A model generated the notes under the pieces. It was not told the origin of the DNA. It did not search any database and saw nothing but the letters and a program-made list of their open reading frames with translations. DNA of 64,000 nt, taken from Tepidicella baoligensis (GTDB taxonomy: Bacteria > Pseudomonadota > Gammaproteobacteria > Burkholderiales > Burkholderiaceae_C). Below, piece by piece: positions 1-64,000 of this stretch. A program made the translations under genes and the position numbers. The stretch lies in the NCBI RefSeq assembly GCF_013432195.1, contig NZ_JACCDB010000008.1, positions 62,001 to 126,000 of the forward strand, written 5' to 3'. Every line of letters begins with the position of its first letter. The first letter of the stretch is position 1.

Positions 1-2
1 TT

Positions 3-770
3 TCCTACCTGCTGCACCTGGCCGACAACGCCGTGGTGCTCGGCCAGCGCAACGCCGAATGGTGCGGTCACGGCCCCGTGATCGAGGAAGACCTGGCCAT
101 GGCCAACATCAGCCTGGACCTGATCGGACAGGCCCGCCTGCTCTACCAACAGGTGGCCAGCCGTCTGGGCGGTGACGTGACCGAGGACACCCTGGCCTAT
201 TTCCGCGACGACACGGCTTTCCGCAACTACACCTTGTTGGAGCTACCCCACCACGGCCCCCTCGTGGGTTACGCCAAGACCGATCTGGACTACGCCACCA
301 CCATCGTGCGCAACTTCCTCTACAGCGCGCTGATGGTGCTGGTGTGGGAGGCGCTGCAGCGTTCCAGCGACGCCGACCTGGCCGCCATCGCCGCCAAGTC
401 GCTCAAGGAAACGCGCTACCACCTGCGCCATTCGCGCGACTGGCTGGTGCGCATGGGCGACGGCACCGACGAATCGCATGCCCGGGCTCAGGCCGCGCTC
501 GACCACCTCATGCCCTATACCCAGGAGTTCTGGGCCGACAGCCCGGTGGAGGCCGCCGCTGCCGAAGCCGGCCTGGGGGTGGATGTGAAGGGCCTGCGTC
601 CACAGTGGGACGCGATCGTGGACGACGCCCTGGCCGAAGCCACGCTCAAGCGCTCCCCGGCCACCGGCTATGTGCCCCAGGGCAAGAACGGCCTGCATTC
701 CGAACACCTCAGCTATCTGTTGGCCGAGATGCAGTGCCTGGCCCGTGCCCACCCGGGCGCCCAGTGGTGA
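3..770 (+). CDS. paaC: Phenylacetyl-CoA epoxidase subunit PaaC (5' truncated)
   Basis: Structural subunit of the ring-1,2-phenylacetyl-CoA epoxidase complex, which epoxidises phenylacetyl-CoA in the aerobic hybrid pathway. The reading frame is open from the window edge (SYLLHLADNA...), so the true start lies upstream; a GTG at 33 is internal. Family features are QRNAEWCGHGP, the helix IALANISLDLIGQARLLY-like stretch and the C-terminal LAEMQCLARAHPGAQW. PaaC keeps the ferritin-like fold but pairs with the catalytic PaaA, which should lie just upstream with PaaB. It is followed after 11 bases by paaD and then paaE in the usual gene order, so one operon is inferred. Confidence 0.95.
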   Translation, partial: SYLLHLADNAVVLGQRNAEWCGHGPVIEEDLAMANISLDLIGQARLLYQQVASRLGGDVTEDTLAYFRDDTAFRNYTLLELPHHGPLVGYAKTDLDYATTIVRNFLYSALMVLVWEALQRSSDADLAAIAAKSLKETRYHLRHSRDWLVRMGDGTDESHARAQAALDHLMPYTQEFWADSPVEAAAAEAGLGVDVKGLRPQWDAIVDDALAEATLKRSPATGYVPQGKNGLHSEHLSYLLAEMQCLARAHPGAQW

Positions 771-781
771 GCACCTGAGCC

Positions 782-1309
782 ATGAGCCAGATCGTCGAGC
801 GCGTGTGGGCCGAGCTGGACCGCCTCAGCGATCCAGAAATCCCCGTCATCACCCTGCGGGAGATGGGCATCCTGCGAGACGTGCGTGAAACCCCCGAGGG
901 TGTCGAGGTGGTGATCACGCCCACCTACAGCGGGTGTCCGGCCATGGGGCAGATCGAGGACGACGTGCGGGCCACGTTGCAGCGCCTGGGTGTGGGCGCG
1001 CGCGTGGTGACCCAGCTCTCTCCTGCCTGGACCACCGACTGGATGTCCGACGCCGCCCGGGAGAAGCTGCGAGCCTACGGTATCGCGCCCCCACAGGGCC
1101 GCTGTGCCAGCGACGCCGCGAGCCACCAGGCATCCGCCCACGTGCTGCGCTTCGTGCGCCCTGCGGCCCAGCCCGCGCCAGAGGTGCCATGCCCCCATTG
1201 CGGTTCCCGGCACACGGTCGAAACCTCGCATTTCGGCTCCACCGCCTGCAAGGCGCTCTACAAATGCCTGGACTGCCAGGAACCCTTCGACTACTTCAAA
1301 CCGTACTGA
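782..1309 (+). CDS. paaD: Phenylacetyl-CoA epoxidase subunit PaaD
   Basis: 175-residue member of the PaaD/MIP18 (DUF59) family, thought to help mature the iron centres of the phenylacetyl-CoA epoxidase. The N-terminal two thirds show the DUF59 signature (SDPEIPVITLREMGILRDV, then TPTYSGCPAM with the conserved Cys). The C-terminus carries a four-cysteine zinc-ribbon-like segment, CPHCGS and CLDCQEPFDYFKPY. ATG at 782 follows paaC by 11 bases, and the stop is one base from the paaE ATG, so translation is probably coupled. Its place between paaC and paaE is the standard paaABCDE order. Confidence 0.95.
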   Translation: MSQIVERVWAELDRLSDPEIPVITLREMGILRDVRETPEGVEVVITPTYSGCPAMGQIEDDVRATLQRLGVGARVVTQLSPAWTTDWMSDAAREKLRAYGIAPPQGRCASDAASHQASAHVLRFVRPAAQPAPEVPCPHCGSRHTVETSHFGSTACKALYKCLDCQEPFDYFKPY

Positions 1310-1310
1310 C

Positions 1311-2408
1311 ATGACCGCTCCCCGTTTCCACGAACTCACCGTCAAGCGGGTCAACCCCGAAGCCGCGGGCGCGGTGGCCATCACCTTCGAGGTCCCCCCC
1401 GCCCACCGTGACGCCTTTGCCTTCGAGCCCGGCCAATTCCTGACGCTGCGCGCCCAGGTCAACGGCCAGGAGCTGCGCCGCAATTATTCGATCAGCAGCC
1501 CGCGCAGCCGCTACCTGTGCAGCGGCGAGCTGGAGATCGGCATCCGCCCCGTCGAAGGGGGGGTATTCTCCAACTGGGCGGTCACGGCCATCCGGGTCGG
1601 TGACACCCTCAGCGTTCTGCCACCAGATGGCCGTTTCACCGTCAAGAAGGCACGCGCCATTCACCGCGTGGGCTTTGCCGCCGGCTCGGGCATCACGCCC
1701 ATCCTGTCGATCGCGGCCAGCACGCTGGAGGAACAGCCCGAATCCAAGTTCACCCTGGTCTATGGCAACCGCCGCATGAGCAGCGTGATGTTCAACGAGG
1801 CGTTGCAGGACCTCAAGGACCGCTACCCGGACCGCTTCACCATGATCCACATCCTCTCGCGCCAGGCGCAGGAAGTGGACCTGCTGCAGGGCCGTATCGA
1901 CAAGCAGAAAGTGCTCGATATCGTGGCCGCGCTGCTGCCGGCCAAGAGCATGGACGAGGTCTTCATCTGTGGTCCCGAGGCCATGATCGAAGCCACCGAG
2001 CAGGGCCTTCTCGAGGCAGGCGTGCCGGCCAACCGCATCTATACCGAGCGTTTCACCACCGGCGCCGCCATGGCCGCCAAGGTGCAGGCCGACATCGATG
2101 CCAAGCCCCACAAGGTGGATGCGGCCAAAGGCATCAAGTTGACCGTGGTGCTGGACGGCAAGCAGCACGAGATGGGGCTGGGCCGCGACGAACACGTGCT
2201 CGACGCGGCGCTCGACGCCGGGCTGGACCTGCCCTATTCCTGCAAGGCCGGCGTGTGCTGCACCTGTCGCGGCAAAGTGCTGGAGGGCAAGGTGGCCATG
2301 GACAAGAACTTCACCCTCGAAGCCGACGAGATGGCGCAGGGCTTCGTGCTCACCTGCCAGGCCAAGGCGCTGACCGACCGGCTGGTGGTGAGTTTCGACG
2401 AGCGCTGA
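1311..2408 (+). CDS. paaE: Phenylacetyl-CoA epoxidase reductase subunit PaaE
   Basis: NAD(P)H-dependent flavin and iron-sulfur reductase that feeds electrons to the PaaABC epoxidase. The 365-residue protein starts at the ATG one base after paaD stops (MTAPRFHELTV); the longer open frame from 1104 only overlaps paaD and is not needed. Order of domains: FAD-binding ferredoxin-reductase domain with RRNYSISSP, NAD-binding domain with GFAAGSGITPILSI and FICGPEAMI, then a C-terminal plant-type 2Fe-2S ferredoxin with the CKAGVCCTC cluster and a final LTCQA cysteine. Length and architecture match PaaE. It is the last paa gene here; an unrelated gene follows after 53 bases. Confidence 0.96.
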   Translation: MTAPRFHELTVKRVNPEAAGAVAITFEVPPAHRDAFAFEPGQFLTLRAQVNGQELRRNYSISSPRSRYLCSGELEIGIRPVEGGVFSNWAVTAIRVGDTLSVLPPDGRFTVKKARAIHRVGFAAGSGITPILSIAASTLEEQPESKFTLVYGNRRMSSVMFNEALQDLKDRYPDRFTMIHILSRQAQEVDLLQGRIDKQKVLDIVAALLPAKSMDEVFICGPEAMIEATEQGLLEAGVPANRIYTERFTTGAAMAAKVQADIDAKPHKVDAAKGIKLTVVLDGKQHEMGLGRDEHVLDAALDAGLDLPYSCKAGVCCTCRGKVLEGKVAMDKNFTLEADEMAQGFVLTCQAKALTDRLVVSFDER

Positions 2409-2461
2409 GCGATTTCGGGTAGGGCCGGGGTGGGGGGCGGTGCCCGCTACACTCGGAAGTT

Positions 2462-3700
2462 ATGCAACCCGACACCATCGAGCAAGCCCGGCAGGCTTTT
2501 CTGGCCGGGGTGGCCCGCTTCGAACAAGGCGATGCGCCGGGTGCCGAGGCGGCTTTTGCCCAGGCCCTGCGGCTTGCCCCCGGCCGCCCTTCGGTGTTGC
2601 TGAACCTGGGGCTCACCCGGGTCCATCTGCAACGCTACACCGAGGCGCTGGCCCCCTTGCGCGAGGCGCTCGCCGCGAACCCGCAGGCCGCCGATGGCTG
2701 GGCCGCTCTGGGCGTGGCCTGCAGCGCGCTCGGGCACTGGGCCGAAGCCCTTGCGGCGCTGGAGCGTGCCCTGTCCTTGGGGCTGGCCCACGACGACTTG
2801 CGCCTGCGCCGTGCCCGTGCCCTGGCCCGCCTGGGCCGGGTGGCCGAGGCCGTCGCAGCCTATCGGGAACTGCTGGCAATCACCCCTGTTTTGGCCGATG
2901 CCTGGGTCGAGCTGGGCGAGCTGCACCGCGAATCGGGGGCGCATGCGCTGGCAGCCGACTGCTACCGGCAAGGGCTGACGCATGGGGCCGACCCCACGCT
3001 CACGGGCTATTTGCTCGCCGCCGTTACGCGCGAGGGCCAGGTTCCCCGGCCGCCGCGGGCTTATGTGCAGACCCTGTTCGACCAGTACGCCGACGATTTC
3101 GACGCCCATCTGGTGGGCACCCTCGGCTATCAGGGTCACCGGGTGCTGGTGCAAAGACTGCCGGAAGCGGTGCCGTCCCGGCTGCTGCGTGTGCTGGATG
3201 TGGGTTGCGGCACCGGCCTGTGTGCTCCGCTGGTGCGGCAGCGCGCGGCGCACCTCACCGGCGTGGACCTCTCTGCCGAGATGGTGGCCAAGGCACGGCA
3301 GCGTGGCCTCTACGACGAGTTGATCGTAGGCGACTTGCACGAGGTGCTGGCCGACACCCCGCAACGCTTCGACCTGGTGCTGGCGGCCGACGTCTTCATT
3401 TATGTGGGGGAGCTCGAATCGGTGTTCGAGCGGTTGGCCGCGTGCATGACGCCCGGGGGGTGGCTGGCATTCACCGTCGAGCGTGGCACACCGGGCAGCG
3501 GCGCCGAACTCCAGCCCAGCCTGCGCTACACCCATGCCCCCGATTACATCGCCGCCCTGGCGCAGCGTCATGGGTTCCGCGGCGAGGCGTGTTTCACCGA
3601 ACCGATTCGCCATGACCAGCAAAGGCCCCTGCTCGCCGACTACCACTATCTGCAGCACAGCGGACAAAAAAAACCCGGCTCTAGAGGAGCCGGGTTGTAA
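2462..3700 (+). CDS. TPR-repeat class I SAM-dependent methyltransferase
   Basis: 412-residue fusion of an N-terminal TPR region (about residues 5-190, with repeats of the A..LG....A...Y type) to a C-terminal methyltransferase domain with motif I VLDVGCGTGLCAPLV and the acidic GVDLSAEMV that follows it. The substrate is unknown; similar TPR-methyltransferases occur widely in proteobacteria and are mostly uncharacterised. ATG at 2462 is the first in-frame start after paaE. The last codons (KKPGSRGAGL) are encoded by a perfect terminator hairpin, so the C-terminal tail is probably dispensable. The enzyme class is clear and the biological role is not. Confidence 0.85.
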   Translation: MQPDTIEQARQAFLAGVARFEQGDAPGAEAAFAQALRLAPGRPSVLLNLGLTRVHLQRYTEALAPLREALAANPQAADGWAALGVACSALGHWAEALAALERALSLGLAHDDLRLRRARALARLGRVAEAVAAYRELLAITPVLADAWVELGELHRESGAHALAADCYRQGLTHGADPTLTGYLLAAVTREGQVPRPPRAYVQTLFDQYADDFDAHLVGTLGYQGHRVLVQRLPEAVPSRLLRVLDVGCGTGLCAPLVRQRAAHLTGVDLSAEMVAKARQRGLYDELIVGDLHEVLADTPQRFDLVLAADVFIYVGELESVFERLAACMTPGGWLAFTVERGTPGSGAELQPSLRYTHAPDYIAALAQRHGFRGEACFTEPIRHDQQRPLLADYHYLQHSGQKKPGSRGAGL

Positions 3701-3709
3701 GCCTTTTTG
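3663..3709. terminator. Bidirectional intrinsic terminator overlapping a stop codon
   Basis: Perfect 10-bp stem at 3672-3681 and 3687-3696 with a 5-base loop. On the minus strand it is followed by eight T (the A run at 3666-3673), and on the plus strand by GTAAGCCTTTTT. It would end both the TPR-methyltransferase transcript and the converging RNA methyltransferase/rpoN transcript. The stop codon at 3698-3700 lies just past the stem. Confidence 0.85.
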
Positions 3710-3860
3710 CTGTCACACACAAAGGCACCCGCTCAGGGAGGAAAAGCGGGGGGCCGTCGCTAAACGGCCCGCCTGAAGTATATGACAAGCCAGGCGCCGA
3801 TGGCAACAAGATGGTCGAAAATATTTTTGTGATAAATGTGCTCGCGTTCTGGATGCGGGA

Positions 3861-5156
3861 TCATGCGGCATCGGCAGGTGTGTGGGGGCCAGAGGCGCGC
3901 CCGGCGATGATGTCGAACCGGAACAGCCGGCATTCGATCGGGCCGTTCCACAGCGGGACCCGGCGCGAGGCCTTGAACCGCATCTTGCTCGGGAGTTGCA
4001 GATCGGGGGTGAGCAGCCAGCCGGTCCAGCCGCTGTAGTGCTTTTTCCAGTGGCTGGCCAACTGGTCGAAGAAGGCGTTGTTTTCGCTGCCGTCGGCGTG
4101 CCGGGCCGCCTCGCGCCCGCCGGCCGACGTGGACGAGCCCGAGGCGCGGCGCTGGTGCGCCGACTGGCCCGCCACGCCCGCCGCGGCGATGCGCTCGCCG
4201 TAGGGCGGGTTGAGCAGCAGCACGCCGGGTGTCGGGCTGGGCGGCAGGCGCTGCAAGGCGTCACCGCCCCGAAACTCGATGGCGTGGGCCACGCCGGCCC
4301 GCTCGGCGTTGCGGCGCGCGAAATCGACCATGCGGAACGCCACGTCACTGCCGAAGACGAAAGGCTGGCCCGCGGGCCACGGGCGTTGTGCCTGCACCGC
4401 CTGCTCGCGCAGGGCCTGCCAGACATGGGCCTGGTAGGGCAGCAGCTTGTCGAAGGCGAAGCGGCGTTGCAGGCCGGGCGCGATGTTCAGCGCCATCTGG
4501 GCCGCTTCGATGGGGATCGTGCCGCTGCCACAACACGGGTCGTACAGGGGGACCGGGCGGCCGTCGTCTGCCCAGCCGGTCCAGCCCGTGGCGGCGATCA
4601 TGGCGGCGGCCAGGGTCTCCTTGAGGGGGGCATCGCCCTTGTCCTCGCGCCAGCCCCGCTTGAACAGGGGCTCGCCCGAGGTGTCGATGTACAGGTGCAC
4701 GGTGTCGGTGGTGAGGTGGGCGAACAGCCGGACATCGGGGCGCGCGGTGTCCACGCTGGGGCGCTCCCCCCGGCGTTCGCGCAGGCGGTCGCACACGGCG
4801 TCCTTGACGCGCAGCGCGGCGAAGTTGAGGCTTTTCAGCGGGCTGTGCTGGGCCGTGATTTCGACCTTGATGGTCTGACGCGGCGTGAACCAGATTTCCC
4901 AGGCGATCTCGTGTGCGGCGCGGTAGATGTCGTGCTCGTCCCGATAGGGCTGGCGGGCCAGCCGCACCAGCACCCGTTGCGCCAGGCGGCTGTGCAGGTT
5001 CAGTGCCAGGGCGTCACGCCAGCTGGCCTCCAGGGCCACGCCCCCGCGGGAGGTCTGCATGGCGGCCTGGGGCACGCCGGTGAGGCGTTCGACCTCCTGG
5101 GCCAGATAGCTTTCGACCCCGGCGGCGCAGGGCAGGAACAGGGAGAGGGGCGTCAT
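3861..5156 (-). CDS. THUMP-domain class I SAM-dependent RNA methyltransferase (RlmL N-domain type)
   Basis: Probable 23S rRNA guanine-N2 methyltransferase of the RlmL/YcbY N-terminal family. The 431-residue protein begins with LFLPCAAGVESYLAQEV. A THUMP region follows (about residues 50-160), then the methyltransferase core: LYDPCCGSGTIPIEAAQ, the SAM site GSDV, and the catalytic LLNPPYGERI (NPPY). E. coli RlmL carries a second methyltransferase domain that is absent here, so this is the single-domain form common in betaproteobacteria. It starts 4 bases after rpoN stops and is probably co-transcribed with it. The exact target base is inferred. Confidence 0.88.
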   Translation of the reverse strand: MTPLSLFLPCAAGVESYLAQEVERLTGVPQAAMQTSRGGVALEASWRDALALNLHSRLAQRVLVRLARQPYRDEHDIYRAAHEIAWEIWFTPRQTIKVEITAQHSPLKSLNFAALRVKDAVCDRLRERRGERPSVDTARPDVRLFAHLTTDTVHLYIDTSGEPLFKRGWREDKGDAPLKETLAAAMIAATGWTGWADDGRPVPLYDPCCGSGTIPIEAAQMALNIAPGLQRRFAFDKLLPYQAHVWQALREQAVQAQRPWPAGQPFVFGSDVAFRMVDFARRNAERAGVAHAIEFRGGDALQRLPPSPTPGVLLLNPPYGERIAAAGVAGQSAHQRRASGSSTSAGGREAARHADGSENNAFFDQLASHWKKHYSGWTGWLLTPDLQLPSKMRFKASRRVPLWNGPIECRLFRFDIIAGRASGPHTPADAA

Positions 5157-5160
5157 GGGT

Positions 5161-6732
5161 TCAGAGCGACTTGCGCAGATTGGCGGGCGCGATCTTCAGC
5201 GCCTCGCGGTATTTGGCGACGGTGCGGCGCGCACACTCGATGCCCTGCTCCTTGAGCAGGTCGGAAATCTGATGGTCGCTCAGCGGCTTCCTGGGGTCTT
5301 CGCTGGCCACGAGCTGTTTGATGAGGGCGCGCACGGCGGTGCTGGAGGCGTTGCCGCCGGTTTCGGTGCCGAGAGCGGAGCCGAAGAAGTATTTGAGTTC
5401 GTAAGTCCCGAAGGGCGTGGCCATGTATTTGGCGGTGGTCACGCGGCTGATGGTGGATTCGTGCAGGCCGAGCTCGTCGGCAATCTCACGCAACACCAGC
5501 GGGCGCATGGCCAGCTCGCCATGCAGGAAAAAGCTGCGCTGCCGCTCGACGATGGCGCTGGCCACGCGCAGGATGGTGTCGAAGCGTTGCTGGATGTTCT
5601 TGATGAACCAGCGCGCTTCCTGCAGGCGTTGCTGCAAGCCGGCACTGGATGCATCGCCGCGGCTGCCGCGCAGCGCGTTGGCATAGATGTCTTGCACCCG
5701 CAGGCGGGGCATCACGTCGGGGTTGAGCTGGACCTTGAAGCCCCGGCCCTGGGGCGTGACGATCACGTCCGGCACCACGGCCTGCCGCGACACGTCGGCG
5801 AAGCGGCGGCCAGGCTTGGGTTCGAGGCGCGCGATCCGTGCCAGGGCGGCGCGGGCGGTGTCTTCGGGGCAGTGGCACAGCTGCGCCAGACGCCGGGCGT
5901 CGCGACGCGCCAGCAGTTCCAGCGGTTGGTCGCACATGGCCAGTGCCGCCTGGGCTTCGGGGCTGTTGCGCCATTCCAGGATTTGCAGCTTCAGGCATTC
6001 GGCGAGATGGCGCGCCCCCACGCCCGTCGGCTCCATGTGCTGCAACCAGTGCAATGCGGTGCGCAGGGTCTGTAGCCAGTGCTCTTGGCGCGCGGCCTGT
6101 GCCTCGGCGTCGAGGTGCAAGCGACGGATCTGCAACTCCTGCGTCAGCAGGGCCTGGGCAATGGCTTCCAGGGGTTCGGGCAGGTAGCCGTCCTCGTCGA
6201 GGGATTCGATCAGGAAAAACAGGGCACTGCGCTCGTCGTCATTGAGGCGCAGCGCCAGGGCTTGTTCGTGCAGATGGGCTTGCAGGGTCAAGGGCTCGCT
6301 GGCCAGATCGGCCGCCGTGGCGCTGTCGTCCTCGTCGCGCGCGCCGCTGCGGGGCGGGGCCTCGCCCCCCCACTCGCCATCGTCCGGGCGCATCTCGACG
6401 CTGCCATCACCTTCCCAGCCGGACTCCAGGGCGCTGAAATCTCCGACGGTCTCGATGTCGGTGGTCGGCTCCATCGCCGCGGCGGTGTTGTCGGCTTCGG
6501 ACCATTCGACCAGCCGATCGCCCAGACTCACCGGGGCATCGGCCTGCTCCAGCCCGAAAGCCTCGCGTTCGGCCTCCTCTGGGGCGCGTTCGAGGAAAGG
6601 GTTTTCGTCGAGCATTTGCTCGACCTCCTGCGCCATTTCCAGCGTGCTCAGTTGCAGCAGGCGGATCGACTGCTGCAACTGGGGCGTCAGCGCCAGGTGC
6701 TGGGAGACGCGCAGCGACAGCCCTTGCTTCAT
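5161..6732 (-). CDS. rpoN: RNA polymerase sigma-54 factor RpoN
   Basis: Alternative sigma factor for -24/-12 promoters that need AAA+ activators. The 523-residue protein has the glutamine-rich region I (MKQGLSLRVSQHLALTPQLQQ), an acidic region II (about 70-150), the core-binding region III and the helix-turn-helix (HESTISRVTTAKYMATPFG). It ends with the diagnostic RpoN box ARRTVAKYREA. Gene order lptA-lptB-rpoN is classic. Directly downstream, however, lies an RNA methyltransferase instead of the hpf and ptsN genes seen in many proteobacteria. Confidence 0.98.
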   Translation of the reverse strand: MKQGLSLRVSQHLALTPQLQQSIRLLQLSTLEMAQEVEQMLDENPFLERAPEEAEREAFGLEQADAPVSLGDRLVEWSEADNTAAAMEPTTDIETVGDFSALESGWEGDGSVEMRPDDGEWGGEAPPRSGARDEDDSATAADLASEPLTLQAHLHEQALALRLNDDERSALFFLIESLDEDGYLPEPLEAIAQALLTQELQIRRLHLDAEAQAARQEHWLQTLRTALHWLQHMEPTGVGARHLAECLKLQILEWRNSPEAQAALAMCDQPLELLARRDARRLAQLCHCPEDTARAALARIARLEPKPGRRFADVSRQAVVPDVIVTPQGRGFKVQLNPDVMPRLRVQDIYANALRGSRGDASSAGLQQRLQEARWFIKNIQQRFDTILRVASAIVERQRSFFLHGELAMRPLVLREIADELGLHESTISRVTTAKYMATPFGTYELKYFFGSALGTETGGNASSTAVRALIKQLVASEDPRKPLSDHQISDLLKEQGIECARRTVAKYREALKIAPANLRKSL

Positions 6733-6742
6733 GCGCCGGGTC

Positions 6743-7501
6743 TCACATGCGGAAGTGTTCGCCGAGATAGACCCGGCGCACGTCCGGGTTCTCGACGATC
6801 TCGGTGGGCGTGCCTTGGGCCAGCACCCGGCCGTCGCTGATGATGCAGGCGTGGTCGCAGATGCCCAGCGTTTCGCGCACGTTGTGGTCGGTGATGAGCA
6901 CGCCGATGCCGCGATCTTTCAAAAAGCCGATGATGCGCTGGATCTCGATCACCGCGATCGGGTCGATGCCGGCGAAGGGTTCGTCGAGCAGAATGAAGCG
7001 GGGTGAGGTGGCCAGCGCGCGTGCGATCTCGACGCGCCGGCGTTCGCCGCCCGACAGCGCCGGGGCGGGCGAATGGCGCAGGTGTTCCACATGCAGGTCT
7101 TGCAGCAGCGTGGTCAGGCGCCTCTCGATCTCGGCACGGCTGAGGGGGTGGCCTTGCGCATCGAGCTGCAGCTCCAGCACCGCACGCACGTTTTCCTCCA
7201 CCGTGAGCTTGCGAAAGATCGAGGCTTCCTGCGGCAGATAACCCAGACCCATCAGCGCGCGGCGGTGGATGGGCAAGCGGTGGATGGGGTGGTCGTCGAG
7301 CCAGATCTCGCCGGCGTCGGCACGGATCAGCCCGACGATCATGTAGAACGAGGTGGTCTTGCCCGCGCCGTTGGGCCCCAGCAGGCCGACCACCTCGCCG
7401 CTGCGCACGGTCAGCGACACGTCTTTGACCACCGGGCGCCGACCGTAGGCTTTTTGCAAGCCGCGTGCCACGAGCTGGCTGGAGCGGGTGGAGGCCGTCA
7501 C
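6743..7501 (-). CDS. lptB: LPS export ABC transporter ATP-binding protein LptB
   Basis: Cytoplasmic ATPase that powers lipopolysaccharide extraction by LptFG. The 252-residue protein shows Walker [14 protein letters not shown]-loop LPQEASIF, signature [15 protein letters not shown] and Walker [16 protein letters not shown], typical of LptB. The start is GTG at 7501, overlapping the lptA stop in a GTGA arrangement, which argues for coupled translation. rpoN follows after 10 bases. Confidence 0.97.
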
Positions 7502-8142
7502 TGGCGCGGCTCCACCCGGGTGCTCGGTTGCAGCGGCACGGCGGGCGATGGGGTGGGGGGGGCTGCGTCGGCCGGTGGCGGTGGCGTCAGCATGGCGCGC
7601 ACGCGACCACTGGGGTTGTCCGGCGTGGCGCCGCGAGGGCCTGCGCCATCGACGGAGAACGTCTCGCGAGCACCGTCGTAGACGATGGTGGCGCCCAGCG
7701 TCTGGTCGTTGAGCGTCGTGCCGCGATAGCGGCGCAACACCGCGTGACCGATCAAGCGCACGGTTTCGGTACGGCTGTCGTATTCGATGCGCAACGCTTC
7801 GCCCTCGATGTACTCGTCCAGTCCTTCGCGTTTTTGCCGGAAGAAAGCGCGGTTGTCGGCGCTGCCCAAGACCACGCCGAATTGATGGCCCTCAGGATCC
7901 TGCCGCACGTCCACGCGCTGCCCCCGGATCACGATGGTTCCCTTGGTGATCACGACGTTGCCAGTGAACACGCTGGTCTGCTGGACATCGTCGTAGCGCA
8001 GCGCGTCGGCTTCGATGTTCATGGGCTGCAGCCGATCGGCACGCTCGGCCCAGACCGGGGCAGCCACCAGGGCCAGCGATAGCCAGAGGGCATGGGCCAC
8101 TGCGCGAGCGGGCCGCGACGAACGATGAAGGGCAGAGGTCAT
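7498..8142 (-). CDS. lptA: LPS transport periplasmic protein LptA
   Basis: Periplasmic bridge protein that carries lipopolysaccharide between inner and outer membrane. ATG at 8142 gives a 214-residue protein with a signal peptide ([15 protein letters not shown]) and an OstA/LptA beta-jellyroll core: [36 protein letters not shown] three codons upstream (8151) is an alternative start. The last 50 residues are proline-rich and low in complexity. lptC and kdsC, the usual upstream neighbours, are missing here; dsbA precedes instead. Confidence 0.94.
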
Positions 8143-8143
8143 G

Positions 8144-8199
8144 GTCGGCACGGAAATTGCATTTGATTGGCTTTCATTGTAGCCAACCCCCGTGCCGAC
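8144..8199. repeat. 10-bp perfect inverted repeat upstream of lptA
   Basis: The 10-bp arm at 8144-8153 and its exact reverse complement at 8190-8199 are separated by 36 bases and span the gap between dsbA and the lptA start. The structure could be an operator dyad or an RNA stem that covers the lptA ribosome-binding region. No T run follows, so it is not an obvious terminator. Confidence 0.4.
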
Positions 8200-8211
8200 G
8201 GGGCAACGGCG

Positions 8212-8856
8212 TCAGCCTTTGCGGGCTTCGGCGATCAGCGCATTGGCCACCAGCACCGTCCGGGCGGCCTGGCCGGGGATGTAGTAGCGTCCCGCGATAC
8301 CCAGTGCGGGGGTGCCCTCCACCTCGTAGGCGTCCTGCATCTGGGTGGCGCGCCGCACCTTGCCGGTGACGGCAAATGAGCTGTAGACCTGTGTGAACTG
8401 GGCCTTGTCCAGACCGTTGCGCTGGGCCCACTGGGCGATGGCGTCGGCGTTGTTCAGGCGCTGGCGGTCTTCGTGGATGGCCTTGAACACGAGCTCATGG
8501 TGGGTGTCGAGTTTGTCCATCGCCTCCAGCGTGTAGTAGAGGCGTTGCAGCGGTTCGAAGGCGGCGTTGAAACCGACCGGGTTGCGCCGCACGGCCACGT
8601 CTGGCCCCAGCGTCTTGAGCCACCCCTTGAACACGGGCACGAAGTTGTAGCAATGGACGCAGCTGTAGGCAAAGAACTCGACCACCTCGATCTTGCCGGG
8701 CGGGGCGTCCACCGGCGCGGGCCGACTCAGGCGGCGGTAATCGCTGCCCTCGCGAAAGCCGGTGACCTGTGCCTGGGCGAACATGGGCACGACCGAGCCC
8801 GCGGCGGTCAGGGCGGTGAGGCCGAGAGCGGCTTGGGAAAAACGTCTTCTTTGCAT
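8212..8856 (-). CDS. dsbA: Thiol:disulfide interchange protein DsbA
   Basis: Periplasmic disulfide oxidase of the DsbA/DsbL family. The chosen ATG at 8856 gives 214 residues with a signal peptide (SQAALGLTALTAAGSVVPMFAQAQ); the longer open frame to 9006 lacks support. The thioredoxin-like fold shows the active site FAYSCVHCYNF (CVHC), an inserted helical domain and the cis-Pro segment EGTPALGIAGRYYI. CVHC differs from the CPHC of E. coli DsbA but is found in related betaproteobacterial proteins. It lies 100 bases after the SPOR gene on the same strand. Confidence 0.93.
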   Translation of the reverse strand: MQRRRFSQAALGLTALTAAGSVVPMFAQAQVTGFREGSDYRRLSRPAPVDAPPGKIEVVEFFAYSCVHCYNFVPVFKGWLKTLGPDVAVRRNPVGFNAAFEPLQRLYYTLEAMDKLDTHHELVFKAIHEDRQRLNNADAIAQWAQRNGLDKAQFTQVYSSFAVTGKVRRATQMQDAYEVEGTPALGIAGRYYIPGQAARTVLVANALIAEARKG

Positions 8857-8956
8857 GAGCGGATTCTCCTGTCTGACTGGGCAGCGCGTCATCGATGTGG
8901 TTGGGCGGCACGGGAGCGGGAAAAGTTCCTCACCGTCGCTGCCGATCGCAGCCGCC

Positions 8957-9583
8957 TCAGCGCTGTACCCGCACCAAGGCGGTTTCGAAGCCCTGGCCCT
9001 GCACACGCTGCTCCATCACTTCGGCGTCGATCTTGCGCTGGAAAGGCCCCAGCCGTACACGGAATACCGGCCTGCCGGCCTGCTCCCGTTCGCTCACGCC
9101 CGCTTCGAAGCCCAGCATGGCGAGCCGGGCGCGCTGGGCCTCGGCCTCGTCGCCGTTGCGGAAGGCTCCGACCTGCACGTAATAGATGAAGGGGTCCACC
9201 AGCGGCGGCGCTTCCACGCTGGCCACCCCACCGGGGCTGCCCGCCGTCCGCTGTTCGATCAACTGGCCGATGGGGTCTTGGTCACTGGCCGGGGGCAAGG
9301 GGGTGCCGGGCAGTGCCGGCGTGGGTGTGGGGGCAGGCGCCGGTGCGGCAGCAGGCGCCGAGGGTCGGCTGGAGAGTGCAGCGTTGGGATTCCATTGCCG
9401 GTTGCGTTCGGCTTCGACGGCGTCGGCGCTGGGTGGCCGCTGTACGCCGCGATCCACCAAGGGGACCGGAACCTTGGTCACGTACACGGCCACGACCAAG
9501 GCCACCGCCAGGCCTACCAGCAAACCGGCGATGAAACCGAGGATCGTGCCGCCCCGTTGAGGGGGGGTTTTGCGTGTTTTCAT
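8957..9583 (-). CDS. SPOR domain-containing membrane protein (FtsN-like)
   Basis: 208-residue bitopic inner-membrane protein: a short basic N-terminus, one membrane segment (about 13-37, ILGFIAGLLVGLAVALVVAV), a long proline/alanine-rich linker (about 65-110) and a C-terminal SPOR domain (about 130-205, YYVQVGAFRNGDEAEAQRA). SPOR domains bind denuded septal peptidoglycan, so a role in cell division is likely. Its position after argS matches the ftsN-like SPOR gene found next to argS in many beta- and gammaproteobacteria. It starts 18 bases after argS stops. Confidence 0.88.
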   Translation of the reverse strand: MKTRKTPPQRGGTILGFIAGLLVGLAVALVVAVYVTKVPVPLVDRGVQRPPSADAVEAERNRQWNPNAALSSRPSAPAAAPAPAPTPTPALPGTPLPPASDQDPIGQLIEQRTAGSPGGVASVEAPPLVDPFIYYVQVGAFRNGDEAEAQRARLAMLGFEAGVSEREQAGRPVFRVRLGPFQRKIDAEVMEQRVQGQGFETALVRVQR

Positions 9584-9601
9584 GAGGCGGGTCTGCCTTC
9601 C

Positions 9602-11275
9602 CTACATTTTTTGTGGCGCGCTCACCCCGAGCACGGCCAAGCCATTGTGCAACACCTGCGCGGTGGCGGCCACCAGCGCCAGGCGGGCGCGCTTGACCGT
9701 CTCGTCGTCCACCAAAATACGTTCCGCATCGTAGTAGCTGTGGTAAGCGGCGGCCAGTTCGCGCAGGTAGAAGGTCACATCGTGCGGGGCAAAGTCCTGC
9801 GCGGCGGCGGTGAGCATCTCGGGGTATTTGGCGAGTTGCAACATCAAAGCCTGGGCCTGGGGGCCTTGCAGGACGCTCAGGTCTGCGTCTTTCAGGCTGG
9901 CCGGATCTCCTCCCCAGGCGGCCAACACCGAGCAGATGCGTGCGTGGGCGTACTGCACGTAGTACACCGGGTTGTCGTTGTTTTGCTGGATCGCCAGGTC
10001 CACATCGAAGGTGTATTCGGTGTCGGGCTTGCGGCTGAGCAGGAAAAAGCGCACCGCATCTTTGCTGGTCCACTCGATCAGGTCGCGCAGCGTCACATAG
10101 CTGCCGGCGCGCTTGCTGATCTTGACCTCTTGTCCGCCGCGCACCACCCGCACCATGGTGTGCAGCACGTAGTCCGGATAGCCGGGCGGGATGCCGACGC
10201 CGGCGGCCTGCAGTCCGGCGCGCACACGGGCAATGGTGCCGTGGTGGTCGGTGCCCTGGATGTTGATGACCTTGGTGAAGCCGCGCTCCCACTTGGTGAT
10301 GTGGTAGGCCACGTCGGGCACGAAGTAGGTGTACGTGCCGTCGGACTTGCGCATCACGCGGTCCTTGTCGTCACCGTATTCGGTGGTGCGCAGCCACAGC
10401 GCGCCGTCGCGCTCGTAGGTCTTGCCGGCGGCGATCAGCCTTTGCACCGTCTGCTCGACGCGGCCGCTGCTGTACAGGCTGGACTCCAGGTAGTACTGGT
10501 CGAATCTGACCTGAAAGGCTTGCAGATCCAGATCCTGCTCGCGCCGCAGGTAGGCCACGGCGAATTGTCGGATGCCATCGAGGTCGTTGACGTCCCCGCT
10601 GGCGGTGAACTCGCGGTCATCGGCTTTGACCGTCTTTTGGGCAAGGAAATCGTTGGCGATGTCCTGGATGTAGTCGCCGTTGTAAGCGGTCTCGGGCCAT
10701 TCGGCATCACCGGGTTTGAAGCCCTGCGCACGCAACTGGGTGGATCTGGCCAGGATGTCGATCTGCACGCCTGCGTCGTTGTAATAGAACTCTCGGTGCA
10801 CGGCCCAGCCCTGGGTGGCGAACAGGTTGCAGATGGCGTCACCCAGTGCGGCCTGGCGGCCGTGGCCCACATGCAACGGGCCGGTCGGGTTGGCGGAGAC
10901 GAATTCCACCAGCACGCGCTGCCCGTTGGGGGGCTGTTGCCCGTAGGCAGGGCCGGCGGCCAACACCTCGCGCACCACTTCCTGTTTGGCGGCGGGCTTG
11001 AGGCGGATGTTGATGAAGCCGGGGCCGGCGATTTCCAGCGCTTGAACCCAGCGCTGGTAGGCCGCGTGGGCCTGCAGGGCGTCGATCAGCTGTTGCGCCA
11101 GCTGCCGCGGGTTGGCCTTCAGGGGCTTGGCCAGTTGCATGGCGGCGGTGCAGGCAAGGTCGCCGTGCGCGGCCTGTTTGGGGGTTTCGAACGCGGCTTT
11201 CGCCCCTGCGCCGGGGGACAGGTGTTCCAGCTCGGCAGACAAGGCGGCGAGCAGTTCGTGTTTGACGGAGAGCAT
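9602..11275 (-). CDS. argS: Arginine--tRNA ligase
   Basis: Class Ia aminoacyl-tRNA synthetase that charges tRNA-Arg. The ATG at 11275 gives 557 residues; a TTG two codons upstream extends the frame but is less likely. Seen are the HIGH-type motif [15 protein letters not shown], the KMSK-like loop [13 protein letters not shown], and the C-terminal DALR anticodon-binding domain (about 450-557). The Add-1 N-terminal domain is also present (about 1-90). It is divergent from the ureohydrolase gene across a 94-base repeat-containing gap. Confidence 0.97.
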
Positions 11276-11302
11276 GGGCAACGATTTTAGGGGGTCGTGC
11301 GG

Positions 11303-11356
11303 TCAATCCGCGAGATCAATCCGCGAGATGGTCATGAAGCCGTGATGGTCCTGAAG
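11303..11356. repeat. Tandem and direct repeats between argS and the ureohydrolase gene
   Basis: Two exact tandem copies of the 13-mer TCAATCCGCGAGA lie at 11303-11315 and 11316-11328. Two further 13-mers, GATGGTCATGAAG (11327-11339) and GATGGTCCTGAAG (11344-11356), differ at one base. All lie in the divergent promoter region, which suggests operator half-sites. No known box was recognised. Confidence 0.55.
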
Positions 11357-11369
11357 ATATGAGATCATC

Positions 11370-12389
11370 ATGGGACTGCTCTCAAGTCGCGTCGTACCGA
11401 TGACCGCAACCACCCCCCCTTCCGTCGTTCCTGCGCCGCAGGCCGGCGACAGCGCCATCCGCCGTTGCACTCCTTATGGCAGCTGGCCCGAAAACACCTA
11501 TGCGGGCGTGCTCAGCTTCATGCGGCGCAACTACACGCGCGAACTTGCCGGTGCCGACGTGGTGATCTCGGGCATCCCGCTCGACCTGGCCACCACCTTC
11601 CGGCCCGGTGCGCGGCTGGGCCCGGCGGCGGTGCGCGCGGCCAGCGTGCAGCTCGCGGAACTCAAGCCCTTTCCCTGGGGGTTCGACCCCTTCGACACCC
11701 TGGCCGTGGTGGACGCCGGCGACTGCTGGTTCGATGCCCATCACCCGCTGACCATTCCTGAAACGATCCGCCAGCACGCGCGGCACATCCTCGCCTCGGG
11801 GGCGCGCATGCTCACGCTGGGCGGCGACCACTACATCAGCTATCCGCTGCTGCAGGCGCACGTGGAAAAGCACGGGGGCCCCCTGTCGCTCATCCACTTC
11901 GACGCGCACTGCGACACCTGGCCCGACGACAGCCCCGACTCCCTCAACCACGGCACCATGTTCTACAAGGCCGTCAAGGAGGGGTTGATCGACCCGGCGC
12001 GGTCGGTGCAGATCGGCATCCGCACTTGGAACGACGATTTCATGGGCATGCAGGTGATCGATGCGCCCAGCGTGCACCGGCTGGGTGCCGCGGCCGTGCT
12101 GCAACGGGTGCTCGAGATCGTGGGCGACCGCCCCGCCTACCTCACCTTCGACATCGATTGCCTGGACCCGGCGCATGCCCCGGGCACCGGCACGCCGGTG
12201 CCCGGCGGGTTGACCAGCGCGCAGGCGCTGGAGATCGTGCGCGGCCTCACACCGGTGAACCTCGTGGGCATGGACGTGGTGGAGGTGTCGCCGCCCTACG
12301 ATCAGAGCGAAATCACCGCCCTGGCCGCGGCGCACGTGGCCGCCGATCTGCTGTGCGTGCTGGCCGCCCAAAAGCGGGCGACGGCTTGA
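11370..12389 (+). CDS. speB: Agmatinase/ureohydrolase family protein
   Basis: Binuclear manganese ureohydrolase that splits a guanidino compound into an amine and urea; agmatine to putrescine is the family default. Metal-binding motifs are all present: GGDHYISYP, IHFDAHCDTW and FDIDCLDPAHAPGTGTP. Length is 339 residues from 11370 or 329 from the ATG at 11400; neither has a strong ribosome-binding site. The neighbourhood (ArgP, ArgO-type exporter, DavBA) raises the option of a 4-guanidinobutyrase or related enzyme instead of agmatinase. The stop codon abuts the stop of the converging membrane hydrolase gene with no gap. Confidence 0.88.
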   Translation: MGLLSSRVVPMTATTPPSVVPAPQAGDSAIRRCTPYGSWPENTYAGVLSFMRRNYTRELAGADVVISGIPLDLATTFRPGARLGPAAVRAASVQLAELKPFPWGFDPFDTLAVVDAGDCWFDAHHPLTIPETIRQHARHILASGARMLTLGGDHYISYPLLQAHVEKHGGPLSLIHFDAHCDTWPDDSPDSLNHGTMFYKAVKEGLIDPARSVQIGIRTWNDDFMGMQVIDAPSVHRLGAAAVLQRVLEIVGDRPAYLTFDIDCLDPAHAPGTGTPVPGGLTSAQALEIVRGLTPVNLVGMDVVEVSPPYDQSEITALAAAHVAADLLCVLAAQKRATA

Positions 12390-13493
12390 TCAGGGCAGCC
12401 GGGGCACCGAGGGCTGGGGCAGCGTTGCCTCGATCGGATGGCCGCCTCCGCTGGGCGCTGGCCTGGGCGTGGGCCGTTGGGCCAGGGCCTCGCTGAGCGG
12501 GGGCAAGTCCTGGCCTTGCAACCGGGCCCACAGCCAGGACAAGCCGATGTCCAGATCCGTCCGGTGCCCGATGCGCACAGCCGGTGCCGGGGGTTCGCCA
12601 GCGGCGAGCGGGGGGCCGAGGTTGAACTCAAAGTAGTAATGCGGCTCCTGGCCCATGCGCAGGTCCGCCAGCCACAGGTTGCCATCGACCACGCGCAGCC
12701 GGTAAAAGCCGCCGCTGAAGCGCGCGACGCGTTGCACATGGGGGTGGTCGGCATGGGCCCGCAAGGCTTCGGCTCCCCGGGGGTGGCTGTGGAAGGCGAT
12801 CGGGCGGCCACGGTCGAGCAGGGCGTAATAGCCTTCGTGGTAGCGTTCCTCGTCCACCGCGACCACGCGCCACAGCAGGGTGGTGAACGGAGCGGGGGTG
12901 ACCAGTACCTGCTCCGCCGGCAGGCCGTGCTGGGCCAACGACGCCCGTGCGTGCTGGGTGACCCACCCCTGAGCGGCCACGCTCCAGCCCAGGTACAGGG
13001 TGCTGACGGTCAGGGCCAGTGTGTTTGCGCGCAGGCCCCCCGCTCGCCAGGTGAGCGCCAGCACCACCCCGATCAGCAGTGGCAGGGTATAGGCCGGGTC
13101 GATGATGAACACGCTGCCGACGCCATAGGCCGTATCGGTGAAGGGCAGCAGCAACTGCGTGCCGTAAACGGTGAACGCATCCAGCAACGCATGGGTGGTG
13201 AGGACCAGGAACATGGCGAGCCACCAACGGCGCCACTGGGCCATTTCACCGTGCAGGCGCGCCACCAGCCACGCCAGCGGGAAGGCGGCGAGCAGGTGAT
13301 AGAACAGCGCGTGGGTTTCGGCACGGTGCAGCACCATGTTGAGCACGGCATCGCCGTGGTCCAGCAGCGCGTCCAGGTCGGGCAGTGTGCCCACGATGCC
13401 GCCCCACAGCGCGGCCTTCCAGACGGCCGTGCGTCGCCCCATCACGGCCATGCTGACCGAGGCGCCCAGGGCGATTTGCGTGAGCGAATCCAT
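12390..13493 (-). CDS. Membrane-bound metal-dependent hydrolase (YdjM/DUF457 family)
   Basis: 367-residue inner-membrane protein starting MDSLTQIALGASVSMAV. The family motif region reads GTLPDLDALLDHGD followed by HRAETHALFYH and TTHALLDAFTVYGTQ, giving the clustered His/Asp residues that suggest a metal site. About four membrane segments lie in the first 190 residues, then a soluble periplasmic-looking C-terminal half. E. coli YdjM is in the SOS regulon, but the substrate of the family is unknown. The gene lies 63 bases downstream of argP on the same strand and may be in its transcript. Confidence 0.85.
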   Translation of the reverse strand: MDSLTQIALGASVSMAVMGRRTAVWKAALWGGIVGTLPDLDALLDHGDAVLNMVLHRAETHALFYHLLAAFPLAWLVARLHGEMAQWRRWWLAMFLVLTTHALLDAFTVYGTQLLLPFTDTAYGVGSVFIIDPAYTLPLLIGVVLALTWRAGGLRANTLALTVSTLYLGWSVAAQGWVTQHARASLAQHGLPAEQVLVTPAPFTTLLWRVVAVDEERYHEGYYALLDRGRPIAFHSHPRGAEALRAHADHPHVQRVARFSGGFYRLRVVDGNLWLADLRMGQEPHYYFEFNLGPPLAAGEPPAPAVRIGHRTDLDIGLSWLWARLQGQDLPPLSEALAQRPTPRPAPSGGGHPIEATLPQPSVPRLP

Positions 13494-13556
13494 GGTGTGT
13501 GCTTCTGTGCTTGATCAGCCCCGATGGTATGCGGGCTTCGATGCCCCCACAGGGCT

Positions 13557-14483
13557 TCAGGCGTTGGGGCCAGGGGGCAGCAGCGCCGCCGCCGCGGCGG
13601 CCTTCACCGCCTGGGTGAGCCGCTGGGCGGTGGCCGGTTCCCGTTCCCAGTGGTGCCAGTACAAGGCCACGTCCACGGGAGCGTCCGGCAGCACCTCCAC
13701 GAGCGGTGGGCGCCCCTTGCGCTGCTGCAGATGCAGCTCCGGCACCATGCCCCAGCCCATGCCCAGTTCGATCGCGGTCTCGAACGCGTCGATCGCCGGC
13801 GTGAAGTGGCGTGGATAGCGGGCCTCGCGCAGCTGGAAATACCGGTGCAAAAAAACGTCTTGCAAGGCATCCTTGCGGTTGAAAATGATGGCGGGTCGGC
13901 TCAGTAGCCGGTGTGGCGTGACCCGGCCTGCGGGCGTGCGACACAGCTCGGCCAGGGCGGGCGTGGCCACGCAGCGGTAACGCATGATGCCCAAAGGCTC
14001 GGCCACACAGCCGCGCATGGGCTGGGCGAGCGTGCTGACGCAACCCGTGACCTCACCGCTCTTGAGGGCGTCGTGGGTGTGGTCCTGGTCATCGATGAGG
14101 ATGTCGATCAGCAAGTGATGCCGCTGCACAACGGGCGCGACGCCCGGCAAAAACCAGCTCGCCACCGAGTCGGCGTTGATGGCGACCGACAGACTTTGCC
14201 AGCGTACGCGCGACGTGCCTGCGCTGCCGGGGTCGGCCAGCTGGGCGAGCAGATCGGCCTCCATGAGCTGCACCTGCCGCACGTGCGTGAGCAGCGCCTG
14301 GCCGGCCGGGGTGGCCCGTACCCGCTTGCCCCGCACGAGCAGCCGCTGGCCCAGGGCTTCTTCCAGCGATTTGATGCGCAGCGACACCGCCGCCACCGTG
14401 AGCGACAAAGCCTTGGCGGCGCCGCTGAAGCCGCCTTGTTCCACCACGGCGGCGAGGGCCTCGAGTTGCCTTGCATCCAGCAT
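13557..14483 (-). CDS. argP: LysR-family transcriptional regulator ArgP (LysG/IciA type)
   Basis: Regulator of basic amino acid export. ATG at 14483 gives 308 residues starting MLDARQLEALAAVVEQGGFS; a TTG at 14507 extends it by eight. The N-terminal winged helix (residues 3-60) is followed by the effector domain with the ArgP-type SVAINADSVASWFLPGV. In E. coli ArgP activates argO in response to arginine and lysine, and here the gene is divergent from a LysE/ArgO exporter, the canonical arrangement. A paralogue lies at 33914-34834. Confidence 0.92.
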   Translation of the reverse strand: MLDARQLEALAAVVEQGGFSGAAKALSLTVAAVSLRIKSLEEALGQRLLVRGKRVRATPAGQALLTHVRQVQLMEADLLAQLADPGSAGTSRVRWQSLSVAINADSVASWFLPGVAPVVQRHHLLIDILIDDQDHTHDALKSGEVTGCVSTLAQPMRGCVAEPLGIMRYRCVATPALAELCRTPAGRVTPHRLLSRPAIIFNRKDALQDVFLHRYFQLREARYPRHFTPAIDAFETAIELGMGWGMVPELHLQQRKGRPPLVEVLPDAPVDVALYWHHWEREPATAQRLTQAVKAAAAAALLPPGPNA

Positions 14484-14590
14484 ATTAAATAAATCTTGAC
14501 CACTCAAAAAAACTATTGAATAAGTTTAATTGCTGGCGCTTCTTCTGCACACTACCGTCCACAATCCACCAACCACAGCCGGAGTGATCC
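14484..14590. promoter_or_regulatory. argP-argO divergent control region
   Basis: AT-rich 107-base gap in an otherwise GC-rich window. It holds TATTGAA (14514-14520) followed by AGTTTAATT (14523-14531); both words recur in the second ArgP-paralogue/dadA gap. It is the likely ArgP binding site and argO promoter, by analogy with E. coli argO. A CGGAGTG ribosome-binding site precedes the argO ATG. Confidence 0.5.
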
Positions 14591-15226
14591 ATGACCCTGA
14601 CCACCCCCGCCTTCACCGCTGGCATGGTGTTGAGCATCTCGCTGATCATGGCGATCGGCCCGCAGAACGCCCATGTGCTGCGCGTGGGCCTGCGTCGCCA
14701 GCACCTCTGGTTGACCATCGCCGTGTGCGCCTTGGCCGACATCGTGCTCATCGCCTTGGGTGTACTGGGGCTGGCCCGGCTCGGCGGGCTGTCCGACAAG
14801 TTGCACGGTGCGCTCGTGGGCGCCGGGGTGCTGTTCCTGTCGGTGTACGGCTGGAAGGCGTTCCAGCGCTTTCGCTCGCCGGTGGCCGGGGAGTTGCCCG
14901 TGGCCGGTGCAGCGCCGCTGGCCGAGCCGGTCACGGCGCGCCAGGCCATCTTGTCGGCGCTGGCGTTTTCCTGGCTGAACCCGCATGCCTGGCTGGACAC
15001 GGCCGTGCTGATCGGCACCGCCTCGCTGGCCTATGGCCAGGGCAGCACGGTGTTTGGGTTGGGCGCCGCAGTGGGCTCGGTGGTGTGGTTTATCGGTCTC
15101 GGTGTCACCGCCTTCTGGCTGGGTCGTCGCCTGAATTCCTTGCGGGTCTGGCGCGTGCTCGATGCCTTGGTGGCCTTGATGATGTGGGGCGTGGCCGCTG
15201 TGCTCTTCGCCAGCCTGTTCCGCTGA
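14591..15226 (+). CDS. argO: LysE/ArgO family basic amino acid exporter
   Basis: 211-residue inner-membrane exporter of the LysE superfamily with five to six hydrophobic segments. The family start is clear: GMVLSISLIMAIGPQNAHVLRVGL, with the conserved GPQNA motif split across the first membrane helix. The later FSWLNPHAWLDTAVLIG motif is also diagnostic. The predicted role is efflux of excess arginine or lysine, controlled by the divergent ArgP. davB follows 26 bases downstream on the same strand, so one transcript could combine export and catabolism of the same amino acid. Confidence 0.9.
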   Translation: MTLTTPAFTAGMVLSISLIMAIGPQNAHVLRVGLRRQHLWLTIAVCALADIVLIALGVLGLARLGGLSDKLHGALVGAGVLFLSVYGWKAFQRFRSPVAGELPVAGAAPLAEPVTARQAILSALAFSWLNPHAWLDTAVLIGTASLAYGQGSTVFGLGAAVGSVVWFIGLGVTAFWLGRRLNSLRVWRVLDALVALMMWGVAAVLFASLFR

Positions 15227-15252
15227 CTTCCTATTGATTGAAGGCAATTGCC

Positions 15253-16932
15253 ATGAGTTTGCAAACACACCCCACCCGATCCGAACGGGCCCCGGTCACC
15301 GTTTTTGGCCCGGACTTCCCCTTTGCCTACGACGATTGGTTGACCCATCCCGCTGGCCTGGGGCAATTGCCCGCCAGCCGCCACGGCACCGAAGTCGCCA
15401 TCGTCGGCGCCGGCATGGCGGGGCTCACGGCCGCCTACGAGCTGATGAAGCTCGGCCTCAAGCCCGTGGTGTACGAGGCTTCGCGCATGGGCGGGCGGCT
15501 GCGTTCGCAACCCTTTGAAGGGGGGCAGGGCGTGATCGCGGAGCTGGGCGGCATGCGTTTCCCGCTGTCGTCCACCGGCTTCTACCACTATGTGCACACG
15601 CTGGGCTTGCAGAGCCGGCCGTTTCCCAACCCGCTCACGCCCGCCGCCCGATGCACCGTGGTGGACCTGGAGGGCGAGACCCACTGGGCACGCACGCTGG
15701 CCGACCTGCCCGCGCTGTTTCGCGAAGTGGCCGATGCCTGGGCCAGCGCCCTGGAGGAGGGTGCCGGTTTCACCGAACTGCAGACCGCCATACGCCAGCG
15801 CGACGTGGCGCGCGTCAAGGCGCTCTGGAACCAACTGGTGCCGCGTTGGGACGACCGCACCTTCTACGACTTCGTGGCCCAGTCGAGCGCCTTCCAGCGG
15901 CTGAGCTTCCACCACCGCGAGGTGTTCGGCCAGGTCGGCTTCGGCACCGGTGGCTGGGACTCGGATTTCCCCAACTCCATGCTCGAAATCCTGCGCGTGG
16001 TGCTCACGGGCTGCGACGAGAACCAGCACTACATCGTGGGCGGGGTGCAGCAGGTGCCCATGGGCCTGTGGCGGCACGCGCCCACCGCCCTGCACCACTG
16101 GCCGCAGGGCACCACGCTGGCCCGTTTGCACCAGGGTGCGCCGCGCCCGGCGGTCAAGGCCATCCAGCGTGCGGCCAACGGCCAGCTGGAGGTCACCGAC
16201 GCCTGGGGCACCGCCCGGCGCTACGACGCCGTGCTCGTCACCTGCCAGAGCTGGCTGTTGACCACCCAGATCGCCTGCGAGGAATCGCTGTTCTCGCAAA
16301 AGCTCTGGATGGCGCTGGACCGCACCCGCTACATGCAGTCGTCCAAGACCTTCGTCATGGTGGACCGACCCTTCTGGAACGACCTGCGCGACAACGGCTG
16401 GCCCGTCATGGGCATGACCCTGACCGACCGCCTCACACGCGGCACCTACCTGTTCGACAACGGCCCAGACAAGCCGGGCGTCATCTGCCTGTCCTACGCC
16501 TGGATGAGCGACGCGCTCAAGATGCTGCCCTACGACACCCCCAAGCGGGTGCAGCTCGCGCTCGACGCCCTGCGCAAGATCTACCCCGACGTGGACATCG
16601 CCAGCCACATCATCGGCGACCCGATCACCATCTCCTGGGAAGCGGACCCGCACTTCCTCGGCGCCTTCAAAGGCGCCTTGCCCGGCCATTACCGCTATAA
16701 CCACCGCATGTACGGCCATTTCATGCAGCACGACCTGCCCGAGCGCGAGCGCGGCATCTTTCTCGCCGGGGACGACATTTCCTTCACCCCCGCCTGGGTG
16801 GAAGGGGCGGTGCAGACGGCGCTCAACGCGGTCTGGGGCATCGTGCACCACCTCGGCGGCCACAGCGCGCCGGGCAACCCGGGGCCGGGTGACCTGTACC
16901 CGCAAATCGGGCCGATCACCCTGCCGGAGTGA
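15253..16932 (+). CDS. davB: L-lysine 2-monooxygenase (DavB-type FAD amine oxidase)
   Basis: FAD enzyme of the tryptophan 2-monooxygenase family that oxidatively decarboxylates lysine to 5-aminovaleramide. ATG at 15253 is preceded by GAAGG at good spacing and gives 559 residues. Seen: the Rossmann motif VAIVGAGMAGLTAAYELM, GGRLRSQPF, AELGGMRFPLSS, VGFGTGGWDSDFPNSM and the C-terminal FAD segment GIFLAGDDISFTPAWVEGAV. Length and wording match, from memory, the Pseudomonas lysine monooxygenase throughout. Arginine 2-monooxygenase is the main alternative given the nearby ureohydrolase. davA follows, overlapping or nearly so. Confidence 0.9.
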   Translation: MSLQTHPTRSERAPVTVFGPDFPFAYDDWLTHPAGLGQLPASRHGTEVAIVGAGMAGLTAAYELMKLGLKPVVYEASRMGGRLRSQPFEGGQGVIAELGGMRFPLSSTGFYHYVHTLGLQSRPFPNPLTPAARCTVVDLEGETHWARTLADLPALFREVADAWASALEEGAGFTELQTAIRQRDVARVKALWNQLVPRWDDRTFYDFVAQSSAFQRLSFHHREVFGQVGFGTGGWDSDFPNSMLEILRVVLTGCDENQHYIVGGVQQVPMGLWRHAPTALHHWPQGTTLARLHQGAPRPAVKAIQRAANGQLEVTDAWGTARRYDAVLVTCQSWLLTTQIACEESLFSQKLWMALDRTRYMQSSKTFVMVDRPFWNDLRDNGWPVMGMTLTDRLTRGTYLFDNGPDKPGVICLSYAWMSDALKMLPYDTPKRVQLALDALRKIYPDVDIASHIIGDPITISWEADPHFLGAFKGALPGHYRYNHRMYGHFMQHDLPERERGIFLAGDDISFTPAWVEGAVQTALNAVWGIVHHLGGHSAPGNPGPGDLYPQIGPITLPE

Positions 16933-16937
16933 ACCGC

Positions 16938-17663
16938 ATGCGCGTTGCCCTTTGGCAGAGTCCCCACCCGCCCGCTGGCGACACGGCCCATGCCCTGAAA
17001 GCCCTGGCCGAAGCCGCTTCGGATGCCGCCGCCCAGGATGCGGATTGGCTGATCACCCCCGAAATGGCGCTGACCGGCTACCTGATCGACCCGGCGCGCC
17101 TGCATGCACTCGCCGAACCCGCCGATGGGGCGCTGGCGCAGGCGGTGGCCCGCATCGCGCGGCAGCAGGGCATCGGTATCGTCTACGGCTGGCCCGAAAC
17201 CCACCCCCAAGGTGGCAAACCCTACAACGCCGCCCAGGCCATCGGGCCGGAGGGGGAGCGCCTGGCCGTGCACCGCAAGGTCCACCTGTTCGGGCTGGCG
17301 GACGCCGAGCGCTTCTCCCCCGGGGACGCGGTGGCCGCGCCTTTTGACTGGGGTGGCCGCCGGCTGGGGATGCTCATTTGCTTCGACGCCGAACAGCCAG
17401 CAGCCGTGCGGGAACTGGCCCGGCAAGGTGCCGAGGCGGTCCTGGTGCCCACCGCCAACATGCTGCCCTACGACGACGCGCCGCTGCTCACCATTCCCCG
17501 GCTCGCTGCGGCGTGCCGCGTGGGGGTGGCCTATGCCAACGCCTGCGGGGCAGAAGGCACCACCCGCTACGGGGGACTCAGCACCGTGGTGGGCCCCCAT
17601 GGCGAGGTGCGGGCGCGTGCCGGTCGGGAGGCGGTGTTGCTGGTGGCGGATTGGCTCGTTTGA
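16938..17663 (+). CDS. davA: 5-aminopentanamidase (DavA-type carbon-nitrogen hydrolase)
   Basis: Nitrilase-superfamily amidase expected to hydrolyse 5-aminovaleramide to 5-aminovalerate and ammonia. ATG at 16938 sits 8 bases after GGAG and gives 241 residues; a GTG at 16929 that overlaps the davB stop is an alternative. The Glu-Lys-Cys triad is visible in ITPEMALTGY, VHRKVHLFG and MLICFDAE. The order davB-davA matches the Pseudomonas lysine pathway, although DavT and DavD for the next steps are not in this window. If DavB acts on arginine, this enzyme would act on 4-guanidinobutyramide. Confidence 0.9.
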   Translation: MRVALWQSPHPPAGDTAHALKALAEAASDAAAQDADWLITPEMALTGYLIDPARLHALAEPADGALAQAVARIARQQGIGIVYGWPETHPQGGKPYNAAQAIGPEGERLAVHRKVHLFGLADAERFSPGDAVAAPFDWGGRRLGMLICFDAEQPAAVRELARQGAEAVLVPTANMLPYDDAPLLTIPRLAAACRVGVAYANACGAEGTTRYGGLSTVVGPHGEVRARAGREAVLLVADWLV

Positions 17664-17708
17664 AGGGGCCTGCCGTTCGGTGTCTGAACATCGGCCGCGA
17701 AAAGACCG

Positions 17709-18641
17709 TCATGCCGCTCGCGACCAAAAATCCCGCTGGCTGTAATGTGCCTTGAGGAAGTCGATCCACAGCCGCACGCGCAGTGGCAGGTGTTTGCGCT
17801 GGGGGAACACGGCGTAAATGCCGTTGGGGGGCGCGGCGAAATCGTCGAGTACGCTCTGCAGCCGCCCGGCAGCGATGTCGGACTCCACCTCCCAGATGCT
17901 GCGCCAAGCAATGCCGTAACCGGCCAGACACCATTCGTGCAGCACCTGACCGTCTGAGCAGTCGAGCGGGCCGCCGGGGCGCAGGTGGATCAGCGCCCCG
18001 CCTTTGCCATCGGCACCCGGTGGCAACTGGAAGGCCCAGCCACGGGTTTGGGACGCGTCCGACGACAGGGTCAGGCAGTCGAAATGCACCAGATCGTTGG
18101 GGTGCCGCGGCAGGCCGTGTTGCTTCAGGTATCGTGGCGTGGCCACGCACAGGCGCCGGTTGTCCGCTAGGCGAACGCTGACCAACGACGAGTCCGGCAA
18201 GTCGCCGACGCGGACCGCGCAGTCGTAGCCTTCGGCCGCCAGATCGATGACGCGATCACTGAGGTTGAGCGAAATCGTCACGTCCGGGTGGCGCTCCCGG
18301 AACAAAGGCACCAAGGGGGCGACGTGACGCCGGCCGAAGCCCGCCGGTGCGGTCAGGCGCAGGTGTCCGGTCGCCTTCATGCCGCCTGCGCTCACGCTCG
18401 CCTCGGCGTTGGCCAAGTCGGTGAGCAGCCGCTGGCAGTCTTCCAGAAAGGCCGCACCCTCGTGGGTAAGGGTCAGGCGCCGCGTGGTGCGGACCAGCAG
18501 CTTGACACCCAGGTAAGCCTCCAGCGCGTCCAGGCGTCGCCCGACGATGGCCGGCGCCACGCCTTCGCTGCGCGCAGCGGCGGTCAAAGTGCCGCGCGCG
18601 GCCACGTTGACGAAGGTCTCGATGGCTTTGAGTTTATCCAT
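17709..18641 (-). CDS. LysR-family transcriptional regulator
   Basis: 310-residue LysR regulator with an N-terminal helix-turn-helix (MDKLKAIETFVNVAARG...AAARSEGVAPAIVGRRLDALE) and a substrate-binding-protein-like effector domain. The wording is of the DmlR/PA14-type subgroup common in Burkholderiales. It converges with davA (45-base gap) and diverges from glcB, with which it shares a 192-base control region containing two 11-bp repeats. Control of glcB or of the dav genes is an inference from position only. Confidence 0.88.
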   Translation of the reverse strand: MDKLKAIETFVNVAARGTLTAAARSEGVAPAIVGRRLDALEAYLGVKLLVRTTRRLTLTHEGAAFLEDCQRLLTDLANAEASVSAGGMKATGHLRLTAPAGFGRRHVAPLVPLFRERHPDVTISLNLSDRVIDLAAEGYDCAVRVGDLPDSSLVSVRLADNRRLCVATPRYLKQHGLPRHPNDLVHFDCLTLSSDASQTRGWAFQLPPGADGKGGALIHLRPGGPLDCSDGQVLHEWCLAGYGIAWRSIWEVESDIAAGRLQSVLDDFAAPPNGIYAVFPQRKHLPLRVRLWIDFLKAHYSQRDFWSRAA

Positions 18642-18660
18642 TCAGAGGCATGGCACGATT

Positions 18661-18744
18661 GAACGCCTCAAGGCGCATATTGATCTCCCAGCTCTGACTA
18701 TTATGCATATAAAAGTCAAAAGTGATTGGCGTCGAACGCCTCAA
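18661..18744. promoter_or_regulatory. Direct repeats in the LysR-glcB divergent region
   Basis: The 11-mer GAACGCCTCAA occurs exactly at 18661-18671 and 18734-18744, 73 bases apart, which is close to seven helical turns. It flanks an AT-rich core with ATGCATATAAAAG. The layout fits cooperative regulator binding around a divergent promoter. The binding protein is unknown; the adjacent LysR is the first candidate. Confidence 0.45.
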
Positions 18745-18833
18745 AAATGCGGCCGAAACTCGCTTACAGTGAAACCATGGTGCGCAGCTCCATGGCCCGC
18801 TGCGACCGCCCGTTTCTGATTCTGGAGTTCTTC

Positions 18834-21053
18834 ATGTCCGCATCCCGCACTCCTGTCGGCCGCCTGCAGGTGGCCACCGCCCTGTACGAATTCGTCAACC
18901 AGCAGGTGTTGCCCGGCACCGGGGTAGACCAGGCCGCGTTCTGGGCCGGTTTCGACGCCATCGTGGCCGATCTGGCCCCCAAGAACATCGCCCTGCTGGC
19001 CGAGCGCGACCGTCTGCAGGCCGAGCTGGACAAGTGGCACAGCGCCAACCCCGGCCCGATCACCGACATGGCCGCCTACCGCCAGTTCCTGGAAACCATC
19101 GGCTACCTGGTGCCTGCGCCCAGCGACGTCAAGGCCAGTACCGCCAACGTGGATGCCGAGCTGGCCGTGCAAGCCGGCCCGCAGCTGGTGGTGCCCATTC
19201 TGAACGCCCGCTACGCGCTCAATGCCGCCAACGCGCGCTGGGGCAGTCTGTACGATGCGCTGTATGGCACCGACGCGATTCCCGAGGCCGATGGCTGTGA
19301 AAAAGGGCCGGGCTACAACGAAAAGCGCGGCGCCAAGGTCATTGCCTTCGCACGGCACTTCCTCGACCAGGCCGCGCCACTGGCCAGCGGTTCGCACGCC
19401 GACGCCACGGCCTATGCCATCGTGGGCGGAACCCTGCAAGTGAACCTGAAGAACGGCGGCAGCACCGGCTTGAAAGATCCGGCCCAATGGGTGGGTTACC
19501 GAGGCGATGCGGCGGCGCCCAAGTCGGTGCTGCTGGTGCACCACGGCAACCACATCGACATCGTCATCGACAAGACCACCCCGATCGGCCAGACCGACCC
19601 TGCCGGTGTGGCCGACGTGGTGCTGGAAGCGGCGTTGTCCACCATCCTCGACCTGGAGGACTCCGTGGCTGCGGTCGATGCCGAGGACAAGATCCTGGGC
19701 TACCGCAACTGGCTGGGCATGCTCAAGGGCACATTGACCGAATCGTTCGAAAAAGGCGGCCGCACGATGACCCGCGGCCTCAACCCCGACCGCGTCTATA
19801 CCGCTCCCGATGGCAGCGTGCTGCGCCTGCATGGCCGCAGCCTGATGTTCGTGCGCAACGTGGGCCACCTGATGACCAACCCGGCCATCCTGTACACCGC
19901 CGCCGACGGCTCGGTGAAGGAAATTCCCGAGGGCATCATGGACGCGGTGATCACCACCACCATCGCGCTGCACGACCTCAAGGGCCACGGCAAACTGCCC
20001 AATGGTGAGCCGATCCGCAACAGCCGTACCGGCAGCGTCTACATCGTCAAGCCCAAGATGCATGGGCCCAAGGAGGTGGCCTTTGCCGTCGAATTGTTCG
20101 GTCGCGTGGAGCAGTTGCTGGGCCTGCCTGAGAACACCGTGAAGCTCGGGATCATGGACGAGGAGCGCCGCACCAGCGTGAACCTCAAGGCCTGCATTGC
20201 TGCGGCCGCCAGCCGCGTGGCCTTCATCAACACCGGCTTCCTGGACCGCACCGGCGACGAAATACACACCGCCATGCTGGCCGGCCCCATGGTGCGCAAA
20301 GGCGACATGAAGACCAGCGCCTGGATTCAGGCTTATGAGCGCAACAACGTGCTGGTGGGCCTGCGGTGCGGGCTGCGCGGCCGAGCGCAGATCGGCAAGG
20401 GCATGTGGGCCATGCCCGACCTCATGGCCGCCATGCTGGAGCAGAAGATCGGCCACCCCAAGGCCGGCGCCAACACCGCCTGGGTGCCCAGCCCCACGGC
20501 GGCCACGCTGCACGCGCTGCACTACCACCAGGTCAAGGTGTCTGACATCCAGCAAGAGCTGGAGAAGATCGACGCCGACGCCGAGCGCGACAACCTGCTC
20601 ACCGGGTTGTTGACGGTGCCTGTGACCGCCACACCGAACTGGAGCGATGCAGAGAAACAGCAGGAGCTGGACAACAACATCCAGGGCATTCTGGGCTACG
20701 TGGTCCGCTGGGTGGACCAAGGTGTGGGCTGCTCCAAGGTGCCCGACATCAACGACGTGGGCCTGATGGAAGACCGCGCCACGCTGCGCATCAGCAGCCA
20801 GCACGTGGCCAACTGGCTGCACCACGGCGTCGTCACCGAGCAGCAGGTGCGCGACACCTTTGCCCGCATGGCCGCCAAGGTGGATGCGCAGAACGCGGGC
20901 GATCCGGCCTACAAGAGCCTGGTGGCCAACCCCAACGGGGCGGCTTTCCAGGCCGCGCTGGACCTGGTGTTCAAAGGCAAGGAGCAGCCCAGCGGCTACA
21001 CCGAGCCGCTGCTGCACGCCTGGCGCCTCAAGGTGAAGGCTGGGCAGGCCTGA
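18834..21053 (+). CDS. glcB: Malate synthase G
   Basis: Condenses glyoxylate with acetyl-CoA to malate in the glyoxylate bypass. ATG at 18834 follows GGAG and gives 739 residues, normal for the G isoform. Visible motifs: [30 protein letters not shown] (active-site Arg region), [15 protein letters not shown] and [17 protein letters not shown] longer open frame to 18726 lacks conserved residues. It stands alone and is flanked downstream by a hairpin. Confidence 0.97.
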
Positions 21054-21063
21054 ACTCGATCGT

Positions 21064-21095
21064 CCTTGCAGGCTGTGGAATCGACGCCTGCAAGG
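21064..21095. terminator. Hairpin between convergent glcB and dehalogenase genes
   Basis: Perfect 10-bp stem (21064-21073 with 21086-21095) and a 12-base loop, 10 bases after the glcB stop. No T run follows on either strand, so it may only stabilise mRNA ends or act weakly. Confidence 0.45.
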
Positions 21096-21115
21096 TCGGG
21101 ATGCCGAGCCTGTGG

Positions 21116-22027
21116 TCAGGCAAAGAACCTGCGCAGCGCCTCGGCGGTTTCGGCAGGCAGTTCTTCGGGGATGAAATGGCCTGCGGGCAGGGTGTTGCCT
21201 GACACCTTGCCCTTGCATTGGGCCTGCCAGAGTTCCAGCGGGCGGAACAGCCGCTGCACCACGCCGCGCTCGCCGCACAGCACCAGCATGTCGCAGGCGA
21301 TGCGTTCACCACGTGCGCGGCTGGCGGTGTCGTGTTCCAGGTCGATACCGGCGCTGGCCCGATAGTCCTCACAGGCACTGTGGATGGCGTGTGGCCGGCA
21401 GAAGCACCGCTCGTATTCGGCCAGCGCCTCGGGCTCCAGATGGTCGAGGCCCTGACCGCCCCAGCCTCCGAGCTTGGCGTGCAGGTAGTCGATGGCGCAG
21501 CCGCCGATCATGGTTTCGGGCAAGGGCGCGGGCTGGATCAGGTGAAACCAGTGGTAGTAGGCGCGGGCGAAGGCCATGTCGGTGCGTGCGTACATGTCCA
21601 GCGTGGGCGCGATGTCGATGACACAAAGCTTGCGCACCCGCTGCGGATGGTCCAGTGCCAGCCGATGGGCCACCCGTCCACCCCGGTCATGGCCGCACAG
21701 GAACGCCCGCTCGATGCCGAGGTGGTCCAGCAAGGCCACCACGTCGGCGGCCATGGCCCGTTTGCTGTGCGCAGCATGGTCGGGGGCGTCGGGCACCCGG
21801 GCGGCGGAATCGCCATAGCCGCGCAGGTCCGGCAGGACGAGACGGTAGTGCCCTGCCAGCGCACGGGCCACCCGGTGCCACATCACGTGGGTTTGTGGAA
21901 AGCCGTGCAGCAGCACCAGGGCCGGGGCATGAACGGGCCCCCCGATGCGGTAGTGCACATGACTGTCTGCCAAGGGCAGGGTGTGGGCCTCGAAGTGGTC
22001 GAACCACGGTGGCGATGAGGAGGTCAT
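21116..22027 (-). CDS. Haloacetate dehalogenase-like alpha/beta hydrolase
   Basis: 303-residue alpha/beta hydrolase close in wording to fluoroacetate/haloacetate dehalogenases. It has the oxyanion segment LLHGFPQTHVMW, the nucleophile elbow GHDRGGRVAHRLAL (Asp nucleophile with the flanking Arg pair), the halide-pocket His-Trp in YYHWFHLIQPAPLPE, CEDYRAS, and the catalytic His in GHFIPEE. These match the known haloacetate dehalogenase residues better than epoxide hydrolases or esterases. Such enzymes hydrolyse haloacetate to glycolate; glycolate could be oxidised to glyoxylate and used by the convergent glcB, an attractive but untested link. Confidence 0.82.
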   Translation of the reverse strand: MTSSSPPWFDHFEAHTLPLADSHVHYRIGGPVHAPALVLLHGFPQTHVMWHRVARALAGHYRLVLPDLRGYGDSAARVPDAPDHAAHSKRAMAADVVALLDHLGIERAFLCGHDRGGRVAHRLALDHPQRVRKLCVIDIAPTLDMYARTDMAFARAYYHWFHLIQPAPLPETMIGGCAIDYLHAKLGGWGGQGLDHLEPEALAEYERCFCRPHAIHSACEDYRASAGIDLEHDTASRARGERIACDMLVLCGERGVVQRLFRPLELWQAQCKGKVSGNTLPAGHFIPEELPAETAEALRRFFA

Positions 22028-22039
22028 GAGCGTAGTGTC

Positions 22040-23164
22040 TCAGATCACATTCGACAGCGTGAACATGACGGCCGAGCCCAGCGACTGTTCCAGCGCATCC
22101 ACCGGCACCTTCATCTTTTCCGCCATCACGGCGGTGTCGCCGTCCTTCGGATCCCTGGCGCGGGCACGCGGCACCACCAGCCGGAGCACCGCCAGGTCCG
22201 GGTGCAGCGCGGCCAGGTCATGGCGCAGCTGCGCGATGTCGGCAGGCGGGTTGTCCTCGTCCAGGATCAACAGCTGCACTGAGCGGTCGCGCATCGCGGC
22301 CAGCGTCTGCGCCGCGCTGGCCACCCCGTCGGCGGACACACCCAGTTGCTTGACGATGCCCAGCGCCCGCAGCCGTGTGTCGGGTGAGGCGGAACACACC
22401 AGCACGTACGCGCCGCTGACGGTCTTGAACACGGTCGAGGGCGCACCATCGGCCCGGTCGTGGCCCGGGTCGGCCGACGGCTCGGGGGTGAGCACCCGCT
22501 TGAACCACGCGGTCAGCTCGACCCCATCGGGTGCCACCGCGCGTTGCAGTTCGATGCCGCCGTCGGTCGCGGCGATCTGGCGCAACAGCAACCACTGGAT
22601 GTTGTCCATGAACACGTCCGCCTGGGAGGGAGCAGCGTCGGTGCGGATTTTCATCCGCAGGCGGGCGCGGGGCGGATCGGCGGTCCGTTCCAGTTGCAGG
22701 TCGATGTGTCCGCCGAGCCGCACGCTCCAGTCCAGCATGGCTTGCGCCAGGCTGTAGCCCAGGGTGGGGTCGATCAGCAATTCGGCCAGGCGGAACTTGC
22801 GCCGCACGGTGATGCCTTGCAGGGCGAGCTCATCGCGGCGTTCCTGGAGCACGGATTCGACCACGAAGGCGAGGTCGATCTTCTCATGCGACTGGCGCAC
22901 CCGCCCGCTCTGGAAGCGGATGATTTGCTGGGCATGCATGCCACAGTGTTTCAGGCGTTGTGCGGGCATGGTGAGGACCTGACACTCGGCCGGGGTGAGC
23001 TTGCCCCGTTGCACCAGCAGCTCCAGGCCGCGCAACAAGGCATCCACCGATTCGATGGCCTGATCGGTGATGGCCGCCACCAGTTCCGGCCAATGTTCGG
23101 CCATGCGCCAAGCCGCGTCCTCGGCGGGGCCGGCCGGCAGATTCTGGGGGGTGGCGTCATTCAT
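22040..23164 (-). CDS. Degenerate histidine-kinase-like protein with receiver-like C-terminus
   Basis: 374-residue cytoplasmic protein with no signal peptide or membrane segment. Residues about 30-110 resemble a dimerisation helix pair (LTMPAQRLKHCGMHAQQI). Residues about 110-230 resemble an ATPase/HATPase fold without clear N, G1 or G2 boxes. Residues about 260-350 have a CheY-like pattern ending LLILDEDNPPADI. The missing ATP-binding boxes suggest it does not phosphorylate. ATG at 23164 was chosen; the longer frame upstream overlaps hemB. It is divergent from hemB. Family not named; function unknown. Confidence 0.6.
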   Translation of the reverse strand: MNDATPQNLPAGPAEDAAWRMAEHWPELVAAITDQAIESVDALLRGLELLVQRGKLTPAECQVLTMPAQRLKHCGMHAQQIIRFQSGRVRQSHEKIDLAFVVESVLQERRDELALQGITVRRKFRLAELLIDPTLGYSLAQAMLDWSVRLGGHIDLQLERTADPPRARLRMKIRTDAAPSQADVFMDNIQWLLLRQIAATDGGIELQRAVAPDGVELTAWFKRVLTPEPSADPGHDRADGAPSTVFKTVSGAYVLVCSASPDTRLRALGIVKQLGVSADGVASAAQTLAAMRDRSVQLLILDEDNPPADIAQLRHDLAALHPDLAVLRLVVPRARARDPKDGDTAVMAEKMKVPVDALEQSLGSAVMFTLSNVI

Positions 23165-23179
23165 CAGCGGGGAGCGTAA

Positions 23180-24244
<1,065 letters not shown>

Positions 24245-24263
24245 GGCCGCTTCGCCCCGTCCC

Positions 24264-25406
24264 ATGCGCACCTTTTTTCTTCAGGGGCATCAGGTCCGCG
24301 AGCACACGGGCTGGCTCGAGGCGCTGCCCGACGAAGGTTTCGTCTGGGTGGCCATGGAGCAGCCGGCATTCGAGGCGCAGCTGCGCGACGTCCAGGCGAT
24401 GCTGCAGCGCCTGTGCGGGACCACCCTGGTGGACCTGCATGTGTCCGATTTGCTGAACCCGTCACTGCCGTCCACCTTCGAGAGTACCGAGCGGTACGAC
24501 ATGCTCGTGTTTCGCCGACTGGCCCAGGCGTCATCGGCCGAGGCGTCGCGGCAAAACGGGCGGGCCAGCACCGCACAGCGACCGGTTCCGCGCGGCGGCA
24601 TGCCGGTCTTGCGCCGGATCGACACCCGCCCGGTGGGCCTGGTGCGTTTCGATCGTCTGCTGCTCAGCGTACACCCGCCGGCGTGCGGCATTCTCGACGC
24701 CTATGCCGTCCGCCTGCTGGCCGCCGTGAGCCAGCCGCAGCAGGAGACGCACGAGCCCGGGCGCAGTGCGCCGGTGCGCGTCATGCCCAGCAGTCCGGCC
24801 GACCTCATGTTGCGCCTGGCCGGGCAGATGGTGGACGCCTACCTCGACCTTCGACGCGAATTCGCCCGCCAGCTGGACCACTGGCAGACCGAGCTGCTCG
24901 ACCCGCGCAGCCGCTTCAACAACTGGCGCAGCCTGCTCGATGCCCGGCTGGCCTTGCACGAGCTGGACGAAATCAGTGAGGACCAGCGCGTCGCCCTGCT
25001 CGACTGGATCGCGGCACTTGCCGACTGGCCGGCACCCGACACACCGGCCGCGCGGCGCGAACGCGAACTGCTGCACGTGCGCAGCCGCGACGTGCTGGAG
25101 CACATCGAACGCGTGGTCCACCATGTGCGTCGGCTGGAGCAAAGCGCCGAGACCGCGGTGCAAATCCACTTCTCCGCCCAGAGCCACCGCACCAACGACA
25201 TCATGCGCACGCTCACGGCGCTGACGGCGATCTTCCTGCCGCTGAACCTGATCGCTGGCATCTTCGGCATGAATTTCGAGTTCATCCCCTTGCTGCATGT
25301 CCGCTCCGGTTTCTGGCTGGCGCTGTTCGGCATGGGCCTGACGGCGGCGGCACTCGGCCTCTATTTCTGGCGCAAGCGTTATCTGGAGCGACAATACAGC
25401 CCATGA
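24264..25406 (+). CDS. CorA-family divalent cation transporter
   Basis: 380-residue inner-membrane transporter of the CorA/ZntB family. A large soluble N-terminal domain (about 1-310) with long amphipathic helices is followed by two C-terminal membrane segments. The first ends in the pore signature GIFGMNFEF and the second is FWLALFGMGLTAAALGLYFW. The N-terminal domain is divergent and contains an insert around residues 90-115, so magnesium is likely but cobalt, nickel or zinc cannot be excluded. It starts 19 bases after hemB and its stop overlaps the rhodanese ATG (ATGA). Confidence 0.88.
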   Translation: MRTFFLQGHQVREHTGWLEALPDEGFVWVAMEQPAFEAQLRDVQAMLQRLCGTTLVDLHVSDLLNPSLPSTFESTERYDMLVFRRLAQASSAEASRQNGRASTAQRPVPRGGMPVLRRIDTRPVGLVRFDRLLLSVHPPACGILDAYAVRLLAAVSQPQQETHEPGRSAPVRVMPSSPADLMLRLAGQMVDAYLDLRREFARQLDHWQTELLDPRSRFNNWRSLLDARLALHELDEISEDQRVALLDWIAALADWPAPDTPAARRERELLHVRSRDVLEHIERVVHHVRRLEQSAETAVQIHFSAQSHRTNDIMRTLTALTAIFLPLNLIAGIFGMNFEFIPLLHVRSGFWLALFGMGLTAAALGLYFWRKRYLERQYSP

Positions 25407-25813
25407 AGCACCTCCAACCTCGTGAAGCCTGGGCCTGGCTGCAGGCGCATGCCAGCGACCCGCCCGAGCAAGCGCCGCTGTTCGTGGATGTGCGCATGGA
25501 AATCGAGTCGCTGTACGTGGGCCGCCCCCCTGGCGTGGTGCATGTGGCCTGGTACGACTACCCCGACCTCACCCCCGACCCCGAACGCTTTGCCCGGCAG
25601 GTAGAGGAGGCAGCGGGCCGCAAGGACCGCCCCATCCTGCTGATCTGCCGCAGTGGCAAGCGCACGCTCGACGCTGGCAAGGCGCTGGAAGACGCCGGGT
25701 TCACCGACGTGGCCCACGTGGTCCATGGCTTCGAGGGCGAGCTCGACGAACACTTCCACCGCTCCACCATCAATGGCTGGCGCCACGATGGTCTGCCCTG
25801 GGAGCAGATGTGA
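25403..25813 (+). CDS. Rhodanese-like domain protein
   Basis: 136-residue single rhodanese domain. The active-site loop is LLICRSGKRTLDAG, with Cys as the expected sulfur carrier and the CRSGKRT form typical of small rhodaneses. It lacks a signal peptide, so it should be cytoplasmic. ATG overlaps the upstream transporter stop by 4 bases. A GACAAT hexamer ends seven bases before the ATG. The role of the pair is unknown; sulfur transfer or phage-shock-type stress handling are family options. Confidence 0.88.
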   Translation: MKHLQPREAWAWLQAHASDPPEQAPLFVDVRMEIESLYVGRPPGVVHVAWYDYPDLTPDPERFARQVEEAAGRKDRPILLICRSGKRTLDAGKALEDAGFTDVAHVVHGFEGELDEHFHRSTINGWRHDGLPWEQM

Positions 25814-25831
25814 GCCGAGAGAGCGACCGGC

Positions 25832-27805
25832 TTGTGGCTTGACATCTCACCCACCCATGGGAACGACGCGGCGCCTGCCCCTGCGGACGCGGGGGTGGGG
25901 GATGCCTGCTTGGCCGTTCTGCGCGACGTTTTCGGCTATGAACGCTTCCGTGGTCCGCAACAGGCCATCGTCGAACACGTCGGCGCCGGTGGCGACGCGT
26001 TGGTGCTCATGCCCACCGGGGGCGGCAAGTCGCTGTGCTACCAGATTCCGGCCATCGTGCGGCATCGTGCGGGGCGAGGGGTCGCGATCGTCGTCTCGCC
26101 ACTGATCGCCCTCATGCACGACCAGGTGGGCGCTCTGCTGGAGGCAGGGGTGAGCGCCGCCTTTCTCAACTCCAGCCTCAGCAGCGATGAGGCCGCCGAC
26201 GTGGAGCGGCGCTTGTTGCGCGGCGACCTCACGCTGCTCTACGCCGCTCCCGAGCGCTTGACCACGCCGCGTTTCATGGCGCTGCTGCAATCGCTGTACG
26301 AGCGCGGGCTGCTCAGCCTCTTTGCCATCGACGAGGCGCACTGCGTGAGCCAGTGGGGTCACGACTTCCGGCCCGAATACCGGGGCCTGGCCGCGCTGCA
26401 CGAGCGCTTCCCCGAGGTGCCGCGCATGGCGCTGACCGCCACGGCCGACGCCCTCACCCGGGCCGACATTGTGCATCACCTGCGGCTGGAAGAGGCCGAG
26501 CATTTCGTCAGCAGCTTCGACCGCCCCAACATCCGCTACCAGATCGTCGAAAAGAAAGACAGCCTGCAGCAGTTGTTGCGCTTCATCCGCGACGAACACA
26601 TGGGCCCCAACGGTCACGACGCGGGCGTGGTCTATTGCCAGTCCCGGCGCAAGGTGGAAGACGTGGCGGCGCAACTGGCGGCCGCCGGGCTCAATGCCTT
26701 GCCCTACCACGCCGGGCTGGATGCGGCCACGCGCCAGCGCCACCAGGACCGCTTCCTGCGCGAGGAGGGCCTCATCATGGTGGCCACCATCGCCTTTGGC
26801 ATGGGCATCGACAAGCCCGACGTGCGCTTCGTGGCGCATCTGGACATGCCCAAGAACATCGAGGGCTACTACCAGGAGACGGGCCGCGCCGGCCGCGACG
26901 GCGAACCCGCCAACGCCTGGATGGCCTATGGCCTGCAGGACGTGGTCAACCAGCGCCGCATGATCGACGAAAGCCCGGCCGCCGACGCGTTCAAGCAGGT
27001 GCTGCGCGGCAAGCTCGACGCCCTGCTCGCCCTGGCCGAGGCCACCGACTGCCGGCGCGTGCGCTTGCTGGGCTATTTCGGCGAATCGTCACAGCCCTGT
27101 GGAAATTGCGACAACTGCCTCCAGCCGCCGCAGACGCTCGATGCCACCGAGGCCGCGCGCAAGCTGCTCTCGTGCATCTACCGCGTGCAGCAGGCCAGCG
27201 GCACCGCTTTCGGCGCGGGGCATGTGATCGACATCCTGCGCGGCAAGGCGACGGCGAAGGTGCAGCAGCACGGGCACGACCGGCTCAGCACCTTTGGCAT
27301 CGGCGCCCAATGGGGCGAAAGCGAATGGCGCAGCCTGTTGCGCCAGCTCATCGCGCGCGGCGCCGTGTGGGTGGATGGCGAGCACTTCAACACCCTGCGT
27401 CTGGCCGAAGGCGCGCGCGAGGTGCTGCGGGGAGAAGCCGCGGTCCGGCTGCGGGTGCCCACGGCAAGCGCGCCGCGCAGCCGATCCGGCGCACGCCAGC
27501 GGCTGGTGGCCGCCGAAGCCACCCTCACCCTGGCCGCGCGCGAAACGCTGGCCGCCCTCAAGGCCTGGCGGGCCGAAGTGGCGCGCGAACACAACCTGCC
27601 GGCCTACGTCATTTTTCACGATGCCACTTTGCGCGCCATCGCCGAACGCCAGCCCCAGCGGCTGGCGGATCTCCAGGGCCTGCCCGGTCTGGGGCAGAAG
27701 AAGCTGGAGGCCTACGGTGAAGCGGTGTTGCGCGTCGTCAACCCCGTGCGGTCCGTGGGTCGGCTTCACGGCCTGCCCCCAAACCCGCACAATCCGGTGT
27801 CATGA
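25832..27805 (+). CDS. recQ: ATP-dependent DNA helicase RecQ
   Basis: 3'-5' superfamily 2 helicase for recombination and repair. Seen in order: motif [17 protein letters not shown], motif [19 protein letters not shown], motif [14 protein letters not shown], an RQC zinc site (CGNCDNC plus an earlier Cys) and a C-terminal HRDC domain (about 570-645). The whole protein is about 657 residues. The start is uncertain: TTG at 25832 is the longest option and GTG at 25895 is another, and no ATG lies before the conserved region. Its stop overlaps the ilvA ATG. Confidence 0.95.
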
Positions 27806-29001
27806 TCACATACGACGATATCGAGGCGGCCGCCCGGCGCATCCAGGGGCAGGTGCTCGAGACCCCCTGCCTGGAATCCCGAACGCTGTCGGCGCTCACC
27901 GGTGCCCAGGTCTTTCTCAAGTTCGAGAACCTGCAGTACACGGCCTCGTTCAAGGAGCGGGGGGCCTGCAACAAGCTCAGCCAGCTCGATGCCGACGCGC
28001 GTGCCCGGGGCGTGGTGGCCATGTCGGCCGGCAACCATGCGCAAGGGGTGGCTTACCACGCCCAGCGCCTCGGGCTGCGCGCCGTCATCGTGATGCCGCG
28101 TTTCACACCCGGGGTGAAGATCGAGCGCACCCGGGGCTTCGGGGCCGAAGTGGTGCTGCATGGCGACTCGCTCGACGAGGCCCGGGCCTACGCCCGCGAG
28201 CTGGCCGAGCGTGAGGGCCTGACCTTTGTGCACCCTTACGACGATCCGGCGATCGTGGCCGGCCAAGGCACGGTCGGCCTGGAGATGCTGCGTGCCCAGC
28301 CAGACCTGGATACCCTGGTCGTGGCAACGGGCGGTGGGGGGCTCATCGGTGGCGTCGCCCTGGCCGCGCACGCCATCCGGCCGGACATCGAGATCGTCGG
28401 CGTGCAGGTGCAGCGCTTTCCCGCCATGGTCAATGCCATGACCGGCAGCCACTGGCCGCAAGGGCAGACCACGATCGCCGAGGGCATCGCCGTCGGCACG
28501 CCCGGCGAGCTGCCCAAGGCCATCGTGAGGGAGCATGTGGCCGACTGGTTGCTGGTGGACGAAGGCGACATCGAGCAGGCCATCGTGATGCTGCTCGAAA
28601 TCGAGAAGACGCTGGTCGAAGGTGCGGGTGCCGCCGGCCTGGCCGCGCTGTTGCGGCATCCCCAGCGTTTCCGCGGCAAGCGGGTCGGCCTCATCTTGTG
28701 CGGCGGCAACATCGATCCCCTGTTGCTCGCCTCCATCATCGAACGTGGCCTGGTGCGCGCCGGCCGGCTGGCGCGCCTCCGCGTGAACGCCCGCGACGTG
28801 CCGGGCAACCTCGCGCGCATCGCCACCAGCGTGGCCGATGCCGGTGCCAACATCAACGAGGTGCGGCACCAGCGCGCGTTCAGCCTGCTGGCGGCGCAGA
28901 ACGTGGAAATCGAACTGGTGTTGCAGACGCGCGGGCCCGAGCATGTGCAGCAGGTCTTGCAGGCTTTGCGCGACGCCGGTTTCGAGTCGGCGGTCATTTG
29001 A
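27802..29001 (+). CDS. ilvA: Threonine ammonia-lyase
   Basis: PLP enzyme that deaminates threonine to 2-oxobutyrate, the first step towards isoleucine. The 399-residue protein has the PLP lysine in [10 protein letters not shown], the glycine-rich [10 protein letters not shown] loop and a single C-terminal ACT-like domain (about 325-399). The longer biosynthetic IlvA has two such domains, so this is the short form often called catabolic TdcB-like. Overlap with recQ is 4 bases; a CACAAT hexamer ends eight bases before the ATG, so it may also have its own promoter. Confidence 0.95.
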
Positions 29002-29047
29002 TTAAAATCAAGCATCACACCGTATCACACCGCATTCAGGAGCCCCC

Positions 29048-29191
29048 ATGAGCCAAGCCCCTCAGCACGAGCAGAACCCCGCCGAAGTCGATCCGGCCGA
29101 GGCCATCGTGGACGTCATCCCCTGGGTGCTGCCCTTGGCCGGCGCTTTGCTGATCTTCCTGTTGGCCTTCATCGCCGTCAGCATGGCTTGA
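29048..29191 (+). CDS. Small 47-residue single-span membrane protein
   Basis: Short open frame starting MSQAPQHEQNPAEVDPAEA. An acidic, soluble N-terminal half (about 1-22) is followed by one hydrophobic segment VIPWVLPLAGALLIFLLAFI (about 24-45), so an N-in or N-out bitopic protein is likely. It lies between ilvA and pckG and is followed by a terminator hairpin. Codon use fits its neighbours and the hydrophobic pattern is not accidental. No function recognised; a small regulator or subunit of a membrane complex is possible. Confidence 0.65.
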   Translation: MSQAPQHEQNPAEVDPAEAIVDVIPWVLPLAGALLIFLLAFIAVSMA

Positions 29192-29218
29192 TCCTTCTTT
29201 CTTCGGTACCCCTCGTGA

Positions 29219-29246
29219 CAAAGCCGGCACATGCCGGCTTTGTTGT
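29219..29246 (+). terminator. Intrinsic-type terminator after the small membrane protein gene
   Basis: Nine-base stem AAAGCCGGC (29220-29228) paired with 29233-29241, four-base loop, then TTGTTG. It separates the small gene from the pckG leader. Confidence 0.65.
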
Positions 29247-29430
29247 TGAAGGGCGTGTGACTTCGCGGCATAGATCCATGCAAGTTTTGCATCGATTGAC
29301 GCTGCCGATTTCATGCGTGTTTCATAAAATTCATGTTTCTTGCCCGTGGTGCGGGTTAGACAGCAGTCCCTCGGTCAAGAAAGGGATATGGAAAGCCTGA
29401 TGCCATACCCTGAGATCGTCTGACTCCCGG

Positions 29431-29459
29431 AAGCGGCGTGGTCTTTCCACATCCGCTTT
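29431..29459 (+). promoter_or_regulatory. Hairpin in the pckG leader
   Basis: AAGCGG plus GTGG (29431-29441) pairs with CCAC plus CCGCTT (29447-29458) across small bulges, just before the ribosome-binding TTCTGGAG of pckG. The 240-base gap also holds a second imperfect stem near 29390-29410. Long leaders can regulate gluconeogenic genes, but no known riboswitch was recognised. Confidence 0.3.
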
Positions 29460-29481
29460 CTTACCTTCTGGAGTCGATCTC

Positions 29482-31335
29482 ATGAACGCACCGGTGATGC
29501 AGGGCCTCGAATTGAATGTGCCCGATTACGTCAAGAACGCCAGGCTGATTGCCTGGGTGGCCGACATGGCCGCGCTGTGCAAGCCCAACCGCATCGAATG
29601 GTGCGACGGCAGCGACGAGGAGTACAACCGCCTGTGTGAGCTCATGGTCCAGGCCGGCACCCTCAAAAGGCTCAACCCTGCCAAGCGGCCGAATTCCTAT
29701 CTGGCCTGGTCCGACCCCTCCGACGTGGCGCGCGTGGAAGACCGCACCTTCATCTGCTCGGAAAAACCCGAAGACGCCGGCCCCACCAACAACTGGATGG
29801 CCCCGGCCGAGATGCGTGCCACGTTGCACCCGCTGTTCGACGGCTGCATGAAGGGCCGCACCATGTACGTGATCCCGTTCAGCATGGGGCCGCTGGGTTC
29901 GCACATCGCCCACATCGGGGTGGAGCTGTCCGACAGCCCCTACGTGGTGGTGAACATGAAGCACATGACCCGCATGGGCCGTGCCGTGTACGACGTGCTG
30001 GGCGTGGACGGTGAGTTCGTGCCCTGCGTGCACACCGTGGGCGCTCCGCTGGCCGAAGGGCAGAAAGACGTGGCGTGGCCCTGCAACCCCACCACCAAAT
30101 ACATCGTCCACTACCCCGAAACCCGCGAAATCTGGTCCTATGGTTCCGGCTACGGCGGCAACGCACTGCTGGGCAAAAAGTGTCTGGCCCTGCGCATTGC
30201 TTCCACCATGGGCCGTGACCAGGGCTGGCTGGCCGAACACATGCTCATCCTGGGTGTGACCAGCCCCGAAGGCAAGAAATACCACGTGGCCGCTGCCTTC
30301 CCCAGCGCCTGTGGCAAGACCAACTTCGCCATGTTGATCCCGCCCGCCGCCCTCGGTGGTTGGAAGGTCACCACCATCGGCGACGACATCGCCTGGATCA
30401 AGCCCCACGCCGACGGCAAGCTCTACGCCATCAACCCCGAGGCCGGCTACTTCGGCGTGGCGCCCGGCACCAACACGCTGACCAACCCGAACTGCATGGC
30501 CAGCCTGAACCGCGACGTGATCTTCACCAACGTCGCGCTGACCGACGATGGTGACGTGTGGTGGGAAGGCATGGGCGAGGCTCCGGCCCATGCCATCGAC
30601 TGGCAGGGCAAGGATTGGACCCCTGAAGACGGCAAGGCTGGCCGCAAAGCCGCCCACCCCAATGCCCGCTTCACCGTGTCGGCCACCAACAATCCGGCCC
30701 TGGACGCGGCTTGGGACGATCCGGCCGGGGTGCCGATCGACGCCTTCATTTTCGGGGGGCGGCGCTCCAACACCGTGCCACTGGTCACCGAGGCCCGGAC
30801 CTGGATGGAAGGCGTTTACATGGCTGCCACCATGGGGTCCGAAACCACGGCCGCCGCCTTCGGTGCCCAGGGCGTGGTGCGCCGCGATCCGTTCGCCATG
30901 TTGCCCTTCTGCGGCTACAACATGAGCGACTACTTCCAGCATTGGCTCGACATGGAGCACAAGCTGGAGGAGTCCGGTCACACCCTGCCCAAGATCTTCT
31001 GTGTCAACTGGTTCCGCAAGGGCGCCGACGGCCAGTTCGTCTGGCCAGGCTATGGCGACAACATGCGCGTCCTCAAGTGGATGATCGACCGCATCGAGGG
31101 CAAGGTGCAGGGAGAAGACCACGCGTTCGGCATCAGCCCCACCTATGAAGAGATCACCTGGGAAGGACTGGATTTCAGCCGTGAACAGTTCGAGTCGGTG
31201 ACCGACATGAACCCCGAGCACTGGAAAGCCGAACTGGCCATGCACGCCGAGCTGTTCGAAAAACTGGCCTATCACCTGCCTCAGGAGCTGGTCGATACCA
31301 AGGCCCAGATGGAAGCCCGGTTGACTCGAGGCTGA
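29482..31335 (+). CDS. pckG: Phosphoenolpyruvate carboxykinase (GTP)
   Basis: Converts oxaloacetate to phosphoenolpyruvate using GTP, opening gluconeogenesis. The 617-residue length and motifs are those of the GTP form: the hyper-reactive-Cys P-loop [36 protein letters not shown] and [13 protein letters not shown]. The ATP form (about 530 residues) is excluded. TCTGGAG precedes the ATG. It stands alone, with a strong hairpin at its 3' end. Confidence 0.97.
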
Positions 31336-31358
31336 AGCAGCAGTCGCTAGACGACACG

Positions 31359-31413
31359 AAGGGCAGCCCGTTGGGCTGCCCTTGGCGTTTGTACCGCCCC
31401 GCCATAAGGCGGG
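31359..31413 (+). terminator. Terminator hairpins after pckG
   Basis: Perfect 11-bp stem 31359-31369 with 31373-31383, loop of three bases, followed by GGCGTTTG. A second six-bp hairpin (31398-31403 with 31408-31413) serves the converging gene. T content is low, so termination efficiency is uncertain. Confidence 0.6.
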
Positions 31414-31424
31414 ATGCAAACGGA

Positions 31425-31967
31425 TCAGATGTAGAACGGCACCACCCGGCGCTGGCCACCCAGTTCGACGACGACGCCATCGTTCCAGTGCCATTCGTGG
31501 GCCGTGGCGGTGGCTGGCATGGCCACCTGTTCGGGCAGACCGATCGGGGCCAGGGCTTCGCTGTGGGCGGCCGTGTCGGCACGGTCGCGGGCCGCTTGCA
31601 GGTCGGCCATCACCCGCGGATCGTGGCGTGCCAGCAACAGGTAGCGGGCTTCGGCACGCGCTTGGGCTCGGGCACGGGCCCACCGGTCGAGTCCGGCCAC
31701 CACGCGCTGGGCGGTGCGGCGCGCAGTACCGGCCAGCAGCAGACTGCCGGCAAACACCACGGCCCACAAAGCCACCCACGTAGCCAGCAGGTGTTCGTCG
31801 GCCCACGAGGCCATGAGGCGATCGGCGGCCACGGCCAAGGCGGCTACGGCGGCGGCGAGCAGCAGTGCTGCCAGTGGCCGGTCGGTACGGCGAGTGGTGG
31901 CAGAGCGGCCGGCATTCGAAGCACCGCCGGCAGCGGTGTGATGGGAAGAAGATGCGAGTGCGGTCAT
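31425..31967 (-). CDS. Hypothetical two-span membrane protein
   Basis: 180-residue protein starting at the ATG at 31967, after AAGGAG; a TTG at 32036 lengthens the frame without support. Two hydrophobic segments (about residues 30-50 and 60-82) are followed by an alanine/arginine-rich cytoplasmic helix (about 85-150) and a C-terminal EWHWNDGVVVELGGQRRVVPFY. I do not recognise the family. It is divergent from a LysR regulator and converges with pckG. Confidence 0.6.
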   Translation of the reverse strand: MTALASSSHHTAAGGASNAGRSATTRRTDRPLAALLLAAAVAALAVAADRLMASWADEHLLATWVALWAVVFAGSLLLAGTARRTAQRVVAGLDRWARARAQARAEARYLLLARHDPRVMADLQAARDRADTAAHSEALAPIGLPEQVAMPATATAHEWHWNDGVVVELGGQRRVVPFYI

Positions 31968-32012
31968 GGCTGGCTCCTTTGCTGCAATGCAGCATCGATG
32001 AGATCGAATACT

Positions 32013-32024
32013 AGGGTAAACCCG
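32013..32024. promoter_or_regulatory. AGGGTAAACCCG dyad motif, copy 1
   Basis: Twelve-base motif with GGGT/ACCC dyad symmetry in the gap between the divergent membrane-protein and LysR genes, about 48 bases before the LysR ATG. An identical copy lies at 52035-52046 before the DJ-1 gene. It could be a promoter element or operator. Confidence 0.35.
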
Positions 32025-32071
32025 CATGTCATGCAAATTTATTTTTATGATGCCTTATATTCACGAGAAGA

Positions 32072-33028
32072 ATGAAAGATCTGAACTTTCGGACCCTCGA
32101 CCTGAATCTGCTGCGGGTGTTCGACGAGGTGATGGCCGAGCGCAACCTCACGCGCGCAGCCCACAACCTGTCGATGACCCAGCCGGCGGTGAGCAATGCC
32201 TTGCGACGCCTGCGTGAACTCACCGGGGACGACCTGGTGCGCCGCAGCGGCTATGGCGTGGAGCCGACACCGCTGGCCATGACGTTGTGGCCCACCGTGC
32301 GCGAGGCCTTGCAGCAGTTGCGCGCAGCCTTGGCGCCCGGTGCTTTTGATCCGAGCACGGCGACCAGCCACTTCGTGCTCGCCATGGCCGATGCCACCGC
32401 GTCCAAGATCATGCCGGGGCTGGTGCACCTGCTCGACCGTGAGGCGCCCCAGGTGACCCTGCGCGTGCTGCCCCTGACCACCCGCGATCCGCGCGAACTG
32501 CTCGAGAGCGCAGGGGTGGACCTGGCGATCGGTTACTTCCCTGGCGTGCTCGCGGAACTGGGGGCATCCCACCTGCAGGAACACGTGCCCCGTTACCAGG
32601 CCCGCCGTCTGTACGACACCGAATACGTGTTGGTGATGCGCCAAGGGCACCCCTTGGCCGAAGGCCCATTGACCCTGGATGATTACTGCGCCGCACGCCA
32701 CCTGCTGGTGAGTTTTTCCGGGCGTCCCTGGGGCTTCGTGGACGAGGCACTCGCGGCAAAGTCGCGCCGGCGTCGCGTGGTGCTGACGGTGAACCAGTTC
32801 TTCACCGCCGGGCAGGTCGTCGCGACCTCAGACCTGCTCACCGTGCTGCCCAGGCACTTCGTCGGCATGACCGGCCAGGAGCATGCGCTGGTGCATCGTC
32901 CGCTGCCACTGGACATGCCGCCGGTGCACGTGGACATGCTGTGGCACCGGCAAGCCCAGTCATCGGGGGCGCAGCGCTGGCTGCGCGATGCCGTCTGCCG
33001 CGCCGTGGCTTTGGAGGCCGAGGCATGA
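32072..33028 (+). CDS. LysR-family transcriptional regulator (NodD/DntR-like)
   Basis: 318-residue LysR regulator. The N-terminal DNA-binding domain reads LDLNLLRVFDEVMAERNLTRAA, the form seen in the NodD/NahR/DntR/LeuO branch, with a PBP2-type effector domain from about residue 95. Its target is not evident: the divergent neighbour is a membrane protein and the downstream overlapping gene is a metallophosphoesterase (ATGA overlap). Members of this branch often sense aromatic acids. Confidence 0.9.
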   Translation: MKDLNFRTLDLNLLRVFDEVMAERNLTRAAHNLSMTQPAVSNALRRLRELTGDDLVRRSGYGVEPTPLAMTLWPTVREALQQLRAALAPGAFDPSTATSHFVLAMADATASKIMPGLVHLLDREAPQVTLRVLPLTTRDPRELLESAGVDLAIGYFPGVLAELGASHLQEHVPRYQARRLYDTEYVLVMRQGHPLAEGPLTLDDYCAARHLLVSFSGRPWGFVDEALAAKSRRRRVVLTVNQFFTAGQVVATSDLLTVLPRHFVGMTGQEHALVHRPLPLDMPPVHVDMLWHRQAQSSGAQRWLRDAVCRAVALEAEA

Positions 33029-33870
33029 GGATCCAGCTGCTCAGCGATCTGCATCTGGAGGCCAACCCGGACTTCGTCGCGCAGCCCGCGCCAGGGGCCG
33101 ACGTGCTGGTGCTGGCCGGCGACATCGGCTCCTACCAGGTTCGGCGTGACGGAACCGTGATGGACGAGCCCGACTGGGGCTTGCGCCGCTTCTCGCCTTT
33201 GCCGCAGCACGCTGGCTGGCCGGTACCGGTGCTGTATTGCCCCGGCAACCACGAATACGATGGGCTGGATTTCGACGCTGCCCATCGCGGTCTGCGCGAG
33301 GCCTGCGAGCGGCTGGGCATCGTCTGGCTGGAGCGGGCCGTGCACGTGATCGACGGCGTGCGTTTCGTGGGTGCCACGCTCTGGAGCGACTACGACGCCC
33401 TGGCCCAGCTGGCCCATGCCGGCCGCGGGCTGCCGGCCGACCCCTGGGCGCGTACCCTCAAGCTGCGCGAGCGCGCCTTTCGCGCGGCCAACCATTACCT
33501 GACCAAAATGCAAACCCAGCGCTATGGCCGACTGTTCGATGCCCAGGCCATGCGTGACGAGGCGCTGGCCGCCCAGCAGTGGTTGCGCGCGGCCCTGGAG
33601 CAGCCGCACGACGGTCCGACGGTGGTGGTCACCCATTTTGCCCCAAGCCTGCGCAGCCAGGACCCCCGCTACGGCGTGAATCCCGGCACGGCCGGTTTCT
33701 GCAACGCTCTGGACGACTGGCTGACAATGGCCGATGTCTGGCTCCATGGGCACCTGCACTGCGCACAGGATTACCGGCTCCACGGCTGCCGGGTGGTGGC
33801 GAATCCGCTCGGCTATGCCGACAAGGAAGAGCAGCAGTCCTTCCAGCCCGCCTGCCTCGTCGAGGTGTGA
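33025..33870 (+). CDS. Metallophosphoesterase
   Basis: 281-residue calcineurin-like phosphoesterase. The start at 33025 overlaps the LysR stop by 4 bases and directly opens with the first metal motif, IQLLSDLHLEAN. Other motifs are LAGDIGSY, CPGNHEYDG, VTHFAPS and LHGHLHCAQDY, giving a full dinuclear metal site. It lacks a signal peptide. The substrate is unknown; this class includes nucleotidases, phosphodiesterases and protein phosphatases. Confidence 0.87.
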   Translation: MRIQLLSDLHLEANPDFVAQPAPGADVLVLAGDIGSYQVRRDGTVMDEPDWGLRRFSPLPQHAGWPVPVLYCPGNHEYDGLDFDAAHRGLREACERLGIVWLERAVHVIDGVRFVGATLWSDYDALAQLAHAGRGLPADPWARTLKLRERAFRAANHYLTKMQTQRYGRLFDAQAMRDEALAAQQWLRAALEQPHDGPTVVVTHFAPSLRSQDPRYGVNPGTAGFCNALDDWLTMADVWLHGHLHCAQDYRLHGCRVVANPLGYADKEEQQSFQPACLVEV

Positions 33871-33913
33871 GCGCCGCGCGCAGGGCCGCGCCGCGCATCG
33901 GCGCGCGTGCCAT

Positions 33914-34834
33914 TCACAGCGACAGGGGGTCGAGCGTCGCTTGGGCGGCTTGACGCAAGGCCAGGCTCAGGCCGTCGAGCAGGTCCGACGTCAGGTTCCA
34001 GCAATGCCAATACAGCGGCACCCGGTAATCGTGGCTGGGGGCCAGGTTGACCAGTTGCCCACGGTCCAGTAGCGGATCGACCAGCAGCCGGGGGACCACG
34101 GCAATGCCCCAGTCGGCGAGTGCGGCCCGGACCTGCCCTTCCGAGGAGGGAACGTACACCTGCTTGAGCGAAGCCCGCGCCAGCTCGAAGGCCTGACAGA
34201 CGAAGTCACGCTGCAAATCGTCCTTGCGGTTGAAAGCCAGAAAAGGCACGCGGTGGAAGTTGTAGGGCGTGAGCTGGCCTTGCAGCGCCGCAGCCGCGAA
34301 ACCCGGGGACGCCACGGCCACGTAGGGCATGGCCCCGAGCGGCTCCAGGCGGCAGCCGCGCAGGGCCTGACCCAGAGAGGTCACACAACCCATGACCTGA
34401 CCTTTGCGCAGCCATTCGTGGGTGAAATCCTGATCGTCGTGAATGATCTCGATGGCCACGCCATCGCGGATCAGCGGGGTGATCGCCGGCAGGACCCAGG
34501 TGGCGATGCTGTCGGCGTTGACGGCGATGGCGATCCGATCCTCGTCGCGCTGGCCGCGGGTGGCGTTGGGGGCGAGCTCGCGCAGGTCGCGCTCCAGATC
34601 GGCGCGCAACAGCCGCATCATCTTGGCGTGCTTGAGCAACAGTTGCCCCGCGGCCGTGGCTTTGAGCGGGCGGCTGCGCACCACCAGCACCGCGCCGACC
34701 TGGGCTTCCAGCGCCCGCAGCCGCTGCGACACCGCCGACTGTGTGATCGACAGCCGCTGGGCGGCGCGCTCGAAACCGCCTTCCTCCACGATGGCCGCCA
34801 GGCATTCGAGCGCATCCGGATCGAAGGTGCTCAT
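33914..34834 (-). CDS. LysR-family transcriptional regulator, ArgP/LysG type (second copy)
   Basis: 306-residue ArgP paralogue: winged helix ECLAAIVEEGGFERAAQRLSITQSAVSQRLRALE and the ArgP-type effector start IAIAVNADSIATWVLPAI. It shares this diagnostic wording with the gene at 13557-14483. It is divergent from dadA and an alanine/glycine symporter, so its ligand may be a small amino acid instead of arginine or lysine. The intergenic AT-rich region contains the same TATTGAA and AGTTTAATT words as the argO region. Confidence 0.9.
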   Translation of the reverse strand: MSTFDPDALECLAAIVEEGGFERAAQRLSITQSAVSQRLRALEAQVGAVLVVRSRPLKATAAGQLLLKHAKMMRLLRADLERDLRELAPNATRGQRDEDRIAIAVNADSIATWVLPAITPLIRDGVAIEIIHDDQDFTHEWLRKGQVMGCVTSLGQALRGCRLEPLGAMPYVAVASPGFAAAALQGQLTPYNFHRVPFLAFNRKDDLQRDFVCQAFELARASLKQVYVPSSEGQVRAALADWGIAVVPRLLVDPLLDRGQLVNLAPSHDYRVPLYWHCWNLTSDLLDGLSLALRQAAQATLDPLSL

Positions 34835-34950
34835 GCGCGTCTCCTGATCAGTTTTACTTATTGAAATGGCTTTAGTTTAATTCGACTTCACAGGTCTTGA
34901 CGGATTGCGCATACTGCGGTTTTCTCGGGGATCGAGCAGAGGGATATGGT
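34835..34950. promoter_or_regulatory. ArgP-paralogue/dadA divergent control region
   Basis: AT-rich 116-base gap holding TATTGAA (34859-34865) and AGTTTAATT (34874-34882). The words are 15 bases apart from start to start, against 9 in the argO region. It is the probable regulator site and dadA promoter. GAGGGAT precedes the dadA ATG. Confidence 0.45.
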
Positions 34951-36294
34951 ATGCGCGTCATCGTTCTGGGGGCCGGCATCATCGGCACGAGCACCGCTTG
35001 GCACCTGATGCGGCGCGGGCACGAGGTCACGCTCGTGGACCGCCAGCCTCAGGCCGCCCGGGAGACCAGCTACGCCAATGCGGGCCAGATTTCGGTGAGC
35101 TTTTGCGAGCCGTGGGCGAACCGGGAGGCGCCCTGGAAGGCGCTGAAATGGATGTTTGACCGCGAGGCGCCGTTGCTCTGGCGGCCGCAGTTCGACGCTG
35201 CCCAGTGGGCCTGGCTGCTGCGCTTCCTGAGCCAGTGCAACGACCGGGCATTCGAGCGCAACCTGGCCCAGATCGTCGCCCTGGGGCGCTACAGCCACGA
35301 AACCCTCAAGGCCATGGTGGCCGAAACCGGCATCGAATACCACCGCTCGCAGCGCGGCATTGCCCACTACTACGTGGACCAGCAGGCTTACGAGGGTGCC
35401 GGCAAGGCTGCCGAATTGATGGCGCGGCACGGGGTGCAGCGCCGCGTGGTGGACCGCGACGAGCTGCTGCGCATCGAGCCGGCGCTGCAGTCCTTCGCCC
35501 ACCGCATCGTCGGCGGCACCTACACCCAGACCGACGAACACGGCGATGCCCGTGTGTTCACCGAGAAGCTGGCGGCGTTGTGCCACAACCAGGGGGTGCA
35601 GACGCTGTACAGCCACCGCATCGAACAGCTCGCGGTCGAAGGTGGCGCGATTCGGCGAGTGGTCATCAAGCATGCGCAGACTGGCATCACCAAGGTGCTC
35701 GAGGCCGACGCCGTCGTCGTGGCCTGCGGCTCTTACACGACCCCGCTGCTGGGTACCGTGGGCATTCGTGTGCCGATCTACCCCGGCAAAGGGTACAGCG
35801 CCACGTTGCCGCTGCGCGACCCGGCTCGCACGCCGCAGGTCAGCCTGATCGACGATGGCCGTAAAATAGCCATCTCTCGTCTCGGTGACCGGTTGCGGGT
35901 GGCGGGCACGATCGAACTCGCAGGGTTCGATCTCGCGCTCGACACCCCGTTGGCCCAGGCGCGCTGCCAGATGCTGGTGCGCCGCATCGAGGAGGTGTTC
36001 CCAGGCGCCGTGGACGCACGCCTGCCCGAGCAGGGTGGCGACCCCCAATTCTGGTGTGGGCTGCGCCCCGCCACGCCGACGAACATCCCCCTCATCGGTC
36101 GCACCCGCATTGCAGGGCTGTGGATCAACGCCGGACACGGAACGCTGGGCTGGACGCACGGAGCCGGATCGGGCCGTGCCCTGGCCGAGCTCATCAGCGG
36201 CGAACGCCCCGCCATCGCGATGCGTTTTGCCGGTGAGTCCGAGGCGGAGTACCAGCGGTTCGTCGGCTCGCCAGCGCCACGCGCCATGGCGTGA
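34951..36294 (+). CDS. dadA: D-amino acid dehydrogenase
   Basis: Membrane-associated FAD dehydrogenase that oxidises D-amino acids such as D-alanine to 2-oxo acids. The ATG at 34951 opens with the FAD motif [21 protein letters not shown]; the frame upstream lacks support. Further signs are [33 protein letters not shown] and the C-terminal [20 protein letters not shown]. Length is 447 residues, slightly above the E. coli protein. With the symporter downstream it forms a D-amino-acid import and oxidation unit. The alanine racemase often found with it is absent from this window. Confidence 0.94.
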
Positions 36295-36352
36295 AGACGC
36301 GCCTGTCGTCCGCCACAAGCGGATCACAACAACATCGTTCGAGGAGACCCCT

Positions 36353-37832
36353 TTGAATCCGTCCATGACCCTGGACGAGCGCATCAGCTCGGCCGTACAA
36401 CCCGTGTCCGACTTCGTCGCGGGCCTGATTTTCTATTCCGTGCCGGTGGCCGGCACCGCGTTTCCCCTGATCGTCGGCTGGCTGATCGTGGCCGCGATCG
36501 TGTTCACCTTCTACTTTCGCTTCATCCAGTTCCGCGGCTTCAGGCACGCCATCGACATCGTGCGCGGCCGCTACGCCGACCCCAAACACCCCGGCGAGGT
36601 GAGTCCGTTCCAGGCGTTGACGGCGGCCGTTTCGGGCCCCGTGGGGCTGGGCAACATCGCGGGCGTGGCGGTGGCGGTGGCTATCGGAGGCGCCGGCGCC
36701 ACCTTCTGGATGATCCTGGCCGGCCTGCTCGGCATGGCCTCCAAGTTCACCGAAGTGACGCTGGGCGTCAAGTACCGCGACATCCGCAAGGCCGACGGCG
36801 TGGTGGCCGGCGGGCCCATGCGCTACCTCTCCAAGGGGCTGGCCGAGCAGGGCCGGGCGCGGCTGGGCAAGTTTCTCGCCGTGTTCTTCGCGATCTGCTG
36901 CATCGGCGGCTCCATCGGCGGGGGCAACATGTTCCAGGCCAACCAGAGTTTCCAGCAGGTGGTCAACGTCACCGGGGGCGCCAGCAGTCCGCTGGCTGGC
37001 CAAGGCTGGCTGTTCGGGCTGATCCTGGCTGTGCTGGTGGGGCTGGTCATCATTGGTGGCATCAAGTCGATCGCGGCCGTCACGGCCAAACTGGTGCCCG
37101 CCATGGCGCTGCTCTACCTCGGTGCCGGCCTGGTGGTGCTGGTGGTCCACGCTGACCACATCCTGTGGGCCTTCGGCCAAATCATCGCTGGGGCGTTCAG
37201 CGCCGAGGGCGTGGCCGGTGGCGTGGTCGGGGCCCTGATCCAGGGCTTCCGCCGAGCCACCTTCTCGAACGAGGCCGGTATCGGCTCGGCCGCCATTGCC
37301 CACTCGGCGGTTCGCACCGACCAGCCCGTCTCGCAGGGTTTTGCGGCGCTGCTGGAGCCGTTCATCGACACGGTCGTGATCTGCACCATGACGGCGTTGG
37401 TCATCATCATCACCGGCCACGTGACCGCTTCCGGCGTGACCGAGCTGGCCGGTGAGGCCCGTGGCGTGGCGCTGACCTCCGCCGCCTTCGCCAGTACCAT
37501 CTCCTGGTTCCCCTATGTGCTGGCCGTGTGCGTGGTGCTGTTTGCCTTTTCCACCATGATCACCTGGTCCTACTACGGCTTGCAGGCGTGGACGTATCTG
37601 TTCGGCGACAGCAAGGCTGGCGGACCTGTCTTACAAGCTCATGTTCCTGGCTTTCGTGGTGATCGGCTCGACCATGGCCCTGGGCCCCGTCATCGACTTC
37701 TCCGACGCGATGATCTTCGCCATGGCGATCGCCAACATCATCGGCCTGTACTTCCTCATGCCCGTGGTCAAGCGGGAGCTGGAGCAGTACTGGGACGGCA
37801 TCCGCAGCGGCCGCATCGTTCGCTTCCGCTGA
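36353..37832 (+). pseudogene. Alanine/glycine:cation symporter (AGCS), frameshifted near the C-terminus
   Basis: Sodium- or proton-coupled alanine/glycine importer. The start is TTG at 36353, six bases after GAGGAG; ATG at 36365 is too far. AGCS motifs [25 protein letters not shown] and [21 protein letters not shown] are intact, with about ten membrane spans. At about 37612-37624 one extra base (likely G in the GG at 37619-37620) shifts the frame. Without it the frame continues as [17 protein letters not shown] to RIVRFR, stop at 37830-37832. In the shifted frame translation runs to 38002, replacing the last span and overlapping the next gene. Genuine lesion or sequencing error. Confidence 0.85.
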
Positions 37833-37953
37833 CCGAAACGGTCGGGCAACCATTGGGGCTGGTCCTGAAATCGGCGAGAATAACCGTTTCATGCGGGGTC
37901 GGCCGGCCAGGCCGGCGAGCCATCCACCACCATGCGAACATCAGGGGGTTTCT

Positions 37954-38322
37954 TTGGCCAAACGACTGCTCATTGTTGACGACAGCCGCGTCTCGCGCAT
38001 GATCATCAAGGGCAAGGTGGCGTCGCTGCAGCCCGACTGGGAGGTGCTGGAAGCCGCGTCGGGCGACGACGCTGTCGCTCGGGCGCTGGACATCCGCCCC
38101 GATTTCGTCACCATGGACGTGAACATGCCCGGCATGAACGGGTTCGAGGCCGCCGAACGCCTGCTTGCCCTGTGGCCGCAAGCGCGCATCGTGGTGCTGA
38201 CGGCCAACATCCAGGAAAACAGCCGCGACAAGGCGCAGACCATGGGCGTGAAATTCATCCCCAAGCCCGTGACCGAGGCCGCCATCCAGCAGGCGGTGGA
38301 CCACTTCCTGGCCGCCGCATGA
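37954..38322 (+). CDS. CheY-like single-domain response regulator
   Basis: 122-residue receiver with no output domain. The start is TTG at 37954 after AGGGGG. Phosphorylation residues are complete: the acidic pair in [12 protein letters not shown], phospho-acceptor Asp in [13 protein letters not shown], Thr in VVLTANIQ and Lys in FIPKPV. The stop overlaps the CheC-like gene (ATGA). As a diffusible phospho-receiver it probably talks to the CheC-type phosphatase and, through it or directly, to the diguanylate cyclase that follows. Confidence 0.9.
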
Positions 38323-38936
38323 AGCTCGCGCCACTCGAACTGGACGCCCTCACGGAGCTGTTCAACATGGGGGTCGGCCATGCCGCCGACGCCCTGAGCC
38401 AACTGGCCGGCGAGCCCGTGCTGCTGAGTATCCCGGAGGTGCAGTTGCTGCCCAAGGCGGAGGTGATCCGACAGCTCACGCGGGGCGATGACAAGCGCGT
38501 GAGCGCCGTGCGTCAGGGCTTCCATGGGGATCTGGTCACCGACGCCATCCTCATGTTTCCGGCCGAGCAAAGCCTGCAGCTGGTGCAGATCATGGTGGGC
38601 GGTCAGGTGCCGCTGGAGGACCTGGGCGAGATGGAGCAGGAGGCCTTGGCCGAAATCGGCAACATCCTGCTCAATTCGGTGGTGGCCAGCCTGGCCGACA
38701 GCCTGGAGCTCACGCTCGACGGCTCCCTACCCGAAGTCGAACTCGGCGTGGTCTCCGACGTGCTCCTCGCCGAGCAGGACGTGGACGAGCCTCTGCTGAG
38801 CCTGCAGGTGCGCTTCGAGATCGCGACCCGCAGCATTCGCGGCTACCTGGCTTTCCTGCTCGACATGCGCTCCACCGGTCTGCTCGAAGAGCGGGTGGCG
38901 GCGTTCATCCGGCAGCTCGAGGGGGGTGATGCGTGA
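38319..38936 (+). CDS. CheC-like chemotaxis phosphatase-family protein
   Basis: 205-residue protein of the CheC/CheX/FliY phosphatase family, which dephosphorylates CheY-type receivers. Both pseudo-symmetric active-site helices have the E-x-x-N pattern: ELFNMGVGHAADAL near residue 12 and EIGNILLNSVVASL near residue 110, so both sites look functional. It overlaps the receiver gene upstream and the diguanylate cyclase gene downstream by 4 bases each. No flagellar or chemotaxis cluster lies nearby, so this is a stand-alone signalling unit. Confidence 0.85.
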   Translation: MKLAPLELDALTELFNMGVGHAADALSQLAGEPVLLSIPEVQLLPKAEVIRQLTRGDDKRVSAVRQGFHGDLVTDAILMFPAEQSLQLVQIMVGGQVPLEDLGEMEQEALAEIGNILLNSVVASLADSLELTLDGSLPEVELGVVSDVLLAEQDVDEPLLSLQVRFEIATRSIRGYLAFLLDMRSTGLLEERVAAFIRQLEGGDA

Positions 38937-39919
38937 GCCTGGCTCAGGGTACGCCACCGTGGATGGCATGGGCGCTGGGCAGCGTCCAGGCCGGACTGCT
39001 GGTGCTTGACGAGTCGCTGGCCGTGGTTTTTGCCAATCCCTGGCTGCTGCGCCGGGCGCGCTTGCAGGCCGAGGACGTGCTCGACCGCCCGTTCTTCGAG
39101 GTATTCCCGTCGCTCAAGGGCAGCCATTTCGAACGGCGCCTGCTCGGCGCGCGTACCGTCGGCTTCCCTGCCCTGCTGTCGGAAACGCTGCATGCCTCGG
39201 CGTTTCCGCTCTACGCGCTGGCCGGCGACACCTCGCCGCAACGCCTGCTCAAACAGAGCATCCAAATCATTCCGATGGGCACGGCCCAGGCGCGCGAGGC
39301 CGGTGGACGCTACCTGATGATCCAGGTCTGGGATGTGACGCCTTCCGTCATGCGCGAGCGTCTGCTCAAGCTGCAAGCCGAGCGCATGCACGCCATGGCG
39401 CATGTGGACGCCCTGACCGACATTGGCAACCGGCGCCATTTCGATGCCATGTTCGACCGCGAGTGGCGCAACGCCCAGCGATCGCAGCAAAGCCTCGGGC
39501 TGGTGCTGTTCGATGTGGATCACTTCAAAGCCTACAACGATACCTATGGTCATCAGCGTGGCGACGAGTGCCTGCGCCTGGTGGCCAGCATCGTCGAGGC
39601 GCAGGCGCAGCGCCCGCGTGACGTGGTGTGCCGCTACGGGGGCGAAGAAATCGCGATGCTGCTGCCCGACACCGACCTGGCCGGCACCCTCCGGCTGGCC
39701 CATCGCGTGGTGGACGAGGTGCGCGCGCGTGACTTGCCGCATGAGGGCAGCCCCTTCGGCAAGGTGACGGTGAGCGCGGGGGTGGCGTGTGAATGCCCCA
39801 CCTCTGGTTTGGGGGCCAATGCCCTGATCCTGCTGGCCGACCGGGCGCTCTACCAGGCCAAACGCCAGGGGCGTGACCGCGTGGCGGTGCTCGAACTCAG
39901 CACCGCCACGGCCAGTTGA
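38933..39919 (+). CDS. PAS-GGDEF diguanylate cyclase
   Basis: 328-residue c-di-GMP synthase. GTG at 38933 overlaps the CheC-like stop (GTGA). A PAS-like N-terminal domain (about 15-135, VQAGLLVLDESLAVVFANPWLL) precedes a GGDEF domain with substrate motif RYGGEEIAML (GGEEI at 236-240) and an intact inhibitory site RPRD at 227-230, five residues before it. The cyclase should therefore be active and feedback-controlled. No membrane span is visible, so the ligand of the PAS domain is probably cytoplasmic. Confidence 0.93.
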   Translation: MSLAQGTPPWMAWALGSVQAGLLVLDESLAVVFANPWLLRRARLQAEDVLDRPFFEVFPSLKGSHFERRLLGARTVGFPALLSETLHASAFPLYALAGDTSPQRLLKQSIQIIPMGTAQAREAGGRYLMIQVWDVTPSVMRERLLKLQAERMHAMAHVDALTDIGNRRHFDAMFDREWRNAQRSQQSLGLVLFDVDHFKAYNDTYGHQRGDECLRLVASIVEAQAQRPRDVVCRYGGEEIAMLLPDTDLAGTLRLAHRVVDEVRARDLPHEGSPFGKVTVSAGVACECPTSGLGANALILLADRALYQAKRQGRDRVAVLELSTATAS

Positions 39920-39976
39920 CCAGGGCATTGCCTCCTGCGTGACGCTTCGCCTGTGCGAACAAGGCACAATTCGCCC

Positions 39977-40462
39977 ATGCTTCCCCCCACCGCCGACAGT
40001 TTCCGGGCCGCTCTTGGTCGCTTTGCCACCGGCGTGACCATCGTCACCGCCCGGTCCGACAGCGGAGCGCTGGTGGGGCTGACGGCGAACTCCTTCAACT
40101 CGGTGTCGATGTCGCCGCCGCTCGTGCTCTGGAGCCTGTCCAACCAGTCCAGCGCGTTGCCTGTATTCCGCCAAGGCTCGCACTACGCGATCAACGTGCT
40201 CAGCGCCCAGCAGCGCGAACTGGCCCAGCGCTTCGCCGCTCGGGGGGTGGACCGCTGGCAGGGGGTGGCCTATTCCGAAGGGGCTTGTGGGGCCCCGCTG
40301 CTCGACGGGGCCATTGCCACGTTCGAATGCTTCAACCGCAGCTTTTACGAGGAGGGAGACCACGTGATCTTCGTGGGCCAGGTCGAACGCTGCCAGCACC
40401 GCGCAGACGTGCGGCCCCTGCTTTACCACGGGGGACGGTTCTACACGGAGCACCCGCTGTGA
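39977..40462 (+). CDS. Flavin reductase family protein
   Basis: 161-residue FMN-binding reductase of the HpaC/RutF type (split barrel): FRAALGRFATGVTIVTA, GLTANSFNSVSMSPPLVLWSL and HVIFVGQVE. It supplies reduced flavin to a partner monooxygenase, which is not adjacent here. ATG at 39977 lies six bases after a CACAAT hexamer and has no ribosome-binding site. The last four bases overlap the GTG of the EamA gene. Confidence 0.9.
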   Translation: MLPPTADSFRAALGRFATGVTIVTARSDSGALVGLTANSFNSVSMSPPLVLWSLSNQSSALPVFRQGSHYAINVLSAQQRELAQRFAARGVDRWQGVAYSEGACGAPLLDGAIATFECFNRSFYEEGDHVIFVGQVERCQHRADVRPLLYHGGRFYTEHPL

Positions 40463-41358
40463 GCGCCGCGCCGATACGCAAGGACCATCTCGACCGCCTC
40501 GCCATCACGCTGTTGCTGGTGTGCTGCGCGTTCTGGGGATTCCAGCAAATCCTCATCAAAACCACCGTGGCCGAAGTGCCCCCGCTGTGGCAGGCCACGC
40601 TGCGCTTCACGGGGGCCATGGTGTTGCTGTGGATTTGGTGTCAGTGGCGCGGGGTGCCCCTGTTCCAGCGCGACGGCACCCTCAAGGGTGGCCTGCTGGC
40701 TGGATTGTTGTTTGCCGGCGAGTTTGCCTTCATCTATATCGGGTTGCAGTACACCACGGCCTCGCGCTTGACCGTGTTTCTCTACACCTCGCCGTTCGTG
40801 GTGGCGCTGCTGCTGCCGCAGTTCGTGCCCAGCGAAAAGCTGCGTCCGCTGCAATGGCTGGGTTTGCTGGTGGCCTTTGCCTCGGTCGCAGTGGCCTTCA
40901 GCGAGGGCTTTACCCACTCCACCCGCACCCAGCTCATGGGCGACGCCATGGCGCTGGCCGCCGGCATCCTGTGGGGGCTGACCACGCTCGTGATTCGCAC
41001 CACGATGCTGGCCCAGGCCAGCGCCGAGAAAACCCTGTTCTACCAGGTGGCCGTCACGGCCTTGGTGGCGCCGCTGCTGTCGCTGGCGCTGGGCGAAACC
41101 TGGCGTTGGGACTATTCCGGCCTGGCCTGGGGATCGATCGCTCTGCAAACCGTGATCGGGGCTTTCGCCAGCTACCTGACCTGGATGTGGCTGCTGCGCC
41201 ACTACCCGGCCACGCAGATGTCGTCGTTCGTCTTCCTCACCCCGGTGTTCGCCCTGCTGTTCGGGGTTGGGTTGCTGGGCGAGCCGCTGACGCTGGCCCT
41301 GCTGCTCGCCTTGGTGGGCGTGGCCGCCGGCATCGTGTTGGTGAGCCGCAAGCGCTGA
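40459..41358 (+). CDS. DMT-superfamily transporter (EamA)
   Basis: 299-residue inner-membrane protein with ten hydrophobic segments in two EamA repeats, typical of drug/metabolite exporters. GTG at 40459 overlaps the flavin reductase stop (GTGA) and gives SAAPIRKDHLDRLAITLLLV. The internal repeat is visible in the two FAGEFAFIYIGLQYTTASRL and TWMWLLRHYPATQMSSFVF segments, the latter with the conserved SSFVFLTPVFALL. The exported compound is unknown. Confidence 0.9.
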   Translation: MSAAPIRKDHLDRLAITLLLVCCAFWGFQQILIKTTVAEVPPLWQATLRFTGAMVLLWIWCQWRGVPLFQRDGTLKGGLLAGLLFAGEFAFIYIGLQYTTASRLTVFLYTSPFVVALLLPQFVPSEKLRPLQWLGLLVAFASVAVAFSEGFTHSTRTQLMGDAMALAAGILWGLTTLVIRTTMLAQASAEKTLFYQVAVTALVAPLLSLALGETWRWDYSGLAWGSIALQTVIGAFASYLTWMWLLRHYPATQMSSFVFLTPVFALLFGVGLLGEPLTLALLLALVGVAAGIVLVSRKR

Positions 41359-41379
41359 CCAGCCGAGCGGCAGGGCGCG

Positions 41380-42384
41380 TCAACTCCTGCGCGCCAGGCC
41401 CAGGCGCTCAATGGTGGCCTTTTCGGCCGCGAAGGTTCGCTCGGCGTAGGCGGTGTAGTCGGCGGTGTTCATGTAGATGGTAGGCATGTAGAACTTGTCC
41501 AGGGTCTCGAGCACCTTGGGATCGTCCAGTGTCTGTTTGAAGGCGTCATGTAGCACCTGAACGACCGCCGGCGCCATGCCAGCTGGCCCGCCGATGCCGA
41601 AAGGTGATTCGACGATCGTGTCCCAGCCGCTTTCCTTGAGCGTGGGCACGTTGGGGAAGGCCTTGTTGCGCTGGCTGCCCAGGGTGGCCAGCAGGCGCAG
41701 CCTACCGCTTTGGACATGGGGCGCAAATTCGGTGGTGCCGCTCATGACACGGATGTGCCCGCCCAGGATGGCGTTCATGATTTCGGCCGAGCCTTTGAAG
41801 GGGATATGGTTGAGCTGGATACCGGCCTTTGCCGCGAACTCCTCAACGGCCAGGTGCGGCGTGGTGCCGGTGCCGGTGTGGCCGTATTCCAATTGGCCAG
41901 GATTGGCCTTGGCGTAGGCCACGAACTCCTGGATCGTCTTGAATGGCGCGTCGGCGGTGCAGACGATGCCGAAGGTGTAGCCGGTCAGGCAGACGATGTG
42001 GGTCAGGTCTTTCACCGGGTCGAAAGGCATGGGCTGCATGTGTGGCAGCCGGTAAATGCCCAGTGGCAGCTGCGTGATGTTGTAGCCGTCGGGGGAGGCG
42101 TTTTTCATGGCGCTGGCGCCCAGGGTGCCGCCCACGCCAGGGCGGTTTTCCACCATCACCGGCACGCCCAGCACGCGCGCAGCGCTTTCAGCGAAGGCGC
42201 GCATCACCGCGTCGCTGCTACCACCAGCTGGCCACGGGGCAATGAGTGTGATGGGGCGTGACGGGAATTTGGCCTGGGCCTGCGCTGTGCTGGAGAGCCA
42301 GATGGGGGCGGCCAGCGTGGCGCCGGCAGCGGCACTGAGTTGCAGGGCCTGGCGGCGGTTGAGGCGGGAGGGGGAGTGCGTCAT
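41380..42384 (-). CDS. Bug-family tripartite tricarboxylate transporter substrate-binding protein
   Basis: 334-residue periplasmic binding protein of the Bug/TctC family, which is strongly expanded in Burkholderiales. A twin-arginine-like or Sec signal (SRLNRRQALQLSAAAGATLAAP) precedes PSRPITLIAPWPAGGSSDAV and ENRPGVGGTLGA. The matching membrane subunits TctA and TctB are absent, a normal situation for orphan Bug proteins. Ligand unknown; carboxylates are the family norm. CTAGGAGACC precedes the ATG. Confidence 0.9.
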   Translation of the reverse strand: MTHSPSRLNRRQALQLSAAAGATLAAPIWLSSTAQAQAKFPSRPITLIAPWPAGGSSDAVMRAFAESAARVLGVPVMVENRPGVGGTLGASAMKNASPDGYNITQLPLGIYRLPHMQPMPFDPVKDLTHIVCLTGYTFGIVCTADAPFKTIQEFVAYAKANPGQLEYGHTGTGTTPHLAVEEFAAKAGIQLNHIPFKGSAEIMNAILGGHIRVMSGTTEFAPHVQSGRLRLLATLGSQRNKAFPNVPTLKESGWDTIVESPFGIGGPAGMAPAVVQVLHDAFKQTLDDPKVLETLDKFYMPTIYMNTADYTAYAERTFAAEKATIERLGLARRS

Positions 42385-42523
42385 GGTGGTCTCCTAGAGT
42401 TGTGGGCCGATGACTGGCGGCATCAAAAATGGTAAAGGAGCCTCCCGCGCGGCGATGAGGGAAACCCCGCATCCTTCCTCCACAGTGGTCGCCTTGGTGA
42501 CGCTTGGAATGCGGGGGCGGTGC

Positions 42524-44560
42524 TCAGACGCGCACCGCCGCCTGAGCCAGGTGGCGCTGGGCAAAGGCCACATACCAGTCCAGGCAGCCGGGGTTGACCA
42601 TGGCGTCGCGGTTCACCACCTTCTCGACCGGTTGGCCGAGCAGGAGTTTCTTGATTGGCAGTTCCTGCTTTTTGCCGCTCAGGGTGCGCGGAATTTCGGG
42701 CGCCGCCACGATGTCGTCAGGTACGAAGCGTGGCGACAGCGCGCTGCGGATGGCCCCGGCAATGCGCTCGCGCAAGGCGTCGTCCAGCGTCACGCCCGGG
42801 CGCAGCACCACGAACAGGGGCATGTAGCTTTCACGGCCCAGGTACTCCAGGTCCACCACCAGGCTGTCGAGCACCTCGGGCAGGGCCTCCACGGCCGCGT
42901 AGATCTCGCTCGTGCCCATGCGCAGACCGTGGCGGTTGATGGTGGCATCCGACCGGCCGTAGATCACGCAGCCGCCGTCGGCACCGATCTTGAGCCAGTC
43001 GCCATGGCGCCAGACGCCGGGGTACATGTCGAAGTAGCTGGAGAGGTAGCGCTGCTGGCCCGGGTCGTTCCAGAAGTACAGGGGCATGGAGGGGATGGGC
43101 TGCGTGCAGACCAGTTCGCCCACTTCGCCGATCAACGGCTGGCCGTCCTCACCCCAAGCCTCGACCGCGCAACCGAGCTGGCGGCACTGCATCTGGCCCG
43201 GTACCTGGGGCAGTTCACGGTGGCCACCGATGAAGGCGCCGCAGAAGTCGGTGCCGCCGGAGATGTTGCACCACCAGATATTCGGGGTGCCCAGGGCGGC
43301 GAACTGGGCCGAGCCCCAGCGCTGCACGTCTTCGGCCAGCGGCGAACCGGTGCTGCCCAGGGCGCGGATGCGCGTGAGATCGAAGCCTGCGGCTTGCAGG
43401 TTGGGCAAGTCCACGCCGGCCTTCATGCAGTTGGCGTAGTAGGCGGCACCGGCGCCGAAGAAGGTGACCCGGTGCCGGGCCGCGAAACGCCAGAGCACGT
43501 GCCAGTCCGGGTGTTCCTTGCTGCCGCCGGGGCTGCCGTCGTACAGAACGATGGTGGTGCCGCCGGCCAGCCCGGCCACCTGCGCGTTCCACATCACCCA
43601 GCCGGTGGAGCTGTACCAGTGAAAGCGTTCGCCGAAGCTGTTGGGCGCGTAGCTGGGACCGATGTCGTTGTGCAGGATCTTGGCCGCCAGCATGGTCATG
43701 AGGATGCCGCCGTGACCGTGCACGATGGGCTTGGGCAGGCCGGTGGTGCCACTCGAATACACCACCCACAGCGGGTGCTCGAAGGGCAGCCATTCGGGTT
43801 CGAAGGCGGCCGTGGCCGCGTTGTCGCGCTCGGTCAGGGCCTCGAAGTCGGTGGCGCCAGCCACACGTTCGGCGGCATAAGGCGTGCGCAGGGTGATGAG
43901 GTGCTGCACGCTGGGCAGGCCTGCGCGCAGCTCGTTCACGGTGGCGGAGCGGTCCAGCGGCTTGCCCCCGTAGTGCACGCCATCGGCGGCGATCAGCAGC
44001 TTGGGTTCGATCTGGCGGAAGCGGTCGAGCACGGCCGCCGTGCCCATGTCCGGGGCGCACACGCTCCAGATGGCGCCGATGCTGGCGCAGGCCAGGAACG
44101 CCACCACCGTTTCCGGGACGTTGGGCAAGTAAGCGGCGATGCGGTCACCGCGCTGCACGCCCATGTCCTTCATCGCCAGGGCCAGCGAGGCGATCTGCCG
44201 CCGCAGCTGTGGCCAAGTCAGCACGCGCACGCGGCCGCGTTCGTCCTCGCTGATGATGGCGGGCTGGCCAGCCGCATGGGCCGGGGCCGCATGGCGCAGC
44301 ACCTGTTGCGCATAGTTCACCTGGGCCCCGGGAAACCAGTGGACGTTGGGCATCGGGCCCCCCTCGAGCACCGCCGTGTGCGGTGTGGGGGACTGCATCT
44401 GGAAGTAGTCCCAGATGCTTTGCCAGAAGGCAGACAGGTCGGTGGTGGACCAGCGCCACAGCGCGTCGTAGCTGTCGAACGTCAGTCCGCGCTGGTCGCG
44501 CAGCCAGTCCTGATACAGGCGGATCTGTGGGATGTACGGGGGGCGGTCGTTGGCGTTCAT
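42524..44560 (-). CDS. aacS: Acetoacetate--CoA ligase (acetoacetyl-CoA synthetase)
   Basis: 678-residue adenylate-forming enzyme that activates acetoacetate to acetoacetyl-CoA. The N-terminal region YIPQIRLYQDWLRDQRGL and the segment PHTAVLEGGPMPNVHWFPGA are typical of acetoacetyl-CoA synthetases. The P-loop is VYSSGTTGLPKPIVHGHGG and the C-terminal lysine region reads LSGKKQELPIKKLLLG. It is divergent from the TetR-TRAP-cyclase-fahA unit, whose last enzyme releases acetoacetate, so the two transcripts probably serve one route. The 139-base gap downstream holds no gene. Confidence 0.94.
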   Translation of the reverse strand: MNANDRPPYIPQIRLYQDWLRDQRGLTFDSYDALWRWSTTDLSAFWQSIWDYFQMQSPTPHTAVLEGGPMPNVHWFPGAQVNYAQQVLRHAAPAHAAGQPAIISEDERGRVRVLTWPQLRRQIASLALAMKDMGVQRGDRIAAYLPNVPETVVAFLACASIGAIWSVCAPDMGTAAVLDRFRQIEPKLLIAADGVHYGGKPLDRSATVNELRAGLPSVQHLITLRTPYAAERVAGATDFEALTERDNAATAAFEPEWLPFEHPLWVVYSSGTTGLPKPIVHGHGGILMTMLAAKILHNDIGPSYAPNSFGERFHWYSSTGWVMWNAQVAGLAGGTTIVLYDGSPGGSKEHPDWHVLWRFAARHRVTFFGAGAAYYANCMKAGVDLPNLQAAGFDLTRIRALGSTGSPLAEDVQRWGSAQFAALGTPNIWWCNISGGTDFCGAFIGGHRELPQVPGQMQCRQLGCAVEAWGEDGQPLIGEVGELVCTQPIPSMPLYFWNDPGQQRYLSSYFDMYPGVWRHGDWLKIGADGGCVIYGRSDATINRHGLRMGTSEIYAAVEALPEVLDSLVVDLEYLGRESYMPLFVVLRPGVTLDDALRERIAGAIRSALSPRFVPDDIVAAPEIPRTLSGKKQELPIKKLLLGQPVEKVVNRDAMVNPGCLDWYVAFAQRHLAQAAVRV

Positions 44561-44625
44561 GGTCCTCGAGCGTAGCGCATAGGCACTGCGGCAGCTATCG
44601 CCCGCGCGTCAGTGGCCGATCAGGG

Positions 44626-44672
44626 TTTGCACGCATGTTCAAGCGGTTTGGACAGTCGTACAGTATTTGCAC
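44626..44672. promoter_or_regulatory. TTTGCAC direct repeats before the TetR gene
   Basis: TTTGCAC at 44626-44632 recurs at 44666-44672, 40 bases apart and ending next to the ATG. Between them ACAGT is repeated in tandem around CGT. The divergent gap separates aacS from the TetR gene, so a TetR operator is possible, although the repeats are direct, not palindromic. Confidence 0.3.
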
Positions 44673-45365
44673 ATGGAACCAGCCCAGACAGCCCTGTCCG
44701 GCACCCCGCCACGCCGGTCGCGCGCCCAGCGCGCGGCGGCTGGGCGCGAGCGGCCGGACCGCCGCCAAGCCATCCTGCTGGCCGCCGAGCGCCTGTTCGC
44801 ACGCCACGGCTACCACGCGGTCTCGATCCGGCAGATCGCGCAGGAAGCGGGCGTGCCGCTGGCCCTGGTGGGCTACTACTTCGGCCAGAAACACGAGCTT
44901 TTCCACGCCATCTTCGAACACTGGCAGCCCACGGCGCAACGGCGTCTGGAACTGCTGCAACAGGCGCTCGACGACCCTGCCCGGCCGACGCTGGCGCGGG
45001 TGATCGAGGCCTTCGTGCGACCGGTGCTCGCGCAGCGCTCCAGCGCCGAAGGCGAGTACTACGCCCAGCTCGTGGCGCGCGAACTGGCCTTTCAGACGCC
45101 CGAGACGACGCGCGTGCTGGCCGACTACTTCGACCCGCTGGCGCAGCGCTTCATCGACGCGCTGATGGCCGTGCGGCCCGGCCACGACCGTGCCAGCGCA
45201 GCCTGGGCCTACCAGTTCGCGCTCGGCGCGCTGCTGCACCACATCAGCGACTACCGGGTCGAGCGACTGTCCGGCGGCCGCTGCCGCCTGGACGATCCCA
45301 CCGCCGCCGACCGGCTGCTCGCTTTCATCACCGCCGGCATTGCGGCGGTCCTGCCTTCCCGTTAG
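44673..45365 (+). CDS. TetR-family transcriptional regulator
   Basis: 230-residue repressor starting at the ATG at 44673; a TTG two codons earlier is an alternative. The helix-turn-helix is ILLAAERLFARHGYHAVSIRQIAQEAGVPLALVGYYF (shown here in two parts in the protein, residues about 33-70), followed by a TetR_C ligand domain. It lies directly before a TRAP importer, a cyclase and fumarylacetoacetase on the same strand, and divergent from aacS, so it is the likely local regulator. The ligand is presumably the imported compound or an intermediate. Confidence 0.9.
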   Translation: MEPAQTALSGTPPRRSRAQRAAAGRERPDRRQAILLAAERLFARHGYHAVSIRQIAQEAGVPLALVGYYFGQKHELFHAIFEHWQPTAQRRLELLQQALDDPARPTLARVIEAFVRPVLAQRSSAEGEYYAQLVARELAFQTPETTRVLADYFDPLAQRFIDALMAVRPGHDRASAAWAYQFALGALLHHISDYRVERLSGGRCRLDDPTAADRLLAFITAGIAAVLPSR

Positions 45366-45409
45366 TCCCCGCGCCGCCAGAGCGTACCCCAGCACCCCAG
45401 GAGACAACC

Positions 45410-46483
45410 ATGAAGAGACGCCTGTTCCAATCCATCGTGTTCGCCGCCGCGCTTGGCGTCGCGGGGCTGTCCACCGCCCACGCGCAGCAGGTCATCAAGC
45501 TCACGGCCGCTGCGGGGCACCCACCAGTGTTCCTGTGGGTCAAGCTGCTCGACGAGTTCTTCATCCCCGAGGTGGACCGACGCCTCGCCGCCGCCAGCAA
45601 CCGCCACAAGATCGAGTGGACCAAGGCCTGGGGCGGCACCCTGATCAAGCTCGGCAGCGAGTCGCGTGGCATCGCCGATGGCATCGCCGACATGGGCTTC
45701 GTGAGCACGCTATTCGAAGCCCCCCGCTTCCCGATGCAGAACGTAAGCTATGTAACGCCTTTTGGCAGCGACAACCTGGCCGTGGTAAGTGACACCGTGG
45801 CCGAGATGCAGGCGCGTATTCCCGCCATGAACGACGCCTGGGTGCGCAACGGCCTGGTCTATCTGGGCGGTGCGGCGCTCGACAACTACCACCTCTGGAC
45901 CAACTTTCCCGTCAACTCGATCGACGACCTGCGCGGTAAGAAGATCAGCGCGCCCGGCCCATCGGCAAACTGGATCCGCAACACGGGGGCGGTGGCGGTG
46001 GCGGGATCGCTGACCACCTATTATGAGGACATCAAGTCCGGCGTATCCAATGGCGCCATCACCTTCGCCACCGGTGCCTGGGGTGCCAAGCTGCACGAGG
46101 TGGCACCGTACATCACCAAGGTGAGCTTCGGCGCCATGTACGCTGGCGGCGTGGTCATCAACAAGCGCCGCTTCGACGCCCTGCCGCCCGAGGTGCAGCA
46201 GGTGTTCCGCGACGTCGGCGTCGAGTACGCGAAGCGCTTCGCCGCCGCCCAAAGCGCGGCCGCCGACGCGCTGCTCAAACAGATGGAGGCCGCCGGAGCG
46301 AAGATCACCGAACTGTCGCCGTCCGAGCGCAAGCGCTGGGCCGACACCATCCCCAACGTTGCGCAGGCCTGGGCCGACGACCTGCAGTCCAAGGGAGCCC
46401 CGGGCCACGAGGTGCTCAAGGCCTACATGGACGGCCTGAAGAAGAGCGGCGCCAACCTGCCACGCGACTGGTCGGTCCGCTGA
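45410..46483 (+). CDS. TRAP transporter substrate-binding protein DctP-type
   Basis: 357-residue periplasmic binding protein with a clear signal peptide (SIVFAAALGVAGLSTAHA). ATG at 45410 follows AGGAGAC; the longer frame to 44612 overlaps the TetR gene and is spurious. Features: LYLGGAALDNYHLW, DDLRGKKISAPGPSANW, a hallmark segment of the DctP lobe. It feeds the DctQ and DctM subunits directly downstream. Typical ligands are carboxylates; the neighbouring cyclase and FahA suggest an aromatic or cyclic acid. Confidence 0.9.
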   Translation: MKRRLFQSIVFAAALGVAGLSTAHAQQVIKLTAAAGHPPVFLWVKLLDEFFIPEVDRRLAAASNRHKIEWTKAWGGTLIKLGSESRGIADGIADMGFVSTLFEAPRFPMQNVSYVTPFGSDNLAVVSDTVAEMQARIPAMNDAWVRNGLVYLGGAALDNYHLWTNFPVNSIDDLRGKKISAPGPSANWIRNTGAVAVAGSLTTYYEDIKSGVSNGAITFATGAWGAKLHEVAPYITKVSFGAMYAGGVVINKRRFDALPPEVQQVFRDVGVEYAKRFAAAQSAAADALLKQMEAAGAKITELSPSERKRWADTIPNVAQAWADDLQSKGAPGHEVLKAYMDGLKKSGANLPRDWSVR

Positions 46484-46489
46484 ACGCCC

Positions 46490-47089
46490 ATGACCGACCA
46501 CAGCCGTACCACGCCGCCCTCGGCCGCGCACGTGGGGGCAGCGGACGCCTACAACCGCCCGCTGCCCTGGGGCCTGCATTGGCTGGTGCAGGGTCTCAAC
46601 GCGCTTGGCACGCTCTGGATCATTGCGCTCATGCTGCTCATCAATGCCGACATCATCGGTCGCACAGGGTTCAACGCACCGGTGCGCGGGGTGACGGAGC
46701 TGGTCTCGCTGTCCATCGTCGGCATCGTGTTCCTGCAGCTCGCCGACACCCTACGCGCGGGCCGTTTCACGCGCGCCGATGTGATGCTCGACTGGCTCAA
46801 GCGCGAGCACCCGGTAGCAGCGGCCCGCCTGCAGGCGCTATTCCACCTGACGGGCGGCGCGCTGATGCTGGTCATCCTGTGGGCCGCCTGGGGACCACTG
46901 GTGGAATCGGTGCGCATCCGCGAGTACGTGGGTGCACTCGGCGACTTCATGGCGCCGGTTTGGCCGGTGCGCCTGATCATGCTTGTCGGCCTGAGCGTGA
47001 CGGCCCTGACCTTCGTGCTGCTGGCCTTTGACGACCTGCAACGGGCCCGGTGGCTGGCTGGGCGGCGCGCTGGCGGGGGTGACGCATGA
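46490..47089 (+). CDS. TRAP transporter small permease subunit (DctQ)
   Basis: 199-residue membrane protein with four hydrophobic segments and a soluble N-terminus of about 25 residues. Typical DctQ wording: LNALGTLWIIALMLLINADIIGR, VTELVSLSIVGIVFLQLADTLR and the cytoplasmic basic loop. The stop overlaps the DctM ATG by 4 bases. It pairs with the large permease to form the sodium-coupled transporter. Confidence 0.92.
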   Translation: MTDHSRTTPPSAAHVGAADAYNRPLPWGLHWLVQGLNALGTLWIIALMLLINADIIGRTGFNAPVRGVTELVSLSIVGIVFLQLADTLRAGRFTRADVMLDWLKREHPVAAARLQALFHLTGGALMLVILWAAWGPLVESVRIREYVGALGDFMAPVWPVRLIMLVGLSVTALTFVLLAFDDLQRARWLAGRRAGGGDA

Positions 47090-48399
47090 CGCCCACCGCC
47101 GTCGCCCTGCTGTCGCTGGTGTGCATGCTGGGCCTGATTTGGGCCGGGCTGCATGTGGCGGTGGTGCTGGGACTGGTGTCCTTCGTCGGCATCTGGATCA
47201 TCCGTGGTGATGTGGGCATCGCGGCCAACCTGCTGGCGCAGGCGTCGAGCGACGCGATCGCGAGCCACATCTTCGGCGTGGTGCCGCTGTTCGTGCTGAC
47301 GGGCTTCCTCGTGGCCAAGGCCGACATCGGCAAGGACGCGTTCGAGGTCGCCAACCAGCTGTTCCGGCGCCTGCGTGGCGGGCTGGGCATCGCTACCGTG
47401 GCCTCGAACGCGGTGTTCGCGGCCATCACCGGCATTTCCATTGCCTCGGCCGCCGTGTTCACGCGCGTGGCCGTCCCGCAGATGCTGCGCTTCGGCTACC
47501 AGCCGCGTTTCGCCGTCGGGGTGGTTGCGGGTTCGTCGGTGCTGGGCATGTTGATCCCGCCGAGCCTGCTCATGATCCTGTACGGCTTCCTGTCGAACCA
47601 ATCGGTGGGCGACCTGTTCACGGCCGGCATCGTGCCCGGGCTGCTGCTGGCCGGCGCCTTCACGCTGGGCATCGTGCTGATGGCGGCATGGCGCCCTGAA
47701 TGGGTCTGCACCCCCGACCGCGGCCCCGCCGAGGACGGGCCCGACATGGGTTGGGGCACGATGGCGCTCAAGCTGCTGCCCAGCCTGCTGATGATCGGCT
47801 CGGTGCTCGGCGGCCTCTACGCTGGCTTCTTCACCGCCACCGAGGCCGGTGGCGTCGGCGCTGCCATGGCTATTCTCATTGCGCTGGTGCGGCGCAAGCT
47901 CTCGCTGCGCAGCCTGTGGGAGGTGCTCACCGAAACCGGGCACGTCACCGTTGCCGTGAGCTTCCTCATCATCTGCGCGAGTATCTACACACGCATGCTG
48001 GCGATGTCGGGCATGCCGCAGTTCCTGATGGAAACCATCGCGCAGGCCGGCTTGGGTCCGCTCGCTTTCCTGCTGGTGTACGTGGCCATCGTGATCGCGC
48101 TGGGCACGGTGGTGGACTCGTCGTCCATCCTGCTGATCGTACTGCCGCTGATGTTGCCGATTGCCGAGCAGCTCGGCATGAACCTGATCTGGTTCGGCAT
48201 CGTCACCATCGTCGCGGTCGAGATCGGCTTGCTCACGCCACCGTTCGGCCTGTCGGCCTATGTAGTCAAAAGCGCGCTCAACGACCCGCGCGTCTCGCTG
48301 GGCGACATCTTCCGGGGCACCGCGCCCTTCACGCTCATCATGGTGGGGGTACTGCTCCTGCTCATGGTGTTTCCGCAGCTCAGCCTCATGCTGCTCTGA
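47086..48399 (+). CDS. TRAP transporter large permease subunit (DctM)
   Basis: 437-residue permease with twelve to thirteen membrane segments. The TRAP signatures GVVPLFVLTGFLVAKADIG, ITGISIASAAVFTRVAVPQM and MLIPPSLLMILYGFLSNQSV are present. Reading frame overlaps dctQ (ATGA). The soluble loop near residues 195-220 is longer than average. The cyclase gene follows after 18 bases, so transporter and enzymes form one operon. Confidence 0.95.
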   Translation: MTPTAVALLSLVCMLGLIWAGLHVAVVLGLVSFVGIWIIRGDVGIAANLLAQASSDAIASHIFGVVPLFVLTGFLVAKADIGKDAFEVANQLFRRLRGGLGIATVASNAVFAAITGISIASAAVFTRVAVPQMLRFGYQPRFAVGVVAGSSVLGMLIPPSLLMILYGFLSNQSVGDLFTAGIVPGLLLAGAFTLGIVLMAAWRPEWVCTPDRGPAEDGPDMGWGTMALKLLPSLLMIGSVLGGLYAGFFTATEAGGVGAAMAILIALVRRKLSLRSLWEVLTETGHVTVAVSFLIICASIYTRMLAMSGMPQFLMETIAQAGLGPLAFLLVYVAIVIALGTVVDSSSILLIVLPLMLPIAEQLGMNLIWFGIVTIVAVEIGLLTPPFGLSAYVVKSALNDPRVSLGDIFRGTAPFTLIMVGVLLLLMVFPQLSLMLL

Positions 48400-48417
48400 A
48401 CCCCAACGGAGTTCCCC

Positions 48418-49224
48418 ATGACCCGCCGCTTCATCGATTTGTCCATCTACCTCGAAAACGACGTGCTGTCGGACCCGCCGGCCTTCGCGCCGAAGATCCA
48501 GTACATCAACCACGAGCAGAGCTTCGAGCAGATCGCGCCCTTCTTCCCCGGCCTGAAGAAAGAGGATTTGCCCGACGGCGAGGGCTGGGCGGTGGAGCTG
48601 GTACAGCTCAACACCCATAACGGCACCCACCTCGACGCACCCTACCACTACCACAGCACCATGAACCAGGCGCTGGGCAAGAAGGAGCGCGCGATCTCGA
48701 TCGACGAGGTGCCCCTGGAATGGTGCTTCCAGCCCGGCGTCAAGCTTGACTTCCGCCACTTCGACGACGGCTACGTGGTCACGGCCGCCGACGTCGAGGC
48801 CGAACTGCGGCGCATCGGGCACGCGCTGTCGCCACTGGAAATCGTCGTCGTCAACACGCGCGCAGGTTCACGCTACGGCCAGCCCGACTATGTGACCGCG
48901 GGTTGCGGTATGGGTTACGAAGCCACGATGTACCTGCTGGAGCGCGGCGTTCGGCTCACCGGCACCGACGCCTGGAGCTGGGATGCCCCTTTCGTCTACA
49001 CCGCGCGCAAGTACGGGGAAAGCCACGACGCCAGCCTGATATGGGAAGGCCACAAGGCCGGGCGCGACATCGGTTACTGCCATCTCGAAAAGCTCCACAA
49101 CCTGGAGGCCCTGCCCCCCACGGGCTTCTACATCAGCTGCTTCCCGCACAAGATCCGCGGCGCCTCGGCGGGCTGGACGCGGGCCGTGGCGATCTTTGAC
49201 GAAACGCTCATGGCCTCGGCCTGA
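48418..49224 (+). CDS. Cyclase family protein (kynurenine-formamidase-like metal hydrolase)
   Basis: 268-residue member of the cyclase/KynB family of metal-dependent hydrolases. The signature is HNGTHLDAPYHYH, the H-x-G-T-H-x-D-x-P metal site. The family includes arylformamidases, isatin hydrolase and polyketide cyclases. Context (TRAP uptake upstream, fumarylacetoacetase downstream) suggests hydrolysis or ring opening of an imported cyclic or aromatic-derived compound. The N-terminal block IDLSIYLENDVLSDPP is typical of the wider family. Substrate unknown. Confidence 0.88.
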   Translation: MTRRFIDLSIYLENDVLSDPPAFAPKIQYINHEQSFEQIAPFFPGLKKEDLPDGEGWAVELVQLNTHNGTHLDAPYHYHSTMNQALGKKERAISIDEVPLEWCFQPGVKLDFRHFDDGYVVTAADVEAELRRIGHALSPLEIVVVNTRAGSRYGQPDYVTAGCGMGYEATMYLLERGVRLTGTDAWSWDAPFVYTARKYGESHDASLIWEGHKAGRDIGYCHLEKLHNLEALPPTGFYISCFPHKIRGASAGWTRAVAIFDETLMASA

Positions 49225-49237
49225 AGGAACACGCCCC

Positions 49238-50557
49238 ATGCTGGACCACACGCACGAGCCTGCCGCGCGCAGCTGGCTCGACACCGCCAACTCCCCGGGA
49301 ACCGACTTTCCCGTGCAAAACCTGCCGTTCGCGGTGTTTCGTCGCCGCGGCACCGCCGAGGGCTTTCGCGGCGGCGTCGCCATTGGCGACCAAGTGCTTG
49401 ACCTGGCGGCGCTGGCGGCCGATCGCCCGTTCGATGGCCTCGCCGCCGAGGCATTGGGTGCGGCGGCCGGCGATACCCTCAATGACCTTATGGCGCTCGG
49501 CCCGCCCGCCTGGCGCGCACTGCGCTACGCCCTGTTCGCCCTGCTCGGCTCAGGTGCCAGCGAAACGTCGGTGCGTGCCGCTCGCGGCGCTCTCGTTCCC
49601 ATGAACAGCGTCGAGTACGCGCTGCCCGCGCGCATCGGCAACTACACCGATTTCTACACATCCATCCACCACGCACGCAACGTCGGGCGCGTGATCCGGC
49701 CCGACGACCCGCTCACACCCAACTTCCAGTGGATGCCCATCGCCTACCATGGCCGCGCCTCCAGCGTGGTCGTCAGCGGCACGCCGTTTCGCCGGCCGAT
49801 GGGGCAGGCAATGGCACCCGGGGCTTCCGCTCCGTTCTACGGCCCGTGCCGGCAGCTCGATTACGAGCTGGAGCTCGGTTTCTACATCGGGCCTGGCAAC
49901 GCGCTGGGCGAGCCCGTTCCGATCTCGCAGGCGCGCGACCACATCTTTGGCATGTGTCTGCTCAACGACTGGTCGGCACGCGACCACCAGTTCTGGGAGA
50001 TGGCGCCGCTCGGCCCGTTTCTGGGCAAGAACTTCTGCACCAGCGTATCGCCCTGGGTGGTGACGCTGGATGCGCTCGCCCCCTACCGCGTGCCGTTCGA
50101 GCGCCCGGCCGGCGACCCGCAGCCGCTCGGCTACCTCGACGATCCGGCCGAGCGCGCCGACGGCGGGCTCGACATCGCGCTGGAGGTCTGGCTTGAATCG
50201 GCCGCCCACCGCGCGCGCGGTCTGGCACCGCACCGCCTATCGGCGACGAGCTTTCGCCACCAGTACTGGACCATCGCCCAGATGCTCGCGCAGCACACCG
50301 TGGGCGGCTGCAACCTGCAACCCGGTGATCTGCTCGGCACCGGCACCATTTCGGGCCCGACGGCGCCCGAAGCGGGGGCCATCGTCGAACTCAGCCTGGG
50401 CGGCACCCGTGCCATCGAGCTCTCCAGCACCGGCGAGACACGTACCTTCCTGGAGGACGGCGACAGCGTCATCCTGCGCGGCTGGTGCGAGCGGCCCGGG
50501 GCGGCGCGCATCGGCTTTGGCGAATGCCGTGGCACGGTGCTCCCCGCTATGGCCTGA
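49238..50557 (+). CDS. fahA: Fumarylacetoacetase
   Basis: Hydrolyses fumarylacetoacetate to fumarate and acetoacetate, the last step of the homogentisate (tyrosine/phenylalanine) route. The ATG at 49238, after AAGGA, gives 439 residues with an N-terminal FAH_N domain (about 25-130) and a catalytic domain with NYTDFYTSIHHARNVGRVI, NDWSARDHQFWE, FLGKNFCTSVSPWV and a C-terminal GTGTISGPT motif. Homogentisate dioxygenase and maleylacetoacetate isomerase are absent here. The product acetoacetate links it to the divergent aacS. Confidence 0.95.
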   Translation: MLDHTHEPAARSWLDTANSPGTDFPVQNLPFAVFRRRGTAEGFRGGVAIGDQVLDLAALAADRPFDGLAAEALGAAAGDTLNDLMALGPPAWRALRYALFALLGSGASETSVRAARGALVPMNSVEYALPARIGNYTDFYTSIHHARNVGRVIRPDDPLTPNFQWMPIAYHGRASSVVVSGTPFRRPMGQAMAPGASAPFYGPCRQLDYELELGFYIGPGNALGEPVPISQARDHIFGMCLLNDWSARDHQFWEMAPLGPFLGKNFCTSVSPWVVTLDALAPYRVPFERPAGDPQPLGYLDDPAERADGGLDIALEVWLESAAHRARGLAPHRLSATSFRHQYWTIAQMLAQHTVGGCNLQPGDLLGTGTISGPTAPEAGAIVELSLGGTRAIELSSTGETRTFLEDGDSVILRGWCERPGAARIGFGECRGTVLPAMA

Positions 50558-50687
50558 AGTCTCCTGCCCGGGGTACACCCTTTGCAAGCGCGGCAGGCGC
50601 TGGGCCTATCACATCGGCGTCAATCCTGACACGAAACTTGCCGTTCGGGCACAATCGCGCCATTTCACATTGAGGAGTGAGGTTCCC

Positions 50688-51968
50688 ATGTTCCAATGGA
50701 CGGAGAAAAGCCCGGCGGCCCTGCAGGCCGGCGGCGTCATCGGCCCCGACGAGCGCCTGCCCTGGGGTCAGACCACGGTGATGGGCGTGCAGCACCTGAT
50801 CGCGATGTTCGGCGCCACGGTCCTGGCTCCGCTGCTCATGGGGTTCGATCCCAACGTGGCGGTGCTGATGAGCGGCATCGGCACGCTCATTTTCTTTGTC
50901 ATGACCGGCGGCAAGGTGCCGAGCTACCTCGGCTCCAGCTTTGCCTTCATCGGGGTGGTGATCGCGGCGAGCGGCTACGCCGGGCCGGGCCCCAACGTCA
51001 ATATCGGGGTGGCGCTGGGCGGCATCGTGGCCTGCGGCTTGCTCTACTTCATCATCGGGGCCATCGTGCATGTGGCGGGCACAGGCTGGATCGAGCGCTT
51101 CATGCCACCGGTGGTCACCGGCTCGGTGGTGGCCGTCATCGGCCTGCACCTGGCCTACATCCCCATCAAGAACATGTCGCCCACGGCGTTCGATGCCTGG
51201 ATGCAGGCCATCACCTTCGTGAGCGTGGCACTGGTGGCGGTGTTCACCCGGGGCATGGTGCAGCGCCTGCTCATCCTCATGGGCCTGATCGTGGCCAGCG
51301 TCATCTACGCCGTGCTCACCAACGGCCTGGGCCTGGGCCAGCCGATCGACCTCAGCGGCGTGGCCAGTGCCGCCTGGATCGGTATGCCCAACTTCAGTAC
51401 CCCGGTGTTCGAGGCCAACGCCATGCTGCTGATCGCACCGGTGGCCGTCATCCTGGTGGCGGAGAACCTGGGCCACATCAAGGCCGTGACCGCCATGACT
51501 GGGAAGAACCTAGACGTGTACATGGGCCGCGCCTTCATGGGCGATGGCGTGGCCACCATGGTGGCTGGCGGTGTGGGCGGTACGGGCGTGACCACCTATG
51601 CCGAGAACATCGGCGTCATGGCCGCGACCAAGATCTATTCGACAGCCGTCTTCGTGATCGCGGCACTGATGGCCATTCTGCTCGGCTTCAGCCCCAAGTT
51701 CGGTGCGGTGATCCAGGCCATTCCGCTGGCCGTGATGGGTGGGGTCTCGATCGTGGTGTTCGGTCTGATCGCCATTGCCGGCGCCAAGATCTGGGTCGAC
51801 AACAAGGTGGACTTTTCCGACAACAAAAACCTGATCGTGGCCGCCATCACGCTGGTGCTGGGCACCGGGGATTTCACCCTGAAGTTCGCTGGTTTCGAGC
51901 TGGGCGGCATCGGGACGGCCACCTTCGGCGCCATCCTCCTGTACGCCCTGCTCAACCGTACGCGCTGA
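50688..51968 (+). CDS. NCS2-family nucleobase:cation symporter (uracil-xanthine permease)
   Basis: 426-residue inner-membrane symporter. ATG at 50688 follows GAGGAGTGAGG; the frame from 50070 overlaps fahA. NCS2 motifs: GVQHLIAMFGATVLAPLLMG, SYLGSSFAFIGVV, the Q/E motif region AENLGHIKAVTAM and GGTGVTTYAENIGVMAATK. UraA- or RutG-type uracil uptake is most likely; xanthine is an alternative. It has its own upstream promoter-like region and a terminator downstream, and no catabolic partner here. Confidence 0.92.
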   Translation: MFQWTEKSPAALQAGGVIGPDERLPWGQTTVMGVQHLIAMFGATVLAPLLMGFDPNVAVLMSGIGTLIFFVMTGGKVPSYLGSSFAFIGVVIAASGYAGPGPNVNIGVALGGIVACGLLYFIIGAIVHVAGTGWIERFMPPVVTGSVVAVIGLHLAYIPIKNMSPTAFDAWMQAITFVSVALVAVFTRGMVQRLLILMGLIVASVIYAVLTNGLGLGQPIDLSGVASAAWIGMPNFSTPVFEANAMLLIAPVAVILVAENLGHIKAVTAMTGKNLDVYMGRAFMGDGVATMVAGGVGGTGVTTYAENIGVMAATKIYSTAVFVIAALMAILLGFSPKFGAVIQAIPLAVMGGVSIVVFGLIAIAGAKIWVDNKVDFSDNKNLIVAAITLVLGTGDFTLKFAGFELGGIGTATFGAILLYALLNRTR

Positions 51969-51987
51969 TCTGGCGCGCGTCACACCC

Positions 51988-52024
51988 AGGCCTGCTCGCC
52001 CACCGGGCCGGCAGGCCTTTGTTG
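51988..52024 (+). terminator. Terminator after the NCS2 permease gene
   Basis: AGGCCTGC (51988-51995) pairs with 52011-52018, enclosing a GC-rich 15-base loop with its own short stem, followed by TTGTTGT. It lies 20 bases after the stop codon. Confidence 0.6.
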
Positions 52025-52034
52025 TAGCCTCGTC

Positions 52035-52046
52035 AGGGTAAACCCG
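52035..52046. promoter_or_regulatory. AGGGTAAACCCG dyad motif, copy 2
   Basis: Exact second copy of the motif at 32013-32024, about 87 bases before the DJ-1 gene ATG. The 164-base gap contains no gene. Confidence 0.35.
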
Positions 52047-52132
52047 CTGCGCCGCAATAACCGGCTATTACCTCTTGTGCCACCCGTCCGCCAACAATCA
52101 AGGCCCGACCCACGTTATCCAAGGAGACTCCC

Positions 52133-52711
52133 ATGGGCAAGAGGCTGTTGATGATTTGCGGCGACTACTGCGAAGACTACGAAACCATGGTGCCCTTCCA
52201 GGCACTGCAGGCCGTTGGCCACACGGTGCACGCGGTGGCGCCCGACAAGAAAGCTGGCGACTGGATTCATACAGCCATTCACGACTTCGAGGGCGCCCAG
52301 ACTTACAGCGAGAAGCCGGGTCACCGCTTCACGCTCAACGCCAGCTTCGCCGACGTGAAGCCCGAGAACTACGACGCGCTGGTGATCCCCGGCGGGCGCG
52401 GCCCCGAATACCTGCGCATGCACGCCAGCGTGGTGGCCATGGTCAAGCACTTCACGGGCAGCGGCAAACCCGTGGCGGCCATCTGCCACGGCGCCCAGCT
52501 GCTCGCCGCCACGGGCGATATCAAAGGCCGCACCATCGCGGCTTATCCGGCCTGCCAGGTGGAAGTGGAACTGGCCGGTGCCACCTACGCGCCCATTGCG
52601 GTGGACCAGGCGGTCACCGACGGGCCTTTCGTCACCGCACCAGCGTGGCCGGCGCACCCGGTGTGGATCGCGCAGTTCCTGGAGGTGCTGGGCACCCGCA
52701 TCAGCCACTGA
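52133..52711 (+). CDS. DJ-1/PfpI family protein
   Basis: 192-residue class I glutamine-amidotransferase-like protein. The catalytic Cys lies in the nucleophile elbow [13 protein letters not shown], and [15 protein letters not shown] gives the usual glycine-rich loop with its conserved Glu partner region. Such proteins act as proteases, glyoxalases or chaperones; the type here is not decidable from sequence. CAAGGAGACTCCC precedes the ATG. It stands alone with its own control region. Confidence 0.88.
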
Positions 52712-52771
52712 TGCCAAAAACCGCCCGGACGGCGCACAATGCGCACTGGATCACCGTGCAGGAGTGTCGTC

Positions 52772-53194
52772 ATGTGTGAAATCTTCATCAGTGCCGATCC
52801 CGACAGCTACGCCAGCCGCACCCGCTCGGTGCGGTTGCATGGCGTGGTCACCAGCATCCGGCTGGAGAATCTCTACTGGGATGTGCTGGCCGAAATCGGC
52901 GAGCGCGACGGCATGACCGTGGTGCAGCTGATCGAGAAGCTGTACGACGAACTGGTTGCTGTGCGTGGTGTGGTGGGCAACTTTGCGTCCTTCCTTCGGG
53001 TGAGCGCCCTGCGGTACATGGCCTTGCAGGCACATGACCGCATCCCCATGGACAAGGCCGTACCCATCCGCTCGCTCGACGCCCGAGCCGTCTTGCAGGC
53101 GCTGCCGTCACACTGGGCACTGACCCCTTCGGGGGTCCGGCACCACGGAGATGCCGGACCAGCAGCTGATCAGGCGATCTTCACGTACTCGTAG
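52772..53194 (+). CDS. Ribbon-helix-helix domain protein
   Basis: 140-residue protein; ATG at 52772 lies after GCAGGAGTG, and the frame upstream overlaps the DJ-1 3' region. Residues about 20-85 (RTRSVRLHGVVTSIRLENLYWDVLAEIGERDGMTVVQLIEKLYDE in pieces) form an RHH_4-type DNA-binding domain, of the single-domain regulator family with unknown targets. The last 25 bases overlap the 3' end of boxB on the opposite strand. Control of nearby genes is possible but unsupported. Confidence 0.82.
   Translation: MCEIFISADPDSYASRTRSVRLHGVVTSIRLENLYWDVLAEIGERDGMTVVQLIEKLYDELVAVRGVVGNFASFLRVSALRYMALQAHDRIPMDKAVPIRSLDARAVLQALPSHWALTPSGVRHHGDAGPAADQAIFTYS
53122..53160. terminator. Paired hairpins between the RHH gene tail and boxB
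   Basis: GACCCC-TTCG-GGGGTC (53122-53137, a UUCG-type tetraloop) and a nine-bp stem (53134-53142 with 53152-53160) overlap and so are mutually exclusive. They lie inside the RHH 3' coding end and just after the boxB stop. No T run, so they may act as an mRNA 3' stabiliser instead. Confidence 0.35.
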
Positions 53195-54660
53195 TCCACC
53201 GGCTGCTGGTTGATGCCCATGCGGGGCGGGGCGATCCAGCTGGCGTATTCTCCGGGCCGGTGGCAGGGCTGCATCAGCGAGTGGATGAAGGCGTTGTCCG
53301 CGTCGTTCGGCAGCCATTCGCCTTGACCGGCCTGCCATTCGGCTTCGGTCAGCAGGCGGCCGTCCGGGCTGATGCGGTGGCCGGCGAATTCCCCGATGCG
53401 GCGGTTGAACCCCTTGTGCGGCTGAACGAAGCGGAAGTCGATGCCGAACTTCTCGATCGTCTTGTTCCAGCGGTCGATGCCGCCCTGACAGTCGGCGATG
53501 TAGTCGTCCAGCAGGCGGCTGTTGATGGCGCGCAGCGCGGGTACGTCTTCGGTCACGATGCGGCCGTCCACCACCCGCATCACGGGGTAGGTGTCGTTCT
53601 GCAGCTGGTGGTCGTCTTTCAGGTTGGCTTCGTTGAAACGTCCCTTGAGTCCGGCGCTGAAGGCTTCGGCGGCGTTGGACGAAATCTCTGAGCCGAACAG
53701 GTCGCGCGTCACGCTCATGTGGAAGTTGGCCTTGCGCTGCAGCAGCGGCAGGTCCACCACGCCCAGCTTGCGGATGGCTTCGGTGTCGTATGGGTCGGTG
53801 ATGCCGGCCTTGACCATGGCGGCGCAGGTGGCCTCCACCGTGCGGCCTACGCCGGTCTCGCCCACGAACAGGTGGTGCGCCTCTTCCGTCAGCATGAAGC
53901 GGCAGCTGCGGCTCAACGGGTCGAAGCCGCTCTCGGCCAACGCGGCCAGTTGCATCTTGCCGTCGCGGTCGGTGAAGTAGGTGAACATGAAGAAGCTCAA
54001 CCAGTCGGGCGTGCGCTCGTTGAAGGCGCCCAGGATGCGCGGGTTGTCCTGCTGGCCGCTGCGGCGCTCCAGCAGGGCCTGCGCTTCCTCGCGCCCGTCC
54101 TTGCCGAAGTACTTGACGAGCAAATACACCATGGCCCACAGGTGGCGGCCTTCCTCCACGTTCACCTGAAACAGGTTGCGCATGTCGTACAGGCTGGGCG
54201 CGGTTTTGCCCAGGTAGCGTTGCTGCTCCACGGAGGCGGGCTCCGTGTCGGCCTGGATGACGATGAGGCGACGCAGCAGTGAGCGGTATTCGCCCGGCAC
54301 CTCCTGCCAGACGGGCTCGCCCTTGTGGCGGCCGCAGGGAATGGTGCGGCCCTCCACCTTGGGCGCCAGCAGGATGCCCCAGCGGTATTCGGGCATTTTC
54401 ACGTAGCCGAATTTGGCCCAACCCGCCGGGTCCACGCCCACGGCGGTGCGCAGGTACACGTCGGCCTCCTGGAAGCCGTCGGGCCCCATGTCCTTCCACC
54501 AGTCCAGGTAACGGGGGTGCCAACTCTCCAGCGCCTTGAGCAGCTGCCGGTCCGAAGACAGGTCCACGTTGTTGGGGATGGCGTCGTCGTAGTTGACCTC
54601 GACGAAGCGGTCGTTGCTCACGGACTCGGGGGTTTCGATCAGTGTGTCTTCCTGGCTCAT
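53170..54660 (-). CDS. boxB: Benzoyl-CoA 2,3-epoxidase subunit BoxB
   Basis: Di-iron oxygenase component that epoxidises benzoyl-CoA in the aerobic box pathway. ATG at 54660 gives 496 residues; an ATG nine codons upstream is an alternative. The di-iron ligands are seen in VNVEEGRHLWAM and LTEEAHHLFVGETG, and the C-terminal half keeps the family wording. Its usual partners boxA (reductase) and boxC (hydrolase) and the benzoate-CoA ligase are not in this window, so this is a lone copy. An FNR-like site lies 84 bases upstream of the start. Confidence 0.94.
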   Translation of the reverse strand: MSQEDTLIETPESVSNDRFVEVNYDDAIPNNVDLSSDRQLLKALESWHPRYLDWWKDMGPDGFQEADVYLRTAVGVDPAGWAKFGYVKMPEYRWGILLAPKVEGRTIPCGRHKGEPVWQEVPGEYRSLLRRLIVIQADTEPASVEQQRYLGKTAPSLYDMRNLFQVNVEEGRHLWAMVYLLVKYFGKDGREEAQALLERRSGQQDNPRILGAFNERTPDWLSFFMFTYFTDRDGKMQLAALAESGFDPLSRSCRFMLTEEAHHLFVGETGVGRTVEATCAAMVKAGITDPYDTEAIRKLGVVDLPLLQRKANFHMSVTRDLFGSEISSNAAEAFSAGLKGRFNEANLKDDHQLQNDTYPVMRVVDGRIVTEDVPALRAINSRLLDDYIADCQGGIDRWNKTIEKFGIDFRFVQPHKGFNRRIGEFAGHRISPDGRLLTEAEWQAGQGEWLPNDADNAFIHSLMQPCHRPGEYASWIAPPRMGINQQPVDYEYVKIA

Positions 54661-54743
54661 GCGGGTCTCCTGGAGAGTGATATGCAATTTAATGCCACTT
54701 ACTGTGACGATGGGAATTTTTATTCATGTATGGGCCCTGGCAT

Positions 54744-54757
54744 TTGAGCCAGATCAA
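54744..54757. promoter_or_regulatory. FNR/ANR-like box between boxB and the rod-protein gene
   Basis: TTGAGCCAGATCAA matches the FNR consensus TTGAT-N4-ATCAA at nine of ten positions and is framed by symmetric TTTGA/TCAAA. It sits about 84 bases from the boxB ATG and 75 from the plus-strand rod-like gene ATG, both compatible with FNR control. Direction is unknown. Confidence 0.5.
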
Positions 54758-54831
54758 ACGTCGCGTGGAAAACCCTGCGCTTGGCTGTCGATGCGCCTGG
54801 GCGTACACTGGCCCCATCTGGAGCCACTGCC

Positions 54832-55128
54832 ATGAATACCCTATCGATTGCCCAGTCCGGAATGCAGGCCGCTCAGGTGCGCCTGAATGCGGCGGCGAAC
54901 AATGTGGCCAATGCCCAGACCGAAGGCTTCCGGCGCGACCAGGTACAGCAGGAGGCCCAGGCCGGTGGAGGGGTGGCGGCGCGGTTGGACAAGGTGCCCC
55001 AGCCCGGCGCCGATCTGACCCGGGACCTGGTGGAGCAGAAGTCCGCCACCTATGCGTTCAAGGCCAATCTGCAGGTGCTCAAGGCCGCCGACGAAACGCT
55101 CGGCCGTCTGCTCGACACCCGGGCCTGA
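54832..55128 (+). CDS. Orphan mini flagellar basal-body rod-like protein
   Basis: 98-residue protein that joins both ends of a rod/hook protein and lacks the middle: an N-terminal Flg_bb_rod stretch (MNTLSIAQSGMQAAQVRLNA, NNVANAQTEGFRR) and a C-terminal rod helix (LVEQKSATYAFKANLQVLKAADETLGRLL). ATG at 54832 follows GGAG. FlgB/FlgC are about 130-140 residues and FlgG 260, so this is a minimal version. No flagellar genes are nearby. It may be a rod component or a domesticated relic. Confidence 0.7.
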   Translation: MNTLSIAQSGMQAAQVRLNAAANNVANAQTEGFRRDQVQQEAQAGGGVAARLDKVPQPGADLTRDLVEQKSATYAFKANLQVLKAADETLGRLLDTRA

Positions 55129-55157
55129 AAGAAAAAACGCCAGCTCGAAGGCTGGCG
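55128..55157 (-). terminator. Intrinsic terminator facing the minus strand
   Basis: Seven-bp stem 55138-55144 with 55151-55157, loop of six, followed on the minus strand by TTTTTTC and more T (55137 down to 55128). It ends transcription coming from the GMC oxidoreductase. A further hairpin (55277-55283 with 55289-55295) lies nearer that gene. Confidence 0.7.
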
Positions 55158-55301
55158 CAGAACAAAGGCATCTCTCAGGGACGCTGGTAGATGTTGTTGG
55201 TGTTGGATTGTCTCCTCGGTCCTCTCGCTGTTGGTATGGGTCAAGCCCATCCAGCGAGTACGTGTATTCTAGGAAGATGCCCCGAGTTGGGGCATAGGGA
55301 A

Positions 55302-57020
55302 TTACCCGGGGCCTCGTGTCGGTTGGGCCGACGCCGTGTCGCCGCTCAGGATCCAGCGGGCCACTTTTTCGGCGATCATCAGCGTGGGGCTGTTGGTGTT
55401 GCCGCTGGTGATGGTGGGCATGGCCCCGGCGTCCACCACGCGCAGGCCGGCGATGCGGCCGCCTCGGCCGTCGCGCACCCGGCAGTGGCTGTCGAGCACG
55501 GCCAGGGGATCGTCGTCGCGGCCCATGGCGGTGGTGCCCACTGGGTGGAAGATGGTGGTGGCGATGTCGCCGGCCAGCCGGGCGAGTTCCTCGTCGCTCT
55601 GGTACTGGGTACCCGGTTTGTATTCTTCGGGCTGGTAGCGGGCGAGTGCGGGTTGGGCCACGATGCGCCGGGTCAGGCGCAGGCTGTCGGCGGCGACCTG
55701 GCGGTCCTCGGCGGTGGAGAGGTAGTGGGGGGCGATGACTGGCGCGTCGGTGAAGCGGGGGCTGCGGATCTGCACCGTGCCCCGGCTGGTGGGGTTGAGG
55801 TTGCACACGCTGGCGGTGAAGGCCGGGAAGGGGTGCAAGGGTTCGCCGAAGGCGTCCAGGCTGAGCGGTTGCACGTGGTATTCCAGGTTGGGCCATTCGT
55901 AGGCCGGTGAGCTGCGCGTGAAGGCGCCCAGCTGACTCGGGGCCATGCTCATGGGGCCGCTGCGGTGCAACAGGTATTCCAGTCCGATCAGGGCCTTGCC
56001 CCAGAGGCTGCTGGCCAGGGTGTTGAGCGTCTTGACGCCCTGCACCTTGAACACGGCGCGGATCTGCAGGTGGTCTTGCAGGTTGGCACCCACGCCGGGC
56101 AGGTCGGCCTGCACGTCAATGCCGTGTCGCTGCAGCAGTTCGCCCGGGCCGATGCCCGAGAGCTGGAGGATTTGCGGTGAATTCACGGCCCCGGCGCTGA
56201 GCAACACCTCACGGCGGGCTCGCAGGGTGAGCGTGTGGCCGCGATGCACGACTTCGGCGCCGGTGCAGCGCAGCGCACCGTCGTAGCCGCGCTCCAGCGT
56301 CAGGCGGCTGATCTGGGCGCCGGTCCACACCGTGAGGTTGGGCCGCTGGCGCACCGGCCGCAGAAACGCCTTGGAAGCATTCCAGCGCCAGCCTGCGCGC
56401 TGGTTGACTTCGAAGTAGCCCACCCCTTCGTTGTTGCCGCGGTTGAAATCGTCGGTCGCGGGTATGCCGGCCTGCTGGGCGGCTTCGGAGAAGGCGTCGA
56501 GGATGTCCCAGCGCAGGCGCTGTTTTTCCACGCGCCATTCGCCGGTGCTGCTCAGGCTGCCGTGGCCGTGCAGGGTGGCGTGCAGCGGGTCGCTCAGGCC
56601 GGCTTGCTGGGCGTCGAGCCGGTAGTGGTCTTCATGGGCCATGAAGTCGGGCAGGCAGTGGGCCCAGCGCCAGGCGTCGTCGCCGGTGCGTTCGGCCCAC
56701 TGGTCGTAATCGCGGCTCTGCCCCCGCATGTAGATCATGCCGTTGATGCTGCTGCAGCCGCCCAGCGTCTTGCCGCGCGGGTAGCGCAGGCGCCGGCCGT
56801 TGAGGCCGGCGTTGGGTTCGGTTTGGTAGAGCCAGTCGGTGCGCGGGTTGCCGATGCAGTACAGGTAGCCGATCGGAATGTGGATCCAGTGGTAGTTGTC
56901 GGGCCCGCCGGCTTCGAGCAGCAGTACCCGGTGCGCCGGGTTGGCGCTCAGGCGGTTGGCCAGCAGGCAGCCGGCGGTGCCCGCCCCCACGACGATGTAG
57001 TCAAAGGCCAGGTCGCTCAT
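55302..57020 (-). CDS. GMC-family oxidoreductase (choline dehydrogenase-like), copy 1
   Basis: 572-residue FAD alcohol/choline dehydrogenase-type flavoenzyme: FAD motif FDYIVVGAGTAGCLLANRL, GMC signature 1 region PRGKTLGGCSSINGMIYMRG, signature 2 LSAGAVNSPQILQLSGIGP, and the catalytic His in FHPVGTTAMG. It lacks a signal peptide. The last residues (about 555-572) extend beyond the common end. ATG overlaps the DUF2007 gene stop by 4 bases, and that gene in turn lies near mmsA on the same strand, so three genes form one transcript. Confidence 0.92.
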   Translation of the reverse strand: MSDLAFDYIVVGAGTAGCLLANRLSANPAHRVLLLEAGGPDNYHWIHIPIGYLYCIGNPRTDWLYQTEPNAGLNGRRLRYPRGKTLGGCSSINGMIYMRGQSRDYDQWAERTGDDAWRWAHCLPDFMAHEDHYRLDAQQAGLSDPLHATLHGHGSLSSTGEWRVEKQRLRWDILDAFSEAAQQAGIPATDDFNRGNNEGVGYFEVNQRAGWRWNASKAFLRPVRQRPNLTVWTGAQISRLTLERGYDGALRCTGAEVVHRGHTLTLRARREVLLSAGAVNSPQILQLSGIGPGELLQRHGIDVQADLPGVGANLQDHLQIRAVFKVQGVKTLNTLASSLWGKALIGLEYLLHRSGPMSMAPSQLGAFTRSSPAYEWPNLEYHVQPLSLDAFGEPLHPFPAFTASVCNLNPTSRGTVQIRSPRFTDAPVIAPHYLSTAEDRQVAADSLRLTRRIVAQPALARYQPEEYKPGTQYQSDEELARLAGDIATTIFHPVGTTAMGRDDDPLAVLDSHCRVRDGRGGRIAGLRVVDAGAMPTITSGNTNSPTLMIAEKVARWILSGDTASAQPTRGPG

Positions 57021-57310
57021 CTGGGTTCCTGGTATTGGGTGTCGTCGTCGGGCAGGGCAAAGTCGCCCCGGCGCCAGGCTTCGCGCACCGCCTCGGCCTG
57101 GGCCAGCCGCCGCTCCGGCACCAGCACCCGCACCTGGATGGCGCTGGCCAGCAGGGAGTGGGTCTGCACGGTCTGGGCGTCGGTCACCATGGCCGGGACG
57201 CCGCTGGCCTGCAGGCAGCCTTGCAACAGATAGGCCTCGGTGGGGCTGAAGAAGCTCTCCAGCGTCTGCCAGTCGCCTTCGTTCGGGTCGTAGGGGCTGT
57301 TGTCGGGCAT
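57017..57310 (-). CDS. DUF2007-type putative signal-transducing protein
   Basis: 97-residue protein with the DUF2007 pattern WQTLESFFSPTEAYLLQGCLQASGVPAMV, a ferredoxin-like fold seen in small bacterial proteins that may bind metabolites. It sits between mmsA and the GMC oxidoreductase, overlapping the latter by 4 bases. Function unknown. Confidence 0.82.
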   Translation of the reverse strand: MPDNSPYDPNEGDWQTLESFFSPTEAYLLQGCLQASGVPAMVTDAQTVQTHSLLASAIQVRVLVPERRLAQAEAVREAWRRGDFALPDDDTQYQEPR

Positions 57311-57319
57311 GCGGCGGGG

Positions 57320-58837
57320 TTACTTGGAGGTGGGCATGACGAACTCGGCGCCCTTGGCAATGCTTTCGGGCCAGCGCTGCATCACGCTTTTTTGCTTGGT
57401 GTAGAAGCGTACACCTTCTTCGCCGTAGGCGTGCATGTCGCCAAACAGGCTGCGCTTCCAGCCGCCGAAGCCGTGCCAGGCCATGGGCACGGGAATGGGC
57501 ACGTTGATGCCCACCATCCCCGCCTGGATGCGGCGGGCGAACTCGCGCGCCACGTTGCCGTCACGGGTGAAGCAGCTGGTGCCGTTGCCGAATTCGTGGT
57601 CGTTGATGAGCTGCACCGCCGTGGCAAAGTCGGGCACGCGCACGCAGCACAGCACCGGGCCGAAGATTTCTTCCTTGTAGATCTTCATCTCGGGCGTGAC
57701 GTGGTCGAACAGCGTGCCGCCGAGCCAGAAGCCGTTTTTGCATCCTTCGCCGGCTTGTGCGCCGTCGAAACGGCGACCGTCCACCAGCAACTGCGCGCCT
57801 TCCTTCACCCCGGCCTCGATGTAGCCAATGATGCGCTGGCGGGCTGCTTCGGTGACGATGGGCCCCATTTCGGCCGCCAGGTTGGTGCCATCGAGCACCT
57901 TGAGCGTTTGCGTGCGCTGCACCAGCGCGGGCATGATGCGGTCGGCCACGTCGCCCACCAGCACCGCCACGCTGATGGCCATGCAGCGCTCGCCCGCTGA
58001 GCCATAGGCCGAGCCGATGAGTGCATCGACCACCTGGTTCTCGTCGGCATCGGGCATGACCACCATGTGGTTCTTGGCGCCGCCCAGCGCCTGCACGCGC
58101 TTGCCGTGGCGCGCACCCGTCTCGTAGATGTAATTGGCAATGGGCGTGGAGCCGACGAAGCTCACCGCCTTCACGTCCGGGTGGTCAAGCAGGGCGTCCA
58201 CGGCTTCCTTGTCGCCCTGCACCACGTTGAACACGCCGTCGGGCAGGCCGGCCTGCTGGAGCAGCTCGGCGATGCGCAACGAGGGCGAGGGGTCGATCGG
58301 GCTGGGCTTGAGCACAAAGGTGTTGCCGCAGGCCATCGCCAGTGGGAACATCCACATCGGCACCATCACCGGGAAGTTGAACGGGGTGATGCCGGCCACC
58401 ACGCCCAGCGGCTGGCGCATCGTCCAGTTGTCGATGCCGGTGGAGACCTGCTCGGTGTAATCGCCCTTGAGCAGTTGCGGAATGCCGGTGGCGAATTCCA
58501 CGATCTCGATGCCGCGCGTGACCTCGCCCTGGGCGTCGGTGAACACCTTGCCATGCTCGGCGGTGATCATGCGTGCCAGCTCGTCGCGGTGCTGGTTGAG
58601 CAGTTCCAGGAACTTGAACATGATGCGCGCGCGGCGCAGCGGTGGGGTGTCGGCCCAGGCGGGGAAGGCGGCTTGCGCAGCAGCCACGGCGGCGGCCACT
58701 TCGGAGCGGTTGGCCAGGGCGACGCGACCGGTCACGGCGCCGGTGGCGGGGTTGAACACGTTTTGTGCGCGGCCGCTGGTGCCGGCGGCCACCTGGCCGT
58801 TCAGGAAGTGACCGATGGGGGTGGGTGTCTCGCTCAT
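57320..58837 (-). CDS. mmsA: CoA-acylating methylmalonate-semialdehyde dehydrogenase
   Basis: 505-residue aldehyde dehydrogenase that converts methylmalonate semialdehyde to propionyl-CoA, or malonate semialdehyde to acetyl-CoA. Distinct wording of Mms[16 protein letters not shown] at the start, [17 protein letters not shown], and the catalytic Cys in [11 protein letters not shown]. The C-terminal part [14 protein letters not shown] is typical. The usual valine-pathway partners (mmsB) are absent, but the GMC oxidoreductases nearby could supply aldehydes, for example in inositol or beta-alanine routes. Divergent from GMC copy 2. Confidence 0.95.
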
Positions 58838-58928
58838 GTTGTTGAGGGTAAGGGTGGCTACGGGGAGATACGGGATTGATTATGGCCGCCCAAGGCCCTA
58901 GCATGGGTGCCAATCAGGAGATCCCTAC

Positions 58929-60551
58929 ATGGCATCACCCCACCACCCCGCCGACACATTCGATTACCTCATCGTGGGCGGTGGCTCGGCCGGCAGCGTG
59001 CTGGCCGCACGGCTCAGCGAAGACCCTCGCGTCACCGTGGCGCTGCTGGAGGCGGGCGGCGACGGCCGCAGCCTGCTGGTGCGCCTGCCCACTGGGGTGG
59101 TGGCCATGCTGCCGGGCCGCCCGGTCAAGGTGAACAACTGGGCCTTCGAGACCACGCCTCAACCAGGCTTGAACGGCCGCCAGGGCTATCAGCCGCGTGG
59201 CAGGGCGCTGGGAGGCTCGTCGGCCATCAACGCCATGCTTTACGTGCGGGGGCATGCCAGCGACTATGACGACTGGGCGGCCGCCGGGGCCCGGGGCTGG
59301 TCGCACGAAGAGGTGCTGCCTTATTTCCTGAAAGCCGAGCACAACCAGCGTGGAGCCAATGCCTGGCGGGGCGTGGGCGGCCCTTTGCACGTGGCCGACC
59401 AGGTCAGCCCCGGTCCGGCCTCGGTCGCGTTCGTGCAGGCCTGCGCCAGCCAGGGCATCGCGCCGAACCCGGACTACAACGGCCCGACCCAGGACGGCGC
59501 TTTCCTCTACCAGGTCACGCAGTTCCACGACGCGGCCCGGCGCGGCCAGCGCTGCTCCGCCGCCGCGGCGTACCTGCACCCGGTGATGGACCGGCCCAAC
59601 CTGACCGTGTTCACCCACACCCAGGCTGGCCGGGTGTTGCTCGAAGGGCGCCGGGCCGTGGGCGTGGAGGCGCACCGGCAGAGGCGCACCCTGAGGCTAC
59701 ACGCGCGGTGCGAGGTGCTGCTGTGTGCTGGCGCGCTGCAGTCGCCCCAGTTGCTCATGCTCTCTGGCGTGGGGCCAGCGGCTGAGCTGCAACGCCACGG
59801 CATTCCCGTGTTGAACGAGTTGCCCGGCGTGGGCCAGAACCTGCAGGACCACCTGGACTTCATTCTGGCCTACCGCTCCCGGCAGACCGACCTGTTCGGC
59901 ATCGGCTTCGGGCCCGCCTGGCAGCAATGGCAAGCCTGGCGCCAGTGGCGGCGCGACGGCACAGGCCGGCTGACCACCCCCATTGCCGAGGGCGGCGCCT
60001 TTCTGCGCTCCAGCGCAGAGCAGCCGAGGCCGGACCTGCAACTGCATTTCTGCGTGTCCATCGTGGACGACCACGCCCGCAAACTGCACTGGGGCTACGG
60101 CTTTTCCTGCCACGTGTGTGTGCTGCGGCCGCATTCACGCGGCCGCGTGGGGCTGCAGAGTGCCGACCCCCTGGCGCCCCCGCTCATCGATCCAGCCTAC
60201 CTGAGCGATGAACGCGACCTGCCCCTGCTGCGCCGAGGTGCCCAGCAGATGCGCGACATCCTGCTGGCCCCCGCGCTGGCCCCTTGGCGCCACGAGCCGC
60301 TGTTCGACGAGCAGCTCAGCGACGATGCCGGGTGGGACCGGCTCATCCGCGCCCGTGCCGACACCATCTACCACCCCGTGGGTACCTGCCGCATGGGCGA
60401 AGACGACACCGCCGTGGTGGACCCGGCGCTGCGCGTGCATGGGTTGCAAGGGCTGCGCGTGGTGGACGCCTCTGTCATGCCCACGCTCATCGGTGGCAAC
60501 ACCAATGCGCCGACGATCATGGTGGCGGAGAAGGCGGCGGCAATGCTTTGA
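58929..60551 (+). CDS. GMC-family oxidoreductase (choline dehydrogenase-like), copy 2
   Basis: 540-residue FAD oxidoreductase: [58 protein letters not shown], and catalytic His in [14 protein letters not shown]. Sequence differs clearly from copy 1 (most residues outside the motifs), so it is a separate enzyme and not a recent duplicate. It is divergent from mmsA and ends in an AT-richer intergenic region. Substrate unknown; alcohol or sugar-alcohol oxidation is the family role. Confidence 0.92.
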
Positions 60552-60626
60552 CATCCTCATATGAAGCGGTTTGAGATTGAATACATCCGGCTTCATACCC
60601 ATAATGGTCCGAGATTGCATCAGTTG

Positions 60627-60648
60627 TTGACCACAGGTTGGTGGTCAA
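60627..60648. promoter_or_regulatory. 8-bp perfect palindrome before the WYL gene
   Basis: TTGACCAC (60627-60634) and its exact complement GTGGTCAA (60641-60648) are separated by six bases, ending 13 bases before the WYL start codon. Self-repression by the WYL protein or control of the following cas genes is the natural guess. TTGACC also looks like a -35 hexamer. Confidence 0.5.
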
Positions 60649-60661
60649 GGGAGGGGGTTTT

Positions 60662-61657
60662 TTGAGCAAAACAGAGCGGCTGCATCTTCTCGTTTCCATC
60701 CTTCGGGCGCGCCGTCGCATCACACGTGCAGAGCTGCAGGATGAAACGGGTACGTCGCGTGCCACGCTCATGCGGGATCTGGCCTGGTTGCGTGATGGAT
60801 TGGGCCACCCGATCCACTGGGACAAAGACGCGCAGTGCTACCAATGGCGTTCATCCAGTCCCAATGAAGAAGAGCCGCAAGAACTGGCTGGCCTTTGGTT
60901 CAAGCCTTCAGAAGTACTGGCGCTTTTGACGTTGGATCATTTGCTGAAAGAAATCCAGCCGGGCGACCTGATGCAGCGCCATCTGCAGCCGTTGGAGCAA
61001 CGGCTCAACCAAATACTGAATCGGTCGGGGTTGGATACGGCAGCCGCACGTGAGTTGACCGGGCGTGTTCGCGTTATCGGTTTGGCGCAGCGTCGGGTGC
61101 CGCCCCAGAGCTTTGAGGCAGTGGGTTTAGCGCTTAGCCAGCGTCGCCGTCTGACCATGCAGTACAAGGCGCGGGGCACCGCGCAACAGACTGAGCGGAC
61201 AGTTTCACCGCAACGCTTGGTCTATTACCGCAGCAATTGGCTACTTGACGCATGGTGTCACCGCCGCAACGAACTGCGCAGTTTCAGCCTTGATGCCATC
61301 TACCACCCGCAGGTTTTGAATGAGCCAGCTATCGATGTCGATTCGAGCATTCTGGATCAGACCCTTGGCGCAGGGTACGGCATATTCAGCGGCAAGGATG
61401 TGCAATGGGCCACCTTGCGGTTTACCCCCGAGCGCGCTCGCTGGGTAGCAGCCGAAGAATGGCACCCAGAACAACAAGGCCACTGGGATGCACAGGGGCA
61501 CTGGGTATTGAAGATCCCCTACAGCGACGACCGCGAGTTGGTCATGGATATTTTGCGCCACACACCCGAGGTGGAGGTGCTTGCGCCCGACTCATTGAGA
61601 CAGCAGGTGCTGAAAAAAATGCGGGAGGGGTTGGTTCGGTGGGGGGGTGTCTCATGA
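60662..61657 (+). CDS. WYL-domain transcriptional regulator (CRISPR-associated)
   Basis: 331-residue regulator with an N-terminal helix-turn-helix (LLVSILRARRRITRAELQDE, about 8-55) and a WYL domain (about 130-330), which binds ligands or nucleic acid. TTG at 60662, with the purine-rich AGGGAGGGGG just upstream, gives MSKTERLHLL. In the upstream frame no ATG is available. It is 83 bases before cas3 on the same strand; WYL proteins of this kind are known partners and repressors of CRISPR-Cas loci. Base composition looks lower in GC than the flanking chromosome. Confidence 0.88.
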   Translation: MSKTERLHLLVSILRARRRITRAELQDETGTSRATLMRDLAWLRDGLGHPIHWDKDAQCYQWRSSSPNEEEPQELAGLWFKPSEVLALLTLDHLLKEIQPGDLMQRHLQPLEQRLNQILNRSGLDTAAARELTGRVRVIGLAQRRVPPQSFEAVGLALSQRRRLTMQYKARGTAQQTERTVSPQRLVYYRSNWLLDAWCHRRNELRSFSLDAIYHPQVLNEPAIDVDSSILDQTLGAGYGIFSGKDVQWATLRFTPERARWVAAEEWHPEQQGHWDAQGHWVLKIPYSDDRELVMDILRHTPEVEVLAPDSLRQQVLKKMREGLVRWGGVS

Positions 61658-61740
61658 ATTGAGACTGGTGCATGCTCAAAATCACAGAACTCAGATAGCA
61701 CGACGCGGAATCAAGAATCAACGAACACGGGAGAAGGCGC

Positions 61741-64000
61741 ATGATCACGGATGCATCCAGTCTAGACTGGGCTCACTCGCCACCAGATGGCAGTGGGAAA
61801 GATCCGCATTGGCTAAATGATCACCTTCTCTCTGTAGGCAATTTGGCCGCAGAATTCGCTCCCGTCCCTATCAAAGCAGTGGCTCGACTTGCTGGTCTGT
61901 GGCATGACTTGGGCAAGCGCAGGCCTGGTTTTCAGGTTTACATCCGCCAAGCGGGCATTGTCGATGCGCATATCGAGCGTGTCTCGGACCGGGACAAAAC
62001 ACATTCGGCGGCTGGAGCACTGTGGACTGTCCAACACCTTGAACAGCAACATGGTGCACAAGGAAAAATTCTGGGTCGGATGTTGCAATACGTGATCGCG
62101 GGACACCATGCTGGGCTTGACAACTGGGAAGGCGGCCAAGGGCTGGGTCTTTCAGCACGCTTGGCGAGTGAAGATGCGCAGCGGGAGTTGTCAGAAACTC
62201 TTGCGCGCCCGCAGGCTGACGACATTCTCAAAGCCACACTGGCGGGCATCGACCTCAACAGCGTGGGCATCTGCAATGAACACCAAAAACTGAATCCTGG
62301 ACGCTTCGCCTTGTGGGTCAGGATGGTGTTTTCTGCGCTGGTGGATGCCGACTTTCTGGACACCGAGGCCTATATGGACGGATGCAAGGCAGAGGTGCGC
62401 CGAGGCGGAGGCGATCTTCAACCATTGCGGAATGAGCTGAATGCCCATCTCGCGGCCTTCGGCGAACCCAAGACGGTGGTTAACCGCATCCGAGCCGAAG
62501 TGCTCGCGCAATGCCAATCCAAAGCCAGTCTGCCGCCTGGGGTCTTCAGCCTCACGGTCCCCACCGGGGGCGGCAAGACTCTGTCGAGCCTCGCTTTCGC
62601 TTTGGAACATGCGATCAAGCACGGCAAGCAGCGCATCGTCTACGCCATCCCATACACCAGCATCATCGAGCAGACCGTTGACGTGTTTCGCGAAGTCTTC
62701 AAGGCGTTGGGTGAAGACGCCGTGATCGAGCACCACAGCAATGCGGAGTCCAACCCAGAAGACGAAACTACTCGTTCCCGTCTGGCCTGCGAGAACTGGG
62801 ACGCTCCGCTGATCGTCACCACCAATGTGCAGTTGTTCGAAAGCCTGTTCGCGAGAAAGACCTCACGGTGTCGCAAGCTGCACAGTCTGGTCAACAGCGT
62901 GATCGTGCTGGATGAAGCGCAGTTGCTTCCGGTGGAGTTCTTGCAGCCTGTGGTGGATGTGCTGCGTTACCTTGTGCAGGACTTTGGCGTGACCGTTCTC
63001 CTGTGCACCGCCACCCAGCCCGCTCTCAACACATCGCCCAGCGTCGATCCCCAACGGGGCTTGAGACGTGCCCTCGGCCCGGTGACAGAGATCATTGATG
63101 ACGTGCCGGCCTTGTACCGCGCGCTGGAGCGGGTTCGTGTGCACCTGCCCCCAAGTATGGAAACCCCGCGCAGTTGGCCAGAGCTCGCAGACGAAATCGT
63201 CAATCACGATGCCGCGCTCACCATCGTCAGCCGACGCGCCGATGCGGCCGAACTGTTCCGCTTGATCAAGGCGCGCGCCGATGGCGCGCGGTGTTGGCAC
63301 CTGTCAGCGCTCATGTGTGCGCAGCACCGCAGCGACACCATCGCCGAGATCAAGAACGCGCTGAAGGCGCGCAGGGAAGCACTGGCCGCAGGGCAAAAAC
63401 CAGTCCCCATTCATGTGGTGTCCACCCAGTTGGTTGAAGCGGGTGTCGATTTGGATTTCCCGGTGGTCTATCGAGCTTTGGCTGGGTTGGACTCCATCGC
63501 CCAGGCGGCGGGGCGGTGCAACCGCGAAGGCAAGTTGCCCGAGCCGGGGGCTGTGCATGTGTTCGTTCCTCCGACGAAGGCCCCGCCGGGTTTGCTGGCT
63601 TTGGCTCGCGACACGTGCAAGGCGGTGTGGCGCGGTTTGCCCGCAGACCCTTTTGCGCTGCCCCTGATTGACCTGTACTTCAAACGCCTGTACCACGATG
63701 CACCGTCCACGGACAAAGCACGGATTTGCGATCTGCTCAAGCTGGAGCCTGACCTGAAGGCGATGAGCCTGCCGGTTCAGTTTCGGGCTGCAGCCGATGC
63801 GTTCAAGCTCATTGACGAGAAAGACAGTGCCACGGTGCTGGTTCGCTACAGCAGTCCCAACGCACGCGACGATGTGGATGTACTGATCGGCATGCTGGAA
63901 CGCGAGGGCCCGGCCCGCTGGCTGATGCGCAAGTTGCAACGCTATGGCGTCACGATCTACCAGCACCAGGTGAGGCGGCTTGTGGACATGGGCGACATTG
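61741..64000 (+). CDS. cas3: CRISPR-associated helicase/nuclease Cas3 (3' truncated by window end)
   Basis: First 753 residues of an HD-nuclease plus DExH-helicase Cas3. ATG at 61741 follows GGAGAAGG. HD domain: WHDLGKRRPGF at 54-64 and AGHHAGL near 120-126. Helicase: Walker A VPTGGGKTLSSLAFAL at 273-288, DEAQ at 391-394, VSTQLVEAGVDLDFP and QAAGRCNREGK for motifs V and VI. The arrangement is like type I-C Cas3; the subtype cannot be settled without Cas5, Cas7 and Cas8. No CRISPR repeats are present in the window, so arrays and the rest of the locus must lie past 64000. Confidence 0.93.
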   Translation, partial: MITDASSLDWAHSPPDGSGKDPHWLNDHLLSVGNLAAEFAPVPIKAVARLAGLWHDLGKRRPGFQVYIRQAGIVDAHIERVSDRDKTHSAAGALWTVQHLEQQHGAQGKILGRMLQYVIAGHHAGLDNWEGGQGLGLSARLASEDAQRELSETLARPQADDILKATLAGIDLNSVGICNEHQKLNPGRFALWVRMVFSALVDADFLDTEAYMDGCKAEVRRGGGDLQPLRNELNAHLAAFGEPKTVVNRIRAEVLAQCQSKASLPPGVFSLTVPTGGGKTLSSLAFALEHAIKHGKQRIVYAIPYTSIIEQTVDVFREVFKALGEDAVIEHHSNAESNPEDETTRSRLACENWDAPLIVTTNVQLFESLFARKTSRCRKLHSLVNSVIVLDEAQLLPVEFLQPVVDVLRYLVQDFGVTVLLCTATQPALNTSPSVDPQRGLRRALGPVTEIIDDVPALYRALERVRVHLPPSMETPRSWPELADEIVNHDAALTIVSRRADAAELFRLIKARADGARCWHLSALMCAQHRSDTIAEIKNALKARREALAAGQKPVPIHVVSTQLVEAGVDLDFPVVYRALAGLDSIAQAAGRCNREGKLPEPGAVHVFVPPTKAPPGLLALARDTCKAVWRGLPADPFALPLIDLYFKRLYHDAPSTDKARICDLLKLEPDLKAMSLPVQFRAAADAFKLIDEKDSATVLVRYSSPNARDDVDVLIGMLEREGPARWLMRKLQRYGVTIYQHQVRRLVDMGDI

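Follow-up and report, generated by a model that had tools for sequence, protein, structure and literature searches.

In the available part of its description, anaerobic phloroglucinol breakdown in Clostridium scatologenes (PGR, DPGC, TfD, and TAL) relies on a cyclase-family enzyme that opens a cyclic diketone by a retro-Claisen reaction and on a BKACE that splits triacetate to acetoacetate units, and the gene cluster also includes a transporter and a regulator (PMC10470551). A lactonase and a BKACE likewise lead to acetoacetate in the deoxyribonate pathway, which also uses a dehydrogenase and glycerate kinase, with neither a cyclase nor a FahA mentioned in the accessible excerpt (PMC6365646). 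Riboflavin breakdown, as far as the available portion of that report describes it, also ends in acetoacetate and has its pyrone opened by a cobalt-dependent hydrolase (PMC12746152). Another relevant comparison is the tyrosine/homogentisate pathway (HgmA-MaiA-FahA), in which a FahA-family C-C hydrolase releases acetoacetate. The substrates of fumarylacetoacetase include other 3,5-dioxo acids as well.

The locus described here lies in the window, by which we mean the whole 64,000-nucleotide stretch of Tepidicella baoligensis DNA that was analyzed. The gene set noticed in an earlier sequence-only reading is real and was correctly placed: aacS is divergent from tetR-dctPQM-cyclase-fahA, and every named gene is present and open (Table 1). 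The gaps from tetR to fahA are, in order, 44, 6, -4, 18, and 13 bp. All three TRAP components are present and open, and FahA has both FAA domains (N-terminal PF09298 and C-terminal PF01557). The AacS model has 17 matches in the genome, and only the AacS of the cassette exceeds its cut-off. An Rfam scan of positions 40000-53000 gave no matches, and promoter and terminator scans were at or near shuffle level. Measured against the available description of the C. scatologenes pathway, the window has FahA and AacS instead of a BKACE, its operon is without a reductase or hydroxy-acid dehydrogenase (no phloroglucinol reductase or TfD was seen there), and the genome is of the Comamonadaceae type, with importers that use a solute-binding protein (PMC10470551).

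Table 1. Features of the aacS-fahA locus, numbered from the first letter of the window
Feature	Position	Strand	Evidence or remark
aacS, acetoacetate--CoA ligase	42524..44560	-	TIGR01217, 705.2 bits (cut-off 520.9)
First palindrome of tandem operator-like site	44627..44642	unstranded	TTGNAC-N4-GTNCAA type
Second palindrome of tandem operator-like site	44648..44663	unstranded	21 bp downstream of first
TetR-family regulator, TetR_C_30 type	44673..45365	+	PF00440 and PF17939; start codon ATG at 44673
dctP, TRAP solute-binding protein	45410..46483	+	PF03480
dctQ, TRAP small permease	46490..47089	+	PF04290
dctM, TRAP large permease	47086..48399	+	PF06808; TIGR00786 over cut-off
PF04199 cyclase-family hydrolase, proposed ring opener	48418..49224	+	120.9 bits (Pfam cut-off 23.1)
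fahA variant, proposed 3,5-dioxo-acid hydrolase	49238..50557	+	TIGR01266, 529 bits (cut-off 375); Met at mouse Tyr244 position
NCS2 nucleobase-type symporter, possibly associated	50688..51968	+	TIGR00801, 346 bits (cut-off 292)

Conservation of the neighborhood in relatives had been named beforehand as a check, and the cyclase-fahA arrangement is conserved well beyond chance. Across 299 family genomes, a FahA lies within 3 kb of at least 31 of 47 places encoding a cyclase of at least 80% identity, a figure for which FahA places were the best 66 by score among the matches listed and in which several misses fall at contig ends. At the 39 loci with such a cyclase and enough flanking sequence (18 of 80 named loci had flanks too short to be tallied), FahA is found at 25, AacS at 15, and TetR at 21. 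TRAP importers occur at nine of these loci and ABC importers at 19, never both together, and between cassettes the importer may be of the TRAP, SsuA/NMT1-like ABC, TctC, or MFS type. A complete TRAP importer, claimed as part of the unit, is thus correct for the window but not as a fixed component, since relatives exchange this module and TRAP is one type among several. An NCS2 symporter homolog occurs within 3.0 kb past FahA for five of the 43 FahA genes with 4.5 kb of downstream sequence. The cassette is accessory within the genus, as no cyclase match at E <= 1e-40 was found in either of the other two congeneric genomes sampled. Because no FahA, FAA hydrolase, or BKACE was found near many close cyclases (11 of 39 loci at >=80% identity and 16 of 23 at 70-80%), the cyclase may have another or a broader role. 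No published description of this gene set was found in a search limited to open-licence literature.

The tandem palindrome in the gap between aacS and tetR is also present in the corresponding gap of 15 relatives, in a comparison that left out two loci whose gap exceeds 400 bp (L055 and L135). It occurs once in the window's own genome. When one mismatch is allowed, the site is found in 30 of 299 family genomes, compared with none for a backwards-pattern control, and in 27 of these 30 it lies less than 5.6 kb upstream of a cyclase; the pattern was derived from loci partly in the same genomes as those searched. With two mismatches allowed, 35 of 117 sources carry the site and three shuffles give none. 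This conserved element in the common intergenic region lends support to the suggestion that aacS and the operon form a single unit.

Further hints regarding the substrate come from the FahA pocket. In mouse FAH numbering, the window FahA retains D126, H133, E199, E201, D233, K253, and E364, which we take to serve catalysis and metal binding in the mouse enzyme. Eleven positions (D126, H133, Y159, E199, E201, D233, R237, Q240, K253, T350, and E364) are invariant in all 65 cyclase-linked FahAs. Y244 and R142 are presumably substrate contacts. Tyr occupies position 244 in all 26 unlinked FahAs but in just one of the 65 linked ones, and that single exception (L131) accompanies a cyclase of only 56% identity; FahAs beside close cyclases have Met at this position, or Leu in one instance. 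Arg is found at position 142 in all 26 unlinked FahAs versus 33 of 65 linked ones, and is kept in the window FahA, which has F, M, and Q at positions 152, 244, and 322. FahAs linked to HgmA instead have Y152 (16 of 16), Y244 (16 of 16), and A322 (15 of 16). On a FahA tree from which rows more than 93% identical to a kept row were left out, the change between Tyr and another residue at 244 requires at least three events, and the pocket differences also track clade membership. The Y244-F249 loop is at the active site of FahA, according to the accessible part of one report (PMC7916972).

Variants of the cassette carry a different cleaving enzyme. A BKACE is present at seven cyclase loci, and six of the seven score 464-552 bits against NF053538, '3,5-dioxohexanoate:acetyl-CoA acetone transferase' (cut-off 430), with the seventh (L034) below cut-off at 247 bits. 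BKACE occupies the place of FahA at two loci: one (L056) has the TetR, palindrome, TRAP importer, and lactonase of the FahA cassettes with BKACE after the cyclase, and the other (L150) reads TetR-TRAP-cyclase-BKACE. Variants that combine an SMP-30 lactonase with BKACE resemble the lactonase and BKACE pairing of the deoxyribonate pathway. AacS is seen at none of the seven BKACE loci versus 13 of the 25 FahA loci tallied above, a contrast that is not proof because the numbers are too small and the flanks uneven (1.8 kb upstream at L034). The window genome has no NF053538 match at E <= 1e-100; 42 of 299 family genomes pass the model, and among the matches listed in these genomes none has a close cyclase less than 10 kb away. 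BKACE15 accepts 3,5-dioxohexanoate, as stated in the available excerpt of its description (PMC11961710). Together with the altered FahA pocket, the BKACEs near the cyclase in relatives lend support to the earlier suggestion that the acid cleaved would be not fumarylacetoacetate but another 3,5-dioxo acid.

From gene content, conserved order, the conserved palindrome, the pocket change, and the exchange of partners and importers between relatives, we infer the substrate, the TetR ligand and binding site, and each reaction of a pathway that we regard as reasonably probable. A TetR-controlled cassette would import a small cyclic enol-lactone or 1,3-diketone, here through the TRAP system, and the PF04199 hydrolase would open the ring by metal-dependent hydrolysis. 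The likeliest identity of the open-chain 3,5-dioxo acid formed is triacetate (3,5-dioxohexanoate) or a close analog. The FahA variant would then hydrolyze a C-C bond to release acetoacetate and a second acid, which would be acetate if the substrate is triacetate. Of the two FahA products named earlier, acetoacetate would hold, and the other acid is unlikely to be fumarate. AacS, expressed divergently from the common intergenic region, would convert acetoacetate to acetoacetyl-CoA for thiolysis, and TetR bound to the tandem palindrome would repress both transcription units until a ligand from the pathway is present. A more specific version, which we offer only tentatively and consider less likely, has triacetic acid lactone, or even phloroglucinol in its keto form (cyclohexane-1,3,5-trione), degraded by hydrolysis alone. 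Here the cyclase might yield triacetate directly, without reduction or oxygenation, and a re-tuned FahA might give acetate and acetoacetate. The cassette would then be a module, carried by Burkholderiales and some other Proteobacteria, in which importer and cleaving enzyme can each be exchanged. No bacterial gene set for triacetic acid lactone catabolism was found by title in the open-licence literature.

Other readings must be weighed against this proposal. The window FahA exceeds the cut-off of the TIGR01266 fumarylacetoacetase model, and the genome carries HPPD and two MaiA-model matches over cut-off, as might be expected if FahA were an ordinary fumarylacetoacetase for tyrosine breakdown and its neighbors incidental. 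However, the C-terminal domain model of homogentisate dioxygenase (PF04209) finds a match in 117 of 299 family genomes but none anywhere in this assembly (2.87 Mb, 47 contigs, listed as 100% complete), and both MaiA-model matches are on other contigs, which agrees with the earlier remark that neither enzyme is encoded nearby. A second FahA on another contig (C34), 64% identical to the window FahA, has the unlinked pocket pattern (Y152, Y244, and A322), in place of the Met at 244. Given also the conserved linkage to the cyclase, importer, and TetR palindrome, and an importer, regulator, and cyclase of its own that set the locus apart from the homogentisate pathway, ordinary tyrosine catabolism was rejected as the main reading and is very improbable, in line with what had been suspected from the sequence. 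Riboflavin breakdown was also rejected, since its pyrone-opening hydrolase differs and a cyclase is not mentioned in the available part of the report, a comparison made by description only (PMC12746152).

The cyclase itself leaves room for two further interpretations. H67, H71, and D73 (HxxxHxD), which we take to be the metal motif of PF04199 cyclases, are invariant in an alignment of 30 sequences (L097, L098, L103, and L106 left out), and the cyclase structure predicted by AlphaFold (mean pLDDT 66) is too poor for use. The only PDB sequence matches are to three isatin hydrolases and are weak (E 2e-5), and the SsuA/NMT1-like ABC importers and NCS2 symporter suggest a small planar ring, possibly a heterocycle. 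The enzyme might therefore be an amidohydrolase of the formamidase or isatin-hydrolase type acting in degradation of an N-heterocycle, with FahA and AacS acting later on a carbon skeleton other than triacetate. We judge this improbable: the arylformamidase KynB was rejected as an identity (TIGR03035, 25.8 bits, far under the cut-off of 223.05), domain and profile scans revealed no ammonia- or formate-handling gene in the window operon, and the BKACE variants suggest a simple beta-keto acid. It is also unlikely, although the logic would be the same, that the cassette handles a 3,5-dioxo acid of greater size than triacetate, such as an acyl- or aryl-substituted one derived from a fragment of a polyketide or flavonoid. 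Cyclases of 73-77% identity do occur in relatives beside smaller FAA hydrolases in clusters of FAD oxidoreductase, VOC, and alpha/beta hydrolase genes, which we take from annotation to be relatives of the fde/ifc clusters for flavonoid and isoflavone A-ring degradation, and some cassettes include CocE/NonD-type hydrolases and an acyl-CoA synthetase. However, six of seven linked BKACEs belong to the 3,5-dioxohexanoate family, and the aromatic clusters mostly have a different, smaller FAA hydrolase. Moreover, the window operon has no oxygenase, and a cyclase is not mentioned for ifc in the accessible part of its description (PMC11069340).

If import, ring opening, and cleavage of a small dioxo acid are indeed the functions of this cassette, a FahA that has Met244 and a cyclase as neighbor would signal a diketone or lactone carbon pathway, despite its tyrosine-pathway annotation. 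A function would also be assigned to a highly conserved PF04199 subfamily that is now described just as 'cyclase family protein'. Were the purely hydrolytic route correct, it would parallel phloroglucinol breakdown in Clostridium but bypass the reductase and dehydrogenase used there. More broadly, one carbon skeleton would be cleaved either hydrolytically, by FahA with AacS, or with acetyl-CoA, by BKACE, in otherwise matching cassettes.

The gene set recognized from the sequence alone, with aacS (encoding acetoacetate--CoA ligase, AacS) divergent from genes for TetR, a TRAP importer, a cyclase-family hydrolase and a fumarylacetoacetase-family protein (FahA), was confirmed. Its conservation was borne out in relatives, where FahA lies within 3 kb of the cyclase in 31 of 47 places with a cyclase at least 80% identical to that of the window (the reference for all cyclase identities here). 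Of 299 family genomes, 60 contain a cyclase match at E <= 1e-40; the two other sampled genomes of the same genus do not.

Features of the cassette, its surroundings and the second FahA locus
Feature	Coordinates	Strand	Remarks
TctC-type solute-binding protein	41380-42384	minus	after aacS, same strand
aacS	42524-44560	minus	open, family match
tetR-dctP-dctQ-dctM-cyclase-fahA	44673-50557	plus	tight run divergent from aacS; all open, family matches
cyclase (PF04199)	48418-49224	plus	
NCS2 nucleobase-type symporter	50688-51968		downstream of fahA
boxB (benzoyl-CoA pathway)	53170-54660		few kb from cassette
L114 (contig C34, own genome)	5238-14072		second FahA with FAD monooxygenase, VOC protein, MBL-fold protein, TRAP system

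A scan of named genomes (the best 80 of at least 592 related stretches) gave 62 loci with sufficient flank. Among the 39 with cyclase identity of at least 80%, FahA occurs in 25, a smaller FAA hydrolase in 2, a beta-keto acid cleavage enzyme (BKACE) in 2 (one, L069, also with FahA), AacS in 15, TetR in 21, an SMP-30 lactonase in 8, TRAP in 9 and an ABC system in 19, and 11 have no cleaving partner. At 70-80% identity (23 loci), the corresponding partners are FahA in 3, FAA in 2, BKACE in 2 and none in 16. The full cassette thus accompanies only some members of a broader and highly conserved family of cyclases. Lone cyclases (76-80% identical) without a nearby cassette gene belong to Polynucleobacter, Reyranella and Halieaceae-type genomes (L074, L086, L089, L091-L094, L106, L110). 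An SMP-30/gluconolactonase-family gene, not found in the window, recurs within the cassette in several loci, in many cases immediately before the cyclase (L045, L051, L055, L056, L058, L064, L065, L068, L107, L121, L122, L127, L135 by PF08450, L150). Homologues of the TctC-type protein, 74-80% identical, adjoin aacS in L047, L051 and L052.

The proposal that FahA serves an imported, non-tyrosine substrate yielding a 3,5-dioxo acid holds up better than its basis in sequence could foretell. The reported lack of nearby homogentisate dioxygenase (HgmA) extends to the whole genome (2.87 Mb, 47 contigs), which has no match, and both matches over the cut-off of the MaiA model lie elsewhere. Only the window aacS passes the AacS cut-off. 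HPPD is present, as is a second FahA (64% identity) at L114, where the FAD monooxygenase passes NF006002. This gene set is kept in L195, L196 and L197, whose genomes also have no HgmA match. Together with HPPD, L114 may represent a homogentisate route without HgmA.

The 91 different FahAs compared comprise 65 with a cyclase nearby (linked), 16 neighbouring HgmA, 4 neighbouring an FAD monooxygenase and 6 others; eleven active-site residues are identical in all 65 linked proteins. At position 244 in mouse numbering, Tyr is found in 26/26 unlinked FahAs versus 1/65 linked, and at position 142, Arg in 26/26 versus 33/65. All 59 FahAs beside cyclases of at least 78% identity carry Met, or once Leu, at 244, and five more distant ones carry Ser or Ala; the sole linked Tyr244 (L131) adjoins a 56% cyclase. 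The window FahA has Met244 and keeps Arg142. These changes can be read to mean that the binding site for the carboxylate of the fumaryl group has been lost, both residues being expected substrate contacts. Part of the pattern is explained by clade membership, and the FahA tree (84 rows) requires at least three changes between Tyr and not-Tyr. PMC7916972 describes the loop Y244-F249 as lying at the active site.

The importer preceding the cyclase is either TRAP or a four-gene ABC system with an NMT1/SsuA-like binding protein, never both (0/39 loci at >= 80%). A quick cyclase tree implies at least five switches among 38 rows with either importer, its starred branches alone forcing fewer than five. 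Other relatives carry a TctC or MFS protein and, in one case that was tested, a porin. This turnover of importers beside an unchanging cyclase-FahA pair is an argument for an operon devoted to taking up a compound on which the cyclase acts.

The aacS-tetR gap, which would act as a shared control region, contains two palindromes (TTGNAC-N4-GTNCAA) 21 bp apart, which align between the window and 15 relatives, whichever importer type these carry, and to which TetR presumably binds. With one mismatch allowed, the tandem occurs in 30/299 genomes, in the own genome only in this gap, and its reversed form has zero matches in the listed controls; the pattern was derived from genomes overlapping those searched, and genome-wide rarity is the informative part. 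The cyclase lies 0.7-5.6 kb downstream of 27/30 sites. Among the other three genomes, a cyclase match is lacking in G216, the G200 cyclase is on a different contig from the site, and the G266 site is at a contig end. A looser pattern occurs in 35/117 sources, some of which duplicate a single locus, and in none of three shuffles.

BKACE occurs in seven cyclase loci, and six pass NF053538 ('3,5-dioxohexanoate:acetyl-CoA acetone transferase'); that of L034 does not. A Chelatococcus plasmid has the order TetR-TRAP-cyclase-BKACE-lactonase, and a Rhodoferax MAG (L056) has TetR-TRAP-lactonase-cyclase-BKACE with the palindrome of FahA cassettes, found by the looser pattern. Paracoccus BKACE15 is reported to accept 3,5-dioxohexanoate (PMC11961710), and C. 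scatologenes uses a cyclase-family enzyme to open dihydrophloroglucinol and a BKACE to split triacetate with acetyl-CoA (PMC10470551). The substrate common to FahA and NF053538-type BKACE would be a 3,5-dioxo acid, and partner exchange would name the cassette chemistry. Counting against this argument, NF053538 passes in 42 of the 299 Comamonadaceae-type genomes, and none of its places among the matches listed has a close cyclase within 10 kb.

A boxB gene is likewise found a few kb away from the cassette in 6 of 80 named loci (L035, whose copy also exceeds the BoxB cut-off, L036, L037, L038, L040, L050), which may reflect either regional synteny or a functional link.

In the proposed pathway, a compound would be imported, its ring opened by the metal-dependent cyclase and the product hydrolyzed by FahA to acetoacetate and a second acid; the free acetoacetate could be activated by AacS, followed by thiolysis. 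A small planar ring is hinted at by the NMT1-like binding proteins and by an NCS2 symporter after FahA, the latter in 5/43 FahA genes with sufficient flank; candidates that fit are triacetic acid lactone and cyclic 1,3-diketones. Overall, the unit combines known enzyme families in a new way rather than being a new kind of system, and its substrate is likely new.
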